Source: an uncultured Clostridia bacterium (GTDB lineage: Bacteria; Bacillota; Clostridia; Christensenellales; Borkfalkiaceae). From it: a DNA stretch of 64,000 nucleotides. The translations under genes were made by a program, and so were the position numbers. The DNA is taken from NCBI GenBank assembly GCA_947572415.1, contig CANPBT010000003.1:1-64000 (forward strand), in the 5' to 3' direction. The notes under the pieces were generated by a model. That model had not been told where the DNA came from and ran no database searches. It was given only the letters and a program-made list of their open reading frames with translations. How positions within the stretch are numbered: the first letter of the stretch is position 1; each line of letters starts with the position of its first letter. Positions 1 to 64,000 of this stretch are shown piece after piece.

Positions 1-17
1 AAACGTAAATAATAAAA

Positions 18-1085
18 ATGGTAATTAAATATTACAGACGAATAATCGACGGCGTTCCCACCGCGGTTATCGTAGTCGACAAAAACTTAAAAGTCGTATT
101 CACCAACACGGCGTTCCGCACAATGTTCCCCTCGGGCAAAACCGCCGGCAATCTGGGCAGACTTACGTGCTGCGCTTCCGCCGCGAGCCGCTGCGGCGGC
201 GACAAGTGCCGCGGCTGTATGCTGTACGACGCTTTCGAGGACAGCCTGTGCTCGAACAAAGCCGTGACGCGCAGGGTCTACCAGACGGTTATAACCGACG
301 GCGTTACGCACGACGTTGCGTATTCGCTTACCGTATCGCCGCTCGGCGGCGGGCTGTGCATGGGGACGATTGACGAGGCGCTCGAACTCGAAATCGCGCA
401 GGAGCTGCAATCCGCCAAAAACATACAGCAGCGGCTTTTGCCCGCGGGCAACTGGGCGGGCGGAAAGCGCTACTCCTACACCTACATACCCTGCCGCGAT
501 ATAGGCGGGGATTTGCCCGATATTTTCACTGTAAACGGTTCGGCATGCGGGGTTATCGCCGACGTTTCCGGCAAGGGCATTTCCGCGGGTATGCTGTCGG
601 CTTTCGTAAAAGCCGCGTACGACAAAACCGAATATTCCCCCGCAAAGGCGATAAGCAATCTGAACGCTAAATTTTCGGAGCTCAACCTCGACGAAAGAAA
701 CTACGTGACCGTCGCCGCAGTGAGGATAGACAGCGAAAGCATAACCTACTCTATGGCGGGGCATAACGTGCCCATTCTTTTGAAATCAGGCAGCGGAATT
801 ACGCGCATAGTTTTGAACTCCCCGCCAATTTCGAACTGGTTTGAAAACCCGTCGTATTACGAGGACGTAATCCCTTATAAAAAGGGCGATATCCTCGTGC
901 TTTTAACCGACGGCGTGACCGAATGCAAAAATACTCGCGGCGAGATGTTCGGCGCGGACGGAGCGATTAAAACGCTTTCCTACTCGCGCACCGCGGAGGA
1001 GTTTATAAGAAACCTCGAAGATAATCTGCGCAGCTTCAACAGCGTTTTAGACGACGATATTACGGCGATAGCGTTCGATTTGTGA
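18..1085 (+). CDS. PAS domain plus SpoIIE/RsbU-type PP2C serine phosphatase
   Basis: A 355-residue cytoplasmic protein. Residues ~5-40 read as a PAS sensor domain (ending in FTNTAFRTMFPS). A short Cys-rich stretch follows (ASRCGGDKCRGCM, ~57-69), which could bind a metal or haem. A linker helix ELQSAKNIQQRLLP (~129-142) is typical of RsbU proteins just before the phosphatase domain, which fills ~145-355. Phosphatase motifs seen are GGDLPD, DVSGKGISAGMLSAF, MAGHN, LLTDGVTE and the C-terminal DDDITAI with metal-binding aspartates. Such proteins dephosphorylate anti-sigma-factor antagonists in partner-switching cascades. No antagonist or anti-sigma gene lies in the window, so the target is unknown. 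The start is close to the window edge; no clear Shine-Dalgarno precedes it. Confidence 0.88.
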   Translation: MVIKYYRRIIDGVPTAVIVVDKNLKVVFTNTAFRTMFPSGKTAGNLGRLTCCASAASRCGGDKCRGCMLYDAFEDSLCSNKAVTRRVYQTVITDGVTHDVAYSLTVSPLGGGLCMGTIDEALELEIAQELQSAKNIQQRLLPAGNWAGGKRYSYTYIPCRDIGGDLPDIFTVNGSACGVIADVSGKGISAGMLSAFVKAAYDKTEYSPAKAISNLNAKFSELNLDERNYVTVAAVRIDSESITYSMAGHNVPILLKSGSGITRIVLNSPPISNWFENPSYYEDVIPYKKGDILVLLTDGVTECKNTRGEMFGADGAIKTLSYSRTAEEFIRNLEDNLRSFNSVLDDDITAIAFDL

Positions 1086-1164
1086 CCGAATTAATTCGAC
1101 TTATTCTCGCTCTGCTGCGAATAAGCCGCCTTACCCAAAGGGGAAGGCTCAATTACTATAAACT

Positions 1165-1893
1165 ATGTTTGAATGGAATAAGGACGACGCTATCGTAATC
1201 CCTCTGACTTACGCTTTTTTCTGCGTCGCGGCAATTATATGGCGGTTTGCGTTTAAAAACTCGAAAACCGTTTTAAAAACCTTACCGCTTAAAATACTTG
1301 CGGTAACCGTTTTGCTTGCCGAAATCGCAAAACAGATTTACTACAACTGTTTCGAAGATTTTACGCTTTACATTCTGCCGCTGCACTTCTGCTCGTTATT
1401 CTTTCTGATAATGCCGCTTTCTCAGCTATGCGGCGAAAAGGTCGGGGCGGTTTTCAAGCCCGCGACGTTCGTTTACTCCTTTTTCGTGCTCGTTTTAATA
1501 CTCGTCAACCCGCACACGCTTATAGGCAATTCGCCGTCGGATTTGTTCGGCAGCTTCCATAACACGCACACATTTATCTATCATATGTCGGTCGTGGCTT
1601 ACTTCGTTTTTTCGGCGATACTCGGCGACTACGACCCGAAACCCAGACACTGTGTGAACGTGGTCTGCGGAATTGCGGTTTACACCTCCTACGCCGTACC
1701 GTGCGCGTATCTGCTGAACACAAACTACGTCAACATATTATACAGCCAGTTTGCCCCGCTTGAAAAGCTGCGGCTTGCTTACGGGCAATTCTGGTACAAC
1801 GCGACGCTTTTTTCTTTGAGCGCGGCGGCGGGCTGTTTTGTATGCCTTGCGGCGTGCCTCTTCAAAAAGGCTGTGCAAAAATCAAATAAATAA
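1165..1893 (+). CDS. YwaF/TIGR02206-like integral membrane protein
   Basis: A 242-residue protein with about six or seven hydrophobic segments and little soluble sequence. The arrangement, with LPLHFCSLFF in the middle and a C-terminal pair of helices, resembles the YwaF/TMEM164-like family of unknown function. It lies 80 bp after the phosphatase gene and ends at a bidirectional hairpin shared with the convergent response-regulator gene. No catalytic motif is visible. The family assignment is from pattern memory, not from a search. Confidence 0.6.
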   Translation: MFEWNKDDAIVIPLTYAFFCVAAIIWRFAFKNSKTVLKTLPLKILAVTVLLAEIAKQIYYNCFEDFTLYILPLHFCSLFFLIMPLSQLCGEKVGAVFKPATFVYSFFVLVLILVNPHTLIGNSPSDLFGSFHNTHTFIYHMSVVAYFVFSAILGDYDPKPRHCVNVVCGIAVYTSYAVPCAYLLNTNYVNILYSQFAPLEKLRLAYGQFWYNATLFSLSAAAGCFVCLAACLFKKAVQKSNK

Positions 1894-1922
1894 GGCTTCC
1901 GCCCTGCATAGGCGGAGGCCTT
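1892..1922. terminator. Bidirectional intrinsic terminator
   Basis: A 12-bp stem with one G-T style mismatch (AAGGCTTCCGCC / GGCGGAGGCCTT) around a 7-nt loop lies between the convergent membrane protein and response-regulator genes. T-rich sequence follows on the plus strand. Confidence 0.75.
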
Positions 1923-1927
1923 CTTCA

Positions 1928-2566
1928 TTATATTTTTTCCCTGATTTTAGCGACGGCGGAGCTGCGGCTGTCGGCGCCGAGCTTGGAATAGACCGAACTG
2001 ATATAGTTACGCGCCGTTCCGTCGGAAAGCTTCATTGCCGAAACTATCTGTCTGTTGTTGAAACCGTCGTTAAGCATAAGCGCGATTTCCACCTCTCGGT
2101 CGGAAAGGTTGAAGGCGCGTTTGAGCTTGATTTCCTTATCCGACGAAACCATCATGGCGGCGTCGGTTATTTTTTTTGCTATCTTCGATGGCAGTATGGT
2201 ATCGCCCGCGTACGCGTTCTTTATTGCGTCGATAAGCGCGGTCGAGCCGATATCCTTTAAAAGATACCCGCTTGCGCCGTTGTTTATCGCGCTTAAAATA
2301 TAATCGCTGTCGTCAAAGGTCGTAAGTATTATAATCTTAATATTCGGGTCGAGTTCCTTGATGCGCTTGGTAGCGACTACGCCGTTCATATTCGGCATAC
2401 GTATATCCATCAAAACGACGTCGGGGCGAAATTTATCCGCCATTTCGACGGCCTCGGCGCCGTCGCGCGCCATACCGCACACAGTGAACTCCGAGCACGT
2501 TTCGAGTACGCTCTTAATCCCCTCCGCCAGAATAATCTGGTCGTCGACAAGTAAAATTTTTATCAT
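1928..2566 (-). CDS. NarL/LuxR-family response regulator
   Basis: A 212-residue regulator. The receiver domain (1-~120) has the acidic pair DD at 8-9, the phospho-acceptor Asp at ~54 in VLMDIRMPN, and the conserved LLKD lysine near 103. A LuxR-type helix-turn-helix follows (~145-212, LSDREVEIALMLNDGFNNRQIVSAMKLSDGTARNYISSVYSKL). Its start overlaps the stop of the upstream histidine kinase gene (ATGA), so the two are translationally coupled and form a two-component pair. The target genes are not evident. Confidence 0.93.
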   Translation of the reverse strand: MIKILLVDDQIILAEGIKSVLETCSEFTVCGMARDGAEAVEMADKFRPDVVLMDIRMPNMNGVVATKRIKELDPNIKIIILTTFDDSDYILSAINNGASGYLLKDIGSTALIDAIKNAYAGDTILPSKIAKKITDAAMMVSSDKEIKLKRAFNLSDREVEIALMLNDGFNNRQIVSAMKLSDGTARNYISSVYSKLGADSRSSAVAKIREKI

Positions 2567-3810
2567 TTATTATCCTCGCTTTTTCCGCCCGACGGCAGAC
2601 TTATTTCCACTTTGAACCCCTCGTCATCGGTGCACGAAAACGAGCAGCTCCCTCCGAACGCTTCGACATTATGCCTTATGCCTTTAAGCCCGAAGCCCTC
2701 TGAAAACCCCTCCGGTGCGCCGCGTCCGTTATCCGAAATCAGCACGTTCAGCATCTCGCCGATTTTTTTCATTTCCACGTAAAAAGCCGTGGCTTTGCCG
2801 TGCTTGATTCCGTTTACAAGACATTCCTTGACGCTGTTGCAAATAAAACGGTGCTCGCCGGTACCCGCGGGCACGTCTTCGAGGTCGCAGCGTATTTTCA
2901 GCTCCGTTCCGTCGATTGTCTGGGCGATAATGCCCTCGATTTCCTCTTTTAAAGTACGCGTCTGCTGCCTGCCCGCCAAAAGGTGCACGCTTTCACGCAT
3001 CTGTTCGAGTGCGTTTTTAGCCTGAATATTTGCGGAAATTATCCTGCTTTTCGCCTCGTCGGGGTTGCTTTCTATTAAAAGCTTCGCCGCCTCGGTCTGC
3101 ATAATGACGGTGGTCATCGAGTGCCCCGCGTTGTCGTGGATATCCTTTGCAATCCTGTTGCGCTCCTCGTAAACAGCCGTTTCGGAAAGCTGCTCGTACG
3201 CCTCTTTGAGCTGCGCTTTCCTCTCGTCCGCCTCCTTCAAGGCGACGCGGAGCTTTACGTAGTTACTGTAAAATTTAAGTATAAAGCCGGTCACGAAAAA
3301 GTGTATCGCGAGTACGACGAGCCCGAATATTACGTCGCCGAGAATCCGCGCGAGCCCCTGCCAGAACTCTACGTTGTTATTGAGCACCACCCAGCCTACG
3401 ATAAACGATATAAGATAGAGCCCGCAGCTTACGCCGAAAATTATCGAGTTCTTTTTCAGGCTGTCGACCGTGATATAGTACTGCGTAAGCACTATACAAT
3501 ACAGCGCGGCTAGGTACGAGTTGCCCGTTAAAAGACATATTACCAGCAAAAGCGCCGAGTCGAAGCCGAACACCGTCAGTTTTGCGACGAAGTTGGTTAA
3601 AGTAAACGAGCTTATACATTCGAGCACGGCTAAAACGAAGCAGCACATTATAACCGCTATAAGCTGCGGCACCGCGCCCTCGCGCATATCGTTCGTGGCG
3701 TACTGGGCGATGATTACGACCTCCATAACCAAAAGCAGTATTATGAGCGTGAACTTTATATAATCGAAAAGCTTTTTTCTGTTATCTACGATTCTGAATT
3801 CTTTATCCAT
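2563..3810 (-). CDS. NarL-type sensor histidine kinase (HisKA_3)
   Basis: A 415-residue membrane kinase. About six hydrophobic segments occupy ~18-180 with no large extracellular loop, suggesting sensing within the membrane. A coiled linker leads to the dimerisation box RNRIAKDIHDNAGHSM, with the likely phospho-histidine at ~225. The HATPase domain follows, with the N box VKECLVNGIKHGKA and the G boxes SDNGRGAPEG and GFGLKGIRHNVE. This is the DegS/LiaS-like class that pairs with NarL regulators, matching the overlapping gene downstream. Its start lies inside the end of the upstream radC-like gene, so all three may be co-transcribed. Confidence 0.93.
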   Translation of the reverse strand: MDKEFRIVDNRKKLFDYIKFTLIILLLVMEVVIIAQYATNDMREGAVPQLIAVIMCCFVLAVLECISSFTLTNFVAKLTVFGFDSALLLVICLLTGNSYLAALYCIVLTQYYITVDSLKKNSIIFGVSCGLYLISFIVGWVVLNNNVEFWQGLARILGDVIFGLVVLAIHFFVTGFILKFYSNYVKLRVALKEADERKAQLKEAYEQLSETAVYEERNRIAKDIHDNAGHSMTTVIMQTEAAKLLIESNPDEAKSRIISANIQAKNALEQMRESVHLLAGRQQTRTLKEEIEGIIAQTIDGTELKIRCDLEDVPAGTGEHRFICNSVKECLVNGIKHGKATAFYVEMKKIGEMLNVLISDNGRGAPEGFSEGFGLKGIRHNVEAFGGSCSFSCTDDEGFKVEISLPSGGKSEDNK

Positions 3811-4505
3811 TCCGTTATGCCGCCCAAGGAATATTTCCGCGCTATTCCGTCGAGCCTGCCGTCCCCCTTAAAACTGTAAATATCACCCTCGCCCGCATAA
3901 ATAAAATGGTCGAACAGCTTCACGCCGTTCATGCTGCAAATGAGCTGTAAAGTACATGTAAATTCAACGTCGTATCGCGACGGCGATGAGGAGCCGTTAA
4001 GATGATTATGCGCCGCGACGATTGCGTAAGGCTTGCTCAGCGCGATGTTGCTTATTATAATTTCGGCGTTTGTCGCGACCTTGTTCCGCTCCGCGGTGGT
4101 GTAAGAAAAAACCCTTTTCACCCTGCCGCTCTTTTCGAGAAAATACAGCTCGAGGAATTCTTCTGTTTTGCCGTTCAGTCTTAATGATACGAGTTTTTTG
4201 CAGCTTTCCGAATTTTTAAGGATAGCCACACCCTCCACTTTGCCAGAGCGGCTCATGCAATAGCCTACCGTCCTTAAATATTTCGCGGCGGTTTCGCCTA
4301 TGCCGTTGACGAGCATGAGCTCCTCCGCAGGGGCGGAAAACACCCCCGATAAAGAGCAGAACCTGTCTAAAAGCGCGTGCGCTATAGGGTTGGTATTCTT
4401 CCTCGGGCACACGTAATAGAGAAGTATTTCGAGCACCTCGTGGTCGTAAAAATCTTCCCCGCGGCACAGCTTTTCGTACATACGCTGTCTATGACCTTCG
4501 TGCAT
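3786..4505 (-). CDS. radC: RadC-family JAB/MPN domain protein
   Basis: A 239-residue protein. The N-terminal part carries a helix-hairpin-helix-like segment (LVNGIGETAAKYL, ~65-77). The C-terminal part is the JAB/MPN domain with the metal motif HNHLNG...SPSRYD (His ~166, His ~168, Asp ~179). RadC proteins were long called DNA repair proteins, but that role is disputed and the biochemical activity is unknown. The start has a good Shine-Dalgarno (GAGGGAAGAT before the ATG). Its 3' end overlaps the start of the histidine kinase by 25 bp. An inverted repeat, CCGTAAA-AA-TTTACGG at 4518-4533, sits just upstream, between it and the divergent dipeptidase gene. Confidence 0.88.
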   Translation of the reverse strand: MHEGHRQRMYEKLCRGEDFYDHEVLEILLYYVCPRKNTNPIAHALLDRFCSLSGVFSAPAEELMLVNGIGETAAKYLRTVGYCMSRSGKVEGVAILKNSESCKKLVSLRLNGKTEEFLELYFLEKSGRVKRVFSYTTAERNKVATNAEIIISNIALSKPYAIVAAHNHLNGSSSPSRYDVEFTCTLQLICSMNGVKLFDHFIYAGEGDIYSFKGDGRLDGIARKYSLGGITEWIKNSES

Positions 4506-4552
4506 ATCTTCCCTCTGCCGTAAAAATTTACGGAAATTTCACTTTATTTTAT

Positions 4553-4581
4553 TTTACCATAAAAAATAAAAAGTGTATAAT
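4553..4581 (+). promoter_or_regulatory. Sigma-A-type promoter of the M20 dipeptidase gene
   Basis: TTTACC (4553-4558), a 17-bp spacer, then TATAAT (4576-4581). The predicted transcript starts near 4588. This puts the in-frame GTG at 4573 outside the mRNA and favours the ATG at 4615. Confidence 0.6.
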
Positions 4582-4614
4582 GTTTTCAACGATATTTTTC
4601 AAAAGGATAACGAT

Positions 4615-5871
4615 ATGGATAAATTATTCGAAAACGCGGTAAAAACCATTTCCGAAATATTGAAATTCGACAGCTCGCAAAAGCCGCCCGAGGAGGGCGC
4701 GCCATTCGGCAGGGAAACGGCGGACTGCCTTGAATACTTTCTGCGCCTTGCGGAAAGCTTCGGCTTTAAAACTAAAAACTACGACAATTACGTAGGCGAA
4801 GTAATATTCGGCGAGGGCGAAGAGTTTGCCGTGCTCGCCCACCTCGACGTGGTGCCCGCGGGCAGCGGCTGGCTGCACGACCCTTTCGGCGGCGAAATAG
4901 ATATCCAAAACGCCCGCATATGGGGCAGGGGCGCAATGGACGACAAGGGGCCCGCCGTTATCGCGCTGTACTGTATGAAAGCGCTCAAAGACGAGGGTTT
5001 TGCTCCGCGCAAAAAAATCAAGCTTATAGTCGGCTGTAACGAAGAAAACGGCTGGGCGTGCATAGATTACTATATTAAGCACGCGCATATGCCCGACACG
5101 GGCTTTTCGCCCGACGCGGAATTCCCCGTAATTTACGCGGAAAAAGGAATTTTACAGGTCGAGCTCGCATTCCCCGTCGTAGCGGATTTTAAAAACCTGT
5201 GCGGCGGCGAACGCCCGAATATGGTGTGCGATTTCTGCTCCGTCGAGGCGGCGGTCGATAAAACAAAGCTTGAAAAATACAAGCTTACCTGCGAGGACGG
5301 CAAAATTATTTCCCGCGGGAAAGCCGCGCACGGCTCCACGCCCGAGCTCGGGGAAAACGCCGTATTGCCCGTGCTCGGCTATCTCGGGCTGGACGGCGTC
5401 GCGGAAAAGCTTTTCGGCGACAATGAGCTGAAAAGCTTCGGGGACGAAACGGGGAAACTCACCTTTTCGCCGAATATGATTAAGCAGGCGGGCGACAAAA
5501 TTTACGTTATCTGCGACATACGCTACCCTGCCACTTACTCACGCGAAAAAGTATTGAATGCGCTTGAAAGGCTTTGCCCCGATATAAGCGTGCTGCACGA
5601 ACAGCCGCCCTTATACAACCCTGCGGACTGCGAGCTTATAAAAACTCTTTCAAACGTATATAATGAAGTAACGGGCGAAAACGCCGCGCCCATAGCGATA
5701 GGCGGCGGCACGTACGCGCGCGCACTTAAATGCGGCGCGGGCTTCGGACCCGAGGAATACGGCGAAGAAAACACAATACACAAGGCGAACGAATACATCA
5801 CTTTCGCAAAAATACAAAAACTTTTGAAAATTTATAAGCTTGCGATAGAAAGGCTGACACAAAACCCGTAA
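4615..5871 (+). CDS. M20 family dipeptidase (PepV-like)
   Basis: A 418-residue metallopeptidase. Seen motifs: AVLAHLDVVPAG with the first zinc His and catalytic Asp, WGRGAMDDKGP with the bridging Asp, GCNEENG with the catalytic and metal Glu pair, SPDAEFPVIYAEKG, KAAHGSTPE in the lid domain, and a late zinc ligand region near EEYGEENTIHKANEYI. These are hallmarks of the PepV/Sapep dipeptidase group, which cleaves dipeptides in the cytoplasm. The start at 4615 was chosen over an in-frame GTG at 4573 because AAAAGGATAACG precedes it and the TATAAT box overlaps the GTG. The papain-like amidase gene begins 2 bp after its stop. Confidence 0.92.
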   Translation: MDKLFENAVKTISEILKFDSSQKPPEEGAPFGRETADCLEYFLRLAESFGFKTKNYDNYVGEVIFGEGEEFAVLAHLDVVPAGSGWLHDPFGGEIDIQNARIWGRGAMDDKGPAVIALYCMKALKDEGFAPRKKIKLIVGCNEENGWACIDYYIKHAHMPDTGFSPDAEFPVIYAEKGILQVELAFPVVADFKNLCGGERPNMVCDFCSVEAAVDKTKLEKYKLTCEDGKIISRGKAAHGSTPELGENAVLPVLGYLGLDGVAEKLFGDNELKSFGDETGKLTFSPNMIKQAGDKIYVICDIRYPATYSREKVLNALERLCPDISVLHEQPPLYNPADCELIKTLSNVYNEVTGENAAPIAIGGGTYARALKCGAGFGPEEYGEENTIHKANEYITFAKIQKLLKIYKLAIERLTQNP

Positions 5872-5873
5872 CC

Positions 5874-6722
5874 ATGACAAAAAAACTACCCCAACGAATT
5901 ATCGGTTTAATAACCTGTATCACCGTTATTTTGAGCGTGCTTATAACGTTGTTCGGCGCGCTGCTGACAGGATTTGCGCTCGCAGACAACCTCGAATGCT
6001 GGCGCCCCGATTACGATAAAACGGATTTGAACGCGATACTTGCAAAAACCGCGCTGACGGACGAGGATTACTCCGAGCTGTACAGACAGACGGGCCTGAC
6101 GAAAATCGGCGTGGACAGAATGCTTGCGCGCGGCGAGGCGGGCAGGCAAAGGATTATCGCGATACAGAAAGATTACTTCAAGGAGCGCGAGGTCAAGCAC
6201 AGCATATTCGGTTTTTTGCTCTGCACCGACTACGTGGACGAAAGCATGCCCGCGGCTTACCTGGAAAACGGCGATATACTTATAACTTCCTCCACTCATT
6301 TTTCAAGCTGGCGTATGGGTCACGCGGGGATTGTGACCGACGCGGACAAAAACAAAGTTCTGCAATCGGGTGTGGCGGGCGAGTTGAGCAGCGTAGACCG
6401 CCTTTCCGACTTTACCGACAGAATAAATTTTATGATACTGTCGCCCAAGGTTGGCAAAGAGGTAAAACAGCAGGTTGCCGATTATGCGGTTAAAAACCTT
6501 ACCGGCAAAAAATTTTCCGCGGTAACGGGGATTTTTACGGATAAAAACAAGTCGGACTACACGCACTGCTCGCACCTCGTCTGGTATGCCTACAAGCAGT
6601 TCGGTATCGACCTCGACAGCAACGGCGGAGGGCTCGTCACTTCGCAGGATATATTCAAGTCGCCCGAAGTCGAAGTTGTTCAGGTTTTCGGCTTCGACCC
6701 CGACAAGCTTTGGTACTATTGA
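5874..6722 (+). CDS. YiiX-like permuted NlpC/P60-type cysteine peptidase
   Basis: A 282-residue protein with one N-terminal membrane segment (~8-37), so probably an extracellular, membrane-tethered enzyme. The core shows ENGDILITSS, then GHAGIVTD with a candidate catalytic His, then THCSHLVWYAYKQFG with the candidate catalytic Cys. The His-before-Cys order is that of the permuted papain-like YiiX/YebB group. Family members hydrolyse amide or lipid-amide bonds, but the substrate here is unknown. It directly follows the dipeptidase gene, so a shared role in peptide turnover is possible. Confidence 0.75.
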   Translation: MTKKLPQRIIGLITCITVILSVLITLFGALLTGFALADNLECWRPDYDKTDLNAILAKTALTDEDYSELYRQTGLTKIGVDRMLARGEAGRQRIIAIQKDYFKEREVKHSIFGFLLCTDYVDESMPAAYLENGDILITSSTHFSSWRMGHAGIVTDADKNKVLQSGVAGELSSVDRLSDFTDRINFMILSPKVGKEVKQQVADYAVKNLTGKKFSAVTGIFTDKNKSDYTHCSHLVWYAYKQFGIDLDSNGGGLVTSQDIFKSPEVEVVQVFGFDPDKLWYY

Positions 6723-6730
6723 TTAGAACG

Positions 6731-6763
6731 ACCGCCGCCCTTGTGGGCGGCGGTCTGTTTTTA
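6731..6763. terminator. Bidirectional intrinsic terminator
   Basis: A perfect 10-bp GC stem (ACCGCCGCCC / GGGCGGCGGT) with a TTGT loop, followed by CTGTTTTTA on the plus strand. It separates the amidase gene from the convergent end of the large minus-strand cluster and is probably the end point of that operon. Confidence 0.85.
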
Positions 6764-6773
6764 CATGCAATTG

Positions 6774-9700
6774 TCAGAAATCGTATCTTTCGAGAATGCG
6801 CTGCGCTTCCTCCGCGGTCATCGCGGGCAGGATAATCGGGTTTAAATAAACCCCTCCATCGCCCTCCGCGAGCACGACTGCGTCCGCCGTGTCGAAGGCG
6901 CCGAACGCCTGCAATACCGCGCTGATGGCATAGCGGGTGCTGTCGCACGTAAAGAACAGCGGAATACTGCCTCTGAACTTTGCCACGTCGCTTACGGTAT
7001 CAAACGACGGGATTTTGAGCTGTCTGTCCTCGCCGCAGGCGGCTATCACGTCGAATATCGCGATAATCTGACTTTCGCTTATAATCGCTATATCCCTGCC
7101 GCGGCTGTCCTTATCGGCTTCGGCGTTACCTGCGGCTACTGTTACCTCGCCGTTAAGCTCAGTCATAAAATCGGTCAACGTAGCGCGCATAACCGCGCTT
7201 GCCGCCACCGCCGCCCTCGCCCCGGGCTCGGGCACCGCCATATCGCCTTCGACGTGCCAGCCCTCGAAGCTCGCCCCGCCGTTGAGCGAGTCGAACGCGT
7301 CGATTAACAGCGCGAGCTCCTCCGCGCGGATAAGCCCCGCCGCGATTGCGCTCCGCGGCACGGTGAGCCCGTCGTTTGCAAGAAGGTTTTTCGTAAGGGT
7401 TGCGGAAATTATGTACGAGGACGGCTCGCCGCTTGTATCGGGCAGGATAAACCTTTTCATCTCCCACGCCGCGCCGAGGCTGTATTCGCCTATATCGCCG
7501 TCTCCGAGCAGCGAAATTATGCACTCGATTTCGCTTTGCCTGTAAATTTTTATATCGGGGCGGTACGCACTCGGATGGTCGGCAAGCACGGGGTTCGCCT
7601 CTATCGCGTCGGAAACCGATTTCGTAAGCACGGCCGCAAGCACGTCGGACGAATACACGACGCCGAGATTGTGGCTGAACTCAGAAAATTCTGTAAAACC
7701 GAAGTCTCGTATATCGTCGACCGAATTTATGCCCAGCGTATTTACCGCCGTAACCATTGCTGAAAATTCGGATTCGGAATAAACCCCGTCCGCGCCCTTT
7801 ATCTTATCGAGCGTGGCTTTTTCCGCCGCGCTTTCGGGCAGGGCTTTATCGAGCTGTTCGGTCATCATATGTCGGATAATCGCCGAGGGATATATCACGT
7901 CGAGCGTGCTCCGCCCGCCGAAATCTTCGCGCTTTTCGTTTATGTGCATTATCTCGGCTTTGACCTTATCGGTGAGCTCGTCGGAGCCGAGGTTCAAAAA
8001 GTCGAGTCCGAGTATATCCGCCGCGTCGGAAAGCGCCTGTATTTCCGAAAGCTTATAGTATCCGTCCTGCTTTGCTTCGGCTAAAACAGAGGGCTTAACC
8101 ACTCCGTCGAGCGCTTTGTCGAGCTCGGCGGTGATTTCGTTGCGGACTATTTCCGAGCCGTAACAAACCTGAAGCTTTGTCTTGCCCGCTTCCGTTTCGG
8201 CGGGCTTGTTCATCGACTTCAATAATTCGTTGACTCTGTCGGAAAGCGTATCGGAGTTTATTTCGAACTGCCCGCCCGAGGAAATTTCGAAAATTTCGTC
8301 GAGCGCGGTTATAAGCAAGGGCAATTCGCCGTGCCATATGTTAGCCTCTCCGTACCGCTCCAGCTCCGTCCTTTCGCCCGCGGCCACGTATTTTTCGGGC
8401 AAATTAAGCGCATCGCGTATGCCGTCGTTGCACATTATGAAATTGACGACAGAAGCGGAAATCACGTTGCTGTCCGCAAGCGATTGCTTTTCCGCGACGA
8501 GCTTTCTTACCACGTCGCTCGCCGTCATGCCCGAGTCGAGTCCGAAATTTTTGAGTTCGGAGAAAATTACCGACAGCTCTTCCTTTTTGACGAGGCTTGC
8601 AATAACGTCGCCCTGCAAGGTTATCTTGCTCGAAGCGGGGATAATAACCGAAAAATCCCCGAAACCGAAATCCCTGTTTTGCAGGTAATCCGAAATTGTG
8701 TAATGTATGACGTCCGATTTGAGAATTTCGGTTATTTCGCCGTCGTCGAGCCCGTTTAAGACGTCGAACATTTCGTCCGAGCCGAAGCCGCCCGAAAGGA
8801 GCTTTTCGAAGTCTATATCGGCAAGTCTTACTGCGGAAAGAAGCTTTTGAAGCTCGCCCGCAGAGCCGAAAGACACCCAGTTTTCGAAGCTTGAAAGCCG
8901 CGCGGGGATAACAACCGACCCGCCCGTGCCGCACTGTTTGATAAGGTGGCTTGCCACGGTGCCCTCAATTATGCCGTTGCCGCCGTCTAAAAGCGAATTG
9001 AGCGTTTTATCGTCGATAAGCTTAACTATGTCGGCGGCGGTCACCCCCTCGTCCGCAAGCGGCTTAATAAGCTCGATAACGTCTGGTAAAGCGTCGAAAA
9101 TTTCTTTTAGTTCGTCCTTAACCACAAGGTTTACACACTCGCCGTTCACTCTTTCGAGCGAAACCGACGGCACGGCTATAACCCCGCCCGCCTTTTCGGT
9201 GAGCACGTCGGATATAACCGAACGCAGGAGCGTCGACTCCGTCAGATAGACCGCAAGCGTGTTGCCTAATTTATCCCTTTCGCCGAACGCGTCCGCGACG
9301 CAGTCGAGGATTTCGATTATATCGGGCTGCTCGGAGGAGGCTAAAAGCTTTTCGATAAGCTCCTCGTTGCCGCCGAGAAGCCGCAGCCCGTACAACAGAT
9401 AGTACGTTTCGCCGCGGGATATGAGAGAGCCGTCCTCGCCGTAGGTGTTTTCGTAGACCATTTTGTCGGGCACGTAGATATTTTCGCCCACTGCGGAAAG
9501 CTGTTCGCGCAGCACGTTTGTTATTTTGTTCGAAGCGAGCGCCCTGCCGAGAAGTACGGAGTCGGCCACGCTTTCGCAAAGCCCGTCGTAAATAGAAATA
9601 TTTTCGGCGTAATTTTCATTGCTTTCGTCGAAGATAGAAAGCACGCTGTTTAACGGCTCCTGCGGGTCGTAGATATTGCCGTAAAGGGTGAATAAGCCGT

Positions 9701-11498
9701 CCGCCGCGGATATAAGGCGGCGCAATTCGCCGTTCCAGTCCGCGTCGAGCTCCTTGACCTCCGAGTAGCGTATGCCGTCCTGCCCCTCGTCTGTAAGGTA
9801 AGCGTTTTCGATATAGCAGTACAGCCTGCCCAAAACGGGGTTTAATTCCTCCGCGCGTTCGGTGGAAAGCAGCGACAACTCGCTTATGCGCGGAAGCAGA
9901 GCTTTTATTGCTTCGGGCACGCCCGCGCCCTCGTCGCCCCTTTCCGCAAGCAACGATAAAACTATATCGAGCACGATTTTTACGTCCTTTTTCGTAAGCA
10001 GCTTGTTAACGCTTATCGAGGGAGGCATATCCTCCGCGCGGGCGGCGGTGTCGCTGCCCGTAAGCTTTTTAAGCTCTCGCTCGTCGGGGATAGTCTCGGA
10101 AAGATAGCCCGATTTAAAGAGAACCTTCAAAAGCTCCTTATTGTCCTCGCCTATCCCGTCCGCAAAGGACATTTCGTCGATGTTCGCCACGACGGAATTT
10201 ACGAGAGATAAGGAAAAGTTTATAAAATATGTCTTTGAATCGAAGTTTGAAACAAGGTGCTCGAACTCGGCGGCGAACGCGGGGTCGGAAATAACCTCGA
10301 TAACGCCGTCCATATCGCCGCCCCCGCCGCTTACCATAGGCGCGAGCGTATCGCCGCCGTATTTCATAAGCAGAGAAAAGGTGTCCCGCGCGAATTCGGT
10401 GTACGCGCCCAGCTCCTCTACGAAACTGATATTTTCTTCTATCCCGTTGGGCTCGTCTTTAAGCCCGCCCGAAAACACGAGGTCTGCGGCGAAAAGATAG
10501 TACGGGACGTCGTCCGAATCCTTTACGGCGTTTAAAATCTTGAATATACCCTGCGAGCCGTAGCTTTCCACAGAGCGGTAAACCGAATAGATAAAGTCGG
10601 TATTCTTATCGCCGAAAGAATAGTCTTTGAGCTTACCCTCGCCCGTGCCCGCGACTATAAACAGCGCGCCGCCCAGAAACGAAAGGGATACAAGCCCCGC
10701 CGCGAGCCCCCTTACGAGCCCTACAACCCCGCCGCCGACGGGGTGTTTGCGGTAAACGCAGTCCGACCTGTTTTCCATAACCGCCGCCGTCTTTTTGCGC
10801 CGGTACTTCCTCTCCGAATAGCACGCGTGGTAAATTAAGTAGAGTATAAATACGATAATAAGATAAACCGCGTAGAAAACAACTGCGAACACGGTTTTGA
10901 AAGCCATATCGGCGAGCGTACTTAAATACGCCGCGTTGTCGGAAAGCAGTATGCTGACGTCGCCGTCGAAAAGGTTAGTTATAAAACCTATTAAAACCTG
11001 CCGCAACGTCACGCAATCCGCGCTCACGCCGAGCTCGCCCTGAAGCGCGCCGTCGCCGCCCATAACGGCGTTTACCGCGGTTAAAACAAACCCGTCGACC
11101 GCTTCGCTCGAAACGCAGATAAAGTACGCCGTGAGGCACACCGCCGCCGCGCACGCAGAATGCGCGAACAGAACGAGGCTTTTGCGCAACCCGCGCAGAT
11201 AACCTACGAACACGGCTGTTGCCAGAATGAGCGTAAACAAAACGGTAGGCGCCCACGCAACGGCGATATCGATTATTTCCTCCACGTCCCTTTGCGCTAT
11301 GTCTACGACGACGGCAGCCGCCCACAGGGCGCCGCCTACGCACAAAAGGGCGATTATAACATTAATACATTTTTTAAACCCGCCGAAAAGCCCTATACAG
11401 AGCACGGCGAACGCGAGCATGGCAAGCGCGGAAATCTGCCAGTTGTCGAGCATGATATCCATTACGCCCGCGATAGTTTTAATATCGGGTATCTTCAA
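6774..11498 (-). CDS. Giant membrane protein, CvpA-like N-terminus and helical repeats
   Basis: About 1,574 residues, unrecognised as a whole. The first ~300 residues hold seven or so membrane segments. The piece FVGYLRGLRKSLV near residue 100 and GVVGLVRGLAAG near 255 resemble the RG-containing turn of CvpA-like proteins. The rest (~1,270 residues) has no membrane segment and is mostly helical. It repeats a loose unit in which an ISDxL-like helix is followed by a VIPA-like strand and an EL..L...L helix (for example HYTISDYLQ, VVIPARLSS, SVIIPASSK, ISATLTKNL). The start is uncertain: AAAGGAGG abuts a GTG at 11507, while a TTG at 11498 has ideal spacing, so the latter was chosen. It is the last gene of the cluster. 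Confidence 0.75.
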   Translation of the reverse strand: MKIPDIKTIAGVMDIMLDNWQISALAMLAFAVLCIGLFGGFKKCINVIIALLCVGGALWAAAVVVDIAQRDVEEIIDIAVAWAPTVLFTLILATAVFVGYLRGLRKSLVLFAHSACAAAVCLTAYFICVSSEAVDGFVLTAVNAVMGGDGALQGELGVSADCVTLRQVLIGFITNLFDGDVSILLSDNAAYLSTLADMAFKTVFAVVFYAVYLIIVFILYLIYHACYSERKYRRKKTAAVMENRSDCVYRKHPVGGGVVGLVRGLAAGLVSLSFLGGALFIVAGTGEGKLKDYSFGDKNTDFIYSVYRSVESYGSQGIFKILNAVKDSDDVPYYLFAADLVFSGGLKDEPNGIEENISFVEELGAYTEFARDTFSLLMKYGGDTLAPMVSGGGGDMDGVIEVISDPAFAAEFEHLVSNFDSKTYFINFSLSLVNSVVANIDEMSFADGIGEDNKELLKVLFKSGYLSETIPDERELKKLTGSDTAARAEDMPPSISVNKLLTKKDVKIVLDIVLSLLAERGDEGAGVPEAIKALLPRISELSLLSTERAEELNPVLGRLYCYIENAYLTDEGQDGIRYSEVKELDADWNGELRRLISAADGLFTLYGNIYDPQEPLNSVLSIFDESNENYAENISIYDGLCESVADSVLLGRALASNKITNVLREQLSAVGENIYVPDKMVYENTYGEDGSLISRGETYYLLYGLRLLGGNEELIEKLLASSEQPDIIEILDCVADAFGERDKLGNTLAVYLTESTLLRSVISDVLTEKAGGVIAVPSVSLERVNGECVNLVVKDELKEIFDALPDVIELIKPLADEGVTAADIVKLIDDKTLNSLLDGGNGIIEGTVASHLIKQCGTGGSVVIPARLSSFENWVSFGSAGELQKLLSAVRLADIDFEKLLSGGFGSDEMFDVLNGLDDGEITEILKSDVIHYTISDYLQNRDFGFGDFSVIIPASSKITLQGDVIASLVKKEELSVIFSELKNFGLDSGMTASDVVRKLVAEKQSLADSNVISASVVNFIMCNDGIRDALNLPEKYVAAGERTELERYGEANIWHGELPLLITALDEIFEISSGGQFEINSDTLSDRVNELLKSMNKPAETEAGKTKLQVCYGSEIVRNEITAELDKALDGVVKPSVLAEAKQDGYYKLSEIQALSDAADILGLDFLNLGSDELTDKVKAEIMHINEKREDFGGRSTLDVIYPSAIIRHMMTEQLDKALPESAAEKATLDKIKGADGVYSESEFSAMVTAVNTLGINSVDDIRDFGFTEFSEFSHNLGVVYSSDVLAAVLTKSVSDAIEANPVLADHPSAYRPDIKIYRQSEIECIISLLGDGDIGEYSLGAAWEMKRFILPDTSGEPSSYIISATLTKNLLANDGLTVPRSAIAAGLIRAEELALLIDAFDSLNGGASFEGWHVEGDMAVPEPGARAAVAASAVMRATLTDFMTELNGEVTVAAGNAEADKDSRGRDIAIISESQIIAIFDVIAACGEDRQLKIPSFDTVSDVAKFRGSIPLFFTCDSTRYAISAVLQAFGAFDTADAVVLAEGDGGVYLNPIILPAMTAEEAQRILERYDF

Positions 11499-11522
11499 TT
11501 TCCGCACCTCCTTTAAATAGTT

Positions 11523-14081
11523 TTAAAATTCCTTTATAAGCAGCTTTTCGCCGTCTACAGACCAGTTGTATTTCTGTCCCTGATTGAGTATTGAAGAGTT
11601 CTGCGGGCGGGTACCCTTGAAAGAAATTTCGGTACTAAGCCCTTTGAGCGCCGCGAACAATGCTTTGTCGTATACGAGCGACTGAGTAAAATACAGCCTA
11701 GCAATATCCGAACGGGTAAACAGCTTTGCGCTTACCCCCTTTATCTCGGCGAGCAGCACGTCCGTTTTCGACAGGTCGCAGTCCGAAAAGAACATGTCGG
11801 GCAGAGCCTCGCAACGCATGACGAGGGTATAAAGGCGGGAGTTATCCCTCCCCTCGCCGAGCAAATCGGAAAGCTTAGCGCTTACCGTATCCGCTTCGAG
11901 CTGAAAATAGTTCAGGTTGTCGAGTTCTCCCGCAAAGCCCTTAAAGCCCGCGCCGAGCACGGCGCATTTCAGGCGAAGGGCGGTTATCCTTTCCGCACCG
12001 TCGAAGAAATCCGCGCTTAATGAGGGCGCGCATACAGAGAGGTTTTCGGTGTATTCGTACGACCCGTTGAACTTCGAATAGCTGTCGGGCTCCGAGAGAA
12101 AGCTAACCGTCACGTTGGTGAGCGACGTGCAGCCCGAGCCTATTACGGGGTAATTGAACGAAACGACCCCGTCGGGCAGACAGAGGCGGCGAAGATTTAA
12201 AGACGAGCTTACAATCCCGCTCCTTATCGCCGTAAAGCCTTCCGCGACGGTAACGCCCGTAAGATACGGCAGCCCGTCGAAGCAGCCCTCGGGCACGTAC
12301 GCGTTGCGCCCGTAAGGGGTGAGCTCGAGCTTACGCAGCGTATCGAGCCCCGAATATGCCGACATCGTTCTGCCCGCATAGCAGGGTACGGAAAGCTCTG
12401 AAAGGCCCAGCCCCGAAAACGCGTCGGCGTGCACCCCCGTAACCGCGGCGTCGACGGTGACGGAGTTAAGCTGCGCGCAGCCGTTAAGATATGCCGCGGT
12501 AAGCGTGCCGCCGCCCGTTATGTAAACGGTACTGACGGCGGAGCCCGAAATATAATTTTTAAGAGGAGTTTCAAGCACGGGCGAGGCAAACTCGGTGACG
12601 TTGTCGAAACCGTCGAGCGCGCCCTCGCGCATTACCCCGTCCGCGATTTCGAGCGATGTCAGCGCGGGTAAGCTTGCAATCAGCCCTGCGGTGACTTCGA
12701 GGTAATTTTTATCCGCGCGGTTTGTAAGCACGGTCAGCTTTTCGACCGAGCCGATAAGCTTTGAAAATTTTTCGGGATTGAACGAGGTCGTATATCTCGG
12801 GATAGTCAGCTCGCGCGAGTTCGGCTTTAAAGACACCACCTCGCCCGAAAGCACCTCGCAGCTCGACGTGCCGTAATACCCCGTAAGCCCCGCGTCCTTG
12901 AACGCGCCGAACTCGGCGGTAAGAGATTTAAGGTCGAAATTCGCTTCCTTCACGGTTATGCCGCCGAAAAACCCTTCGGGTATGTACGTAGCCCCGAAGT
13001 TCAGCCGTTCGAGAGAAACCGAGGAGCTTATATCTGCGCCGAACAAGTCGGGCAGCGTTACGTTATCCTTTATAAACGAGCCGAACGAAAGCTCTCTTAC
13101 GCCGTTGCAGCCGCCGAGCGCGGACGGAAACAGCGTCGCCGCGGGCAAATTCACTTCTTTAAGCTTAGTACAGCCCGAAAAGCTGTTTTCCATAAGCGTA
13201 AGCTTACCCGTGGCGTTTTCGCTTTTGACGGAGGTAAGCTTTTCGCAACCCGAAAACGCCCCGCCCTCTATAACAACCGCGCCGCTCGTTTTGAATGTGA
13301 CTTCGGTTATATCCGAGCCTTTAAACGCGCCCTCCCCTATGCTTTCCACGAAGTAATCGCCGATTTTAGCGGGCACTGCAAGCTTTGCCGAGTCGCCGCC
13401 GTAGCCGATAAGGCTTACCGTATCTTCGGAAATTACGCGCACGTCGTAGCCGTCGATAGTTTGTCTTTTATCGGTGTGAATAAAGAACGCGAGCGTCGCG
13501 CCCACCCACGCCAGAACGCAGATACACACGAGGATATTGAAAACCTTGGGGAATACGGCAAAGTTTTTGCGGTAAATATCGTTTATGCCCGCGCGCTGCT
13601 TTTTCTTGGGTTTATCCGCCTTTTTTGGCGAAGCGGGCACGGGTGATTGTTTGGGTTTTTCCGCCGCGGCGCGCGCGGCGACGGCGTCGCTTGCGTATCT
13701 GTCGAACTTGTAGCTCGCGTCGGTGAATTCCCCGTCCTGCCACTTTACCCTGTCGAAAATCGCGAAAACGACCTTAACGGTAAGCGCGGCGCACCCGAAG
13801 CCAAGCGCAAGCTTTGCGTTCGGCACGAATGGCGCGTTCGGCTCGGATACGAAGCCGTCGTATAATACTATCGATTTTTCAAGCGTTTTACCGTTTTCGT
13901 CGAGCTGGTAAACCTCGAACTTAATACCGCGCAGGCGCTGGTTTACGTTGTTTGCAAACTTAAAGACGGCGAATTTGTTTTTATCCCTGTCGTCCTCGAA
14001 AAGAATATATTCTTTTAAGGTTACGGGGTCGGCGGGGTTGAACGTGTACTTTATTTTGCGTATATTGTTATACGAACTCAT
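11523..14081 (-). CDS. Membrane-anchored BspA-type leucine-rich repeat protein
   Basis: An 852-residue protein. Residues 1-~125 form a beta-rich domain (KFAVFKFANNVNQRLRGIKFEVYQL...FVPNAKLALGFGCAALTVKV). A Pro/Lys/Ala linker follows, then one membrane segment (~VFNILVCICVLAWVGATLAFF, ~175-195). The remainder is a long array of LRR_5 repeats of the BspA type (for example GEGAFKGSDITEVTF, IEGGAFSGCEKLTSV). The N-terminus should be cytoplasmic and the repeats extracellular, suited to binding host or matrix ligands. Its start overlaps the end of the upstream gene by 14 bp, so it belongs to the cluster. A GGAGGGG Shine-Dalgarno precedes the ATG. Confidence 0.85.
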   Translation of the reverse strand: MSSYNNIRKIKYTFNPADPVTLKEYILFEDDRDKNKFAVFKFANNVNQRLRGIKFEVYQLDENGKTLEKSIVLYDGFVSEPNAPFVPNAKLALGFGCAALTVKVVFAIFDRVKWQDGEFTDASYKFDRYASDAVAARAAAEKPKQSPVPASPKKADKPKKKQRAGINDIYRKNFAVFPKVFNILVCICVLAWVGATLAFFIHTDKRQTIDGYDVRVISEDTVSLIGYGGDSAKLAVPAKIGDYFVESIGEGAFKGSDITEVTFKTSGAVVIEGGAFSGCEKLTSVKSENATGKLTLMENSFSGCTKLKEVNLPAATLFPSALGGCNGVRELSFGSFIKDNVTLPDLFGADISSSVSLERLNFGATYIPEGFFGGITVKEANFDLKSLTAEFGAFKDAGLTGYYGTSSCEVLSGEVVSLKPNSRELTIPRYTTSFNPEKFSKLIGSVEKLTVLTNRADKNYLEVTAGLIASLPALTSLEIADGVMREGALDGFDNVTEFASPVLETPLKNYISGSAVSTVYITGGGTLTAAYLNGCAQLNSVTVDAAVTGVHADAFSGLGLSELSVPCYAGRTMSAYSGLDTLRKLELTPYGRNAYVPEGCFDGLPYLTGVTVAEGFTAIRSGIVSSSLNLRRLCLPDGVVSFNYPVIGSGCTSLTNVTVSFLSEPDSYSKFNGSYEYTENLSVCAPSLSADFFDGAERITALRLKCAVLGAGFKGFAGELDNLNYFQLEADTVSAKLSDLLGEGRDNSRLYTLVMRCEALPDMFFSDCDLSKTDVLLAEIKGVSAKLFTRSDIARLYFTQSLVYDKALFAALKGLSTEISFKGTRPQNSSILNQGQKYNWSVDGEKLLIKEF

Positions 14082-14781
14082 ATTCCAGCGCCCCTCCGTT
14101 AAGCTGCTTCGCGTTCTTGGCGCGCAAGCTCAATAAAGTTATAAGATAGCTTATAAGCGCGAGGATAAAGCTTGCGCCCACGGCTATGTAGTTCAAAAGG
14201 TCGTTCAGGTAAAACTTTACGTGCGACCCGCCGAAAAACTCGATTATCAGATGCCTTACGGCAAACAGCCCCGCAAACACAGTCAGACTCGTCAAAAACG
14301 CGTGCAGGCGGATTTTCGCAACCGACAGAGGACGGATTACGTTTGAATTGATTTCCAGCCCGTCGGCGGAGCATATCACGACGTTTACGTACTTGCAGCG
14401 CCTGTCAAGCGCGATTACCTTCGACGAAAAACCCGTATTAAACTCTCTTATCTGTTTAACCGCGACGACGCGTTTGCGCGCGGAATATTCCAGCACGAAA
14501 TAAGAGATATCCACGAAGTTTTTCACGTAGTTGCATACGAGAAATTTATCGTAAACAGAATCGCAATATACGTATTTTTTTATGTACTTTTTAGTTTCGC
14601 CCGAGGCGAAATAAATTTTATTCCTCGAATTCGACGTTTTGGTTTCGCGCATCAATTCGTCGGGCGTGTAATTATGGTAATACCTGTTTTTCAACAGCCT
14701 TGCAAAAAGCAACGCACCCAGCCCGAGCACGAATATAACCGCGGAAGCAAGGAATAAAATCCTCCAAACGGTAATGCTCAT
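14068..14781 (-). CDS. Three-TM membrane protein with an internal beta domain
   Basis: A 237-residue protein with one N-terminal membrane segment (~6-28) and two C-terminal ones (~165-185 and ~195-220). The middle part (YDKFLVCNYVKNFVDISYFVLEYSARKR...FSSKVIALDRRCKYVNVVI) follows the same strand pattern as the N-terminal domain of the leucine-rich protein encoded next, so the two may be paralogous interaction domains. No catalytic motif is visible and the function is unknown. It is tightly packed between neighbours (5 bp upstream gap, 14 bp downstream overlap). Confidence 0.75.
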   Translation of the reverse strand: MSITVWRILFLASAVIFVLGLGALLFARLLKNRYYHNYTPDELMRETKTSNSRNKIYFASGETKKYIKKYVYCDSVYDKFLVCNYVKNFVDISYFVLEYSARKRVVAVKQIREFNTGFSSKVIALDRRCKYVNVVICSADGLEINSNVIRPLSVAKIRLHAFLTSLTVFAGLFAVRHLIIEFFGGSHVKFYLNDLLNYIAVGASFILALISYLITLLSLRAKNAKQLNGGALEYEFV

Positions 14782-14786
14782 ATAAG

Positions 14787-16154
14787 TTATTCCCCCTTGT
14801 TGCCGTCTTCTTCCGCATTTTCGCCTTCCCCTTCGGGGAGGGTGCCGTCGCCGTCAGCGACGGCGGGTGAGGTGTCTTCCGCGGGTTCGTCGAGCCCGTC
14901 GGCTTCCTCTTCGGTTAAGGCTTCGGGCGTGGGCAGCTTCCTCTCTTCCGCCGCGCGCCGTTCCGCGTCCATAATTATTTTTTGCACGCTCGGCTCAACG
15001 GAGGTTTCGTTCGTGTCTACTGCGGGCACCCGTGCAACTTCCCCCTCGGGGCTCTCTTCGGCGCTCAGCACGTCGCTGACCGTCGGCAAAGCCTCGTCCT
15101 CGGCTTCGGCTTGCTTTTTGGCATTTTTCTTCTTTCTTCCTCCGCCCGGGTATGCTTCCGAAAGATCGGCGTCGGGCAGAAAACCGAGCGCGGCGGTTTT
15201 GCCGCCTTTATTTTCTTCGCCTATTCTGTCTAGGACCGAATAACCGTCCGCCTCGGCCTCGTCGAAAAGCGACGCGAGCGAGTTTTCGAGCGCGCCGTTG
15301 CCCACTCTGTCGCCGCGACAGCCGACAAGATTAATGCCGTGAATATTTGCATGCGCCGCCGCGGGGTCGACCGCGATATCGGTGAAAAGGTGCTGGTTTG
15401 CGCTGCGTGCCGCGAAAATGAATACAGGCGCTATCAGCGCGAGCCCGATAAGTGCTATTATAATCCACACCGCGAGCAAAATCGCCGCGAACGCTTCGCC
15501 GTTTAAAAAGTAATAAATCAGATATAAAACTCCGCCCGAAAGCGATACGTATAAAGATATTATCAAAGAAGGTATGAACACGTTTAAAAACAGCGTAAGC
15601 TTGCCGCTGCACTTCATAGTGTTGAAGCAGGAGGCAAGTATGTCGCCCACGCCCGCTTCGGGATTGTTCGCGACCATATAGGGCGCGGGGGCGAATACGA
15701 GAAAGGCGGCGAACGAATATATTACAAACGCAGCCGCGCCGGGTATCATAAAACAACCGACGAGCATATTTACCTCTTCCTGCGCGGTAAAGTCGGCAAG
15801 CGAAGCTATCGCATAGCCCGCGAGCCCTAAAAGAAAGGTCGCGACGGCGATGAGCAATACGCCCGCAAGGTACATAAGCGCCTGCACGCACGACGTTAAA
15901 ACGAGCGTCCAGACCGAATACGGCCTGCCCGAATCTTTGAACGACTGCGATAAATCGAGCCTGTTTTTAAGCCGCACGCTTTCGCCCTGCCTGACCTTGG
16001 CAAGGCTGACAAGCGGATAAAACACCACGGTTACGAGCGCGATAAGCTCGAGAAAAATCCAGAGTATCGCCTTTAAAAGCCCTCCGTTGCGATAGAGCGT
16101 TTTCGCCGAGCTTTGTACCCCTTCACGAAAATAATAATTGAAACCACGGTTCAT
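14787..16154 (-). CDS. Polytopic membrane protein with acidic disordered tail
   Basis: A 455-residue protein. The first ~265 residues carry about six membrane segments. The last ~190 residues are low-complexity and acidic, rich in Glu, Ala and Pro, with one basic patch (GGRKKKNAKKQAEAEDE), and are probably cytoplasmic and disordered. No family was recognised; the membrane part has the feel of YIP1- or DUF975-like bundles, but this is weak. A strong Shine-Dalgarno (GGAGGAACAGTT) precedes the ATG. It could anchor or scaffold the cluster's other proteins. Confidence 0.75.
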   Translation of the reverse strand: MNRGFNYYFREGVQSSAKTLYRNGGLLKAILWIFLELIALVTVVFYPLVSLAKVRQGESVRLKNRLDLSQSFKDSGRPYSVWTLVLTSCVQALMYLAGVLLIAVATFLLGLAGYAIASLADFTAQEEVNMLVGCFMIPGAAAFVIYSFAAFLVFAPAPYMVANNPEAGVGDILASCFNTMKCSGKLTLFLNVFIPSLIISLYVSLSGGVLYLIYYFLNGEAFAAILLAVWIIIALIGLALIAPVFIFAARSANQHLFTDIAVDPAAAHANIHGINLVGCRGDRVGNGALENSLASLFDEAEADGYSVLDRIGEENKGGKTAALGFLPDADLSEAYPGGGRKKKNAKKQAEAEDEALPTVSDVLSAEESPEGEVARVPAVDTNETSVEPSVQKIIMDAERRAAEERKLPTPEALTEEEADGLDEPAEDTSPAVADGDGTLPEGEGENAEEDGNKGE

Positions 16155-16183
16155 AACTGTTCCTCCGTATAAACAATATCCGT

Positions 16184-19100
16184 CTATAAATTCTCTTGTA
16201 AAATTTTGTAGTAAGCGCTTCTGTCGCGGCGCTTGACCTCTCCGCCCACGGTAATTTCAGTAAACACCGTTGCGATAATTTGCCCGTTTTCCACTTTAAG
16301 CTCGAACATATCGCCTTTTAAAAGCTCGCCCGAGAAAAAGTACTCGTCCGCGTTCAGCACGTATCCGTCGGGCAACGACGAGATATCCGTACCGAGCGTA
16401 TAACTCAAAGTTATCCCTTCGACGGTTATTACGGGGCTGTCGTCCGTAAACGTAACCGAGTACGCCCAAACGTAATTATTTCCGCTTTCGTCGAACACTT
16501 GCGCTATAATCCGGTTTTTATACTCGCCCGGCTTTTGCATGGGCTTCACGCCGACCGCGCGCACCGTAAACCCGTCGAGCAACCCGTCGCCGTCCGCAAC
16601 TACTTCGAGCATTGTATCGTCCGCTTCGAAGGTTATCGCCTCGCCCGCGTATTTAAAGAAACGGTATTCTTCGGGCACGGCCTGCCTTACGGTTACGCTG
16701 CGCTTTTCGTAGCGCAGCTTCGCCTGAAACGCGGTGGGCTTGAAACCGCTTAAAAGCTCGTTGTCCTTGTCGTAGCCGTAAATCACGTTATAATTGCCGC
16801 GCACGTCTTCGCCGCTTTCCGCGTCGGTCACAGTAAAGCCCGTAATCGTCGCCAGAACGAGCGGTTTATCGGGCGTTAAGTGGTCGCTGCAAACGATATT
16901 TCCGAGCACGTCGCCACCGATAAACCCGCCGTATAGCACGTTTGCGGAGTCTACGCGAATTTCCTGTCCGCAGAAAAGCTCGCTCTTGCCTACGGGCGCG
17001 ATTACGACCGTGAGCGGCGACACGGTAAGTTTTTTATCGAGCTCCCTATTAACGATTAACTCATAGTTGCTTTCAATAAACCCGTCCGCGCTTGTAAAGC
17101 CCGCAACGTAAACCGCGTACTCGCCCGCGTTAATCGGCAGGGCGGGATTGCCGCCGCACTCGAAGCCGTACTGCGCCGCTGCGCGCGCACCGTCCCCGTT
17201 CACGAAGCCCGTCTCATCGCCGTGATAGTCCCGGAAGCCGAAAAGACTTGCACCGGGAAGTTTTTTCGTATAGTCTATGCGCGTTTTTGCAAGCGTCGCT
17301 TCCGCGTAAATTTTACGCTTTTCTACCGTGAGCGTGCAGGATATATATCTCTCTATGGTATAATCGCCGTCCGAAAGGACGTCGGAGCTCAGCTCGACAG
17401 AAACCGTATATTCGCCGGCATAAATGATTTCGCCGAAGTCATATTCATTGCCCGAAGCGTCGGTCAAGGTATATTTCGGGGTGTACAGATTTTCGTCGCC
17501 GTTCAGAAAGCCCTCTTCGTCCGTATCCGTCGTATGCACGTGATTAAACGAAAGCAAAGCTATATCCAGCGGCTTGCCGTCGTACTCGAAGTCCCGCGCG
17601 ACCGCTGTAACGGTTACGCGCCTGCTGACTATTTCAAGCTTACCGGCAACAAAGGTTATATCGTAGTTTTCCGCAACAAGATTGCTGTTGAACGAAACTT
17701 CGACGGAATATATCCCGCGCTCAATCGGGCTTACCGCAACGCCGCCCATTCGGTAAGCATATACCGCCGCGCCCTTGTCGTCGCCGTTTATAAACCCGCT
17801 TGCACCGCCGCCGTAAACCGAAACGTAGCTCATTTTACCGTCGGGCACGGCAGCGCCGGTGTATTCCTCGATTTTGTCTTCGACTGTTACTATTATCGGT
17901 CTTTTTATTATTTCGAGCGTACCGTAAGTATATTTTGTGATTTCGTAATTGTCGGTAACGTCTTTTTCACCGTCCCATACGGTGCAGACAAACTCGTTTT
18001 TAATTTTGCCGACGTAAGTAATATCGGGCAGCCTTGCGGGCCTTAACGTATGCCCGCCTATGAGCGCGCTTTCCGCGCCGTGCGAGGTTACGTGCTCCGG
18101 TTCGGCTTTATCAAGGCTCTGCGGCTTGCCGTTGTATTCGTTTTTAAACCCGCCCGTCGTCACTGTGATTTGTCGGGGCGAAATCGTATAATCTACTCCG
18201 CCGCCGTCGATTACAAGATAATTTTTCGTAACAGGGATATTTCCGTCAATGCGGCACTTATCCGAATTGATTTTAATAGAATACGTATCCGCGTCGAGCG
18301 GTGCGGTCACCTCTGCGCCCGCGCCGTTGTAATAATCCACGCCGACTGTAAGCGTTTCGCCGTACGCCGTGCCCGAACAGGTAAACGAATTTGAGGGGAA
18401 GCCGTAATATTCTCCGTTGTATTCCCTGCCCGCCTGCACCGAAAGCGCAACCGTGATTTCAAGCTTTTTAATCTCGAAATAGCTTTCAGTCTGCGTTACT
18501 TCGTAGTTTGTTATCTTTCCTCTTCCGCCGACTATTTTCAGTCCGTCGCAAACGACTTCATATACGCCCGCGTCCTTAGGTTCTACGCGCCCTCCCGAAG
18601 CGTGGTACGCGACGCTCGCTATTTCGAGCTTTTCGCCATCGGCAAGGCCGATTGTATCGGGATTAGCGTACTTGTCGAGCCCGACCTCGTACGGCGCATA
18701 CGGAGTGCCGTACACAGTATCGGGCGTAGGGTTAAGCTCAACATTAATTATACGCGGCGTAATTTTAAGTCTGCCGTAATTATAATCGATTTTGTAGTTG
18801 CCCGTAACATTCCTTTCGCCATCGTATACTTCGAACAAATAATGATTTTCGATATCGCCGACGTCGGTTATACTTACTTCTACCGTAACGGCTTTTAACG
18901 TATGCTCTTTGACGAGGTCGTTCGCCTCCGCTACGGGTTTGGTAAGCGGTTTGCCGTCGTAAACTCTTTCCGCCGTAGCCGTTGTTATTGTTATCGGTCG
19001 CGGCGTGATTTTTAAATCGCCGTAATTATAACCCGTTATTTCATAGTTGTGCGAAGCGTCGGTACCGTCGCCCCGCGCCACCGTGCATTCGAGCACGTTT

Positions 19101-22100
19101 TTGGCGCTGCCGACGTCCGTAATGCTTGCAACGCGCGTATCGGGGACGACTATCACTTTGTGCCCGTCGACAAGCCTGTCGGCCGTTAAGCCGTCAACCT
19201 TATCCCCGTAAAGCGTATCTCCGTCATACACCTTTTCCGCGCTGCCCGTGGTTATAATAATTTTGCGGGGAGTGCGGTTGATTTTGCCCCACACATACTC
19301 GATAGCGTAGTTGCCCGTAACGTCCTTTTCGCCGTCCTTAACAAGGTAATAGACGGTGTTGTCCTTAGCCTCTTCGAGCACTTCGGTTACCCACGCAAAT
19401 TCGTCTTTCCTGCTTTCGTCTGCGGCAAGGGTATGCCCGCCGACAAGGTTATCGCCCGTTACTCCTCCCGTATAGGTAAGCGGGGTGCCGTCGTACTCCC
19501 TATCGAGGCTCGTGCCCGTGGTAATTACAAGCGGGCGCGCGGTGACCTCCAACTTGCCGTAACTGTATGTAATATCGTAGTTTTCGGTGGTTTTAAAATC
19601 GCCGTCGTAAACGTCGTAGGTTATACCGTTGCTTGTACTGCCCGCGTTTGTGAGCTGCGGGTCGTTTGTCGCCGTAAATTTGTTTTGTACAAACCCGATA
19701 AACTCGGTATCGCCGAAATCAAGCCCTTTAAGGGGCGTACCGTCGTATACCTTTGTATGCGTCTTTGTGATTATGCTAACCGCCTTTTTGGTTATCTGCA
19801 ATTTCCCCTCGATAACCGTTACAGCGTAGTTTGCGTTTATGCGCTCGTTGAGCTCTTCGTCCTCGCTATCCTTGGGGCGTACCTTGAAGTAAAGCGTGTT
19901 TTTAACTACGCCGTTTTCGCCGTCGAACGCGTTGAGCGCGAAAGCGAATTCCGCCTGCCTCGAATAGTCGAGCACCGCTTCGTGGTTTAACACAAGCCTG
20001 TCGGCTTTAAACCCGTCGAGCTTTTGCAACGGCGTTCCGTCGTATACCTTTTCGTCGGAAGCCGTCGTAATTTTCAGCGCGCGCGGAGTTACGCTTATTT
20101 TGCCCCAAAGCGGGTGATTCGGCTCATTATAAACATTTTCCCATGCATTGAAATTCTCGTAATTATAGCTGATATCCTTACCGTCTTTATCCAGAACCTT
20201 GAAAAACATTCTGTTGGCTACTTTGCCTTCAATAACGTCGGTTACGGAATCTATCGGCTTTGTTTCGTCTACGACAATCTGATGGAAGAACGGCTCGTCT
20301 GAAAGCACACCATTTCCCCCCTTTTTATATCCGTCGGTTTTTGTAAAAGGAGTGCCGTCGTATTCGCGCGAACCGCTTGCCGTCTGCACAAAATACATTC
20401 GCGGTTTTATACTTATTTTTCCGTAATTATAAGTTATTGAGTAATTGCCGCTTATGTCCTTGCCGTCCGCGTCGTGCACTAAATAGTGTACTTCGTTTTC
20501 GATTTCGCCTTCTATAACCTCGGTTACGGAAGCTATAAACTTGCTTTCGTCAGCAACGAGTTTGTGTCCGAATTCCTTTTTGAGCAGTCTGTCGGCTTCC
20601 CAGCCGGCCGTCATCGATTGAGCGTACCCGTTATAAGTCAAAACGACAGTTTTTGTAGTTACGGTTATCGCGCGGGCGTAAACGCTTAAATTGCCGCAGA
20701 TATACTTAATATCGTAGTTGCCGCTTATGTCATCGCCGTCGGCATTTTTAACTATATACGCAACCCTGTTTTCAACCTCGCCGACGTCGGTTATCGTCTT
20801 ATAATTTTCGCCGTCGACTGCGAGCGCGTGCCCCGAATCCTCTAAAAGATTTTCAACTTTTACGTACTCCGTGTTAGAGTGAATTTTTCCGTCGTACTCC
20901 CACTCGCCGTCGTCCGTCGTCACCGTGATTTCGCGCGGGGTCACCGTAAGCTTGCCGCAAACATACTCAATCGTATAATTACCGTTTACTATATGCTCCG
21001 CGTCGTCGGGGTCGATTACGCGGCACACGAATTTGTTGTCAACCGTATCTGCGTCGGTGATTTCCGTATATTTGTCCACAACGACGGTATGATTTAACAC
21101 CAGACGGGTTACGTCCTTTACCGTATTGTTGAAATGCAGCTTTCCATCGTAAACCCATTTGTCGGTTGCGGTGGTCACCGTGATTGTACGAGGAGTCACC
21201 GTAAGCTTACCGTTTATGTATGTAATTTCGTAATTCTCGTTCGCCCGTCCGTCGGTTTCGGATACTATTTTGCAGTCGAGTTGATTTTCAGTATTTCCGA
21301 CGTCGGTAATCTCGGCATGCGTAAGAACGAAAATTTTATGGCCTGGCATAAGCGGCGGCTCGCCGTCCTCGCGGGAAGGGGTCGCACCCTCGTTAAAGTG
21401 CGCTTTGCCGTCGTACTCGTACGAGCTTGTCGCCGTTGTCACCGTGATTGCACGCGGGGTAACGCTTATATTACCGTATATATATGTGACGGAATAATTA
21501 TAGCTTATATCCTCTTCGCCCGCATATATCGCGTACTCAACGGTATTTTCGACTTCGCCGTCGTAAACGTTCGTAACCGTCGCGTATCCGTCGCGCGCTT
21601 TAAGATAATGCCCCAAATCTTCCAAAAGCCTTTCGACTTTTTCGTAATTCGTGTTAAAATGCGCTTCGCCGTCATACTCGTCCGAGCTTGTCGCCGTTGT
21701 CACCGTGATTGCACGCGGAGTCACGCTTATTTTGCCGTAGATATAAGTTACGGAGTAATTGTAGCTTATATCCTCTTCTCCCGCATATATTGCGTACTCA
21801 ACAGCATTTTCGACTTCGCCCTCGTTTACGTCCGTAACCGTCGCGTATCCGTCAGCCGCGACAAGGTAATGACCGAACTCCTCCAAAAGCCTTTCGACTT
21901 TTGCGTAATTCGTGTTAAAATGCGCTTCGCCGTCATACTCGTCCGAGCTTGTCGCCGTTGTCACCGTGATTGCACGCGGGGTAACGCTTATACTACCGTA
22001 AATATATGTGACGGAATAATTATAGCTTATATCCTCTTCGCCCGCATATATGCCGTACTCAACCCTGTTTTCGACCTCGCCCTCGTTTACGTCCGTAACC

Positions 22101-23116
22101 GTCGCGTATCCGTCGCGCGCTTTAAGATAATGCCCCAAATCCTCCAAAAGCCTTTCGACTTTTGCGTAATTCGTGTTAAAATGCGCTTCGCCGTCATACT
22201 CGTCCGAGCTTGTCGCCGTTGTCACCGTGATTGCACGCGGAGTAACGCTTATTTTTCCGTATATGTAAGTTACGGAGTAATTATAGCTTATATCCTCTTC
22301 GCCCGAATATATTGCGTACTCAACAGCATTTTCAACTTCGCCCTCGTTTACGTCCGTAACCGTTGAATACCCGTCGCACGCGACAAGGTAATGCCCGAGC
22401 TCTTTCAAAAGCCTTTGGGCGTCCGCAACCGAAGTATCAAAGTATGCTTCGCCGTCGTACTCGTCCGAGCTCGTCGCCGTTGTTACCGCTATTTCGCGCG
22501 GGGTTATCGTAAGCGTGCCGTAGCTGTAAGTTACAGTATAATTATCCGTAACGGGATTGCCCGCGCCGTCCTTTATAATGTAGTAAACTACGTTTTCGGC
22601 TACGTCCTTTACCTCGGTTACCGAGGCGAATTCATGCGCGCGCTCTTCGTCGACTGCGAGCGTATGTCCCGAAACAAGGTTAACCGCCTCCGCACCGTCG
22701 GTGCAGACAAACGGCGTTCCGTCGTATTCGCGGCTTGCCGTTGCCGTCCGAATAACGACCGCGAGGGGAGTAATTTTAAGCGTGCCCGAAAAATTATAGC
22801 TTATTTCGTAATTTCCCGTGGTTTCCCTGTCGCCCGAAAAAATCGCGTACGTCGTTCTGTTTTCCGATACCCCGACGTCGGTCAATTCCGAAACGGCGGC
22901 GGCAACGCCGCGCTCGCCGTCCACTATTCCCTCGAACAACAGTCCGTTTAAAGCGTCCGAGCCGTACAGCGGGGTTCCGTCGTATACCTTTTCCGCGCTG
23001 CCCGTGCTTACGGTAAGCGGGCGGGGAGTTATTTCAAGCGTGCCGAAAACGCTGTTTATAAAGTAGCTTGCCGTCACGTCCTCGCCCGCCCCGTTGAGTA
23101 TAATAAACGTGAGCAC
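16184..23116 (-). CDS. Giant MBG-type repeat protein, C-terminal part after a frameshift
   Basis: This 2,310-codon frame is the main part of a ~2,765-residue surface protein whose N-terminus is in the frame at 23190-24482. It begins in the middle of a repeat, so the ATG here is probably not the real start; the frame is open upstream to about 23470. It consists of some 25 beta repeats of 75-95 residues. Each has a motif like ITPRxITVTTxTxxxxYDG, a GH or DGH turn, TDVxxxxN, and a closing NYxIxYxYGxLxVTPR. This matches the MBG-type domains of Gram-positive surface proteins. No LPXTG sorting signal is present at the C-terminus (ends YYKILQENL). Four units at 21400-22443 are nearly identical. Confidence 0.8.
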   Translation of the reverse strand: MLTFIILNGAGEDVTASYFINSVFGTLEITPRPLTVSTGSAEKVYDGTPLYGSDALNGLLFEGIVDGERGVAAAVSELTDVGVSENRTTYAIFSGDRETTGNYEISYNFSGTLKITPLAVVIRTATASREYDGTPFVCTDGAEAVNLVSGHTLAVDEERAHEFASVTEVKDVAENVVYYIIKDGAGNPVTDNYTVTYSYGTLTITPREIAVTTATSSDEYDGEAYFDTSVADAQRLLKELGHYLVACDGYSTVTDVNEGEVENAVEYAIYSGEEDISYNYSVTYIYGKISVTPRAITVTTATSSDEYDGEAHFNTNYAKVERLLEDLGHYLKARDGYATVTDVNEGEVENRVEYGIYAGEEDISYNYSVTYIYGSISVTPRAITVTTATSSDEYDGEAHFNTNYAKVERLLEEFGHYLVAADGYATVTDVNEGEVENAVEYAIYAGEEDISYNYSVTYIYGKISVTPRAITVTTATSSDEYDGEAHFNTNYEKVERLLEDLGHYLKARDGYATVTNVYDGEVENTVEYAIYAGEEDISYNYSVTYIYGNISVTPRAITVTTATSSYEYDGKAHFNEGATPSREDGEPPLMPGHKIFVLTHAEITDVGNTENQLDCKIVSETDGRANENYEITYINGKLTVTPRTITVTTATDKWVYDGKLHFNNTVKDVTRLVLNHTVVVDKYTEITDADTVDNKFVCRVIDPDDAEHIVNGNYTIEYVCGKLTVTPREITVTTDDGEWEYDGKIHSNTEYVKVENLLEDSGHALAVDGENYKTITDVGEVENRVAYIVKNADGDDISGNYDIKYICGNLSVYARAITVTTKTVVLTYNGYAQSMTAGWEADRLLKKEFGHKLVADESKFIASVTEVIEGEIENEVHYLVHDADGKDISGNYSITYNYGKISIKPRMYFVQTASGSREYDGTPFTKTDGYKKGGNGVLSDEPFFHQIVVDETKPIDSVTDVIEGKVANRMFFKVLDKDGKDISYNYENFNAWENVYNEPNHPLWGKISVTPRALKITTASDEKVYDGTPLQKLDGFKADRLVLNHEAVLDYSRQAEFAFALNAFDGENGVVKNTLYFKVRPKDSEDEELNERINANYAVTVIEGKLQITKKAVSIITKTHTKVYDGTPLKGLDFGDTEFIGFVQNKFTATNDPQLTNAGSTSNGITYDVYDGDFKTTENYDITYSYGKLEVTARPLVITTGTSLDREYDGTPLTYTGGVTGDNLVGGHTLAADESRKDEFAWVTEVLEEAKDNTVYYLVKDGEKDVTGNYAIEYVWGKINRTPRKIIITTGSAEKVYDGDTLYGDKVDGLTADRLVDGHKVIVVPDTRVASITDVGSAKNVLECTVARGDGTDASHNYEITGYNYGDLKITPRPITITTATAERVYDGKPLTKPVAEANDLVKEHTLKAVTVEVSITDVGDIENHYLFEVYDGERNVTGNYKIDYNYGRLKITPRIINVELNPTPDTVYGTPYAPYEVGLDKYANPDTIGLADGEKLEIASVAYHASGGRVEPKDAGVYEVVCDGLKIVGGRGKITNYEVTQTESYFEIKKLEITVALSVQAGREYNGEYYGFPSNSFTCSGTAYGETLTVGVDYYNGAGAEVTAPLDADTYSIKINSDKCRIDGNIPVTKNYLVIDGGGVDYTISPRQITVTTGGFKNEYNGKPQSLDKAEPEHVTSHGAESALIGGHTLRPARLPDITYVGKIKNEFVCTVWDGEKDVTDNYEITKYTYGTLEIIKRPIIVTVEDKIEEYTGAAVPDGKMSYVSVYGGGASGFINGDDKGAAVYAYRMGGVAVSPIERGIYSVEVSFNSNLVAENYDITFVAGKLEIVSRRVTVTAVARDFEYDGKPLDIALLSFNHVHTTDTDEEGFLNGDENLYTPKYTLTDASGNEYDFGEIIYAGEYTVSVELSSDVLSDGDYTIERYISCTLTVEKRKIYAEATLAKTRIDYTKKLPGASLFGFRDYHGDETGFVNGDGARAAAQYGFECGGNPALPINAGEYAVYVAGFTSADGFIESNYELIVNRELDKKLTVSPLTVVIAPVGKSELFCGQEIRVDSANVLYGGFIGGDVLGNIVCSDHLTPDKPLVLATITGFTVTDAESGEDVRGNYNVIYGYDKDNELLSGFKPTAFQAKLRYEKRSVTVRQAVPEEYRFFKYAGEAITFEADDTMLEVVADGDGLLDGFTVRAVGVKPMQKPGEYKNRIIAQVFDESGNNYVWAYSVTFTDDSPVITVEGITLSYTLGTDISSLPDGYVLNADEYFFSGELLKGDMFELKVENGQIIATVFTEITVGGEVKRRDRSAYYKILQENL
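21400..22443 (-). repeat. Tandem 261-bp repeats coding for MBG units
   Basis: Four consecutive units of exactly 261 bp (87 codons) start at 21400, 21661, 21922 and 22183. A fifth, more diverged boundary lies at 22444. They are highly similar at the DNA level, unlike the other MBG repeats of the gene, so they expanded recently. The unit encodes EYDGEAHFNTN, VERLLEDLGHYL, GYATVTDVNEGEVEN and EEDISYNYSVTYIYG. Confidence 0.9.
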
Positions 23117-23189
23117 GTTCGGCGCCTTGCCTGCGTTTAAGGTATCCGCAGCGTATACGAGCTTTTCGCCGTCATCCTCGGCAAGTCCG

Positions 23190-24482
23190 TCAAATACGTA
23201 CCCGTCGTTTTTTACAAGCGCTTGCCCGTCGTAAACCTTTTCCGCGGAAGCCGTAGTAAGCGTTACCTTCTTCGGGACGACGGTAAGCGTGCCGTACTCG
23301 TAAGATATATCGTAGTTTTCGGTAACGTCGGCTTCGCCGTCGGTTACGCGGAATATGTATTCGTTTAATATGCTGCCAGCTTGGGTTATGGCGACCTCGC
23401 CCGAAACGGGCGAAGCGGTATGCCCTTCGACGAGCCCCTCGGCACCGAAGCCCGCGTAAACGAACGGCTTCGTTATACTCGCGCGAGGCTGCGTCGGTTT
23501 TGATTTTCAACGGTCTGCGCCCGATAACGAGCGAGGACTCTTCCGTCTTTATGCCGTAGCGCTCGGTTACGTCGGTATCGCCCTTGAATATGCCGACTGA
23601 CTTCACCCTGACTTTATAGCTGCCCGCAAGCACGGGGGCGCCGTCGATTACTTCGTTATCCGAAGTAAGGATTTCTGTTTCCATGCTTATTCTGTCGCCC
23701 TCGCCGAGCATAGCAAGGGTGCTTTGAGCGACTGCCGCAACGTAGCCGACGGGCGCGCCGCCGTAAACGAACTCCGCGCCGACCGGGGTTACCGTAATTT
23801 CGCGCTCGACAAGCTTAATCTGTTTTTCCGGCGTGACAATATCGTAGCAATACGTTACGTCGTCGCCCTCCGAACCGATTATCTTTACGCTGTCCGCGTT
23901 TGCGCACACGCTTGTGATATCCGCTTCGAAGCCCGAAAAATCGTATTTAAGTCCGCTTACGATAAGCTTATCGCCGCCGACGAGGTCAAAGACGTATTCG
24001 TCCGGGTCGGCGCCGTACACGACGGCTTCGTCCAGGATTAAAAACTCGACGGTTTTCGGCTTGATTTCAAACTCGACGGGCGAGCCGTAACCCGTAATGC
24101 CGAAAGCCTTATCCGTAACAGTGCGGATATAGTAAACGCCCGCTTTATCGGGTTTTACCTCCGACCAGACAAGCCCGTCGCCGCCGGCAACGGCTGATTT
24201 TGCCGCGGACTTTGTATCGCCGCGCGGCGATTTATAGGCGTACTCGAACCTGACGTCGCTTAAAAGCGCTTTACCGCCCTCGGGCTCGTATAAATCGCCG
24301 TAAATTATCTGCGCGGGCAAAGTCGCCCCGTCGATCACAATGCCCTTTATTACGAGCAATGCGGTAACGGCGGCGAGGATAAGACAAATTACCGAAATTA
24401 TGAGTATGCGGAACTTTACGATAAAGTTCTTTACCGCGGCAATTTTGCGTATTCTGTTTTTATAAATATCGTATGATACCAT
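23190..24482 (-). CDS. Giant MBG-type repeat protein, N-terminal part before a frameshift
   Basis: The first ~335 residues are genuine: a signal anchor (FRILIISVICLILAAVTALLVI, with some 23 mostly basic residues before it) and beta-rich extracellular sequence that ends in the first MBG motif, IKTDAASREYN. After that the frame turns into arginine-rich nonsense (RCRGARRRAYRFARF). In the neighbouring frame the sequence continues at once as KPFVYAGFGAEGLVEGHTAS and onward into the 16184-23116 frame. The shift lies at about 23470/23471. The whole interval 16184-24482 is 8,299 bp, one more than a multiple of three. It follows the other MBG gene by 23 bp. Confidence 0.8.
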   Translation of the reverse strand: MVSYDIYKNRIRKIAAVKNFIVKFRILIISVICLILAAVTALLVIKGIVIDGATLPAQIIYGDLYEPEGGKALLSDVRFEYAYKSPRGDTKSAAKSAVAGGDGLVWSEVKPDKAGVYYIRTVTDKAFGITGYGSPVEFEIKPKTVEFLILDEAVVYGADPDEYVFDLVGGDKLIVSGLKYDFSGFEADITSVCANADSVKIIGSEGDDVTYCYDIVTPEKQIKLVEREITVTPVGAEFVYGGAPVGYVAAVAQSTLAMLGEGDRISMETEILTSDNEVIDGAPVLAGSYKVRVKSVGIFKGDTDVTERYGIKTEESSLVIGRRPLKIKTDAASREYNEAVRLRGLRCRGARRRAYRFARFGRGRHNPSWQHIKRIHIPRNRRRSRRYRKLRYILRVRHAYRRPEEGNAYYGFRGKGLRRASACKKRRVRI

Positions 24483-24505
24483 AAAAAACTCTCTGCCCTT
24501 TAATA

Positions 24506-27439
24506 TTAAACCTTAATAACTTTCAATATTATGTAATCGTCGTCGCCGAAGTCGTAACAGTCCGTTACGTCCGCGCCCGCCGAATTTTTAATGACGATAG
24601 CTGTCGTACCGATTGTCATTGTGCAATCCGTTTTGTCGTAACTGCAAACGTACTGCCCGTCGTAATAGTCGCCCGAAGCGAGCGAGCCCGCCTGTACGGG
24701 GTTTACAGCCATTACGATTTCTTCTATTTCGTCGTCTGTCATATCTTTGCCGACGACAAGATTATCGAGCTTTAAAACGACCCTCTTTTTGTTAATCGTA
24801 ACTATTACGGTAGCTATATTTACCGTAAAGTTTTCGGAAGATACAGGCTCTCCGTTCAACGCAAACCGAGGGTTGCGGATATTGAGGTTGCCGTTTTGCG
24901 CCACCCTTACTATTTCGTCATACTCCGCGGCGGTCACGCGCAAACCCGTAAAGCCCGTGTTTATTTTATCGAACTCGGGCACAAACGGCGCTCCGTCGTA
25001 TACCTTGGTCGTTTTGCCGCCGTAGGTCAGCGAAACAGTTCTTTTGTTTATAGTGAAAGCCCCGCCCGTAACGGATATTTCATAGTTCGCCCCGTCGCCG
25101 CCCGCCACGGCAAAGCTTGCCGTAACGCGGTACGTCCCGCAGTCCTTTATACCTATAATATTGCTGTCGGTAAGGGTCAGCGCCGCTTCCGCGCAGGTAA
25201 ATTTTATGTCCGCCGCGGTTATGCCCTTTCCGTCGTATTCCTTTTCGCCGTCTGAAATGCGCACGGCGATTTTTTTCTTTTCCACAACGAGCAACCCTGA
25301 GGTAACCGTAACTTTGTAATTTTGCGTTTCGCCGTCGTATACGGGCTTCAGTACGTAAGTGCCCGCGTCGCATCCGTTAAAGTTGTCGAACGCGAATTTA
25401 TCAACAGTCACGTCGCCCTCGCAGCCCGATATGAGCCCTCTCAGCTCCTCGTCGCTTACCTGTTCGCCGTAAACCTTTACAAGCCCGTTTACGGTTACGT
25501 TTACCGTTTTCGCGTGGACCGTCAGCGTACCGAAATTCTCCGTCACGGTATAATTGCCCGAGCATATCCCGCCCTCTGCGTTTAAAATTTCATACGAGGG
25601 CTTGTTTTCGATACTGTCCGCGTCGGTCAGCTCGATAACCGAAGTCTGCGAAATATAGTCGCCCGCGGCAAGCCCTGCGGCAATTATGCCGCCGCCCGAA
25701 AGGGCCGCGCCGTCGTAGACCTTTTCCGCGTCGGCCGTGCTTACGGTAAGCTGCCGCGCCGTAATTTTTACGTCCGTAAAAGCGGAAGAATATCCCAAAG
25801 AATAGTTGCCCGTAACGTCCGCGCCGAACGCGTCGCGCACGGTCGCGGAGGTAATTAAGCACCTTACGGGGGCCTCGGCGACGTCGATTACTTCCGTGCA
25901 TACGACCGAGCTTATTTTATGCCCGTCGAGCAACCCCGTAGCCGACACATCCCCGTCGCGGAACGAAAACGGCTTTCCGTCGTACGTTTTGCCGTAAGCC
26001 CCGCCCCCGGCGACGTTAACCTCCGCCCTGCGCGGGGTTACGGTTATTTTACCCGCGACCACGTTTATTATAAAGCAATCGGTAAAATCGTTGCCATCTT
26101 CGTCCGACACGCCGTAATCTGTTATAGTATACGTAGACGAGCCGACCTCGCCGAATGAATTTACGCTTTGAGCTATATCCGAAGCAAAGGTCATGCCTAC
26201 GGAAAGCTCGGGCTCGAATTTAAAGAGCGATTTAAATTCGTCAATGCTTTCCCCGTACGTTTTCGCAACGGAAGCAAGTCTTACGGTAAGGTTTGCGGGG
26301 GTTACGCGTATAGTGCCCGAAACCAAGGTCACGTTATAGTTGCCGTTGCCGCCCGATATCGCGTAATCGGTTATTACGTTGTCAACCTCGCCTACGCGCT
26401 TAATCTGCCCGCCGTAAGTAACCGTTACGCTTTCGCCGCTTACAAGCCCGACCGCGGAGTAAGGCGCACTGTCTTCGGCAAACGAGTGTATCGCGCCGTC
26501 AAAATTTACCGTACGGCTCTTCGCCGTTAGCACGAGGTCGCGCGGGGTTACGCGCAATGTCGCGTATTCCTCGCTGTTTATGGCATAGTTGCGGGTAACG
26601 TCTTTTCCGTTCGCGTCGAATACGGTTACCTCGGCAACAACTTTCACCTCGCCGACGAACGTCTGCGCGGCATATTCGCCGTCCACCGGCACGAAATCAA
26701 CCTTGGCATAGTGCCCGTCGACGAGCGAGCCCGAAGTGATTTCATACCTGTCGCACACGAGCGGCTTGCCGTCGTAAACCTTTTCGCCGCCGATTGGCCG
26801 CACCGCAAGAGGACGGGCGACGACTTTAACCTCGCCCATAGAGAACAGTATATCGTAATTTTCCGACACGTTGCGCCCCGCGCCGTCGTAAATTGCGGGT
26901 GCCGCCGCCTGACCGGAAAGCACTTCGCCCGCGTTTATCAGCCCAGAACCGGGTAGGGCAAGCGCGGGGCGGTGCCCATCGGCAAGCGTGCCGGCAACCA
27001 CTGTATAGTCGTCGAACACATATTTTTCGCCGCTGTACACGGCTTCGCCCGCGTTGAGATAAATAAGCACGGGGCTCTTTTCTACTTTCAGTTTTCCGCC
27101 ATTAACTTTGACGGCGTATTCTTCGGTTACGTCGTAGCCGTTTTCGTCGACAACCTTAACGTTCATTCCGCCGACGCTTTCGCCGACGAACGTCTGCGAG
27201 CCGGTAAAGTCGGCGATAATACTGTGCCCTTTGAAAAGCTCGCCGCCCATTGCGTAAGCCGTGGGGGTCTGCGGCTCGCCGTCGAAAGTTTTCGTTTCGT
27301 CCTTTACGGTGAATATAAGCGGCGCGGGCTCGGCTTTGATTGCCCCGGATAAAGAGAGCGCAAGCAAAGTGGCAAGCGACGCCGCAATACACGCCGCAAG
27401 CAAACCGAGTATTAATATCGCAGTTTTGAATTTTGCCAT
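24506..27439 (-). CDS. Membrane-anchored MBG-type repeat surface protein
   Basis: A 977-residue protein with an N-terminal signal anchor (~5-32) followed by about eleven MBG-type beta repeats, from FTVKDETKTFDGEPQ to the C-terminus. Repeat hallmarks include KVYDGKPLV, KTYDGKPFSF, LVDGHYAKVDF, DVTENYAVKVNGGKLKV and YG-type units (AKTYGESIDEFKSLF, KVYGEQVSDEEL). No C-terminal sorting signal is seen, so it is likely held by the anchor. MBG repeats occur in adhesins and stalks; the ligand is unknown. GGGAGAGAG precedes the ATG. It is a paralogue of the giant protein encoded just downstream. Confidence 0.85.
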   Translation of the reverse strand: MAKFKTAILILGLLAACIAASLATLLALSLSGAIKAEPAPLIFTVKDETKTFDGEPQTPTAYAMGGELFKGHSIIADFTGSQTFVGESVGGMNVKVVDENGYDVTEEYAVKVNGGKLKVEKSPVLIYLNAGEAVYSGEKYVFDDYTVVAGTLADGHRPALALPGSGLINAGEVLSGQAAAPAIYDGAGRNVSENYDILFSMGEVKVVARPLAVRPIGGEKVYDGKPLVCDRYEITSGSLVDGHYAKVDFVPVDGEYAAQTFVGEVKVVAEVTVFDANGKDVTRNYAINSEEYATLRVTPRDLVLTAKSRTVNFDGAIHSFAEDSAPYSAVGLVSGESVTVTYGGQIKRVGEVDNVITDYAISGGNGNYNVTLVSGTIRVTPANLTVRLASVAKTYGESIDEFKSLFKFEPELSVGMTFASDIAQSVNSFGEVGSSTYTITDYGVSDEDGNDFTDCFIINVVAGKITVTPRRAEVNVAGGGAYGKTYDGKPFSFRDGDVSATGLLDGHKISSVVCTEVIDVAEAPVRCLITSATVRDAFGADVTGNYSLGYSSAFTDVKITARQLTVSTADAEKVYDGAALSGGGIIAAGLAAGDYISQTSVIELTDADSIENKPSYEILNAEGGICSGNYTVTENFGTLTVHAKTVNVTVNGLVKVYGEQVSDEELRGLISGCEGDVTVDKFAFDNFNGCDAGTYVLKPVYDGETQNYKVTVTSGLLVVEKKKIAVRISDGEKEYDGKGITAADIKFTCAEAALTLTDSNIIGIKDCGTYRVTASFAVAGGDGANYEISVTGGAFTINKRTVSLTYGGKTTKVYDGAPFVPEFDKINTGFTGLRVTAAEYDEIVRVAQNGNLNIRNPRFALNGEPVSSENFTVNIATVIVTINKKRVVLKLDNLVVGKDMTDDEIEEIVMAVNPVQAGSLASGDYYDGQYVCSYDKTDCTMTIGTTAIVIKNSAGADVTDCYDFGDDDYIILKVIKV

Positions 27440-27487
27440 TTCTCTCTCCCATGCCTTAATCTGAAATTATCGGGTTTTAAAAAGATT

Positions 27488-28972
27488 TTAAATATTTTGT
27501 TCTATGAGCCTTATTGCTTCCTTGCATAAAGGCAGCTTATCCTCGCCGAACAGCTCGTCGAGATACCCGCACACCCCGTCAGCCATCTGCTTTACGTACA
27601 CCGGGTTTTTAGATTCGAGCTTCCTGAACACCTTCCTCGACAGTATGTCGTCAAGCCCCTCCAGCTCGCTTCCTCCGCAACCCACTATCACCGGTACGTA
27701 GCTTCTTATCTGCTTCATTATTCGGTTCCCGAACGTGATATGAAACGTCTTTATCATATATTCGTCCAAACACTTCAACCGCCTTATATTCCTGTCGCTT
27801 ATCGCGTATTCTCGCTGCGCCCGCGCAAACAGCTCTTCGAGCCGCACCGCGCTCAGCTTCATTCCCTTACAGCTTTTCGCCTCGAACGGCACCGCCTTTT
27901 TGTCAAGATTCAGCACCATCGCCCTGTCGTATACCTTATCCGATATCGAAAACGTACTGTCATCGTTGTTCGCCGTACCCACAAACCACATATTCGTCGG
28001 AAGCCTCAGCTTTCCGTTCTTCTGCAACAACTTCGGGTCGTTTTCCCATTTGTCCGCCACTACGTCCAGATTCCTACCGTCCGGGTTCGGGATTTCCAAC
28101 AACGACAAAAACTCCGCAAAATAGTATTCCACTCGCGCTATGTTCATTTCGTCCAGAACGGTTATGTATATCTCGTCGTTGCAGTTCGCCTCGTACATCT
28201 TATACAACAGCGTCGTTTCGTTGAACCGCTTTGTGAATTCGTTATAGTACCCCACCAGGTCCGTACGCTCTTTCCACATCGGCTGGATGGGTACGATTAC
28301 CGTCTTGTTGTCTAAAAACTCTCCGAACGCGTACGCCAGCGAGGTTTTACCCGTACCCGACATACCTTGCAGTATTATCAGCTTTGTTACCGCAAGCCCG
28401 CCTATAAACCGCCTTATATCCTCTATATCGTAATATAATTTCAACCGACCCGCCGCGAAGTTTCTGAACTCCTCGCACACCCCTTGCAAGCTCGTCTCTC
28501 CGTCGTACTCGGGCGAGGGTTTGTTTTCGTATTCTTTGTCTATCTCCGTCAGCATATAGAAGCGCGAGCCGTTGCCCTTCGCTTCTTCCCCGTCCTCCGT
28601 CTTTTCTGCCGTACCCAAAGGCGCGGGATATGCCGCGGGCAACGCGTAATTCGCGTTTAAATCGGGGTCGACGCTTTTAAGCTTTTCCTTTTCTCTGTTC
28701 TCGAAATCCACGCCGAGGTAGTCGAAAGTCACCAGCTTCTTTTTGTCAAGCCCGAAGCAAGCCGTAAGCGCAAGAAGGATAATGACCGCTGGCAAAAAAA
28801 TCACGAATGCAAGGCATATATACCCGAACCACGACGGCACGGAGGGTAGAAGCTTAACCCCGTATTTGTCGTACTGCACGATAAGGGCGCACACGAAAAG
28901 GGCGGCAAGGCAGAGTATCGCCGTAACTGTTACGAAAATTTTCAGTTTTTTCGATTTTTTGCGCCCTTTCAT
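27488..28972 (-). CDS. Membrane-anchored McrB-like AAA+ ATPase, copy 1
   Basis: A 494-residue protein with two N-terminal membrane segments (~11-33 and ~48-73), a ~60-residue linker and an AAA+ domain. Walker A is GMSGTGKTS (~203-211), Walker B is ITVLDEMN (DE ~274-275), the sensor-1 segment is FVGTANNDDS (~330-338), and an arginine-finger candidate is VYDRAM. The GTANNDD motif and long insert are like the McrB/MoxR branch. The domain should lie on the cytoplasmic face and hydrolyse a nucleotide to remodel partner proteins. Residues from ~116 to the C-terminus are identical to copy 2. Start at 28972 lies 2 bp after the stop of the coiled-coil gene. Confidence 0.88.
   Translation of the reverse strand: MKGRKKSKKLKIFVTVTAILCLAALFVCALIVQYDKYGVKLLPSVPSWFGYICLAFVIFLPAVIILLALTACFGLDKKKLVTFDYLGVDFENREKEKLKSVDPDLNANYALPAAYPAPLGTAEKTEDGEEAKGNGSRFYMLTEIDKEYENKPSPEYDGETSLQGVCEEFRNFAAGRLKLYYDIEDIRRFIGGLAVTKLIILQGMSGTGKTSLAYAFGEFLDNKTVIVPIQPMWKERTDLVGYYNEFTKRFNETTLLYKMYEANCNDEIYITVLDEMNIARVEYYFAEFLSLLEIPNPDGRNLDVVADKWENDPKLLQKNGKLRLPTNMWFVGTANNDDSTFSISDKVYDRAMVLNLDKKAVPFEAKSCKGMKLSAVRLEELFARAQREYAISDRNIRRLKCLDEYMIKTFHITFGNRIMKQIRSYVPVIVGCGGSELEGLDDILSRKVFRKLESKNPVYVKQMADGVCGYLDELFGEDKLPLCKEAIRLIEQNI
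27516..28628 (-). repeat. 1,113-bp near-identical repeat, copy 1
   Basis: This stretch matches 30939-32051 base for base except at 28613 (A versus G at 32036), judged by reading both copies. It covers nearly the whole AAA+ domain. Outside it, the last nine codons encode identical residues with many synonymous differences. Confidence 0.93.
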
Positions 28973-28974
28973 AT

Positions 28975-30837
28975 TTAATCTTTATCAGCCTTTTTCGGAT
29001 TTTTCGATTTCTTTTCCGGTTTTGCCCAGAGTATCTGTTTGCGTATCTGTTTTTTCGTAAGCTTCCACTGTTCGCTGAAATATCGCTCGAACGCGGCGAA
29101 CTCCTCCTGAAGCTCCAAAAACCTCTCGCGCGAGGTGTAATCGATATCGGGCGCGAGCTCGCCCTTCTGCACCCTTATCGCGTCAAGCTGACCCGCGATA
29201 AAATAATTTTCACGCTTGATTTCCTCGACCGCTTTTTCACACTCGCTCTTTTTAAGCTCGAAGTCGTTCATATATTCCCGCTCCGCCGCCTTTATCCGCG
29301 CTTCGCAGTCGTCCACCGTCTTTTTCAGCTCGGCTTTCAATTCGCTTTGCTTCTGCTCGAATATAAGCGACTTTTGCCCGAACTCCTCCGCCGCCATTTC
29401 GTATTTATCGTTCAAAGCGCTTATGTCGTCGTTAAGCCCGCTTATTTTAAGCTCGTATTCGTCGATAGTGCTTTGAATTTTTTGCCCGAACTCCGCGTTG
29501 AGCTCCGCAACGGCGCTTTCGTGCGCGGCGTTCACTTCGGCGAGTTCCTGCTCATGCCGCCTCTTTTCCGCCGCCATATCGTCGATATACTTCTGGTTTA
29601 ACAGCGCGATTTCCCGCTCTTTTTCCTCTATCGCGGCTTCGAGCTCGCCTATCCTTAAACCGAGCCCCGCCTTCTCGCGGTTTAGCTCTTCTATTTCAAG
29701 ATTGAGTTTATCAACCTCGCGGCGGATTAGCGCAAGCTTTTCGCTGTCCTTTTCGAGCATTCTGTTGCGCTCTTCGAGAAGAAGCATATATTCTTCGAGC
29801 GTTTTATTCGATTCGAGCGCGCGTTTTTTGAGCCTTTTAATCCTTTCCGAAAGTTTAAGCGCTTTTTGTTCCTCGCGCCGGTTTTCCTCCTCCCTGTACG
29901 CCGCTTCGAGGATATTTTCGATATCGTTGCCGAACTTATACGCGGTGAAAGCCGTAAGGTTCACCGACTCGGCGATTTCGTCCGCAAGCTTGTCGGAGTA
30001 GGGCGAAAGGTCGCGCGTGACCTCCTCGAATTCGTAACCCTGCCCGTTATACGTCGCCACATAATCGTAAAGCGCAAGCGCGCGCTTGAAGTTGTTGTTC
30101 ATTTTAAGCACGTTCGTCTTTACGACGGGCGGCTTTATCATCGGCGACTTAGCGACCTGAACCATCAAATCGGTAGCAAGCAGCGAGGTTATAATCTGCA
30201 TACAGTCCTTTATCCTCTTAACGAGCGAAGCCGAATTTTCGTCGGGCAGAGGAAAAGGGTTATCCGTCCTTTCCTCGCGCACCTCCGATTTTATGATAAG
30301 GGTGCGCTTTTTGGTTACAATCTCTTTCGAAATACTTAAATCGCCTATATACGTATTGCGCAGAGTTTCTATCTTTTCGAGCCTGTAATTTATGAAGTCG
30401 CGCAGATAGCATAAAAGCATATACAAAAATCTGTTTTCGTAAACCGCGTAATCGCTGAGTTTTTCTACCATATAAAGCTGGTCGGGCACAATGTCCGCCC
30501 CATCTTCGGGTACGCGGGTTATCAGATCGCCGTGCTTTGCAAGATGCTCGACCGAGTCCTTTGAAATACGTTTAACCTTTTCAATGGGTATAACTTCGCC
30601 GTCGGTGCGTATAAACTGCCTTTCTTCGCGCACGGCGTTTTCGACGAAAACCAGCCCTTCCTCAATCGTTTTGACCCAGTCCTCGTCTATCCGGCACAAA
30701 TATTTTGTTGTGATAAATTTGTCATCGGTTTCGTTATTCCGCGTTATCGCCTTTCTATCCTTTTCACACAGAGTGTTTTCAAAGGTTTCCTTGCGGTAAT
30801 TTTTAAACGCCCGATAATAAATATCCAAAACGCCCAT
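28975..30837 (-). CDS. Coiled-coil protein with possible DUF2357-like N-terminal domain
   Basis: A 620-residue soluble protein. The N-terminal half (~1-310) is globular and contains DYAVYENRFLYMLLCYLRDFI (~128-148), which resembles the ENR segment of DUF2357 proteins that accompany McrB-like ATPases. No PD-(D/E)XK nuclease motif was found. From ~325 to ~560 it is a long heptad coiled coil rich in Glu, Lys and Leu. The tail is basic (KKQIRKQILWAKPEKKSKNPKK). Being placed between the two McrB-like ATPase genes, it is the likely partner of one or both motors. AAGGAAAA precedes the ATG. Confidence 0.75.
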   Translation of the reverse strand: MGVLDIYYRAFKNYRKETFENTLCEKDRKAITRNNETDDKFITTKYLCRIDEDWVKTIEEGLVFVENAVREERQFIRTDGEVIPIEKVKRISKDSVEHLAKHGDLITRVPEDGADIVPDQLYMVEKLSDYAVYENRFLYMLLCYLRDFINYRLEKIETLRNTYIGDLSISKEIVTKKRTLIIKSEVREERTDNPFPLPDENSASLVKRIKDCMQIITSLLATDLMVQVAKSPMIKPPVVKTNVLKMNNNFKRALALYDYVATYNGQGYEFEEVTRDLSPYSDKLADEIAESVNLTAFTAYKFGNDIENILEAAYREEENRREEQKALKLSERIKRLKKRALESNKTLEEYMLLLEERNRMLEKDSEKLALIRREVDKLNLEIEELNREKAGLGLRIGELEAAIEEKEREIALLNQKYIDDMAAEKRRHEQELAEVNAAHESAVAELNAEFGQKIQSTIDEYELKISGLNDDISALNDKYEMAAEEFGQKSLIFEQKQSELKAELKKTVDDCEARIKAAEREYMNDFELKKSECEKAVEEIKRENYFIAGQLDAIRVQKGELAPDIDYTSRERFLELQEEFAAFERYFSEQWKLTKKQIRKQILWAKPEKKSKNPKKADKD

Positions 30838-30857
30838 AAAGTTTTTTTCCTTATTTC

Positions 30858-30910
30858 AGGCTTCCCTTCGGGGAAGCTGTCGCGAGCGTGAGCGAGCGAC
30901 TGATGAGGTT
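30858..30910. repeat. Partial dispersed hairpin repeat
   Basis: Holds the first half of the dispersed intergenic element: the hairpin GGCTTCCCTTCGGGGAAGC, a second hairpin (GTCGC...GCGAC) and ACTGATGAGGT. It lies between the second ATPase gene and the coiled-coil gene. Confidence 0.75.
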
Positions 30911-32374
30911 TTATATATTCTGCTCAATCAATCTGATAGCTTCCTTGCATAAAGGCAGCTTATCCTCGCCGAACAGCTCGTCGAGATACCCGCACACCCC
31001 GTCAGCCATCTGCTTTACGTACACCGGGTTTTTAGATTCGAGCTTCCTGAACACCTTCCTCGACAGTATGTCGTCAAGCCCCTCCAGCTCGCTTCCTCCG
31101 CAACCCACTATCACCGGTACGTAGCTTCTTATCTGCTTCATTATTCGGTTCCCGAACGTGATATGAAACGTCTTTATCATATATTCGTCCAAACACTTCA
31201 ACCGCCTTATATTCCTGTCGCTTATCGCGTATTCTCGCTGCGCCCGCGCAAACAGCTCTTCGAGCCGCACCGCGCTCAGCTTCATTCCCTTACAGCTTTT
31301 CGCCTCGAACGGCACCGCCTTTTTGTCAAGATTCAGCACCATCGCCCTGTCGTATACCTTATCCGATATCGAAAACGTACTGTCATCGTTGTTCGCCGTA
31401 CCCACAAACCACATATTCGTCGGAAGCCTCAGCTTTCCGTTCTTCTGCAACAACTTCGGGTCGTTTTCCCATTTGTCCGCCACTACGTCCAGATTCCTAC
31501 CGTCCGGGTTCGGGATTTCCAACAACGACAAAAACTCCGCAAAATAGTATTCCACTCGCGCTATGTTCATTTCGTCCAGAACGGTTATGTATATCTCGTC
31601 GTTGCAGTTCGCCTCGTACATCTTATACAACAGCGTCGTTTCGTTGAACCGCTTTGTGAATTCGTTATAGTACCCCACCAGGTCCGTACGCTCTTTCCAC
31701 ATCGGCTGGATGGGTACGATTACCGTCTTGTTGTCTAAAAACTCTCCGAACGCGTACGCCAGCGAGGTTTTACCCGTACCCGACATACCTTGCAGTATTA
31801 TCAGCTTTGTTACCGCAAGCCCGCCTATAAACCGCCTTATATCCTCTATATCGTAATATAATTTCAACCGACCCGCCGCGAAGTTTCTGAACTCCTCGCA
31901 CACCCCTTGCAAGCTCGTCTCTCCGTCGTACTCGGGCGAGGGTTTGTTTTCGTATTCTTTGTCTATCTCCGTCAGCATATAGAAGCGCGAGCCGTTGCCC
32001 TTCGCTTCTTCCCCGTCCTCCGTCTTTTCTGCCGTGCCCAAAGGCGCGGGACGCGCGCAATCGGGCGGGATATATACGGGGGTCTGCGCCGTTTTAATGC
32101 TTTCCGCAAGGTTATCGAGCTTTTTATCGAGTCTTTTTTCGGCAAGCTCCGCCTCCTCTTTCCGCGCCGCTTCCTCCTTGCCCGAAAGCTCCTCTTTGAG
32201 CGCTGTGGCACGACCCGTTTCCGACACGACGAGCCGCACCGCGAGCACGATTACGAGCACGAGAATAACGACGGAATACACAAGCAAAGCGGTTTTGCTT
32301 GTGACCGTATTCCATATTCTGTTGCCGACCGCCGCCCAGTCGACGGCGCCGAGCGCGTAATATGCTTTAATCAT
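30911..32374 (-). CDS. Membrane-anchored McrB-like AAA+ ATPase, copy 2
   Basis: A 487-residue protein. Its N-terminus differs from copy 1: one membrane segment (TALLVYSVVILVLVIVLAV, ~27-45) followed by a short charged coiled coil (EELSGKEEAARKEEAELAEKRLDKK). From PAPLGTAEKTE onward it is identical to copy 1, with the same Walker A, Walker B and sensor motifs. The two therefore place one motor domain on two different anchors. The start at 32374 was chosen because GAGGTAAGGGCA precedes it and it leaves a 10-bp gap after the upstream stop. An upstream in-frame start would overlap the previous gene by 59 bp. Confidence 0.87.
   Translation of the reverse strand: MIKAYYALGAVDWAAVGNRIWNTVTSKTALLVYSVVILVLVIVLAVRLVVSETGRATALKEELSGKEEAARKEEAELAEKRLDKKLDNLAESIKTAQTPVYIPPDCARPAPLGTAEKTEDGEEAKGNGSRFYMLTEIDKEYENKPSPEYDGETSLQGVCEEFRNFAAGRLKLYYDIEDIRRFIGGLAVTKLIILQGMSGTGKTSLAYAFGEFLDNKTVIVPIQPMWKERTDLVGYYNEFTKRFNETTLLYKMYEANCNDEIYITVLDEMNIARVEYYFAEFLSLLEIPNPDGRNLDVVADKWENDPKLLQKNGKLRLPTNMWFVGTANNDDSTFSISDKVYDRAMVLNLDKKAVPFEAKSCKGMKLSAVRLEELFARAQREYAISDRNIRRLKCLDEYMIKTFHITFGNRIMKQIRSYVPVIVGCGGSELEGLDDILSRKVFRKLESKNPVYVKQMADGVCGYLDELFGEDKLPLCKEAIRLIEQNI
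30939..32051 (-). repeat. 1,113-bp near-identical repeat, copy 2
   Basis: Pairs with 27516-28628 at a constant offset of 3,423 bp. Both ends are sharp: downstream bases switch at once to synonymous variants, upstream bases to an unrelated N-terminus. Confidence 0.93.
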
Positions 32375-32384
32375 TGCCCTTACC

Positions 32385-35300
32385 TCAACCGTTAAGCGCT
32401 TTGCGGATAAACGTAATATCCTCGTCGCCGAAAATTTTTTCAATCATACCCGCAAGCGTAGCCCCGCCGTTTTCGCCGCGATATATGTCGGTGTTTTTGA
32501 GAAGCGGAACTATCTTGGAGGTAAACGCGCATACAAGCGCCTCGTTCTCGTCGCCGCCGCAGTCGATTATGACCGAGGTGAATTTTTCAAGCGACTGAAC
32601 GTCTTTATTGCCTATGGCGAACCTGCCGGTCGCGTTCACCGCTTCCGCAAGCTCGTCAATCCTCTTCCAACTCTTTTCGGAAAGGAAGCACCTTTCGCGC
32701 ACTTCCGAAACCATTTCGTTAAGCGCGGCACGCGTAACGTTTTTGGCCTCCGCTTCGGGGAATTCGCCCTCCGCCGCGGAAGCTATCACGTCGACGTGTA
32801 TAAACGCCTTGGAGAGTTCGGGCGGAAGCTCGCGCTCGCCCTCGGCGGCAACGAGTACGTACGTTATATTGTCGGGCAAAACGAGGGTAAGCTCGTCGCT
32901 TAACTCAATCGCCCGCTCCTCCGACGGATACACCGAATGCAGTATAAAGTCGCCGAAGTATTTTTTCAGGTTCGCACCCTTTACGCCCGCCAGCACCACC
33001 GCCATGTTTTTATCGGGCGTCAGACACGCGGAGTTGAGCGTATTTGCGAAATCGGAGGTCACGAACGCTTCAGCCTCTTCCACCCACAGCAAATCTTCGG
33101 GCTCGTCCCAGTTGTCGCCCGCGGCGGTGTATGCGGTATTGCCGAAATACGCATTAAGCGCGGCGGTAAACTCGGGCAGGATTTGAGCATTTGCGCAGTT
33201 AACGTAAACAGCCTTGCCCGCCGTTATAGCGGCGATGAGCGCGCGCACGGAGGACGCTTCAACCGAAACGCCCTTATAAAGCATAAACGCGCGGAAGTTA
33301 TCGCAAAGCTCCGTAAAGGACGCCTTCTTCTCGTACACGGGCGCAATCCGCTCCTCTTCGCCAAACGCCGCGGCGTACTGCGCCTTCACCTCTTTGTCGG
33401 GCTGTTGCTCTTCGGGCTGTTCTTCCTCAATTTCGGGCGCGGGCGCGGGGACGGGCTCCTCGTAGGAAATTTTCGCTATTTCTTTAAAGCACCCCACTCT
33501 TTCGACTATATCGCCCAGAACCTCCTTGGGGTAAAGCCTTCGTTGCAGTCTGCGCCTCTTTGATATAACTATTATGTAAATCAATGCAAACACGTTTCCG
33601 ACCGCGAGCAACGCGGCCAGAACCGCGCAAAGTATAAAATTCTCTTCGGGAATATTCACGTATAAAAGCGCGCCGCACATGCCGTCGTAATACAGCGTAA
33701 CCATAAGCGCGAAGAAAAGTCTGAGCCCGAAAGACAGCTTCTTTTTCTCTCTTGTTACCGCTTCTTCCTCTCTCGTGCGGGTAAAGCCTACGGGCATTAT
33801 ATCGTCGGTTACGTCCTCGCGCAAAGCGTCGTCCTTGCCGAACACGTGCTCTTTAAGCGTTATTTCGCCTTTCAGCCTGATATCCGCCGCACTTTCGCCG
33901 ATACGGATTTCATATGAACCGCCCTCGACGCGGTAAACGCCGTTTTCTTCGTCGTACGTCCTGAACGTGCCCGCGTCAAACGGGATTTCCACCTTGACTG
34001 CGTCGCCCTTGCCGATAAACGTCCTTTTAAAGCCGCGTAAAAGCCTGTGTTTAAACGACGACGAGGTTGCGACGTTTGAAATATACATCTGCGGAACGGC
34101 ATAGCCGTCGCAACCGCCGACGTTAACCGCCGTAAAGCTTACGCCGTTTTCGGTAACGGTAAGATTTCTGTATTCGAACGAGGTATAGGAAAGCCCGTGC
34201 CCGAAAGCAAACCGCACGTTGTCGCGGTCGGTATAACCGGATACGCTTGCATAACCCTCCTTTTCGGACAAAACCGCGGGGAAGGTTTCGGCAAGCTTAC
34301 CCGACGGGCAGACTTCGCCCGTGAGTATATCCGCGACGGCGGCGTGAACGGCCTGACCGCCCCGCCCGGTAAATAGTATCGCCGACGCCCGGTCGGCAAA
34401 CGGCATATCGATTGCGCCGTCCGCGCTGACGACGGCTATATATTTTATCTTTTTCGCCGAAAGCTCGTCTAAAAGCTCACGCTGCCCCTCGGGCAACTCC
34501 TTCGCGCCCTTTGCCGCCGAGAGATATACGAGCGCGCAATCCGCCTGAGCGCAGAGCTCCGTAGCGGAGGCGATAAGGTCGCCGCGCCCGCGCTGCCCTT
34601 TGGCGTAGCCGTGAGCGTAACCGACCGTTTCGATATCGAAATCGTTCAGGACTTCGAAAGGAAGCCTGACCGCGGTTGGCGTCGTCTTTACGAGCTCTGT
34701 CTGATAGTCGGCGTTTTTTGCGTATTCGCCGATTACCGCGACTTTGGTTTTGAAATCGAGCGGAAGTATGCCGCCCTTGTTTTCGAGAAGCACGACACTC
34801 TCCGCCGCGGCAAGCCGAGCGAGCTTATCGTGCAGGCGCTCGTTGAATAGAGCGTCCCGCCCGATATCGAGCGAGCTGCGCGCCCCGTCAACCGAAGCCG
34901 GAGTCTGCGCGCGCAGATTTAATAGCGCGGATATTACGTCGTCGCAAGCGCGGTCGACAATCCGTTCGTCGAGAATTTCGCCGCAACGCTTTCTGCGGTC
35001 GAATTCGGCAAGCGTGATTTTGCGCGCGGAATACTCCGATTCGGATTTTTTATAAAGCTCGGTAAGCGTTTTAAGACGGGGAAAAAGCTCTTCGGAAATG
35101 TCGCGCTTTAAAAATACGAGCGAGCACCCGTAAAAAAGATACCGCGCGACCTCCTCCGTCTCGGACGCCGCGCCGTATAAAAGCCCGCCGAAGCGGTACT
35201 CGGGCGGAAGTTTTTCCGCCTCTTCTATGCTGTGAACTAATACCGAAGCAGGCTGCGCACCGCCGAAAACGCAGCTTTCGAAAAGCTTTAAGCTTTCTTT

Positions 35301-35714
35301 CGCGCCGTCCGCAGACGAACTCTCGAAGTTTACGAGTACGCCGGCAGAGGCAACCCCGCCGATTTTCTGCGCGGCAAAATTGCCCGAAAGGAAATAATCC
35401 TCGGACGAATTTTCACGGTTTAAATCATTGCTTACGTTGAAATACGCGTTTTCCGCGGCGGCTTTCGCCTCGTTGCCGACGGCGCGGTAAACTTCACGGA
35501 TAAGCGGCATATCGAATGTGCGGCAAAGCGTGTTGTCCGACGGAAAAAGCGTTTGATAAGCCCCTGCTTTACCCGACAAAGGATTTGCCGAAAGCGAAAA
35601 TACGGGGAATTTATAATTGTCGACCGAGCTGCTTTCGTAAAGCCTGGAAGATATGATAAGGCGTAGCTTCTGGTCAAAAGACATTCTTATAATAAGCTCT
35701 TCGTTTTTCAACAT
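32385..35714 (-). CDS. Pseudo-GH3 glycosidase fused to two TMs and a pseudo-AAA+ domain
   Basis: About 1,109 residues. Residues ~1-650 follow the GH3 beta-glucosidase layout, with conserved late segments such as ESVVLLENKGGILPL, CPSGKLAETFPAVLS, RFAFGHGLSYTSFEY and FKRTFIGKGDAVKVEIPFDAGTF. The catalytic barrel is degraded: the VISDW nucleophile segment aligns with GLLYGAAS and the KHFAANNQE motif is absent. Two membrane segments lie near 665-720, flanked by basic residues on both outer sides, so both ends look cytoplasmic. After an acidic linker, the last ~310 residues align with the cluster's AAA+ ATPases, but Walker A (GMSGTGKTS) is NCANAQILP and Walker B (VLDEMN) is VLAGVK. There is no signal peptide. 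ATG at 35714 has AAGGGG upstream. First gene of the cluster. Confidence 0.85.
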   Translation of the reverse strand: MLKNEELIIRMSFDQKLRLIISSRLYESSSVDNYKFPVFSLSANPLSGKAGAYQTLFPSDNTLCRTFDMPLIREVYRAVGNEAKAAAENAYFNVSNDLNRENSSEDYFLSGNFAAQKIGGVASAGVLVNFESSSADGAKESLKLFESCVFGGAQPASVLVHSIEEAEKLPPEYRFGGLLYGAASETEEVARYLFYGCSLVFLKRDISEELFPRLKTLTELYKKSESEYSARKITLAEFDRRKRCGEILDERIVDRACDDVISALLNLRAQTPASVDGARSSLDIGRDALFNERLHDKLARLAAAESVVLLENKGGILPLDFKTKVAVIGEYAKNADYQTELVKTTPTAVRLPFEVLNDFDIETVGYAHGYAKGQRGRGDLIASATELCAQADCALVYLSAAKGAKELPEGQRELLDELSAKKIKYIAVVSADGAIDMPFADRASAILFTGRGGQAVHAAVADILTGEVCPSGKLAETFPAVLSEKEGYASVSGYTDRDNVRFAFGHGLSYTSFEYRNLTVTENGVSFTAVNVGGCDGYAVPQMYISNVATSSSFKHRLLRGFKRTFIGKGDAVKVEIPFDAGTFRTYDEENGVYRVEGGSYEIRIGESAADIRLKGEITLKEHVFGKDDALREDVTDDIMPVGFTRTREEEAVTREKKKLSFGLRLFFALMVTLYYDGMCGALLYVNIPEENFILCAVLAALLAVGNVFALIYIIVISKRRRLQRRLYPKEVLGDIVERVGCFKEIAKISYEEPVPAPAPEIEEEQPEEQQPDKEVKAQYAAAFGEEERIAPVYEKKASFTELCDNFRAFMLYKGVSVEASSVRALIAAITAGKAVYVNCANAQILPEFTAALNAYFGNTAYTAAGDNWDEPEDLLWVEEAEAFVTSDFANTLNSACLTPDKNMAVVLAGVKGANLKKYFGDFILHSVYPSEERAIELSDELTLVLPDNITYVLVAAEGERELPPELSKAFIHVDVIASAAEGEFPEAEAKNVTRAALNEMVSEVRERCFLSEKSWKRIDELAEAVNATGRFAIGNKDVQSLEKFTSVIIDCGGDENEALVCAFTSKIVPLLKNTDIYRGENGGATLAGMIEKIFGDEDITFIRKALNG

Positions 35715-35891
35715 ACCGGTCACCCCTTAGTCAGTCTTGAATGATTTTTTAAAATCAGTCGGCATATATTATACCACATACGCCGCATTATGGCAATTAT
35801 TTGATCAATTTGTGAAAAATTTTTTAAGAGTTTGTTTTGAATATACGACTGTGCGCCATAATTTTACCGAAACGATAAAAATAAGTCAAAC

Positions 35892-35960
35892 GTTCTCAAT
35901 CGAGAACTGTTAAATTTTTTGCAAATCGTACAATTTAATAGTAGGTTCTTAATTGAGAAC
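35892..35960. promoter_or_regulatory. Pair of operator-like inverted repeats
   Basis: GTTCTCAATCGAGAAC (35892-35907) and GTTCTTAATTGAGAAC (35945-35960), 53 bp apart start to start, about five helical turns. They lie in the AT-rich region between the cluster's first gene and a truncated HTH-like frame, and look like sites for a dimeric repressor. The rest of 35715-36068 shows no gene. Confidence 0.45.
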
Positions 35961-35973
35961 GGGAGTTTATATT

Positions 35974-36021
35974 ATGAGTTTGGCGGAAGCAATAAAAATA
36001 CGTATTTTGATTTTACGCTGA
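35974..36021 (+). pseudogene. Truncated XRE-like HTH gene start
   Basis: GGGAG, an 8-nt spacer and ATG open a frame reading MSLAEAIKIRILILR then stop. MxLAEAIxxRIxxL is a familiar opening of small XRE regulators, but the frame closes after 15 codons and nothing recognisable follows. It reads as a decayed or deleted gene that kept its promoter region. Confidence 0.3.
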
Positions 36022-36068
36022 AAGCGCAATCGCGTTATGAAGCCGTTTTCCTTATGGTACGAAAAATA

Positions 36069-36100
36069 AACCTAATCCGAAAATTCGGATTAGGTTATAA
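36069..36100 (-). terminator. Terminator of the tRNA-Arg transcript
   Basis: A perfect 12-bp stem (AACCTAATCCGA / TCGGATTAGGTT at 36069-36080 and 36085-36096), followed on the minus strand by TATTTTTC. It lies a few bases after the tRNA 3' end. Confidence 0.8.
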
Positions 36101-36101
36101 C

Positions 36102-36178
<77 letters not shown>

Positions 36179-36210
36179 ATATTAAGCTGTTTTGCTGCTT
36201 TTATACGGCT

Positions 36211-36326
36211 GCCTTCGGTTCCGTAGACCTTCTCGACGTCGGCAAAGAAAGCCCGCCGTCTCGGTCGCCGCTTGCGCCCTTGTCTTTACGCAAGCTCGTC
36301 GCTCTATCCGGTTGAGCTAATGGTGC
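36211..36326 (-). pseudogene. Interrupted tRNA-Arg pseudogene
   Basis: On the minus strand the first 26 bases match the intact tRNA-Arg from acceptor through D arm with one change. A 71-nt stretch (36230-36300) follows, after which GGTCTACGGAACCGAAGGC, the anticodon arm, resumes. It then diverges: no T arm or 3' acceptor strand. It lies about 30 bp upstream of the intact tRNA on the same strand. Confidence 0.7.
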
Positions 36327-36466
36327 GTAATTTTCAACAGCTTTTTAATTATAGTATGCGGGGAAATTTTTGTCAATCAATTTAAGCGGATTATTTCCGC
36401 ACACATATATAATATTTTTAAATTACGGACGGTTACCGATTGCAACCGCCCGTAAGCTTTTATAAT

Positions 36467-36865
36467 TTAATCCTTATCCTTTTTGGGCAAATCCTGCGTA
36501 AGCGGAGTCTTTATATCGTGCAACTGACTTTCCGTCATATTTCCGTTTTTACGCTCGATTTTTATTTCCCACTGAATAAGGAATGTGAGCGCTGCGCGCA
36601 ATAAAATTATCGCGCCGAGGATTAACAGCTCGTTCCACTCGCGCACGATTACCGTACGCAGTAGCTCGCCGCCCATTTTAAATTCAAGCGAAAGCGCAAT
36701 GCCCTCGGCAAGTTTAAGGCGCGTATGCTCCTGCCGCTTTATAAGCCCTATCACCGCCGAAACAATCGCGTATATCAAAATGACTATACCAACGCACTCG
36801 ACGGCAAGTATAAGGTAATTGACTATTATATCGAAAACTTCGGATATCTTTTCGAAAACGACCAT
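36467..36865 (-). CDS. DUF1622 family membrane protein
   Basis: A 132-residue protein with three hydrophobic segments: ~14-40, ~70-80 partly amphipathic, and ~80-100. Sequences such as RLKLAEGIALSLEFKMGGELLRTVIVREWNELLILGAIILLRAALTFLIQWEI match my memory of DUF1622. Its function is unknown. The basic C-terminal tail is probably cytoplasmic. It has its own promoter. Confidence 0.82.
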   Translation of the reverse strand: MVVFEKISEVFDIIVNYLILAVECVGIVILIYAIVSAVIGLIKRQEHTRLKLAEGIALSLEFKMGGELLRTVIVREWNELLILGAIILLRAALTFLIQWEIKIERKNGNMTESQLHDIKTPLTQDLPKKDKD

Positions 36866-36892
36866 AACGCACTTCCTTTGCAGTTCTTGTAT

Positions 36893-36921
36893 ATAATACT
36901 ACAAAGCAAGCGGTTTGTCAA
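36893..36921 (-). promoter_or_regulatory. Promoter of the DUF1622 gene
   Basis: Read on the minus strand: TTGACA (36916-36921), a 17-bp spacer and TATTAT (36893-36898). AAGGAAG lies downstream as the ribosome binding site. Confidence 0.75.
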
Positions 36922-36976
36922 TACCCGAAATCCGCTTTTTCTGCGGTTTAGGGCAACCTACCATTAAACATTTTAA

Positions 36977-37300
36977 TCACATTTTCGAAAGCAGGTAACC
37001 TACAAAATTCTCCGCTTCCTTTCTCTGCGAATTACTGAGCTTCGAATACAGCCCGAGCCAGAGCTTTTCGTCCTCCGTAAGTTCGCGCATAACGTTCACG
37101 TTGCCGAAGTCGTCCTCGCGCCCCAGAATGTAGTCCGCAGAGCACTCGAAAGCGTCCGCAAGCGCGCACACGAATTTCGCCGACGGCTCCACCTTGCCGC
37201 TTTCCCAAAAGTTTACTGCCTTGGGGCTTACGCCCGTAATTTTTGCCAGCATTCGCTGGCTAATACCTTTTTCTTCCCTTAACTGTTTAATTCTGTACAT
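36977..37300 (-). CDS. XRE-family transcriptional regulator
   Basis: A 107-residue protein. Residues ~4-60 form a Cro/CI-type helix-turn-helix (IKQLREEKGISQRMLAKITGVSPKAVNFWESGKVEPSAKFVCALADAF, with GISQRMLAKITG and SPKAVNFWE as the two helices). The C-terminal ~45 residues are helical and may dimerise. It is divergent from the lipoprotein gene, and the 125-bp region between them holds a 16-bp palindrome and another inverted repeat, so it probably represses itself and its neighbour. Confidence 0.9.
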   Translation of the reverse strand: MYRIKQLREEKGISQRMLAKITGVSPKAVNFWESGKVEPSAKFVCALADAFECSADYILGREDDFGNVNVMRELTEDEKLWLGLYSKLSNSQRKEAENFVGYLLSKM

Positions 37301-37319
37301 ATTTTACCTCATATTATCA

Positions 37320-37342
37320 GTAATATAATGGAAAAATATTAC
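37320..37342. promoter_or_regulatory. Inverted repeat near the XRE gene start
   Basis: GTAATAT (37320-37326) and ATATTAC (37336-37342), separated by 9 bp. The half-sites share TAATAT and ATATTA with the palindrome at 37391, so the same regulator may bind both. Confidence 0.45.
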
Positions 37343-37352
37343 ACACTTTTGC

Positions 37353-37381
37353 TTGACAATTACTTTTTTTACTTATATAAT
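37353..37381 (+). promoter_or_regulatory. Consensus promoter of the lipoprotein gene
   Basis: TTGACA (37353-37358), 17-bp spacer, TATAAT (37376-37381). Both boxes are exact consensus. The predicted start near 37388 abuts the palindrome. Confidence 0.88.
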
Positions 37382-37390
37382 ATAATAAAA

Positions 37391-37406
37391 GTGTAATATA
37401 TTACAC
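37391..37406. promoter_or_regulatory. Perfect 16-bp palindromic operator
   Basis: GTGTAATATATTACAC is an exact palindrome just after the predicted transcription start of the lipoprotein gene. Binding here would block initiation or early elongation. The divergent XRE protein is the obvious candidate. Confidence 0.65.
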
Positions 37407-37424
37407 AAAAAGGAGAACTGAAAG

Positions 37425-37811
37425 ATGAAAAAAGTAATTGCGAGCATAGTCACGGTTATTGCGGTTTTCGCGCTGTGTCTTACTTTGACTGCGTGTTCGA
37501 CAGGTATTGCGGGTACGTACAAATTCGAATCGATGAGTATGGACCAAGGCGGGTTGAAAATCGAGCTGAAAGTCGGCGAAAGCTATATGGGCGTATCCCT
37601 TTCGGAGGACGCGATTGTTATGACCGTAAAAGACGACAACACGTTTGAAATCAAAATGAATATGGGCGACGAAACGACCGAAACGGGAACGTGGGAAGAA
37701 AAAGACGGGAAGTACTATCTTACCGCCGACGGAGAAACCATCGAAGTTGCGCTCGACGGCAATACCCTTAAATTCGAAATGGAAGGAATGAAACTCGTAC
37801 TTAAAAAATGA
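37425..37811 (+). CDS. Small lipoprotein, lipocalin-like
   Basis: A 128-residue protein with a lipoprotein signal peptide (MKKVIASIVTVIAVFALCLTLTAC; lipobox LTAC, Cys ~24). The mature part begins STGIAGTYKFESM and alternates short strands (TFEIKMNMGDETTETGTWEEKDGKYYLTADG), the G-x-W-style pattern of small lipocalin-like lipoproteins common in Clostridia. It is anchored outside the membrane; the ligand is unknown. AAGGAG lies 10 bases before the ATG. It is probably controlled by the divergent XRE regulator. Confidence 0.8.
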   Translation: MKKVIASIVTVIAVFALCLTLTACSTGIAGTYKFESMSMDQGGLKIELKVGESYMGVSLSEDAIVMTVKDDNTFEIKMNMGDETTETGTWEEKDGKYYLTADGETIEVALDGNTLKFEMEGMKLVLKK

Positions 37812-37823
37812 CGCATAAACAAA

Positions 37824-37864
37824 GCGCCCCGCCGACTTTAAGTCGGCGGGGCGCCGTTTTATTT
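37824..37864. terminator. Bidirectional intrinsic terminator
   Basis: A 14-bp stem (GCGCCCCGCCGACT / AGTCGGCGGGGCGC) with a short loop and a plus-strand CGTTTTATTTT tail, between the convergent lipoprotein and leucine-rich protein genes. Confidence 0.9.
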
Positions 37865-38724
37865 TATTTACAGCCCCAGACCACTTTCACGCCCGAGCCG
37901 CCGCCCGTCCACGCCTTATCCCACTTGGAAGGCAAGCCGAAAAATGGTTTTTTGCGCACGCAGCGCACCGTCACGTTGCAATCGCCGAACGCGCACATCG
38001 CGATAATCGCCACGTTTTTGGGTATCGTTATCTCGCTTATGCCGCTGCCCGCAAAAGCCCACCTGCCTATCGAAACGAGCCCCTCGGGCAACCTGAGCGA
38101 GGTAAGCGACTTGCAGTCGCGGAATGCCGCCTCCCCTATCTGCGTTACAGCCGCGGGGATACCGATGGTTTTGAGCGCAACGCAGTCCTTGAAGGCACGG
38201 TTGCCGAGCGAAGTTACCGACTGCGGAATTACAATATTTTCAAGCGCGGTACAGCCCGAAAAAAGTTCGTCGTCGATAAGCTTCAAATCGGGCGGAAGCA
38301 CGATTTCCTTAAGCGAAACGCAGCCCGAAAACGCACTGAACCACACCGCCGTAACGCTTTTCGGCAAAATTATGCTTTTAAGCGAAGCGCAACCGGAAAA
38401 CGCCCATCTGCCTATCGCCGTAAGCCCTTCGGGCAAAGATATTTCGGATAACCCCGCGCAGCCGCGGAAAGCTTCGTCGCTTACCGTCTTTAACGTTGAC
38501 GGGATACTCAGCGACGTAAGGTTAACGCAACCTTTGAAAGCGCTGAACCCTATCGCGGTGACGCCTTCCGGCAGAACCGCTTCCGTAAGCGAATTACATC
38601 CCGCGAACGCATCGTAGCCTATTTTTGTGACCCCCACAGGAATAATAACGCATTTTGCGCTACCGTTGTATTTGTTCAGTTGTCCGTCCCTGATATCGAA
38701 TTCATATCTGTCAAATTCCACCAT
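37864..38724 (-). CDS. BspA-type leucine-rich repeat protein without signal peptide
   Basis: A 286-residue protein made of about nine LRR_5 repeats of ~23 residues, in the pattern IGxxAFxGCxxLxxVxLPxxVTxI. It starts MVEFDRYEFDIRDGQL with no signal peptide or membrane segment, so it should stay in the cytoplasm unless exported by an unusual route. Most BspA-like proteins are extracellular, which makes this one odd. It stands alone, with a terminator at its 3' side. Confidence 0.85.
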   Translation of the reverse strand: MVEFDRYEFDIRDGQLNKYNGSAKCVIIPVGVTKIGYDAFAGCNSLTEAVLPEGVTAIGFSAFKGCVNLTSLSIPSTLKTVSDEAFRGCAGLSEISLPEGLTAIGRWAFSGCASLKSIILPKSVTAVWFSAFSGCVSLKEIVLPPDLKLIDDELFSGCTALENIVIPQSVTSLGNRAFKDCVALKTIGIPAAVTQIGEAAFRDCKSLTSLRLPEGLVSIGRWAFAGSGISEITIPKNVAIIAMCAFGDCNVTVRCVRKKPFFGLPSKWDKAWTGGGSGVKVVWGCK

Positions 38725-38812
38725 AAATATCCGCCTCTCATATTCAGTCTGTATTATATTATAACAAATACGTTCACAATAATCAATATATTTCCGTACG
38801 GAAATTAAAAAA

Positions 38813-38836
38813 CGACCCGCTTACAAAAAGCGGGTC
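38813..38836 (-). terminator. Terminator of the V-ATPase/cytidylate kinase transcript region
   Basis: Stem GACCCGCTT / AAGCGGGTC; on the minus strand it is followed by GTTTTTTAA. It lies 15 bp after the cytidylate-kinase-like stop. The plus strand also shows a T-rich tail. Confidence 0.8.
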
Positions 38837-38849
38837 TGTTTTACTTTTC

Positions 38850-39455
38850 CTATTTAAAATATGCCACTATAATTTCCGAAAGCGGTTTTATAATGCTTTT
38901 AACGTCCGTATCCGTAGTGTTAATGCAAATATTATAGCCCGCTTTATCGCCCCAGGCACGGGGCGAGTACAAATCGTGCGTGGACTTCCTCGCGCCGTCT
39001 ATGTGTCTGATTTTACGCTCGATTTCCTTATCCGTAAGTATTTCGTCCGTCTGAGCCCTGCTTCTTATCCGCGCTATTTTCGACCGCATATCGGCGTAAA
39101 CGAAAATTTTAAATGGCTTTAAATCCGCCAGTGCGACGTCCGCGCCCCTGCCGACTATTACGCAGTCTGATTTTGCCGCGATATCCCTGATTATATTGTG
39201 CTGTTTTGCTATAAGCATAGCCGAATTGCTTATGCTTTTGACCTGCGAAAAAGTTCTGCCGATTGTTACGGGGTAATTAGCTATACCTTGCTCCAGCTTA
39301 TCGCGAAGATAATTTTCGTCGAGCTTGGTCTGCTCCGCAACCGCCTGAATTATTTCACTGTCCACATAGTTAAAGCCGAGCGCCTCGGCAAGCCTTTTGC
39401 CTGTTTCCCTGCCGCCGCTTCCGAACTCGCGGCTGACCGTAACAATTTTTTTCAT
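38850..39455 (-). CDS. Cytidylate kinase-like family protein
   Basis: A 201-residue P-loop protein. It begins MKKIVTVSREFGSGGRETGKRLAEAL, whose GSGGRETGK is the nucleotide-binding loop of the cytidylate-kinase-like family common in Clostridia. Further motifs are YVDSEIIQAVAEQ, VGRGADVAL, and the lid-like RSRAQTDEILTDKEIERKIRHIDGARKS. It differs from housekeeping Cmk, and its physiological substrate is unproven. It starts 11 bp after the V-ATPase subunit D stop, so it is probably the last gene of that operon. Confidence 0.85.
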   Translation of the reverse strand: MKKIVTVSREFGSGGRETGKRLAEALGFNYVDSEIIQAVAEQTKLDENYLRDKLEQGIANYPVTIGRTFSQVKSISNSAMLIAKQHNIIRDIAAKSDCVIVGRGADVALADLKPFKIFVYADMRSKIARIRSRAQTDEILTDKEIERKIRHIDGARKSTHDLYSPRAWGDKAGYNICINTTDTDVKSIIKPLSEIIVAYFK

Positions 39456-39466
39456 ATTGAACCCAT

Positions 39467-40087
39467 TTACGCCTTGCTTTTTACCTTCATCATGCGGATA
39501 ACGGCGGCGCGTTCGTTTTCGTCGAGCTTACTTTTTATATACTTTATCGTTTCTTCGAGCTGGGGTATCATAACGTATTCGAGCGCGTTTACGCGGCGCT
39601 TGTTCCGCTCGATTTCCTCGGCGAGAAGGCGCACCGATTTTTCCGTTGCGGCTAGCTCGAGCATTTTCGGAAGCAGGCGCGAGGCGCGCTCGACCGAGTA
39701 GTCCGCTTCGCTCGTGATTTCGGAATACGCATAAGGCAGCCCGTCCGAGCGTTTTTCGTTTAAAAGCTTTATATCGGGCACTTCCACGCCCATTATGCTT
39801 AAAACGCCGCACTCCGCCTTTACCGCTACCGACGGCATGGAAAAAGCCGTTTCCGCACGGTAAGCGGGCGTAACCGAACGCGCTACCGAAAATTGACGGA
39901 GCGTTTCGGAAAGCTCTTCCTCGACCTCGTCGCGGAGCCGCTTGTTTTCCCTTATAATCGCGGAAAATCTGCGAACCATTTCGTCCGATTTGTCTTTTAA
40001 AAGTTTGTGTCCCCTCACCGCCGTATTCAGCCTTGCTTTCAGCTTTTTGAGCTCCATACGGGTAGGGTTTACGTTTAATCTTGACAT
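39467..40087 (-). CDS. ntpD: V-type ATP synthase subunit D
   Basis: A 206-residue protein, long helices at both ends, forming the central rotor shaft. The opening RLNVNPTRMELKKLKARLNTAVRGHKLLKDKSDEMVRRF and the ending RRVNALEYVMIPQLEETIKYIKSKLDENERAAVIRMMKVK are diagnostic of the family. It follows subunit B after a 131-bp gap holding a dispersed hairpin repeat. Confidence 0.96.
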   Translation of the reverse strand: MSRLNVNPTRMELKKLKARLNTAVRGHKLLKDKSDEMVRRFSAIIRENKRLRDEVEEELSETLRQFSVARSVTPAYRAETAFSMPSVAVKAECGVLSIMGVEVPDIKLLNEKRSDGLPYAYSEITSEADYSVERASRLLPKMLELAATEKSVRLLAEEIERNKRRVNALEYVMIPQLEETIKYIKSKLDENERAAVIRMMKVKSKA

Positions 40088-40102
40088 AAAAATCCTTATT
40101 AT

Positions 40103-40213
40103 GGCTTCCCTTGACGGGGAAGCTCCGCGCAGCTTGCGTAGCGGTGGTGAGGTCGACTTAAAGCCTCATCCGTCTTGACCTTACGGTCAAGCCACCTTCC
40201 CCGAAAGGGAAGT
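40103..40213. repeat. Dispersed hairpin repeat between subunits B and D
   Basis: About 110 bp with a terminal hairpin (GGCTTCCC...GGGGAAGC), GGTGAGGT, GCCTCATCCGTC, a hairpin TTGACCTTACGGTCAA and a closing CCTTCCCCGAAAGGGAAG hairpin. It is a full copy of the element also seen at 43402 and 45968. Confidence 0.85.
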
Positions 40214-40218
40214 CCGAA

Positions 40219-41586
40219 TCAATGCATATATTTTTCGATTAAATCCTGCCTGATTCTTTTCAATTCGCCTATCGGCAAAATTTTCAGAAGCTGCCAGCCC
40301 AGATCGAGCGTTTCCTCTACGGAGCGGTCTGCGGTGAAGCCCTGATTTACGTAAAGCTTTTCAAACTCCTCGGCAAACTTCGCGTAAAGCTTATCTATAT
40401 CCGAAAGCGCCGCTTCGCCGAGAATTGCCGAAAGCTCCTTGCTCTCCTTGCCGCTTGCGTACGCCGCGAACAGCTGGTTCATCGTAGCCGCGTGGTCCTC
40501 GCGGGTTTTGCCCTTGCCTATGCCCTTGTCTTTAAGGCGCGACAGAGACGGCAAAACGTCTATGGGCGGGTTTATGCCCTTTTTATACAAATCACGCGAA
40601 AGGATAATCTGCCCCTCGGTTATATAACCCGTAAGGTCGGGTATAGGGTGGGTTTTATCGTCCTCGGGCATGGTCAGAATAGGTATCTGAGTTATCGAAC
40701 CTTCCGAGCCGCGTATTCTGCCGGCGCGCTCGTAAAGGGTTGCGAGGTCGGTATAAAGATAACCGGGATAGCCGCGCCTGCCGGGCACTTCGCGGCGGGC
40801 GGCGGAAACTTCGCGCAGCGCCTCCGCATAGTTGGTGATATCCGTCATTATGACGAGCACGTGCATACCGCACGTAAACGCGAGGTATTCCGCGCAGGTA
40901 AGCGCCATACGCGGCGTGGCGATACGCTCGACCGCGGGGTCGTTTGCGAGGTTGGTGAAAAGCACCGTCCTCTCTATCGCGCCCGTCTTTTTAAAGTCGT
41001 CTACAAAATACTGCGCTTCCTCGAAGGTTATGCCTATCGCGGCGAAAACAACCGCGAATTTACTGTCCGTACCCCTGACCTTAGCCTGCCTTGCTATCTG
41101 CGCGGCAAGCTCCGCATGGGGAAGTCCGCTCATCGAGAACACGGGCAGCTTCTGCCCTCTTACGAGGGTATTGAGCCCGTCTATAGCGGATATACCCGTC
41201 TGAATAAATTCGTCGGGGTAATTCCTCGCGGCGGGGTTTATGGGCTCGCCGTTGATATCGAGCACTTTATCGGGGATAACGGGCGCGCCGCCGTCGCGCG
41301 GGTTGCCCATACCGTCGAACACTCTGCCGAGCATATCCCTAGAACACGCGAGCTGCTGCCCGTGCCCGGTGAAGCGGGCGCGCGCGGAGGATATCTGCAA
41401 CCCCTGCGAATTTTCGAAAAGCTGCACGACAGCCTTGTCGCGGTTTACTTCCAGCACTTTACCGCGGCGTATACCGCCGTCGGCACAGACTATATCCACA
41501 AGCTCGTTGTAGGTTACGCCCTCAACGCCCTCGACGGACATAAGGGGCCCGACCACTTCGCGAATCGTCTTGTATTCCTTAAACAT
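40219..41586 (-). CDS. ntpB: V-type ATP synthase subunit B
   Basis: A 455-residue regulatory, non-catalytic nucleotide-binding subunit of the V1 head. It begins [21 protein letters not shown] and carries [18 protein letters not shown] in place of a full P-loop, [16 protein letters not shown], and [21 protein letters not shown], as expected. The start at 41586 fits the family N-terminus and has AGGGGGCGAAGAGA upstream. It overlaps the end of subunit A by 8 bp, indicating coupled translation. Confidence 0.97.
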
Positions 41587-43342
41587 TCTCTTCGCCCCCT
41601 TGTACAAGCGATTTCATTTCCGCGCCCATAATTTTCGAAATTTCGTCGAACTCGGCGAGGTTTTTTTCCTCGATATACTTCGCCCTGCCTATTTTATCCT
41701 TGCATGACAACGCAAGGATTTCGTTCAGCGAAGCGAAGTTTTCTATCGCCTCGCCCGCGCGGGAGTTGAATTCATATATAAGCTTGAGCATTAAAAATTG
41801 CTTTTGCATAGAGGTATAAGTATCCACGTCGTCGAACGCGTTCTGATGCAGATAGTCCTCTCTTATAATCTTCGCCGTTTCCATTGTAAGCCTGTCTTTG
41901 GACGAAAGCGCGTCCATACCGACGAGCCTTACTATTTCGTCGAGCGCCGCTTCCTCCTGCAAAACCGTCATGACAAACTGACGGTATTTCGCGAAATCCG
42001 CGCTGACGTTATCCGTGTACCAGTCGCGCATTTTGTCGGCGTAGAGCGAGTAGCTTATAAGCCAGTCGATAGCGGGGAAATGGCGCTTATACGCAAGCGA
42101 AGCCGAAAGCCCCCAGAAAACCTTGACTATGCGGAGGGTCGCCTGCGAAACGGGCTCGGACAAATCGCCGCCCGGAGGGGAAACCGCGCCTATCGCGGTT
42201 ACGGAGCCGGTGCGCTCGGCGCTGCCTAAAAGCCGCACTATGCCGGCGCGTTCGTAGAACTCCGCAAGGCGGCTCGAAAGATACGCGGGATAACCCTCGT
42301 CGCCGGGCATCTCTTCGAGGCGTCCGCTCATTTCACGCAAGGCTTCCGCCCAGCGCGACGTAGAATCCGCCATAATAGCCACGTTATAGCCCATATCGCG
42401 GAAATACTCCGCAATTGTTATGCCCGTATAAATCGAAGCTTCGCGCGCGGCGACCGGCATATCCGAAGTGTTCGCAATAAGTATGGTGCGCTTCATTAAG
42501 GGCTCGCCCGTTTTCGGGTCGGTCAACTCGGGAAATTCGTTTAAAACGTCCGTCATCTCGTTGCCGCGCTCGCCGCAGCCTACGTAGACTATGATGTCCG
42601 CGTCCGCCCACTTTGCAAGCTGGTGCTGGACGACCGTTTTGCCGCTGCCGAAAGGCCCGGGCACCGCCGCAACGCCGCCGCGCGCGACGGGGAAAAGCGT
42701 GTCGATAACCCTCTGACCCGTTACCATAGGCTTATCGGGCGAAAGCTTTTCCTTGTACGGTCTGCCCTTTCTTACCGGCCATTTGCGGAGCATTGCCACC
42801 GGCTTTTTGCCCGAATCGGTCTGGATTACGGCAACCGTATCCTCTATCGTAAAGTCGCCCTCCTCGATACTTGCGATTTTCCCGCTTATACCGTTGGGGA
42901 CTAAAATTCTGTGCTCTATAATTTCGGTTTCCTGCACCACGCCGAGGATATCGCCCGCCTCTACGGCGTCGCCCGCTTTGACGCGGGGCGAAAACTTCCA
43001 CTTTTTATCTCTGTCGAGGTTGTTTACCGATACGCCCCTCGATATGCGGGACCCGTATTTGAAAAACAAAGTCGTCAGCGGGCGCTGAATACCGTCGAAT
43101 ATGCCCGAAATAAGTCCGGGCGCAAGCTCTACCGAAAGCGGCTCGCCCGTGGAGGTAACCTCTTCGCCGGGGCCGAGCCCGGCGGTTTCTTCATAAACCT
43201 GAACAGAGGCTTTATCCCCGCGAAGCTCGATAACCTCGCCGATAAGCCCCTTATCGGAAACGCGGACAACGTCGTACATTTTACTGTCCGCCATACCCTC
43301 CGCGATAATCAGCGGCCCTGAAACCTTTACTGTTTTTCCCAT
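41579..43342 (-). CDS. ntpA: V-type ATP synthase catalytic subunit A
   Basis: A 587-residue catalytic subunit. It has the Walker A loop [17 protein letters not shown] (~230-246), the non-homologous insert expected of V-type A subunits ([27 protein letters not shown]), [15 protein letters not shown], and the Walker-B-like [18 protein letters not shown]. Together with subunit B it forms the hexameric head that couples ATP to ion movement. Length and motifs are complete. It follows subunit F after a 180-bp gap with a hairpin repeat. Confidence 0.97.
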
Positions 43343-43401
43343 AAACCATCCTTTTCGTAAAAATTCGCCTTGCGTATTTTTACGAGTTTATTCTTTATTA
43401 T

Positions 43402-43513
43402 AGGCTTCCCCTTCGGGGAAGCTGTCCCGTAGCTTGCGTAAGGGACTGATGAGGTTTGCGCCTCGTCCGCCTACGCCTTCACGGCGCAGCCACCTTCCCC
43501 AAAAGGGAAGGCT
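43402..43513. repeat. Dispersed hairpin repeat between subunits F and A
   Basis: A full ~110-bp copy: AGGCTTCCCCTTCGGGGAAGC hairpin at one end, ACTGATGAGGT in the middle, GCCTACGCCTTCACGGCG, and CCTTCCCCAAAAGGGAAGG at the other end. Confidence 0.88.
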
Positions 43514-43522
43514 TTATTAATG

Positions 43523-43843
43523 TTAATTATTAAACAAAATATCAACGCCTAACGCGCGCTCCATCGCGCTCTTCAAAAGCTCGGTGCCGTAGCCAGTGCT
43601 TCCGTTTTGCGACGGTATGCTTAAAATTACGGGATAAGGCTGCTCGTCGAACCTTTTCAGAAATTCCGTTAAAGGACGCGCAAGCTCTTCCGTAATGAAA
43701 ATAACTTTATATTCCTTTGCAATCGCGCGCAGCGTTTCCCGTACCTTTGCCTCGTTTTCCGCGGGGAAGGTTGCAACCCCCGCCGCCTTGAACACGGTTA
43801 TGCTGTCGCCGTCGCCTATAATCGCTAATTTACCGCTTTCCAT
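43523..43843 (-). CDS. ntpF: V-type ATP synthase subunit F
   Basis: A 106-residue protein typical of the small rotor-stalk subunit: KLAIIGDGDSITVFKAAGVATFPA at the start, IFITEELARPL in the middle, and PVILSIPSQNGSTGYG near the end. It overlaps the end of subunit C by 19 bp. Confidence 0.95.
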   Translation of the reverse strand: MESGKLAIIGDGDSITVFKAAGVATFPAENEAKVRETLRAIAKEYKVIFITEELARPLTEFLKRFDEQPYPVILSIPSQNGSTGYGTELLKSAMERALGVDILFNN

Positions 43844-44826
43844 TTTTCACCCGTCGACCTCAGCCGCCTTTTGATATCCGTGTCATTCATACCTGCGAGA
43901 ATACACGCGAAAAGTATCCTGACGTCTGCGTTTTCGGCGCGCCGCCTGAATACGTAATATAAAAACGGTCTGTTTTTTTCAAGCTCGTATTTGTTCGCGG
44001 CAAGATAATTCGCCTCGTAGCTTTCCTGCAAGCGTTCCGCGCGGGTGAACGGCAACCCCGCCGCCCTGTCGGCAAGGCACAGCCGCAAAAATTCGGCGTA
44101 CTCCGTACCGTCGAGCGCGTGCTCGGCCTCGTCCGCGTTTTCCGAAAACAGCTTTGCAAGCTCCTTTTCGGCGAGCTTTCCGCCGGGAAGATAGAACTGC
44201 GAAGCGTATTTTGCGGAAGCCGAACGAAGCGCGGTCAAAATATTTATCATATCCGCTCTGGTGCGGATAAGCTTTTTGAGCGTTTTGTCCTTCCTGCACG
44301 ACTCGTTGAGCCGTTTGAAAAGAGCTTTATCGAAAATCGCGCCCGTTTCCGCGCCGGAGGCGTCGTTTTTACGCTCCTCCGAAAACAGCGCCGCGCCCTC
44401 GGCGAGGGCTTCGGCAAGATACTTGTCCAGCCCGTCGTATTTGCCGAGCGCAATTCGATCCGCGATAAAATCGGCGGAAACAAGCCCGTCGGGCGCTAAA
44501 AGATTTTGCTTGTCCAGCCCGAGGTAATGCGCCTTTAACAGTGCTTTCGCATTATGAAAATCGCGCGGAGCGAGGAAATACTGCAATTCGGTATCCGACG
44601 GCGAATATTCGCGGATAAACGCGTCGATATCCCTCTCGTCCGCAACGACCAGCTTTTCGTACCCGTAAACCGACGTAACCTCGACGCCTCTGCCGAAGCC
44701 GCTTTCCGTGAGCGCGCGCAAAGCTTCCTCCGCGCCGCCCTCGCAGAGCCGGAATATCTTATCTTTCAAGAGATATTTTTCTTTGGCGGCGATTACGCCG
44801 TTTGTGTACAGTAAATCCTTTGCCAT
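43825..44826 (-). CDS. ntpC: V-type ATP synthase subunit C
   Basis: A 333-residue helical protein that links the rotor stalk to the membrane ring. Typical segments are MAKDLLYTNGVIAAKEKYLLKDKIFRL, NAKALLKAHYLGL, RTRADMINILTALRSA and ENRPFLYYVFRRRAENADVRILFACI (the FYYxxRxxExxNxRxI-like signature). The start at 44826 was chosen because the family N-terminus begins there. It overlaps the stop of subunit E by one base (TGATG). Confidence 0.94.
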   Translation of the reverse strand: MAKDLLYTNGVIAAKEKYLLKDKIFRLCEGGAEEALRALTESGFGRGVEVTSVYGYEKLVVADERDIDAFIREYSPSDTELQYFLAPRDFHNAKALLKAHYLGLDKQNLLAPDGLVSADFIADRIALGKYDGLDKYLAEALAEGAALFSEERKNDASGAETGAIFDKALFKRLNESCRKDKTLKKLIRTRADMINILTALRSASAKYASQFYLPGGKLAEKELAKLFSENADEAEHALDGTEYAEFLRLCLADRAAGLPFTRAERLQESYEANYLAANKYELEKNRPFLYYVFRRRAENADVRILFACILAGMNDTDIKRRLRSTGEKWKAVN

Positions 44827-45404
44827 CAATCGGTCACTCCGAAAATTCCGGCGGCGATTTCCGCCTGATACTTTTCTCTGTCGGCCGCGAGTATCGCGCC
44901 GTAAGAAAGGTTTTTGTCGCACTTTGTGCCAACGAGCATACACCCGCCGTCGATATCCGCGCGCTTTGCCGAAACTTTAAGCTTTTTTGTTTTGACGACT
45001 TCGAGCGCCGCCGCCTTTTCCGCATAACGGAAATTCGCGGCGAACATAATTTCGTCGCCCTCGTCCGCAAATTCGGTCAGAAGCGCGTTCATTAGATATA
45101 AGCTGTCGCCCTCGTTAAGCTCGGTCAGTCCCTTTAAAGCCCGCGCGTAAACCTCGTCTATGACCGCGCGTTTTTCGCCGAGCAGAATTTTTGCGCCGTC
45201 AAGCCTTGCGGTAGCCGATTTTCCGTCGGATATCGCCCTGACCTTTTCAGCCACTTCCGCGCGCGCGCCCGCCTTAACCCTGTCGGCGCGGGCGTTCGCT
45301 TCCGAAACTGTCCGCGCAGCCTTATTTTCCGCGTCGCCGATAATCGCGCGCGCCTCGTTTTCGGCGTCGGCGATTATTCTGTCAACGATTGCCTGCCCGT
45401 CCAT
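44826..45404 (-). CDS. ntpE: V-type ATP synthase subunit E
   Basis: A 192-residue peripheral-stalk subunit. The N-terminal half is one long Ala/Glu/Arg-rich helix (IVDRIIADAENEARAIIGDAENKAARTVSEANARADRV) and the C-terminal half is a small globular domain that caps the head. It begins 1 bp after the stop of subunit K. Composition and position in the operon support the call. Confidence 0.9.
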   Translation of the reverse strand: MDGQAIVDRIIADAENEARAIIGDAENKAARTVSEANARADRVKAGARAEVAEKVRAISDGKSATARLDGAKILLGEKRAVIDEVYARALKGLTELNEGDSLYLMNALLTEFADEGDEIMFAANFRYAEKAAALEVVKTKKLKVSAKRADIDGGCMLVGTKCDKNLSYGAILAADREKYQAEIAAGIFGVTD

Positions 45405-45405
45405 A

Positions 45406-45945
45406 TTAACCTACAAGAGGGATAAGCATTATCGAAATGATGAGCCCCAGAATAGCGTAGAACTCTATCATTGCGGGGTAGATAATCAGCTTACCGCCGA
45501 GCGAATCCTGCTTGCCGACCGCATATATACAGTTCGCAGCGGATTTGCCCTGGAATATACCCGTCAGAAGGCCGGAAACCGCCATAGGTATAACCGCGCC
45601 GAGCATAGCCCAGCCCTGCGAAAGGGTCATGCCCGCTTCAATCGAACCGGAAGCGATTATGCCGATAATAAAACCGTAAATACCCTGCGTTGCGGGAAGA
45701 AGCACGAGTACGAGCACTTTACCGAACTTGTCGGGCGCCTCGCCCAGAACGCCCGCCGCCGCGGACCCGGTTTTGAAAAGGCCTATGCTCGAACCTATTC
45801 CGCAAAGAAGCACGCACAGCGCGACGCCTATCATGGCGACCGCGAACCCCGTGTAGCCCATTTCCGTGGCTTTTTCGCCTACGGTCTGCAAAATCTGATC
45901 CCCTTCTGCCAAAAGTGATGAAAACATTTTATTTGAATCCTCCAA
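45406..45945 (-). CDS. ntpK: V-type ATP synthase proteolipid subunit K, Na+-type
   Basis: A 179-residue membrane-ring subunit with two fused hairpins (four membrane helices). Ion-site residues match those of Enterococcus hirae NtpK: LLPATQG (Thr ~86, Gln ~87), GIFQGKS (Gln ~132) and IEFYAILG (Glu ~161). These belong to Na+-binding rings, so the enzyme probably moves Na+. In E. hirae the pump extrudes Na+; here it could also make ATP. A dispersed repeat separates it from subunit I. Confidence 0.95.
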   Translation of the reverse strand: MEDSNKMFSSLLAEGDQILQTVGEKATEMGYTGFAVAMIGVALCVLLCGIGSSIGLFKTGSAAAGVLGEAPDKFGKVLVLVLLPATQGIYGFIIGIIASGSIEAGMTLSQGWAMLGAVIPMAVSGLLTGIFQGKSAANCIYAVGKQDSLGGKLIIYPAMIEFYAILGLIISIMLIPLVG

Positions 45946-45967
45946 AAAGATTACTTTTCATTATTAC

Positions 45968-46077
45968 AGGCTTCCCCTTCGGAGAAGCTGTCGCAACCGA
46001 AAGGTTGTGACTGATGAGGTTTATGCCTCATCGCCTACGCATTCACGGCACAGTCACCTTCCCCGACAGGGAAGGCT
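45968..46077. repeat. Dispersed hairpin repeat between subunits I and K
   Basis: A full ~110-bp copy: AGGCTTCCCCTTCGGAGAAGC, the hairpin CAACCGAAAGGTTG, ACTGATGAGGT, and CCTTCCCCGACAGGGAAGG at the far end. Confidence 0.87.
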
Positions 46078-48038
46078 CAATTATTGATATACACGTATTT
46101 GTGCCTAGAGCCGAGCGGAGCGAACAATTCACCCTCGCCCTCGTAAAACCTGCCGTAAAACTCGACGTACTGCAACCTCGCGTCGTGGATATACGCGCCC
46201 AAAAGCCCTATCGCAAGGTTGAACACGTGGCCTATGACCATAATCAGCACGCCTAAGATTATGAAAGCGACGTTGCCGCTCGACATAAGCGCGACCGAGT
46301 TGGAAGTGACGATATCCGCTATGACCGCGCCCGCGAGCATCAGCCCGTAAAGCCTTGCGTAGCTTAAAATATCCGAAGCGTAGTTGATTACGCCGTAAGC
46401 CGAGCCGAAGCCTTTTGTGAATTTGCCGAGCAGCTTTTCCTTTCTGCCCGCCGTGAATATCGCAACAACGAGGCTTACCCCCGCGATTATGCCGCCGACA
46501 AGCTTTAGAGCGGGCGCCCCGAATTCGTCGATAAAGCCGACAAGCGCAAGCTCCACCCCCGCCGAGAACATTGCCCAGACGAGCCCGTCCAGAACGCCGT
46601 CCCAGACCTTTCCTCTGCGGAAATTCTGCACGGCGAGACACACGTACCCCGCGAACAGCTGAACCACGCCTATAATCATACTTATAATCAGCAGCGCGGG
46701 CACTTTAATCCCCGCAAGCGACCAGCTCATTGCCGCGCCCTGCATATCCGGCATAACCTTAAACGGCAGCAGCGCGAACCCGAAAAACGAATTGAAAAGG
46801 AAGCCCCAGATTACGGTGAATATACCGCCTACGGCGAACACGCCGCCTAATCTGCCGAGCATAGTGTCGCGGCGGCTTGTTTTAAGCTTTATAAACAGCC
46901 CGCCGATTATCATCATCAGCCCGTAGCCGATATCAGCCATAATGAAGCCCAGAAACACACTGTAAAAGAAAGCCATTACAGTGTTGGGGTCCATTTCGCG
47001 GTAGTTTGGCGGCGAATACATATTCGTCACCGCCTCGAAATTTTTCACAACCTTATTGTTTTTTAGCAACGTCGGCGGAATTTCCCCCTCCGACGGCTCG
47101 GAAAATCCGTAATACAGCGCGCGCCCCGTACCGATAAGCGCGGCGGAAACCCTTTCCTGCGCCTCCGCGGGGACGTACGCCTCGATTAAAACGGTTTTCT
47201 GCGTGGCGCGCATCTTCTCGGAAAGCTCGGCTTTTTCAAGCTCGAACGCGGTATAATCGCAGTATATTTCCAGCGGGCGAAGCTCCGCGCGCAGTCCGAT
47301 GAGCGAAGCCGAAATTTCTTCGAGCTCGCTTTCGCGCCGTGCTCGCTCTTCCGTGAGCGAGCGGTATATCTCTTCGCCGCTTTTATCCCCCGTGAACGGG
47401 CAATCGGTAAATCCCGCCGCAGCCAGCGCCCCGTCGGTCTCCTCGGCAACGCTCTTGTGCGCCGCGACCATTATGACCGAATTTTCCGCGTCGCCGCCGA
47501 TTACCGAATATACTGCGAGTTTATTTTCGGCGAGCGCGCTTTGAAGCGTTTTTATACCGCCGGCGGGCGACGAGCCCAGCCTGAATTTTACGTGCGCGGT
47601 GCCGTCCGCTCCGAGCGGCTGCATTACGCCCGAATATATTTTGGCGATTTCGAGCTGCTTGTCGAGCTTGGAAATTGCCGACTTTATTTTTTTACGCCTG
47701 TCCTCGCACCCGAAAATTTTGTCGGCGCATTCTTCGGCGCCGTCGCGAAGCTCTTTCGCCGACATAAATTCGGCAAAGCTTATTTCGTCGCTCGTTTTAA
47801 AGGACTTGTCCTCTTTTATCGCCTTTGCGCACGCGTCTGCAAGCTTTCCGCGCGCCTCTTCCAGCCTCGAAAGATATGCGCGCAGCTCTTCGCAGTCGAA
47901 ATCGAGCGGAGAGGTGTCCGCCTCTTCGCCGTGCGATTTTATCTCGACCGCGCCAGTACCCGTAAGCGCGTTCAAAACGGCGTCCTTATCGTACGCCATC
48001 GCAACGAGATTGAGTTTGCTCATTTCAGCGATTGCCAC
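46077..48038 (-). CDS. ntpI: V-type ATP synthase subunit I
   Basis: A 653-residue a-type subunit. The first ~320 residues are cytoplasmic and form the collar arm (MAIAEMSKLNLVAMAYDKDAVLNALTGTGAVEI...). The rest has about seven or eight membrane helices forming the ion half-channels, including FFYSVFLGFIMADIGYGLMMIIGG, FGFALLPFKVMPDM and ASDILSYARLYGLMLAGAVIA with the key Arg. The C-terminal GAYIHDARLQYVEFYGRFYEGEGELFAPL is highly conserved. It overlaps the G/H subunit gene by 14 bp. Confidence 0.96.
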   Translation of the reverse strand: MAIAEMSKLNLVAMAYDKDAVLNALTGTGAVEIKSHGEEADTSPLDFDCEELRAYLSRLEEARGKLADACAKAIKEDKSFKTSDEISFAEFMSAKELRDGAEECADKIFGCEDRRKKIKSAISKLDKQLEIAKIYSGVMQPLGADGTAHVKFRLGSSPAGGIKTLQSALAENKLAVYSVIGGDAENSVIMVAAHKSVAEETDGALAAAGFTDCPFTGDKSGEEIYRSLTEERARRESELEEISASLIGLRAELRPLEIYCDYTAFELEKAELSEKMRATQKTVLIEAYVPAEAQERVSAALIGTGRALYYGFSEPSEGEIPPTLLKNNKVVKNFEAVTNMYSPPNYREMDPNTVMAFFYSVFLGFIMADIGYGLMMIIGGLFIKLKTSRRDTMLGRLGGVFAVGGIFTVIWGFLFNSFFGFALLPFKVMPDMQGAAMSWSLAGIKVPALLIISMIIGVVQLFAGYVCLAVQNFRRGKVWDGVLDGLVWAMFSAGVELALVGFIDEFGAPALKLVGGIIAGVSLVVAIFTAGRKEKLLGKFTKGFGSAYGVINYASDILSYARLYGLMLAGAVIADIVTSNSVALMSSGNVAFIILGVLIMVIGHVFNLAIGLLGAYIHDARLQYVEFYGRFYEGEGELFAPLGSRHKYVYINN

Positions 48039-48342
48039 GCTTCACCCTCCGGATTACGTCGTTTACAGCTCTGTCGGTATCTTTAAGCTTATCGGCGCAA
48101 TATTTCGCCGCTTCCGCGCGTTTTACGGTTATCTGCTGTTCATACGCCTTTTGCGCGTCCTCTTCCGCAAGCTTCAAAGTCTTTTCGCGGTACGCCTTGC
48201 ACTCCGCCTCGCAGAGCTTTAATATCTCCGCCTGACGCTCTTCCGCGGCAGCGACAATCGCCGCCGCCCTTTCGAGTGCGTTCGCTTTGATTTCGGCAGC
48301 TTTCGCTTCCGCTTCGGTTATTGACTTAATTATCTGCTGCAT
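48025..48342 (-). CDS. V-type ATP synthase peripheral-stalk subunit (G/H-like)
   Basis: A 105-residue, highly helical protein (MQQIIKSITEAEAKAAEIKANALERAAAIVAAAEERQ...) of the NtpF/AhaH kind that pairs with subunit E in the peripheral stalk. The start at 48342 is preceded by AGAGGATTTCAT; an upstream in-frame ATG would add an unlikely leader. It is the first gene of the V-ATPase operon. Confidence 0.87.
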   Translation of the reverse strand: MQQIIKSITEAEAKAAEIKANALERAAAIVAAAEERQAEILKLCEAECKAYREKTLKLAEEDAQKAYEQQITVKRAEAAKYCADKLKDTDRAVNDVIRRVKRGNR

Positions 48343-48476
48343 ATGAAATCCTCTGTTTATTATACCCTTAGAGTTTAACACAAATACAATTTAATTGCAA
48401 TAAAAAATTTGCGGTTTTATGTTACAAAACCACAATTTTCATATTATATTCACACCGGCAACCCTTTTGTCATGCG

Positions 48477-49808
48477 TCAGCAATAGCCGTACCTTTTACG
48501 GTACGCTATCACAAACGCCGCGGAAATCAGCATAGAGCCTATTTCGGCGAACACGCTTGCCGCCCATACTCCGTCCAGCCCCCAGAAAAGCGGAAAAACC
48601 ATTATGGTCGCGATTTGAAAAACAACCGTGCGCATAAACGATACTATAGCGGATATAAGCCCGTTGTTCAAAGCCGTAAACATCGCCGAGCCGAAAACCC
48701 CGTATCCCGACACAAGAAACGCGACCGAGAATATTCTGAATCCGCGTACCGTCATTGCCAGCAGCTCCTCGTCGTATGAAACGAAGATTTTCGCCAGCGG
48801 AACGGCGAGGGCTTCCGAAAGCGCCGCCATTATCACGCCGCAAGCGGTAATAATAAGCAGACTTTTCTTAAACAGATTTTGAAGCTCCGTCTTGTTTTCC
48901 GCGCCGAAGTTAAAGCCGATAAGCGGCGCACAGCCTATCGAGTAGCCCATAAACACCGAGAAGAAAATCATAACTATATACGCGATTGCCGCATAAGCCG
49001 CCACGCCCGCGTCGCCCGCAATTTTGCCGAGCTGATAGTTGTATAAAAAGGTAACCACCGCCGCCGAAGCGTTGGTAAGAAATTCGGAGGAGCCGTTCGT
49101 AAACGCCTTTAACAGCGGTTTTATATAAAATCCGGTTTTACCTAACCGCAGAAGGCTGTTGTTTCTGGAAAAGAAATATATTAGGGGGAATACCCCTGCG
49201 ACGACCTGGCTTGTAAGCGTTGCGCCCGCCGCGCCGGCAAGCCCCCACTTGAAGCCCGCCACGAACACAGCGTCAAGCACCATGTTGATAACCCCCGCGA
49301 CAACCGTAACCGCCAGCCCGAGGCGGGGTTTTTCAGCGGTTATGAAAAAGCTTTGCGACATTGCCTGCAACAGAAAAAACGGGTGCCCCGCAAGCAGAAA
49401 CCTGCCGTATAAAACGCAGTATTCGTAGGTAAGCCCCTCCGCCCCGACGAACTTCGCCACCCATGGCACCGCAAACTGCCCCGCAACCGCAACGGTAACG
49501 CCGAGAATTATCGTCACGTATACGATAAGCGAAAAATACTCGTTTGCGGTCTGCTTGCGCCCCTCGCCGAATGTTTTGGATACCAGCGCGCTTCCGCCCG
49601 AACCCAGCATCATACCGATTGAACCGAGTATGAAAATCATAGGGAAAATTCTGTTTATCGCCGCAAGCGCCTCTTTGCCCACGTAATTAGATACGAAAAG
49701 CCCGTCCACCGCCGTGTATACGTTGGTGAAAACCATCATAATTATCGACGGAAGAACGAAAACGATAAGTTTTTTAAATGTAAAATGCTCGGAAAGTTGT
49801 ATACGCAT
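48477..49808 (-). CDS. MATE family multidrug efflux transporter
   Basis: A 443-residue protein with twelve predicted membrane helices. Family features include FTNVYTAVDGLFVSNYVGKEALAAINRIFPMI in helix 1-2, GMMLGSGGSALVSKTFGEGRKQTANEYFS, and the second-half counterpart MGYSIGCAPLIGFNFGAENKTELQNLFKKS. Such transporters export cationic compounds in exchange for Na+ or H+; a Na+ gradient would suit the Na+-type V-ATPase next door. The start at 49808 has GAGGACGCT upstream and matches the usual N-terminus; an earlier in-frame start adds a non-family leader. Confidence 0.92.
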   Translation of the reverse strand: MRIQLSEHFTFKKLIVFVLPSIIMMVFTNVYTAVDGLFVSNYVGKEALAAINRIFPMIFILGSIGMMLGSGGSALVSKTFGEGRKQTANEYFSLIVYVTIILGVTVAVAGQFAVPWVAKFVGAEGLTYEYCVLYGRFLLAGHPFFLLQAMSQSFFITAEKPRLGLAVTVVAGVINMVLDAVFVAGFKWGLAGAAGATLTSQVVAGVFPLIYFFSRNNSLLRLGKTGFYIKPLLKAFTNGSSEFLTNASAAVVTFLYNYQLGKIAGDAGVAAYAAIAYIVMIFFSVFMGYSIGCAPLIGFNFGAENKTELQNLFKKSLLIITACGVIMAALSEALAVPLAKIFVSYDEELLAMTVRGFRIFSVAFLVSGYGVFGSAMFTALNNGLISAIVSFMRTVVFQIATIMVFPLFWGLDGVWAASVFAEIGSMLISAAFVIAYRKRYGYC

Positions 49809-50039
49809 AGCGTCCTCAAAAACACAAAACGGCGCGGCGGCTAAAAAACCGAGGCGCAAAACGATTGATTATATATATATATTAGAGTTAGATTATTATA
49901 TCCGTTATAACGCCGGATGTCAAACAATTTTCGACAGCCTGTAAAAATAAATATCTTTGCGCGAATTTCCGCAAATTCTAACATTTTTTGATTATTTATT
50001 CATTTTTTTGAATATTTATAAAAATGCATTTAAATTTGT

Positions 50040-50068
50040 TTGCTTTTTCGGAAAGCGGGTGATATTAT
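50040..50068 (+). promoter_or_regulatory. Promoter of the amino-acid ABC operon
   Basis: TTGCTT (50040-50045), 17-bp spacer, TATTAT (50063-50068). It sits in a T-rich 290-bp gap that otherwise shows no gene. AAAGAGGT follows as the ribosome binding site of the binding-protein gene. Confidence 0.6.
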
Positions 50069-50098
50069 AGCGTTACAAATAATCAAAGAGGTAAAAAA

Positions 50099-50974
50099 AT
50101 GAAAAAAGTATTCGGAGCGCTTGCGGCTGCGGCTATGACCGTTTTAATGGCGGTATCATTTGCGGCGTGCGGCGGAAATCAGGTAAAAATCGTCGAAATC
50201 GACCTTTCGACGGAGCAGTACGGCATAGCCGTCAAAAAAGGCGATACGAAAATGAAAGAAGACGTGAACGGCGTGCTCGAAAAGCTGAAAGGCGACGGCG
50301 TTACGGTCGACGGAAAGACGGTGACCTTCAACTCCCTCTACACCGCGGAAATGGAAGCGCAGGAAAAGGGCGAGCTTATAAGCATCGGCGAGGTTAAAAC
50401 CAAAAGCTCCGACCGCACGAAAGAGCTTGTCGTTGCGACAAACGCGGAGTTCGCGCCGTTCGAATATATGGTCGGCGAGTCGTTCGGCGGCATAGATATG
50501 CAGGTTGCGAAAATTATCGCAGCCGAACTCGGCAAAGAACTCGTGGTTTTACATATGAGCTTCGAGGTCGTGCTCGAAGCCGTCGGCAACACCGCCGATA
50601 TCGGTATGGCGGGGCTTACCATAAACGAAGACCGTATGAAAACCGTCGATTTCTCGGCGCCCTACTACGACACGACGCAGCGCATAGCTGTGCTTGCGGA
50701 CGACACGGATTTCGACGGCTGTACCGACGAAGCGAGCGTCGTCAAGGTATTGAACGAGCTTAAAGGCGCAAAGGCGGGCGCGGCAAAAGCGCAGACGGGC
50801 TACTTCTACCTCGTCGGCAACGACAGCTTCGAGTTCGCGGGGTTTGAAAACATCGAAACAAATCAGTACGCGAGCATTGCTCTCGCCGTGCAGGATTTGG
50901 CGAACGGCAAGCTCAAGCTCGTCTGCGGCGATAAAGACACTTTGTCCGCGGCAGTCAAAGCGATGAATAAATAA
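50099..50974 (+). CDS. Polar amino-acid ABC transporter substrate-binding lipoprotein, apparently circularly permuted
   Basis: A 291-residue lipoprotein (lipobox FAAC, Cys ~24). The core is a family 3 binding protein: ELVVATNAEFAPFEY (~109), DIGMAGLTINEDRMKTVDFSAPYYDTTQRIAV (~167-198), and ALAVQDLANGKLKLVCGDKDT (~261). The order is unusual. The strand-helix unit VKIVEIDLSTEQYGIAVKKGDTKMKEDVNGVLEKLKGDG, normally the last ~40 residues, comes first here (~29-67), and the protein ends right where that unit would usually begin. It should deliver an amino acid to the permease encoded next. AAAGAGGT precedes the ATG. Confidence 0.9.
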   Translation: MKKVFGALAAAAMTVLMAVSFAACGGNQVKIVEIDLSTEQYGIAVKKGDTKMKEDVNGVLEKLKGDGVTVDGKTVTFNSLYTAEMEAQEKGELISIGEVKTKSSDRTKELVVATNAEFAPFEYMVGESFGGIDMQVAKIIAAELGKELVVLHMSFEVVLEAVGNTADIGMAGLTINEDRMKTVDFSAPYYDTTQRIAVLADDTDFDGCTDEASVVKVLNELKGAKAGAAKAQTGYFYLVGNDSFEFAGFENIETNQYASIALAVQDLANGKLKLVCGDKDTLSAAVKAMNK

Positions 50975-50982
50975 GGTAGTTT

Positions 50983-51675
50983 ATGGCGGAAAGGTTTCAA
51001 CTGTTTTTCAAGCATTTTGCGGAATACGGCGGTTATAAAAATATACTGCTCGGGCTGCGCAACACGCTTGTAATAGCCGTATGCGGGCTTATAATAGGTA
51101 TAGTAATAGGAACATTGATAGCCTGCGTACAGCTTGCCGGCAAAAGGAATAAAGCGGCGAAAGTGTTTTCGGTCGCGGGCGAGGTGTATACCGCGATTTT
51201 CCGCGGCACGCCCATTATAGTGCAGCTGCTGATATTCCACTATATAATTTTTTCGGGTACGGGCATTAACAGCTTACTCGAAGCGGTAATTGTTTTCGGG
51301 CTGAACAGCGGCGCGTACGTTGCGGAAATTATGCGCGGCGGAATAGCTTCGGTTGACGCGGGCCAGCTCGAAGCGGGCAGAACGCTCGGGCTGTCCTACA
51401 CCACTTCGATGATAAAAATAGTTTTCCCACAGGCGATTAAAAACGTTATCCCCACCCTCGGCAACGAGCTTATCGCGCTCACGAAGGACACCTCCGTCGC
51501 GGGCTACGTCGCCACTATGGATTTAAACGCCGCTTTCACCGCCATTGCAGGCGCGACGTACGATTTTATGGTGCCGTACATTATGCTCGCGCTCGTCTAC
51601 CTCGTGCTCGTCGCGGCGATGACGGTGCTTATAAAGCTTACGGAAAGGAGGCTTAAAAAGAGTGACAAAAAATAA
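50983..51675 (+). CDS. Amino-acid ABC transporter permease
   Basis: A 230-residue permease of the HisM/GlnP family with about five membrane segments. It shows [24 protein letters not shown], the [18 protein letters not shown] region and the [37 protein letters not shown] coupling (EAA) loop. It starts 8 bp after the binding-protein gene and overlaps the ATPase gene by 14 bp. Only one permease gene is present, so it likely acts as a homodimer. Confidence 0.96.
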
Positions 51676-52558
51676 AAAGCATAAATTTATTAAAACTCAG
51701 GTCACCCCCGTCGAGCCTTACGACCCTTCCGCCATGCTCGAAGCGCAAAATCTTATAAAAAAATTCGGCGACCTGAACGTGCTCAACGGCATAAACGAAA
51801 AGATTTATGCAGGTGAAAAAATCGCGATAATCGGCCCGTCGGGGAGCGGAAAAAGCACGTTTCTGCGCTGCCTCAACGTGCTAGAAGACCCGACCGACGG
51901 CTACGTGTTTTTCAACGGCAACAACTTGTGCGATCTGGCGGTGGACATAAATATCCAGCGTAGAAAAATGGGTATGGTTTATCAGCAATTCAATCTTTTC
52001 AATAATATGACGGTGCTGAAAAACATTACCCTTGCGCCCGTGCATATAGGGCTTTCCGACCTGAAAAAAATTAAATTTAAAAACGCGGGCGCACGATTTT
52101 TGAACCTTTTCAGGAAGAATAAAAAACCGCTTATACCCGTAGAAAAGACGGCAAAGCAAATCAAAGCCGAAGCCGAGGAAAACGCAATGCGGCTGTTAAA
52201 ACGCATAGGGCTCGAGGACAAGGCGAACGTTTATCCCTCCACCCTGTCGGGCGGGCAGCGGCAAAGGATTGCGATTGTGCGCGCGCTGGCGATGAACCCC
52301 GAAGTTATGCTGTTTGACGAGCCCACCTCCGCGCTCGACCCCGAAATGGTCGGAGAAGTGCTGAACCTTATCAAGGAGCTTGCCGACGACGGTATGACTA
52401 TGGTTATCGTCACCCACGAAATGAGCTTTGCGCGCGAAGTTGCAACAAGAGTGCTGTTTATGGACGAGGGGAAGATACTCGAAGAGGGCGCGCCCGAAAA
52501 TATCTTCAATTCACCGCAAAATCCCCGCCTGAAAGAATTTTTATCGAAAGTTTTATAA
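51662..52558 (+). CDS. Amino-acid ABC transporter ATP-binding protein with inserted segment
   Basis: A 298-residue ATPase, longer than the usual ~240. Motifs are [13 protein letters not shown] (Walker A), [16 protein letters not shown] (Q loop), [15 protein letters not shown] (signature), [15 protein letters not shown] (Walker B) and VTHEMSFA (H loop). The extra length comes from a ~25-residue N-terminal extension and a ~35-residue basic insert between the Q loop and the signature ([36 protein letters not shown]). The start is GTG with AAGGAGG upstream, inside the permease 3' end. Confidence 0.95.
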
Positions 52559-52564
52559 CTTCAA

Positions 52565-52596
52565 ATAAGCCTTCCCCTGTACATGGGAAGGCTTAT
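52565..52596. terminator. Bidirectional hairpin terminator
   Basis: A perfect 12-bp stem (ATAAGCCTTCCC / GGGAAGGCTTAT) with a CTGTACAT loop, between the convergent ABC operon and the small holin-like gene. Confidence 0.75.
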
Positions 52597-52609
52597 CCTT
52601 TGTCAACGG

Positions 52610-52933
52610 CTATTTGCCGTTGACTTCTTTCGAAAGCGATATGACCTTTTCAATTGCTTCCGACGCCGCAGCCTCGTCGTACCGCGACTTGCTTTCGCGC
52701 AATTTTTCGCTGATTTGTTTAAGCGCAACGCTCTTTTTTTCCGCCCCGCTCAACCCCTTGAAAGTTTCGGCGTAAGCTACCGCCTCGCGCGCGGCTTCGA
52801 CAAGTACGTTTTTGAGCTTTTCGCCGTCCTTTTCCTTTAAGGCGCCGATAAGCTTAATCGTCATACCTATCAGCGTGGACGATAAAATCAGCACCGTTGC
52901 TATCAGCGACAGAACCGCTTCGACGTTTTCCAT
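52610..52933 (-). CDS. Small membrane protein, holin LLH-like
   Basis: A 107-residue protein with one N-terminal membrane segment (~6-30) and a charged helical rest (EKLKNVLVEAAREAVAYAETFKGLSGAEKKSVALKQISEKL). The spacing of the AV..AE element and the GxEKKxxAL element resembles phage holins of the LLH group, but no phage gene lies near. It may be a domesticated holin or an unrelated membrane helix protein. A CTCC-type strong Shine-Dalgarno (minus strand GGAGG) precedes the ATG. Confidence 0.6.
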   Translation of the reverse strand: MENVEAVLSLIATVLILSSTLIGMTIKLIGALKEKDGEKLKNVLVEAAREAVAYAETFKGLSGAEKKSVALKQISEKLRESKSRYDEAAASEAIEKVISLSKEVNGK

Positions 52934-53094
52934 ATTCTCACCTCCTTTGCCGGTTATTTATAAACGCATAAATATGACAAAAGAAGTGCGTTTTGGAAAA
53001 TTTTTACTGCGTTAAAGTAAATTTTGACGTAACTTTTCCGTTTTCGTATAAATCGCGTTTATCTGACAGGTTACGCGGTTTATATAATACATAT

Positions 53095-53949
53095 ATGAAA
53101 ATAATCGAGAACAAAACTTTTGACGAAGAGCGCGCCCTTTACAATATTACGGGCGCGGAAGTTATCAATTGCACGTTTGCAGGACCCGCCGACGGTGAAT
53201 CCGCGCTTAAAGAATGCCGCGACGTCGTGATTGAGGGTTGTAGCTTTTCATTGCGGTATCCCCTTTGGCATGCCGTAAATTTCGAAGTGAAAAACTGCAC
53301 GATGGACAACCTTACGCGCGCCGCGCTGTGGTACACTAAAAACGGCAGAATTTATTCGAGCACTTTGGGCGGCATAAAAGCACTGCGCGAATGCGACGAT
53401 ACTTACATGGAGGGCTGCACGGTAGTTTCGCCCGAGTTCGGCTGGCGCTGCCGCGGCGTAGAAATGACCGATTGCGACGTTCAGTCGGAATATTTCTTAT
53501 TCGAGTGTAATAATATAAAACTGAAAGGAGTTTCTCTTAAAGGCAAATATTCCTTCCAGTACGTGGAAAACGCGGAAATCGACGACTGCGAATTCGATAC
53601 CAAAGACGCGTTCTGGCACGCGAAAAACATGGTAGTCAGAAATACCGTTTTAAAGGGCGAATATTTAGGCTGGTACTCCGACGGGCTCACGCTTATAAAT
53701 TGCAAAATTTCGGGCACCCAACCCCTCTGCTACTGTAAAAACCTCAGACTTATCAACTGCACCACCGATGACTGCGACCTCGCTTTCGAGTACTCCGACG
53801 TGGAAGCGACGATTGACGGACATATCGTCTCTGTCAAGAACCCGAAAAGCGGCTCCGTTACCGCCGACAGCGTGGGCGAAGTTATAGACGGCGACGCCGC
53901 GATACCCTGCTTCGGCAAAGTTTATATCCGGCAAAAGAAATGTGGATAA
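53095..53949 (+). CDS. DUF3737 family beta-helix-like protein
   Basis: A 284-residue protein with a long run of short repeats ending in asparagine or cysteine positions (EVINCTFAGPADGESALKECRDVVIEGCSF, FEVKNCTMDN, LTLINCKISG), as in DUF3737 proteins predicted to fold as a right-handed beta-helix. Function unknown; no signal peptide. The ATG at 53095 was chosen because the family begins MKIIENKTFDEERALYN there. No Shine-Dalgarno precedes it, but TATAAT ends 6 bases before, suggesting a leaderless transcript. The last four codons contain a DnaA box. Confidence 0.85.
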   Translation: MKIIENKTFDEERALYNITGAEVINCTFAGPADGESALKECRDVVIEGCSFSLRYPLWHAVNFEVKNCTMDNLTRAALWYTKNGRIYSSTLGGIKALRECDDTYMEGCTVVSPEFGWRCRGVEMTDCDVQSEYFLFECNNIKLKGVSLKGKYSFQYVENAEIDDCEFDTKDAFWHAKNMVVRNTVLKGEYLGWYSDGLTLINCKISGTQPLCYCKNLRLINCTTDDCDLAFEYSDVEATIDGHIVSVKNPKSGSVTADSVGEVIDGDAAIPCFGKVYIRQKKCG

Positions 53950-54136
53950 TTTTATGCACAAAATTAGTATATTTTGTCGAAATTTACGGATAATTGAATA
54001 ACTGTGGATAAATTGTGGATTGATATTAAGAACATGCGTTTTTTTGATTATTCCACAGTAGAAAATGTGGACAACTAAAAGTGGATAACCGAGCTTTTAT
54101 GCGCATAAAAACGCATATAAATGCAAGTTATCCACA
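53941..54136. other. DnaA-box cluster, candidate replication origin or DnaA-titration site
   Basis: Three exact boxes: TGTGGATAA at 53941 and 54003, TTATCCACA at 54128. Four near-matches: TGTGGATTG (54014), TTATTCCACA (54048), TGTGGACAA (54066) and AGTGGATAA (54080). All lie in an AT-rich stretch of under 200 bp with no gene besides the DUF3737 3' end. I saw no similar cluster elsewhere in the window. dnaA itself is not in the window. Confidence 0.65.
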
Positions 54137-54160
54137 TTTTTTTGTTAAAAGCATAAGAAA

Positions 54161-54187
54161 GGCTCCCCTTTGTACGGGAAGCCTTTT
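54161..54187. terminator. Terminator between DUF3737 and dnaJ
   Basis: Stem AGGCTCCCC / GGGAAGCCT with one mismatch and a TTTGTAC loop; the plus strand continues TTTTTATTA. Confidence 0.6.
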
Positions 54188-54189
54188 TA

Positions 54190-55344
54190 TTACTGCTTAT
54201 CAATCTTTTTACCGTAGACCGCGGAAATATTGTTCGCGTATTTCTGCATATTGTCGCAGGATTTCAACGGCACGGTGCTTTCATACTCGTTCAACTTTTT
54301 AAGCTGCTCGCGGGAAAGTCGCGCCGGCACCTCAATTTCGACGGTTACGTAAAGGTTGCCCGTTCCGTTAACCGTTTTGACGCCCTTGCCGCGGATGCAG
54401 AAACGCGTCCCCGACGGCGTGCATTCGGGTACGCTCAGCTCGATAGTGTCCTCTATGCCGGGGACGATTATTCTGCCGCCCTCCACCGCCGTTCTGTATG
54501 AAATGGGCACTGTTACGTACAAGTCTCTGTCCTCGCGCTTTAACAGCTTGTGCGGCTCTATGCGGAAATAAATGTACAAATCGCCGCTTTCACCGCCGCC
54601 CCCCGCCGCCTGACCGAAGCCGCGCTTCCTCAAACTGCTGTCCTTATCGACGCCTGCGGGGATATTGACGGTAAACCGCGTTTCCTTTCTGAGGAAGCCC
54701 TTGCCCTTGCAGTCGGGGCATTTATCGAGGATTTGCCTGCCCGAGCCGTTGCAATCGGGGCAGACACCAACTTGTATGGTTCTGCCGAAAATGGTATCCT
54801 GCTGGTATTTGATTCTGCCGCTGCCGCCGCAGCACGTACACACCTTGAAAGCGGTGCCCGTGCGCGCGCCCGTGCCCTTGCACGCGGCGCAGGGCTCGTT
54901 GCGCATATAGCTTATCTCTTTTGTGCAGCCCTTAATCGCGTCGAGGAATGAAAGGTATACCGTCTGCTCGATATCCGCCCCGCGCGCCTTTTTCTGCTCT
55001 GCCCCGCCGAAGCCGCCGCCACCGAACGGGTTGCCGCCGCCGAACATCGAGCTTAAAATATCCTCGAAACCGCCCATACCGCCAAAGCCGCCGCCACCGA
55101 ACGGGTTGCCGCCGCCCGACATACCGGGGTGCGACAGCTCGAAATCGTACTGCTTGCGCTTCTGCTCGTCGGAAAGGATTGCGTTAGCTTCGTTTATCTC
55201 TTTGAATTTTTCCGCGGCAGCTTTATCGCCGGGGTGAAAATCGGGGTGATACTGCTTAGCAAGCTTTCTGTACGCAGACTTAATTTCGTCCTGCGTCGCG
55301 GTTTTCGATATTCCAAGAATATCATAATAGTTTTTTGTTGACAT
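54190..55344 (-). CDS. dnaJ: Chaperone protein DnaJ
   Basis: A 384-residue Hsp40 co-chaperone that stimulates DnaK. The J domain (~4-70) has the HPD motif at ~33-35. A Gly/Phe-rich region follows (~73-115, GGGGFGGMGGFEDI). Four zinc-binding CxxCxGxG-type motifs come next (CAACKGTG, CTCCGGSG, CPDCNGSG, CPDCKGKG), then the C-terminal substrate-binding domains. Complete and of normal length. It is the third gene of grpE-dnaK-dnaJ, separated from dnaK by ~190 bp containing hairpins. Confidence 0.97.
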   Translation of the reverse strand: MSTKNYYDILGISKTATQDEIKSAYRKLAKQYHPDFHPGDKAAAEKFKEINEANAILSDEQKRKQYDFELSHPGMSGGGNPFGGGGFGGMGGFEDILSSMFGGGNPFGGGGFGGAEQKKARGADIEQTVYLSFLDAIKGCTKEISYMRNEPCAACKGTGARTGTAFKVCTCCGGSGRIKYQQDTIFGRTIQVGVCPDCNGSGRQILDKCPDCKGKGFLRKETRFTVNIPAGVDKDSSLRKRGFGQAAGGGGESGDLYIYFRIEPHKLLKREDRDLYVTVPISYRTAVEGGRIIVPGIEDTIELSVPECTPSGTRFCIRGKGVKTVNGTGNLYVTVEIEVPARLSREQLKKLNEYESTVPLKSCDNMQKYANNISAVYGKKIDKQ

Positions 55345-55360
55345 TGTTTTACCTTAGCAT

Positions 55361-55414
55361 CCTCATCCGTCATTGCCTTTCGGCAAAGACACCTTCCCCT
55401 ACTTGGGGAAGGCT
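55361..55414. repeat. Partial dispersed hairpin repeat between dnaK and dnaJ
   Basis: The second half of the dispersed element: CCTCATCCGTC, the hairpin TTGCCTTTCGGCAA and CCTTCCCCTACTTGGGGAAGG. Confidence 0.75.
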
Positions 55415-55437
55415 AAATTTTTGATAAATTACGCCGA

Positions 55438-55480
55438 AATGCGACAAGGCGGAATTCACTTCCGCCGTTAAGTCGCATTA
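55438..55480. other. Long hairpin downstream of dnaK
   Basis: AATGCGAC and GTCGCATT enclose GGCGGAA-TTCAC-TTCCGCC, forming a two-part stem of 15 bp. No T-run follows on the minus strand, so it may slow decay of the dnaK message or partly attenuate dnaJ rather than terminate. Confidence 0.5.
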
Positions 55481-55533
55481 CGTCCTTATTAACCTCACGG
55501 AAAATATGCGTAAGCAGATTTTCGTGAAATATA

Positions 55534-57330
55534 TTAGTGCTGCCTGAACTCGGTATCGTCGTCGCCGCCGTTGTTGTCGGGCGCGCCCTGCGCGCCGCCC
55601 GCCTGCTGATACATTTTGGCGATTACGGGCTGAATTTCGGTCTGCAACGTTTCCATCGCAGCTTTGACGCGGTCGTTATCGCCCGACTCGAGCTCGCCTT
55701 TCGCCTTTGCAACTGCGTCCTCAACCGTCTTTTTGTCGTCCTCCGACAGCTTGTCGCCCGCTTCCTTGACAGTCTTTTCAAGGCTGTCTATCATACTTTC
55801 GAGGTTGTTTTTGTTGTCAACAGCCTCCTTGCGCTTTTTATCCTCTTCCGCGTATCTCTCCGCGTCCTTGACGGCTTTGTCGATATCCTCTTCGGAAAGA
55901 TTTGTCGAAGCGGTTATGGTTATATTCGTGCTCTTGCCCGTACCCAAATCTTTCGCGGTTACGTTTACTATGCCGTTCGCGTCGACGTCGAAAGTAACTT
56001 CTATCTGAGGCACGCCGCGGGGTGCGGGAGGTATATCGGTGAGCATGAATTTGCCGAGCGACTTGTTGTCGCGCGCGAACTTTCTTTCGCCCTGCAACAC
56101 GTTGATTTCAACGCCGGGCTGATTGTCCGCCGCGGTAGAGAACACCTGGCTCTTCTTCACGGGTATGGTAGTATTTCTCTCGATAAGCGGAGTGGAAACG
56201 CCGCCCAGAGTTTCTATGCCGAGGGTCAGAGGCATTACGTCGAGCAACAAAACGTCCTTTACTTCGCCCGATAAAACGCCGCCCTGAATCGCCGCGCCTA
56301 TCGCAACGCACTCGTCGGGGTTGATGCCCTTGAACGGCTCCTTGCCGGTCACGCTCTTGACCTTATCGAATACGGCGGGGATACGCGTCGAACCGCCGAC
56401 CATAATTACTTTCGTAATGTCGTTGTAGCTCAGTCCCGCGTCCTCCATTGCCTTGCGCATGGGCTCGACCGTTCTGTCAACGAGGTCTGCCGTAAGCGAA
56501 TCGAACTTCTGTTTCGACAAATCTATATCGAGGTGCTGAGGCGCGCCGTCCACAACAGTTATGAAAGGCAGGTTGATATTCGTCGTGCTCATACCCGAAA
56601 GCTCGATTTTCGCCTTTTCCGCAGCCTCTTTGAGCCTCTGCATTGCCATTTTATCCTTGGATAGGTCAACGCCCGTATCCTTTTTGAACGTATCCACAAG
56701 GTAATCCATAACCTTTGCGTCGAAGTCGTCGCCGCCGAGACGGGTATCGCCGTTAGTTGCGAGCACTTCGAAAACGCCGTCGCCGATTTCGAGAATGGAA
56801 ACGTCGAACGTGCCGCCGCCGAGGTCGTAAATCATTACCTTCTGGCTGCCCTCCTGCTTGTCGAGCCCGTAAGCGAGCGCGGCCGCAGTCGGCTCGTTAA
56901 TGATACGGAGCACGTTAAGCCCGGCTATCTTGCCCGCGTCTTTGGTTGCCTGACGCTGCGAATCGTTGAAATATGCGGGGCAGGTAATAACCGCGTCGGT
57001 CACCTTGCCGCCGAGATAACTTTCGGCGTCCGCTTTCAGTTTGGAAAGCACCATTGCGGAAATTTCCTGCGGGGAATATCCCTTATCGATATTTACCTTA
57101 TAGGATTCGCCCATATGGCGCTTGATTGATATTACTGTTTTGTCGGGCTGCGCAACCGCAAGCCTTTTTGCCGCCTGACCTACGATACGGCTGCCGTCCG
57201 CCTTAAACGATACGACGGAGGGCGTGGTTCTGTTGCCCTCGCTGTTGGCGATTACGACGGGCTCGCCGCCTTCCATTACCGCCACGCATGAGTTGGTCGT
57301 TCCTAAATCTATACCTATTACTTTTCCCAT
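55534..57330 (-). CDS. dnaK: Chaperone protein DnaK
   Basis: A 598-residue Hsp70. It starts [22 protein letters not shown] and includes the ATPase motifs [17 protein letters not shown] and [13 protein letters not shown], the linker region [19 protein letters not shown] and the substrate-binding domain. The C-terminus is a Gly/Asp-rich tail ending DDDTEFRQH rather than the more usual EVKDD-like end. It follows grpE after 40 bp. Confidence 0.98.
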
Positions 57331-57370
57331 AAAATACTCCTTTTTCCTCGTCGTTTTTATTTTAAAATTT

Positions 57371-57940
57371 TTAAATAGTTACCGAAACCTGTGCGAAACG
57401 GATTACTTTCTCTTTCGTCCTGTAACCTTTTTTAAGGATTTGCTTGACGGTGTTGGGGGCTTCGCCCTCTTCGCAGGGGAAGTTCATAACGGCCTCCGCC
57501 ACGCTTTCGTCAAACTCGTCGCCGACCGAAAGGGGGATTTCTTCCACGCCCATAGACGCAAGTATGTTCTTGAAATTCTTGATTACCTTGTCTATGCCCG
57601 CTTTCGTCTTTTCGTCCGAAGCGGAGTCAAGCGCGTACCCGAACGTATCGGCTACGGGCAGAAGCTTCAAAACGGACTCCGCCGCGCCGTCCGCATACGC
57701 CCTCGAAACAGCCTGCGCGTTGCGTTTACGGTAATTGTCGTATTCCGCGGAAACGGCGTACCACTTCCTCTTATACTCTTCCGCAAGCGCCTTTGCTTTA
57801 TCAAGCTCGTCCTCTTCTTCGGGCAGGGGCAGGGTCGGGTCTATGCCGGGTTCGGTTTTCTCTTCCTCTATGGGAAGCTCTTCATTCCGTTCTTCTTCGT
57901 TTTCGGGTAGTTTATCTTTTTTATCTGACATTTCGCTCAT
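57371..57940 (-). CDS. grpE: Nucleotide exchange factor GrpE
   Basis: A 189-residue protein with an acidic N-terminus, a long helix ([53 protein letters not shown]) and a C-terminal beta domain ending [14 protein letters not shown]. It releases ADP from DnaK. It is the first gene of the grpE-dnaK-dnaJ group. No hrcA precedes it and no CIRCE element (GCACTC-type inverted repeat) was found upstream. Confidence 0.95.
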
Positions 57941-58057
57941 TTAACCTTGACCGTCTTTTTTCTACAATATTAATATAAAGCTTTAACGGCAAAGTTAAAC
58001 AAAAAAGTTACATATTTTTTGCATAATTCGGTTTTATGCGTATTTTTCTTAAAAAAC

Positions 58058-58084
58058 AAGGCGTCCGCACAACGCGAACGCCTT
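58058..58084 (-). terminator. Terminator of the small lipoprotein gene
   Basis: Stem AAGGCGTCCGC / GCGAACGCCTT with one mismatch; the minus strand continues GTTTTTTAAG. Confidence 0.8.
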
Positions 58085-58109
58085 ATAAATCTTTTATATG
58101 TACGATAAT

Positions 58110-58499
58110 TTAAGCATTTCTGAATATATCCAGCGCTTTAAGAAGGTCAAGCGTAATCAGATAGCAGTTGCCGTTGATAAAGCTGGTCTCTTCCATTTTC
58201 GTGTAAACGGTTTCGCCGAGAACCTCTTTAAGAGTATCCTCCGAGGGGAATTTTATTACCGTTGCAACGGACGCGTCCTTTTTGCAGGCAATAACCTTGT
58301 ATTTGCTTATTTCCTTTTTCTGTTCGTCGTTAAGAAGCTTCAAAAGGTCGGAGCTTTCTTCCGCTTTGACAGAAGTCACTTCATAGCCCGCGTTTTTAAA
58401 CGCCCTTTCTATGCTGCCGGATTTATCGCAACCCGTTAAAGCAAACGCCAGAACGACAACAAGCAATGCAGAACAAACTGCCGCTATAACCTTTTTCAT
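58110..58499 (-). CDS. Small lipoprotein of unknown function
   Basis: A 129-residue protein with a lipoprotein signal (MKKVIAAVCSALLVVVLAFALTGC; Cys ~24). The mature part (DKSGSIERAFKNAGYEVTSVKAEESSDLLKLLNDEQKKEI...) looks alpha/beta, with GYEV opening a strand. No family recognised. It sits between grpE and the GtrA-like gene as a single-gene unit with its own terminator and a GGAGG Shine-Dalgarno. Confidence 0.75.
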   Translation of the reverse strand: MKKVIAAVCSALLVVVLAFALTGCDKSGSIERAFKNAGYEVTSVKAEESSDLLKLLNDEQKKEISKYKVIACKKDASVATVIKFPSEDTLKEVLGETVYTKMEETSFINGNCYLITLDLLKALDIFRNA

Positions 58500-58620
58500 A
58501 TTTGTAATCCTCCAAAAAAATATTTGTATCTGTATTATACCACCTCGCCCGCAAATGTCAAGTAAAATCCGAAAAATAGCCTCGAAGAATATTTGCCGAA
58601 CGCTCAGTAAGCAGTTATAA

Positions 58621-58645
58621 ACCCCCGCGCCGTTACGGCGCGGGG
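58621..58645 (-). terminator. Terminator of the GtrA-like gene
   Basis: Stem CCCCCGCGCC / GGCGCGGGGG with a short GTAA-type loop, followed on the minus strand by TTTATAA. Confidence 0.75.
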
Positions 58646-58658
58646 GTTATATGAAATT

Positions 58659-59741
58659 TTATGCCGCAACGGGTGCGCCGCAGATTTCGTGGAAAGCTTT
58701 TTCCTTTTCTTCCTTCGCCTGAATAGCTTCGACAGCGGAGTCGAAATATTTCTGTATTTTTTCGGGGAAAGCTTCTTTTTCCGCTTTAGCTTTTTCAAGC
58801 TTTTCCGCGGGTGCGTTTTCGGCGGTCAGCTTTTCGAATTTAGCGTCTGCCTTTTCGCCGTTCTTTACAACCGCGAGATAGCTCATAACCTTTGCGTTGA
58901 CCTGAGATTTAGCCTTGAAGTAATCCTTTTCGGTGTTGGATTTAAGCGCTTTATCCTCCCAGAGCTCCATTTTTGCTTTCGCCTTTTCGATTTTCTCCGC
59001 GGGTGCGTTCTCGGCGACAAGTTTTTCGTATTTTGCTTTCGCTTTCTTCGCCATCTTGTTGTTATCGGGGAAGATAATCATAAAGATGAAGAAGAATATT
59101 ACCATTGCGATACCGCCCTGCGCAATCATTGCGAGTATCGAGCTTACTTCATAAGGCAGATAGTAGTTCGAGATAGGAAGCCACAAATTGTTAATAGCGT
59201 CGCAGAACAGGTTGATAAGCACCCAACCGATAAAGTACCACATTGCCTGCCAGTAAGGGTTGCCGTGCGAGCGGTACGTGATGTTTCTTTGCAGGGGGAA
59301 GTTGATAACCTGCGCAAGGAAAGTCGCTATCTTGAATGCAAGGAAGTAGCCGAGGCCGCCGCCTATGATAACTTCGCCGGCTTTGTTATAGTTTATTTCA
59401 TTACCTAAAATACTCCAATTATAAGTAAGTTCGCCTATTGTAATGGGTACTTTGGGCACCATAAACTCTTTTGCGGCAAGCTCCAATCCGAATAGCTGGG
59501 GCAGGAACATAAGTATGAGTATCTGAACGATTGTTACGCCTTCCGAGAACACGATAAAGAAGAATACCTTATACACGATAGAAGATAACTTCGGGTGTTT
59601 GTCGCAGAAGCCGTACCATACGCCCAGCCACCAGCGCCAGATTTTCTGGAAAAAGCGCAGAAACGCGTTTTCCGAGAGAGGTTTGAGTTGGGCGGTTATA
59701 TCCGCCGCGGTAAGTTGTTTAGCTTCTTCACTCATTTTCAT
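58659..59741 (-). CDS. GtrA-like membrane protein with duplicated charged tail
   Basis: A 360-residue protein. Residues ~45-235 have four or five membrane segments, and ATFLAQVINFPLQRNITYRSHGNPYWQ is the GtrA-like signature. GtrA proteins help move polyprenyl-linked sugars across the membrane. The last ~120 residues are a cytoplasmic Lys/Ala/Glu-rich helix with a repeated unit (KYEKLVAENAPAEKIEKAKAK and KFEKLTAENAPAEKLEKAKAE). It directly follows the GH3 gene with a 16-bp gap, so the two are likely co-transcribed. Confidence 0.8.
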   Translation of the reverse strand: MKMSEEAKQLTAADITAQLKPLSENAFLRFFQKIWRWWLGVWYGFCDKHPKLSSIVYKVFFFIVFSEGVTIVQILILMFLPQLFGLELAAKEFMVPKVPITIGELTYNWSILGNEINYNKAGEVIIGGGLGYFLAFKIATFLAQVINFPLQRNITYRSHGNPYWQAMWYFIGWVLINLFCDAINNLWLPISNYYLPYEVSSILAMIAQGGIAMVIFFFIFMIIFPDNNKMAKKAKAKYEKLVAENAPAEKIEKAKAKMELWEDKALKSNTEKDYFKAKSQVNAKVMSYLAVVKNGEKADAKFEKLTAENAPAEKLEKAKAEKEAFPEKIQKYFDSAVEAIQAKEEKEKAFHEICGAPVAA

Positions 59742-59757
59742 TCTTTCCTTTTTTTAT

Positions 59758-62166
59758 TTATTTTTTATTTTTTTGTTTTTTAACTTTTTCTTTGGATAAG
59801 AACCTGCCTATGCCCTTGAAAAGATGCCCGTTGAACATCATAAGCATAGCCTCCATCTGGCGCCTCGACATACCGCCGAACTTAGCCATACCGCGTATGG
59901 GCTGATGCACGACGCCCATAACCAGCGTGTTTGCAACGTCGCGTTTGCCTATCTTGCGCAGGAATTTGACCGCGAAGTTAATGGCGCCCGCAAACAGTCT
60001 GCCGACCCAGCGTTTGGAGTATTTCAAATCGGCGACGGTGCAGTTTTCGTGAATGACCATTCTCTTCTTTTTATAGAAGTTATAGCCCGATTTGGGTATT
60101 TCCCTGCCCAAAAGCTCGGTAAACTCCTCGTCGGAAACGCGCTCCGCCTTGCCGCTGTAATACGAGGGGAGCTTTTCGGGGTCATAAGGCATAACCTCCG
60201 TCGTGCCCTCTCTTTCGACCGCCGTTTCGAGGCGGATATCCTCTACGCTCGCGCCGATATAAATCTGATATTCGCCGCCCTCTACTTCCCACTTATTCGT
60301 CTTTACGTTGAAGTAACGGAAAGTTTTATCGTCGAACGGTATGGTGACGCGCGCGCTTTCGCCCTTTTCGATAAACGTCTTTTTAAAGCCTTTCAACTCT
60401 TTTGCGGGGCGGAAAACTCTGCCGGCCTTTTTACCGACGTAAAGCTGAGCGACCTCCGCTCCGTCGAAATCGCCGGTGTTCTTTATCGTGAACGTTACGC
60501 CGTTTTCGTCCGCGACTATATCCGAGTATTCGAAAGTAGTGTACGAAAGCCCGAAGCCGAACGGATACGCGACGGGCACGTTAGCCGTATCGTAATATCT
60601 GTAGCCTATAAATAATCCCTCGCGATACTCGACCGTCATCTGTTTTCCGGGGAAGAACGCCGCCGAGGAGCAATCCTTGTATTTTACGGGGAATGTTTCG
60701 GCAAGCTTACCCGAGGGGTTCACTTTACCGACAAGCACGTCCGCAACTGCGCCCGCGCCCGCCTGACCGGTTAAGCAAGCGTAAACTATCGCGTCCGAGC
60801 TTCTCGCCCAGCCCGTCTCTATAGAGCTGCCGCAGGACAGCACGAGCACGAGTTTTTTCGCGAAAACGCGCACCTGCTTGAAAAGCTCTATCTGGTTTTT
60901 GGGAATGCTTATGTGCTCTCTGTCGAGCCCCTCCGCCTCGCTCACTTCGTCGAGCCCGAGGCAAAGCACCACTACTTCGGCTTGTTTTGCAAGCTTGACC
61001 GCCTTTTTGACGAGCTTTGATTTTTTCTTGCCGTAACGGTCGAAACCCTTTTCATAGCCTATCACCTTAACGCCTTTAAGCGTGTTTTTAAGGCAGTCGA
61101 GCTTGGTAGGGTTAACTATCGAGGAGCCCGCGCCCTGATATCTGGGCTTATCCGCAAAGTCGCCTATAAGCGCGACTTTTACGTCCTCCGCAAGGGGAAG
61201 TATGCCGTCGTTCTTTAAAAGCACAACGCTTTCGTCGGCGCATTTTTTGGCAAGCGCGTGGTGCTCCTCCGCGTCGAAGCCGTTTTCGCCCTTTTTGCCG
61301 GTGCCCGTCGTCTGCTCGACGAGGGTGAGTATCCTCATTACGCATTCGTCGACGTATTTGATATCGAGCTCGCCGCTTTCAACCGCCTTGACTATATCGT
61401 CGGCGCCGTATCTGCACGCGGGCATTTCGAGGTCGGAGCCCGCTATGGTGGAATTGACTTTATTGTTCGTGCCCGCCCAGTCGGAAATTACCACGCCTTC
61501 GTAGCCCCATTCGCCGCGAAGTATGTCGCGCAGAAGGTGCACGTTTTCATCGGCGTGCGTTCCGTTGAGCTTGTTGTATGAGGTCATTATCGAGCGGGTG
61601 CCGCCCTCTTTGACCGCCATTTCGAATGCCGTAAGATAAATTTCGCGTAAGGTTCTTTCGTCGATAACCGAGTCGTTAACCATACGACGCTCTTCCTGGT
61701 TGTTTGCCGCAAAGTGCTTCACGCAGGCGGAGGTGCCGTTTTTCTGGATACCGCGAATATACGCCGACGCCATTTTACCAGCGAGATAGGGGTCTTCGGA
61801 AAAATACTCGAAGTTTCTGCCGCAACGGGGGTTGCGCTTCATGTTGGTGCCGGGGCCGAGCAATACGTTTACTTTCTGTGCCGCGGCCTCTTCGCCGAGC
61901 GCTTCGCCCATTTTTTCGCCGAGCTCGTCGTTCCAGCTGTTTGCCATGGCCGCCGCCGTCGGGAAGCAGGTCGCGGGGATACTTGCGTTTAACCCGAGGT
62001 GGTCGGCTGCCGCCGCCTGCTTTCTGATACCGTGAGGCCCGTCCGAAAGAAACAGAGAGGGGATATCCCACTCCTTGTAGTCTTTCGATTGCCAGAAGTC
62101 TTTGCCCGTCATAAGGTCCGCTTTCTGGCGGACGCTCATTTCGCCGATAATTTTTTCTTTATCCAT
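59758..62166 (-). CDS. Glycoside hydrolase family 3 (beta-glucosidase-like)
   Basis: An 802-residue enzyme with the full GH3 layout. It has DGPHGIRKQ, GRNFEYFSEDPYLAGKMASAYIRGIQ, KHFAANNQE (~150-158), and the nucleophile Asp in VVISDW (~229). The second domain has SVVLLKNDGILPL and NPSGKLAETFPVKY, and a fibronectin-III-like C-terminal domain follows (FGFGLSYTTFEYS...IEKGESARVTIPFD). About 100 C-terminal residues after that are basic and family-atypical. No signal peptide, so probably intracellular. Start at 62166 (AAGGGTGATTGT upstream) fits the family. Contrast it with the degenerate GH3 at 32385. Confidence 0.94.
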   Translation of the reverse strand: MDKEKIIGEMSVRQKADLMTGKDFWQSKDYKEWDIPSLFLSDGPHGIRKQAAAADHLGLNASIPATCFPTAAAMANSWNDELGEKMGEALGEEAAAQKVNVLLGPGTNMKRNPRCGRNFEYFSEDPYLAGKMASAYIRGIQKNGTSACVKHFAANNQEERRMVNDSVIDERTLREIYLTAFEMAVKEGGTRSIMTSYNKLNGTHADENVHLLRDILRGEWGYEGVVISDWAGTNNKVNSTIAGSDLEMPACRYGADDIVKAVESGELDIKYVDECVMRILTLVEQTTGTGKKGENGFDAEEHHALAKKCADESVVLLKNDGILPLAEDVKVALIGDFADKPRYQGAGSSIVNPTKLDCLKNTLKGVKVIGYEKGFDRYGKKKSKLVKKAVKLAKQAEVVVLCLGLDEVSEAEGLDREHISIPKNQIELFKQVRVFAKKLVLVLSCGSSIETGWARSSDAIVYACLTGQAGAGAVADVLVGKVNPSGKLAETFPVKYKDCSSAAFFPGKQMTVEYREGLFIGYRYYDTANVPVAYPFGFGLSYTTFEYSDIVADENGVTFTIKNTGDFDGAEVAQLYVGKKAGRVFRPAKELKGFKKTFIEKGESARVTIPFDDKTFRYFNVKTNKWEVEGGEYQIYIGASVEDIRLETAVEREGTTEVMPYDPEKLPSYYSGKAERVSDEEFTELLGREIPKSGYNFYKKKRMVIHENCTVADLKYSKRWVGRLFAGAINFAVKFLRKIGKRDVANTLVMGVVHQPIRGMAKFGGMSRRQMEAMLMMFNGHLFKGIGRFLSKEKVKKQKNKK

Positions 62167-62392
62167 ACAATCACCCTTACAAATTATTTTTGTTGCACGA
62201 GGCGCAAAAAATACACGCGCGCGCAATAACCTTTATAACTTGCTATATTGTAACACATTATGATAAAAAAGAAAAGTGTTTTTTCATAAACTGCACTTTT
62301 TTTGACATAAAAGGTAAATTTTAATTAAAATCGCGTAAAAATCGCGCTCCGTCAGGGCTGCCGGACGACTGCAAACCGCAAAAAATTGCTTC

Positions 62393-62421
62393 TTGACAAC
62401 GACAGTCGGGTCTGTTATACT
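62393..62421 (+). promoter_or_regulatory. Promoter giving a near-leaderless CPBP transcript
   Basis: TTGACA (62393-62398), 17-bp spacer, TATACT (62416-62421). The ATG at 62430 starts only 8 bases after the -10 box and no Shine-Dalgarno lies between. Confidence 0.8.
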
Positions 62422-62429
62422 GATTATCA

Positions 62430-63236
62430 ATGAGTAAACTTAAAAACAATTACAAGGAAATAATTTCGCTTACGCTTATAATAGCCGCCGCCGCGCTTAT
62501 GATTGCGGCAGACTACGTCAACGTAAAATTTACGGGGGACGAAGCTTTCGACAGGATGTTGAAAGACGTAATTCTGCGGTTCGTTACGGGCGGAGTGTTT
62601 ACCGCGGTCATAATGCTGCTCGGCACGAAAAGCATGCTCGCGCCTGAATTCGGGCTTTTGCCGAAACAGCTTTTGTGGTGTATCCCGTGCATACTCGTAG
62701 TTCTTGCGAACTTTCCGTATTCGGCGCTCATAAGCGGCGCCGCCGAAATCACCCGCGCCGACCTCGTATGGCTGTTCGTTTTGAAATGCTTCGCCGTAGG
62801 GCTTATGGAGGAAACGCTCTTCCGCGGGCTGGTTCAGCCGACCGTCGCCGACATCTTCAAGCAAAAGCCGTATAAAAATTTACTTACCGTTGCGGTTACC
62901 TCCGCGGTGTTCGGGCTGTTTCACCTTTTAAATTTATTCGCGGGCGCGAACGTAGGCGCAACCCTTTTGCAGGTCGGGTACAGCTTTTTAATAGGCGCCA
63001 TGCTTTCCGCCGTGCTTATAAAAACGGACAATCTGTGGCTGTGCGTTATCTTTCACGCGCTGTTCAACGTGGGCGGAAACATTATAACCGAAACGGGCTC
63101 CGGGCGCTTTCAGGATACCTGCTTCTGGATACTGACCGCAATCGCGGGAGTCATATGCTTTGCGTATATACTCAATTATTTATTAAAACTCGACAGAGAA
63201 AAATCGGACGAAAAAGAGAACGCGGACGGCGAATAA
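62430..63236 (+). CDS. CPBP-family intramembrane metalloprotease
   Basis: A 268-residue protein with about seven or eight membrane helices. CPBP motifs seen: EETLFRG (Glu ~127-128, Arg ~132), FGLFHLLN (His ~165) and CVIFHALFN (His ~209). Family members cleave prenylated or hydrophobic substrates in the membrane and some give bacteriocin immunity. No bacteriocin gene is near. It appears to be translated from a leaderless or very short leader. Confidence 0.92.
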   Translation: MSKLKNNYKEIISLTLIIAAAALMIAADYVNVKFTGDEAFDRMLKDVILRFVTGGVFTAVIMLLGTKSMLAPEFGLLPKQLLWCIPCILVVLANFPYSALISGAAEITRADLVWLFVLKCFAVGLMEETLFRGLVQPTVADIFKQKPYKNLLTVAVTSAVFGLFHLLNLFAGANVGATLLQVGYSFLIGAMLSAVLIKTDNLWLCVIFHALFNVGGNIITETGSGRFQDTCFWILTAIAGVICFAYILNYLLKLDREKSDEKENADGE

Positions 63237-63257
63237 TCCGTCCGCGTATTTATTTTT
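63221..63257 (+). terminator. Terminator of the CPBP gene
   Basis: Stem CGCGGACGG / CCGTCCGCG, which includes the stop codon in the loop, followed by TATTTATTTTTTAT. Confidence 0.8.
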
Positions 63258-63259
63258 TA

Positions 63260-64000
63260 TCAGTAATCGTCGTCATCGTCGTCGAATATCGAGCCGCCGT
63301 ACGAGCCGTAGTCGTCGTACCCGCTACCGAACGAATCGTAGTCGGAGCCGTAATAGTCTCCCTCGTACGGGTCGTCAAACCCGCCGTCGTAGGGGTCGTA
63401 AGCGCTGCCGTAGCTATCCCCGCCGTACGAGCCGTAGTCGCCGCCGTACATATCGCCGCCGTAACCGCCCGAAGGGAAAATGCTCCCCCCGTAGCCGTCG
63501 TCGGCGTAGTCCGCTTCCGCCGCCTTCTTGCCTTTTTTGCCCTTTTTACCTTTCTTGCCTTTTTTCCCGAATTCGTCCTCGACGACGTCGGTATAATATG
63601 TGTAAGTGCCGTTTTTCTGCGCCGCCTTGCAGGCTTTGCGCTCTTTGCGTATTTTCCTCTTGACGGGGAAAGCCCAGAAAATCGAAGCCAGCCACAAAAG
63701 CAAATAACATATGCCGCTTATGAAAGTATACGAGAACATTCCGCCCATTATCGCGGGCATGAGCCTGCCCGTTTCGCCTTCAAGAATTTCGGGTTTTATC
63801 ACGGGCAGAATTTTAGGCGCGAGCATAGGCACGACGAAGAACACGAGGCAAGGCAGAAAGCTGTAAAGCTTTACGTACCACATCATAAAACGTCTGTTCT
63901 TGGCTATCATATGTATGAACGAGAACAGAAACAGTATCAGCCACGGCGCAATAAACGCGATACTGCCGTAGAACACGTATGCGTAATCCCCCGTGCAATC
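63260..64000 (-). CDS. Membrane protein with Gly/Tyr/Asp-rich tail, possibly cut by the window edge
   Basis: At least 238 residues. There are four membrane segments in the first ~115 residues, then a basic stretch with (GKK)n-type repeats, then ~100 residues dominated by Gly, Tyr, Asp and Ser (YGGDMYGGDYGSYGGDS), ending in DDDDDDY. The tail is low complexity and probably disordered. A GTG at 63976 could be the start, but the frame stays open to the window edge (DCTGDYAYVF), so the true start may lie outside. No family recognised. Confidence 0.7.
   Translation of the reverse strand, partial: DCTGDYAYVFYGSIAFIAPWLILFLFSFIHMIAKNRRFMMWYVKLYSFLPCLVFFVVPMLAPKILPVIKPEILEGETGRLMPAIMGGMFSYTFISGICYLLLWLASIFWAFPVKRKIRKERKACKAAQKNGTYTYYTDVVEDEFGKKGKKGKKGKKGKKAAEADYADDGYGGSIFPSGGYGGDMYGGDYGSYGGDSYGSAYDPYDGGFDDPYEGDYYGSDYDSFGSGYDDYGSYGGSIFDDDDDDY

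Follow-up and report, generated by a model that had tools for sequence, protein, structure and literature searches.

The fusion gene and its surroundings

The window, i.e. the whole stretch of 64,000 nucleotides that was analysed, carries a gene that encodes in one protein a GH3-fold part, a pair of predicted membrane helices and an McrB-like AAA+ domain (pAAA), both folds lacking their catalytic motifs. It is followed by genes for two active AAA+ proteins, a DUF2357 protein and large surface-type proteins (Table 1). The fusion ORF ends at 32385 and starts either at a GTG at 35723 or at an ATG at 35714. The ATG is preferred because a Shine-Dalgarno-like AAGGGG site is located 8 nt before it and because many relatives of the protein start at an equivalent MLKNE or MIKNR. 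A plus-strand reading of 32385-35714 was discarded on account of its 17 stops. For the first active AAA+ gene the ATG at 32374 is the likely start; a longer ORF beginning with TTG reaches 32443.

A Pfam scan of the fusion protein revealed only GH3_C (9e-29) and an Fn3-like domain (4.7e-13) and matched neither the GH3 N-domain (PF00933, E 0.1) nor any AAA family. The original prediction, made by reading the sequence, of a GH3 enzyme and an AAA+ enzyme that are joined in one protein and both inactive therefore goes beyond the standard library. It was nevertheless borne out, since both folds were found and both sets of motifs are gone. In the predicted structure of the fusion protein, the linker is of low confidence and the C-terminal domain (residues 803-1112) of high confidence.

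Table 1. Features of the locus, in positions of the window
Feature	Position	Strand	Basis or remark
Fusion gene: dead GH3, two-helix membrane hairpin, dead McrB-like AAA+ (pAAA)	32385..35714	minus	1109 aa from ATG
GH3-fold part, residues ~4-625: reduced barrel, alpha/beta sandwich, Fn3-like	33849..35714	minus	Foldseek, motif table, Pfam
Two predicted membrane helices (hairpin), residues ~665-728	33540..33731	minus	hydropathy and model
Dead AAA+ domain (pAAA), residues 803-1112	32388..33317	minus	hhalign, AF2, Foldseek, motif count
McrB-like active AAA+ motor 1 with ANNDD and a single predicted TM helix	30911..32374	minus	Pfam AAA_5, McrB match, RBS
Homogenised direct repeat, copy 1	30911..32051	minus	1141 bp, 99.1% to copy 2, 1097 bp exact
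DUF2357 protein of the McrC N-terminal family, long coiled-coil-like region	28975..30837	minus	Pfam DUF2357 6e-6
Active AAA+ motor 2, N-terminal membrane anchor unlike that of motor 1	27488..28972	minus	motor domain near-identical to motor 1
Second copy of the homogenised direct repeat	27488..28628	minus	pairs with copy 1
Surface-type protein with an N-terminal membrane helix and with YDG and MBG_2 repeats	24506..27439	minus	downstream of cassette
Second YDG/MBG-type surface protein gene	16184..24482	minus	split by frameshift near 23461
237-aa membrane protein and 852-aa LRR-type protein	11523..14781	minus	homologues near pAAA elsewhere

The dead AAA+ domain

An end-to-end alignment of the C-terminal ~310 residues with the neighbouring AAA+ proteins agrees exactly with what had been quoted in the original prediction; in hhalign, pAAA and an active neighbour match with a probability of 100 (E = 7.8e-40) over 321 columns. 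Modelled alone with AF2, pAAA reached a pLDDT of 94, and its top PDB match in Foldseek was McrB (6hz4), followed by NorQ and MCM, all of them AAA+ proteins, so that the assignment of the fold stands. The Walker A (GMSGTGKTS) and Walker B (VLDEMN) motifs of the active neighbours are replaced in pAAA, and sensor 1, the Nx(x)D motif and the arginine of the DRAM motif of the active proteins have disappeared as well. Walker A and Walker B, like sensor 1, the Nx(x)D motif and the DRAM arginine, are absent in 59 of 59 pAAA rows, which represent 57 distinct sequences owing to two pairs of duplicate genomes (L038 = L060, L040 = L064), whereas both Walker motifs are present in 42 of 42 active paralogues. 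The most conserved part of pAAA is the C-terminal lid (E..WKK.D, GN[KR]), in which the sensor-2-like GNR mostly takes the form GN[KR].

The dead GH3 domain

The full AlphaFold2 model retrieved as best Foldseek match the GH3 beta-glucosidase 7ms2 (E=2.7e-36, TM 0.66 of target), which confirms the GH3 fold proposed for the N-terminal part. For a comparison of residues, 49 fusion rows were aligned with 25 rows of ordinary GH3 proteins, taken from the same genomes and from related ones; these 25 include one duplicate, L002 being the window's own intact GH3 paralogue (59758-62226). GLLYGAASE of the fusion protein comes to lie under GVVISDWAG of this paralogue, and both the loss of the nucleophile (SDW) and the loss of KH, as originally claimed, hold in the alignment. 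In addition to these, the fusion protein lacks the acid/base loop (SEAEGLD in the paralogue), a loss that the original prediction did not contain; in the closest relatives of the window fusion the loop is likewise wholly missing. KH, the nucleophile Asp, the acid/base Glu and the sugar-binding SDG..R are kept in 25 of 25 control rows and gone in every alignable GH3 fusion, the GH3 part of two members (L073, L083) being too divergent for residue calls and that of two others (L054, L099) being cut by contig ends. Two fusions (L110, L114) contain a TD dipeptide one column off the nucleophile position; neither of them has KH or the acid/base motif. The intact paralogue, which retains all catalytic motifs, has a C-terminal extension and lies ~24 kb from the dead GH3.

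A catalytic pair relocated elsewhere in the GH3 half was rejected, as no near-invariant acidic pair exists across 42 sequences and among the acidic residues only the SED aspartate is kept. What is conserved, namely SED, LP, PSG and a YPFG.GLSYT motif, looks structural in character. Judged from these alignments, the GH3 half has retained its fold but not its active site. The observation that two active sites were lost in one protein is thus confirmed, and the losses recur in all pAAA rows and all alignable GH3 fusions.

Membrane topology

Hydropathy and the structure model place the membrane helices at residues 665-688 and 693-728. A two-helix hairpin or a similar cluster of membrane segments was found in the linker of 45 of the 49 GH3-fusion rows, a few of which score 3-5 segments; in four members there is no membrane segment and the two domains are joined by a short soluble linker. 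A signal peptide could not be recognised in the fusion protein, and positive flanks occur on both outer sides of the helix pair. Two helices, the missing signal peptide, the positive flanks and the four naturally membrane-free members together place GH3 and pAAA on the same side, most likely the cytoplasmic face of the membrane, as far as sequence and model allow. A fusion through the membrane, which had originally been assumed, was therefore rejected in favour of a hairpin.

The active AAA+ proteins and the DUF2357 protein

Both active AAA+ proteins have predicted TM segments, both display ANNDD at the position of the Nx(x)D motif of McrB-type proteins, and McrB is the only PDB family they match. 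The generic label of ATPases, given to them earlier, does not fit: the NxD motif and the McrC/DUF2357 partner mark them as McrB-like. McrB proper uses GTP. The PADLOC candidate family PDC-M26A also matches the active AAA+ proteins (6e-44). The DUF2357 protein gave SMC-like coiled-coil matches, PF09823 was found once in the genome, and a sequence search against the PDB yielded coiled-coil-type matches only; its kinship to McrC is suggested by Pfam and genomic context. Domain-family and profile searches revealed no nuclease domain in the cassette proteins, the DUF2357 protein included.

In the 40 genomes that contain both active genes, the median DNA identity between them is 99.1% over ~1.1 kb spanning the motor domain. 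Identity is at least 99% in 21 of the 40 and clearly lower in L044, L085, L098, L108, L117 and L119. At the end of the shared stretch there is a sharp switch from near-identical motor DNA to unrelated membrane anchors. Between species the active AAA+ proteins are only 43-73% identical, which, compared with 99.1% within genomes, indicates repeated homogenisation of the pair. Recurrent gene conversion between the twin motors is thus apparent from the sequences in Clostridia and Bacilli-type genomes. pAAA, the dead paralogue, has stayed outside this homogenisation.

Gene order of the cassette

The order is pAAA, AAA, DUF2357, AAA and then large surface proteins. The active AAA+ served as bait in collecting the loci, and the following counts therefore describe genes beside that family rather than pAAA genes in general: the pAAA gene directly precedes an active AAA+ gene in 55 of 55 loci (median gap 12 nt), the DUF2357 gene follows the first active AAA+ in 44 of 49 loci with sufficient room, and the second active AAA+ is found in 39 of 39 loci that have room for it. 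This supports the original view that the fusion protein is a probable partner of the neighbouring NTPases. Five loci (L076, L088, L093, L096, L097) have neither DUF2357 nor a second AAA+ despite sufficient room, and whole-genome searches of four of them, covering at least the contigs of 3 kb and above, uncovered no close DUF2357. The missing genes could be due to excision between the direct repeats or to assembly collapse, which are indistinguishable here because identical repeats break assemblies.

In L046 (237-1073) and L047 (13782-14618), which belong to the same genus, a 278-aa multi-helix membrane protein replaces pAAA before AAA-DUF2357-AAA. That it is a remnant of pAAA was rejected, as it shows no match and is unrelated. 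The pAAA gene is present in only some genomes of the genus. An AAA-DUF2357-AAA unit without pAAA and this patchy occurrence indicate that some versions of the machine can do without pAAA.

Downstream of the cassette, the loci encode large YDG/MBG/AgI_II_C2-type proteins, sometimes with transglutaminase-like domains. The second surface protein gene of the window is divided by its frameshift into ORFs 23190-24482 (430 aa) and 16184-23116 (2310 aa), which form one long ORF in relatives. In many Clostridia a ~231-aa membrane protein and LRR_5 proteins are encoded directly upstream of the pAAA gene; their homologues in the window are downstream. Among the families listed for those flanking proteins that were scanned, none stands for signal-peptidase or pilus-assembly genes; surface-type proteins with MBG/YDG, transglutaminase-like and LRR domains are found there instead. 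The link of the cassette to surface proteins is one of gene association.

Selection, phylogeny and distribution

Pairwise dN/dS amounts to 0.11-0.28 in both halves of the fusion gene, which shows that both are under purifying selection. Because the losses recur in homologous rows and dN/dS is well below 1, they are not due to chance. The pAAA family evolves faster than the active motors and forms in the tree a single clade apart from the active AAA+ proteins (support 100). Shorter forms without GH3, from Anaeroplasmataceae, Haloplasma, some Oscillospiraceae and other Clostridia, are nearest to the split from the active proteins, and the GH3 state changes once. Most likely, therefore, the dead AAA+ domain is the older element and GH3 was gained later in one event; in this tree, which was built quickly and contains several long branches, the exact order of the basal forms is uncertain. 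The loss of both sets of motifs is ancient. Lineages without GH3 retain the rest of the cassette. In the GH3-free pAAA of L072, L076 and L092, inspection by eye disclosed a zinc-ribbon-like CxxC N-terminus in place of GH3.

The loci derive from Clostridia and from Acholeplasmatales/Anaeroplasma/Haloplasma-type records. The pAAA profile matched in only 23 of 293 sampled genomes of the class, and strong matches outside the source genome had the size of active AAA+ proteins, from which it follows that by sequence search the system is rare at class level.

Comparison with known systems

McrB of the McrBC type IV restriction system (6hz4, 6ut6) provides the best profile match and the top structural match of pAAA, is the sole PDB family that the active neighbours match, and has in McrC a partner whose N-terminal family is DUF2357. 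In contrast to McrB, Walker A/B and the N..D motif are missing from pAAA, and unlike McrBC, the cassette is membrane-anchored, is devoid of a recognisable nuclease and comprises three paralogues instead of one. It is read, from its domains and gene order, as a membrane-anchored McrBC-like machine.

The main text of Bell et al. 2024 (PMC11090510) describes an NxD clade in which the motif is often followed by D or E and which is accompanied by coiled-coil McrC homologues; a membrane-linked branch, named CoCoPALM, was left for later work. By sequence, CoCoNuT/CoCoPALM appear to be the nearest described systems. As characterised in that text, they share with the window neighbours NxD followed by D and an N-terminal membrane segment on GTPase-like proteins, and with the DUF2357 protein the nature of a coiled-coil McrC homologue without nuclease. 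These features belong to the neighbours, not to the fusion protein, and make the cassette a candidate member of CoCoPALM. No mention of a dead third subunit, GH3 fusion or twin motors was seen in the main text of that paper, and a search beside the window cassette brought up no signal-peptidase/pilus genes of the kind that characterise CoCoPALM.

With GH3 beta-glucosidases such as BglB of Clostridium thermocellum (7ms2) the fusion protein shares the fold, the domain order and homologous alpha/beta sandwich and Fn3-like domains. It differs in lacking the catalytic and -1 subsite motifs, in its probably cytoplasmic tether and in its fusion to AAA+. A search of the open-access literature retrieved no GH3-AAA+ pseudoenzyme, in agreement with the original statement that no described family of this kind was known.

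Non-catalytic membrane-anchored AAA+ domains with active partners are known from the TorsinA activators LAP1/LULL1 and from inactive subunits of FtsH-type hetero-hexamers. LAP1 and LULL1 supply an arginine finger. The likeness to these proteins is a functional analogy only, a catalysis-free AAA+ domain beside an active one; they belong to an unrelated AAA+ branch, have no GH3 domain, and for pAAA the role of an arginine finger is not supported.

Proposed function

The fusion protein probably belongs, as a paralogous subunit that does not hydrolyse nucleotides, to an NTPase machine that is McrBC-like and anchored in the membrane. Homology and gene order suggest that it is a member of the ring, and it likely serves as a scaffold or regulator of the motor. 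Several other interpretations were considered. If the original suggestion of a sugar sensor is developed further, the GH3 half would act as a cytoplasmic receptor for a sugar, nucleotide sugar or glycan fragment and switch the motors via pAAA; this draws on a GH3 fold that is retained under purifying selection and on surface proteins of the cluster that could be glycosylated. It nevertheless appears improbable and was not supported, since SDG..R and the other -1 subsite residues were lost together with KH, SDW and the acid/base residue, the single near-invariant acidic residue leaves no conserved binding site visible, and lineages without GH3 keep the motor cassette. A membrane-linked anti-phage defence of the McrBC/CoCoNuT kind with the dead subunit as regulator would agree with the McrB/McrC kinship and the PADLOC match, but is equally improbable given that the cassette proteins contain no nuclease domain and are surrounded in stable order by surface-protein genes, not by defence genes.

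pAAA might also stay outside the ring and mainly activate or cap the motor by analogy to LAP1/LULL1 on TorsinA. A motif-free membrane-anchored AAA+ domain beside membrane-anchored active AAA+ proteins fits such a role, for which the conserved C-terminal lid could provide the interface. Since the arginine that corresponds to the LAP1/LULL1 finger is missing from pAAA and since DUF2357 already is the activator in McrBC systems, this too is improbable. Finally, a decaying pseudogene or an assembly artefact might account for a faster-evolving family in which both enzyme halves are inactive by motif. This is scarcely credible for a gene that is intact, and in the same gene order, in dozens of independently assembled genomes and that has a confident folded model; the conserved ORFs and the dN/dS values led to its rejection.

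As a non-hydrolysing subunit, the fusion protein would be tethered to the membrane by its hairpin with both domains in the cytoplasm. The dead AAA+ domain would dock to, or join, a ring of the two active motors and give it a fixed, asymmetric or anchored position; as the DRAM arginine is absent, pAAA inside the ring would not act in trans through that residue. The DUF2357 protein would stimulate hydrolysis, as McrC does for McrB. GH3 probably serves for docking or as a scaffold, and perhaps binds a ligand; it was presumably a later single addition, its place being taken in other lineages by the zinc-ribbon-like region or by nothing. The motor probably acts on the giant MBG/YDG and LRR surface proteins of the cluster, whose assembly, export or regulation it would serve; this is favoured over DNA restriction because no nuclease was found. 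A more far-reaching and rather doubtful proposal is an undescribed heteromeric membrane machine in which gene-converted twin motors with different anchors are combined with an asymmetry-building dead paralogue, and in which GH3 couples the machine to surface-protein assembly or export.

The fusion is a broadly conserved case of two unrelated enzyme folds that were stripped of catalysis and kept in one protein. The cassette appears to be an McrBC-type motor devoted to the cell envelope, not to nucleic-acid restriction, and predicts a heteromeric ring of two twin active subunits and one dead subunit. It may offer a handle on how giant surface proteins are handled in gut Clostridia and their wall-less relatives.

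A second AAA+/DUF2357 pair

L049, L050 and L052, of the same genus, contain a second, more distant pair of a membrane AAA+ and a DUF2357 protein. Beside it are encoded short exported proteins that by eye look like the TasA/camelysin type and have no Pfam match; in L052 the pair is also adjoined by EAL/GGDEF-domain proteins.

Follow-up and report, generated by a model that had tools for sequence, protein, structure and literature searches.

The window (the whole stretch of DNA analysed here, 64,000 nucleotides of contig CANPBT010000003.1 from an uncultured member of the Clostridia) carries on its forward strand an ORF at 50099-50974 that encodes 291 amino acids without an internal stop. We annotate it as a circularly permuted family 3 amino-acid binding lipoprotein, in which a C-terminal unit is followed by lobe 1 and then by lobe 2. 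A putative ribosome-binding site, AGAGG (50087-50091, same strand), is inferred 7 bases 5' of the ATG. The ORF opens with a signal peptide and lipobox (50099-50170), recognized in the sequence and in alignment A2; the lipobox cysteine, here Cys24 and the predicted lipid site, is invariant in all 69 permuted proteins of that alignment. After a gap of 9 bases follows the permease gene of the same operon (50983-51675; Pfam BPD_transp_1, E 6.3e-21), which is overlapped by the ATPase gene (51662-52558; ABC_tran, E 1.5e-34), both on the forward strand. Divergent from the operon and upstream of it, the reverse strand encodes a 460-aa multi-pass membrane protein (48477-49859) that presumably resembles a MATE-type exporter. 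No riboswitch that could serve as a clue to the substrate was found near the gene, the sole Rfam match in the window being a tRNA at 36105-36178. The genome, which is 97.5% complete, contains no other PF00497 protein. Comparison with a 91%-identical orthologue (L031) gave a dN of 0.048 and a dS of 0.547 (dN/dS about 0.09), and this low dN relative to dS indicates a working gene under purifying selection.

The Pfam SBP_bac_3 profile matches the protein well above its gathering cut-off (75.3 bits against 26.4), with the match confined to residues 110-228 and profile positions 1-98 of 132; the end of the profile is absent from its usual place. A phmmer search of all PDB sequences located the rest. 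For 6svf, query residues 109-218 align to chain residues 11-121 and query residues 30-67 to chain residues 180-217; for 4prs, 110-218 align to 11-120 and 30-65 to 179-214. Because the two pieces match in swapped order, the chain must run C-terminal unit, lobe 1, lobe 2. Segment profiles agree, giving one match each in the order S3-S1-S2; the standard order of lobe 1, lobe 2 and back to lobe 1 is absent. The first-pass annotation had placed the unit that normally closes family 3 proteins directly behind the lipobox, and DLSTEQYGIAVKKG is indeed found at residues 35-48, just past Cys24; the protein terminates, as it had also described, at NGKLKLVCGDKDTLSAAVKAMNK. A second complete C-terminal unit, which would have refuted that reading, is lacking, since only a single unit is present.

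It had further been claimed that moving residues 28-67 to the end restores a standard protein. When the N-terminal part is transferred in this way, the local alignment score with Escherichia coli GlnH rises from 180 to 262, and the best score among 200 shuffles of the moved part is 206. Two standard relatives give a more modest gain, the score rising from 230 to 278 in one case (best shuffle 262) and from 214 to 277 in the other (best shuffle 248). The unit was drawn too short, however. It spans about residues 29-89 (KIVEIDLSTEQYGIAVKKG... plus the last helix; 50183-50365), as delimited by phmmer, the S3 profile, which matches residues 29-67, and the structural model, in which helices occupy residues 50-64 and 77-89. 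A linker between the old C- and N-termini, residues 90-107 or so, follows at 50366-50419; its boundaries, drawn from the model and alignment A1, are approximate. Lobe 1, the former N-terminal part, comprises residues 108-198 (50420-50692; Pfam SBP_bac_3 and S1 matches), the first crossover and an insert comprise residues 199-222 (FDGCTDEASVVKVL; 50693-50764; alignment A1 and model), and lobe 2 with the new C-terminus comprises residues 223-291 (50765-50971; S2 match at 224-289). All of these features lie on the forward strand. At the level of sequence the rotated order is confirmed.

Structure prediction, which had been proposed as a check, gave a confident AlphaFold2 model from 69 permuted sequences (mean pLDDT 95.7, pTM 0.87). 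Along the chain it consists of strands 29-32 and 39-46, helices 50-64 and 77-89, the linker, a first lobe 1 strand at 109-114, the rest of lobe 1, and lobe 2. Foldseek and VIA-align matched family 3 structures, mostly to residues 103-291 and with a few rows starting at 48-51; the PDB chains aligned to residues 103-291 through their first 175 or so residues, and the best VIA match was 5t0w_A (Z 16.9, rmsd 2.4, 175 residues). Both aligners are sequential, so that a partial match of this kind is what a permutant should give; the moved unit was not superposed, and agreement in fold extends to residues 103-291 only. A two-lobed family 3 fold is thus predicted. If the second crossover is placed by the hinge numbering of GlnH, the new termini of the model lie at the second lobe crossover, which would leave each lobe continuous in sequence.

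Ligand residues were assigned by alignment to GlnH. GlnH positions 10, 13, 50, 68, 70, 75, 115, 118 and 157 correspond to N115, F118, F155, G172, T174, R179, K230, T233 and D278 of the window protein; we take D10, F13, F50, T70, R75, T118 and D157 of GlnH to be its amino-acid ligand residues. By this alignment lobe 1 contributes N115, F118, F155, T174 and R179, and lobe 2 contributes K230, T233 and D278. Six of these positions (F118, F155, G172, R179, T233 and D278) do not vary at all among the aligned permuted proteins (69 of 69), and T174 is conserved in at least 90% of them. Two positions have changed, GlnH D10 to N and H156 to G, and the substrate therefore cannot be named.

Homologues with the same segment order, another point on which the proposal could be checked, proved to be numerous. 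At E 1e-10, 32 of 93 genomes of the genus gave a match, and in 13 of them, the window's own genome included, the order is permuted (13/93 overall). Seventeen other genus loci (L014-L030) have the standard order, except for two that show lobe 1 and then the C-terminal unit without a scored lobe 2; two further matching genomes yielded no locus. Alignment A1, built from permuted proteins, matched 145 of 301 genomes of the family and 156 of 396 of the order at 1e-30, and 56 of 391 of the class and 4 of 398 of the phylum at 1e-45, counts that include standard-order proteins. No strong relatives were found outside the class at E 1e-45, the four phylum genomes being that of the window and three others from within the class.

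ORFs in 198 loci were classified with three segment profiles built from A1. These loci are a biased sample, having mostly been picked for a high match to the permuted profile, and some are duplicate genes. The window's order, which we term type A, was found in 110 ORFs (109, plus 1 with a split lobe 1 match). In 36 ORFs of type B the break is at the first crossover and the order is lobe 2, C-terminal unit, lobe 1; the standard order was assigned to 51 (49, and 2 more in which lobe 2 was not scored), and a single ORF had two lobe 1 matches. A non-cyclic arrangement of the three segments did not occur in any classified ORF of the 198 loci. Reduction at 80% identity left 74 type A, 28 type B and 44 standard proteins. 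One of these 44, L120, reads as having a third permutation point (type C), since the first strand of lobe 1 is missing from its start and closes the chain instead. The ORF concerned (L120:745-1794, reverse strand) looks standard and has its own lipobox, with the first lobe 1 strand at its end (QLVVLTNVPFSPFEYLA). It remains a single case, since no further type C protein turned up in 20 genomes of its family, where the one match was L120 itself. A type A ORF, L077:1501-2235, has an in-frame stop within its lobe 2 part and may be a pseudogene or reflect a sequencing error.

Gene context is shared by all three common orders. Among ORFs with more than 500 bases downstream, a same-strand permease match follows 102 of 106 type A, 34 of 34 type B and 42 of 42 standard ORFs. 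In some loci binding domain and permease occupy one ORF, both for type A (L054:1360-3000, L082:802-2373, L127, L128) and for type B (L165, L169, L170); the fusion point is lobe 2 in type A and the lobe 1 side of the first crossover in type B. Homologues of the window ORF at 46077-48038, which we take to be V-type ATPase subunit I, lie upstream on the other strand in permuted-order genus loci (L004, L005, L006, L008, L009, L011, L012, L031) and in standard-order ones alike (L016, L017, L021, L023, L027, L030). In these loci, permuted and standard operons alike seem to sit at one and the same location, corresponding to the 46077-50974 region of the window.

Type B was modelled from L163 (genome G777), which we take to be the same gene as L036 of the named isolate Ructibacterium gallinarum DSM 107454 on the basis of equal protein length and segment positions. 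The model (pLDDT 90.2, pTM 0.80) has OpuAC as its best VIA match (Z 11.8, rmsd 4.8 A over 209 residues), weaker than the match of type A, as expected of sequential alignment to a rotated chain. No PDB chain matched L132 (type A) or L163 across all units in permuted order, apart from pieces across the two-domain GlnPQ chain 6h30. This check covered the best 60 of 71 and of 100 matches, respectively, and does not exclude cases that share the fold only.

Three readings would dispense with a genuine permutation of the window protein or with its intramolecular form. The partial Pfam match, by itself, is also what would be left by a standard protein that had lost its C-terminal unit, gained an unrelated or duplicated N-terminal extension, and was decaying or altered in function. 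Yet the N-terminal unit is homologous to the very unit that is missing, is conserved in the 69 aligned permuted proteins (E39 and Y41 are invariant), and folds with high confidence in the model, and the gene is under purifying selection; we regard truncation as extremely unlikely. It is also conceivable that the protein is domain-swapped or oligomeric, its N-terminal unit filling in lobe 1 of an adjacent molecule. The C-terminal helix of the Thermotoga maritima arginine-binding protein, ArgBP, is reported to be domain-swapped between molecules and belongs to this same unit, and the linker could permit either arrangement. The single-chain model is confident, however, and the linker is held closely to one length, 48 of 74 type A proteins having 26-28 residues between profile ends, as one would expect if it spanned a set intramolecular distance; we consider a swap very unlikely. 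That the window and most of its relatives come from draft genomes leaves room in principle for an artefact of metagenome assembly or binning. Such an artefact is already refuted for the type, to the extent that we see hardly any chance of it: type A is found in three genomes listed as one contig (G887, G915, G1034), a type B protein is present in the R. gallinarum isolate, and a lipobox is present in 74 of 74 type A proteins.

Natural circular permutation, as the first-pass annotation had called it, is supported by the segment order, the predicted structure and the many homologues of the same order, three of them in one-contig genomes. We hold with high confidence that the gene product is the substrate-binding lipoprotein of an ABC importer for polar amino acids and that it represents a family 3 clamshell whose chain has been circularly permuted in nature. 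The segment order, the conservation of ligand residues, the operon and purifying selection are demonstrated; the fold is predicted, and ligand binding and transport are inferred, without structure, binding or transport data. In the arrangement we propose, the old N- and C-termini, both on lobe 1, would have been bridged by the linker and the chain opened afresh at the second lobe crossover, so that each lobe would be one continuous stretch and the chain would cross between lobes once instead of twice. The protein would most likely act as an ordinary clamshell, binding an amino acid between its lobes, closing, and docking on the adjacently encoded permease. Its lipid anchor would lie close to the hinge strand rather than at the start of lobe 1, and its free C-terminus would be on lobe 2. 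That the tether is shifted relative to the lobes, as had been pointed out earlier, follows from the segment order; for any functional consequence there are no data.

The history of the segment order was analysed with trees built from the three concatenated segments, one of 144 rows and a careful tree of 102 rows. The order label requires 18 changes on both, compared with a possible minimum of 3 and with averages of 60.0 (144 rows) and 47.9 (102 rows) for shuffled labels. The well-supported branches of the careful tree alone force at least 5 changes for type A, at least 8 for standard and at least 5 for type B. Neither type A, type B nor standard proteins formed one clade in any of 200 bootstrap trees (0%), and the AU test on 55 picked rows rejects a single clade for type A (p 2.7e-48), for type B (p 1e-10) and for all permuted proteins (p 5.64e-06). 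The orders are interleaved in the careful tree: L032 (type A) adjoins L091 (type B; 82/87), and L035 (type B) groups with the standard L119 (99/96). In the 144-row tree a long branch among the standard proteins (support 100, length 1.03) holds two type A ORFs, L196:702-1547 and L197:633-1622, in which that order may have arisen separately. Close pairs of different order are alike in each of the three segments: L180 (standard) and L156 (type A) are 87, 71 and 77% identical, L114 (standard) and L086 (type A) 62, 66 and 64%, and L032 (type A) and L091 (type B) 75, 56 and 70%. Since the likeness extends to all three segments, these pairs are unlike chimeras that share one lobe. The window protein (L001) and L025, a standard protein of its genus, are only 39, 25 and 42% identical; L014-L030 are related to the window protein only distantly, and its immediate standard-order ancestor is therefore unidentified.

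With only 198 columns behind the careful tree, weak support at many of its deep forks and a bootstrap that had not settled, the number of order changes is uncertain; nor can the clade tests separate repeated origin from reversal. It is possible, though we doubt it, that the wider family underwent a single ancient permutation, with its scattered standard members representing returns and no later joining event. The joining linker looks alike in types A and B and the lone type C, and some standard proteins end in tails that resemble linker remnants. The returns would themselves be further changes of order, however, and types A and B interleave on the tree, as in the two groupings given above. The reading we prefer, from the sequences and their trees, is that the order has apparently changed several times in the wider family, including apparent returns to standard, with the exact number uncertain.

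The tails in question are those of the standard-order L090, L117 and L114, which resemble the linkers of permuted proteins (0 of 200 shuffles as good). The tail of L114 found its best match, among 102 linkers, in that of its tree sister L086. That of L113 also matched L086 best, but weakly, with 11 of 200 shuffles equal; the tails of six other standard proteins were no different from shuffles. L090 and L117 are nested among 14 type A proteins that group together (100/100), a position that speaks for a return to standard order. Alternatively, the likeness could reflect a pre-existing C-terminal tail that became the linker. We infer that the rotated forms arose when the gene was duplicated in tandem, in frame, and then trimmed. 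Tandem copies fused in frame would yield a chain that contains a whole protein in every cyclic window of segments; if both ends were then cut back and the signal peptide kept or regained, a rotated form would be left, and the same step starting from a rotated gene could give back the standard order. Neither the classified ORFs of the 198 loci nor the long frames of L212 and L213 included a tandem-duplicated intermediate. A shorter tether as the reason for permutation is unsupported, the median distance from the lipobox cysteine to the first segment being 7.5 residues in type A, 8 in standard and 5 in type B proteins.

On balance we lean towards a combined view, in which Clostridia family 3 proteins are topologically fluid, the chain having repeatedly been closed into a virtual circle and opened again at the first crossover, the second crossover, once inside lobe 1, and the original ends, with linker remnants persisting as tails, and in which rotation may offer a way to shift the tether or a fusion point to another lobe. 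The latter part draws on the rotated forms that are also fused to a permease through their new C-termini. The family offers a natural series, with joint-like remnants, for asking which chain orders a clamshell tolerates and how permutation starts and reverses, and it bears on the question of whether an ABC importer is affected by where its membrane tether sits. As the profile match is partial (residues 110-228 of 291 in Pfam), permuted proteins can pass for truncated genes in annotation.

Escherichia coli GlnH and T. maritima ArgBP, both PF00497 proteins, share with the window protein its segments, predicted two-lobed fold, ligand residues and an operon with permease and ATPase; the window protein differs from them in its rotated cyclic order, single crossover, hinge-side tether and a linker that joins the old termini. 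The GlnPQ chain 6h30 has the permuted order along the stretch from the end of its first binding domain into its second, and phmmer aligned both permuted types across this junction (L132, 66-294 to 187-396; L163, 43-269 to 102-324). Unlike the permuted proteins, GlnPQ has two complete standard domains in tandem.

In the literature searched, open-licence PMC papers, we found no natural permutant of family 3, and one may have been described elsewhere; permutation terms were looked for and not found in the OpuA paper (PMC2861598), and circular permutation appears in PMC7683729 only in a reference. Natural permutation of other binding proteins is known. TpMglB-2 (Tp0684) of Treponema pallidum is a naturally permuted type I glucose protein, assigned to a proposed type Ic or cluster Bc, and such a permutation is also reported in Gram-positive gut bacteria (PMC4990184). 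It resembles the window protein as a natural permutation of a membrane-tethered ABC binding protein. It is a type I sugar-binding protein of another cluster, however (PMC4990184), whereas the window family is type II, amino-acid binding, and in it two break points are common and the order has changed repeatedly; the window protein does not show the type I sugar-binding fold, and its sequence and fold matches, among those listed, are type II amino-acid proteins. Glycine betaine-binding proteins, molybdate-binding proteins and CysB are related by permutation in the CPSARST study (PMC2395249). Those cases likewise connect binding-protein folds, and OpuAC is the best VIA match of the type B model; the pairs given there are remote, below 24% identity (PMC2395249), whereas permuted and standard proteins here reach 87% in one segment (L180 and L156). 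The published binding-protein permutations that we found concern remote proteins or one clade, whereas here close relatives include both forms, in operons of the same make-up. That binding proteins can be permuted in nature was already known, and the family 3 case was not found described; the surprising part is that rotation in this family seems to have been repeated and apparently reversible.
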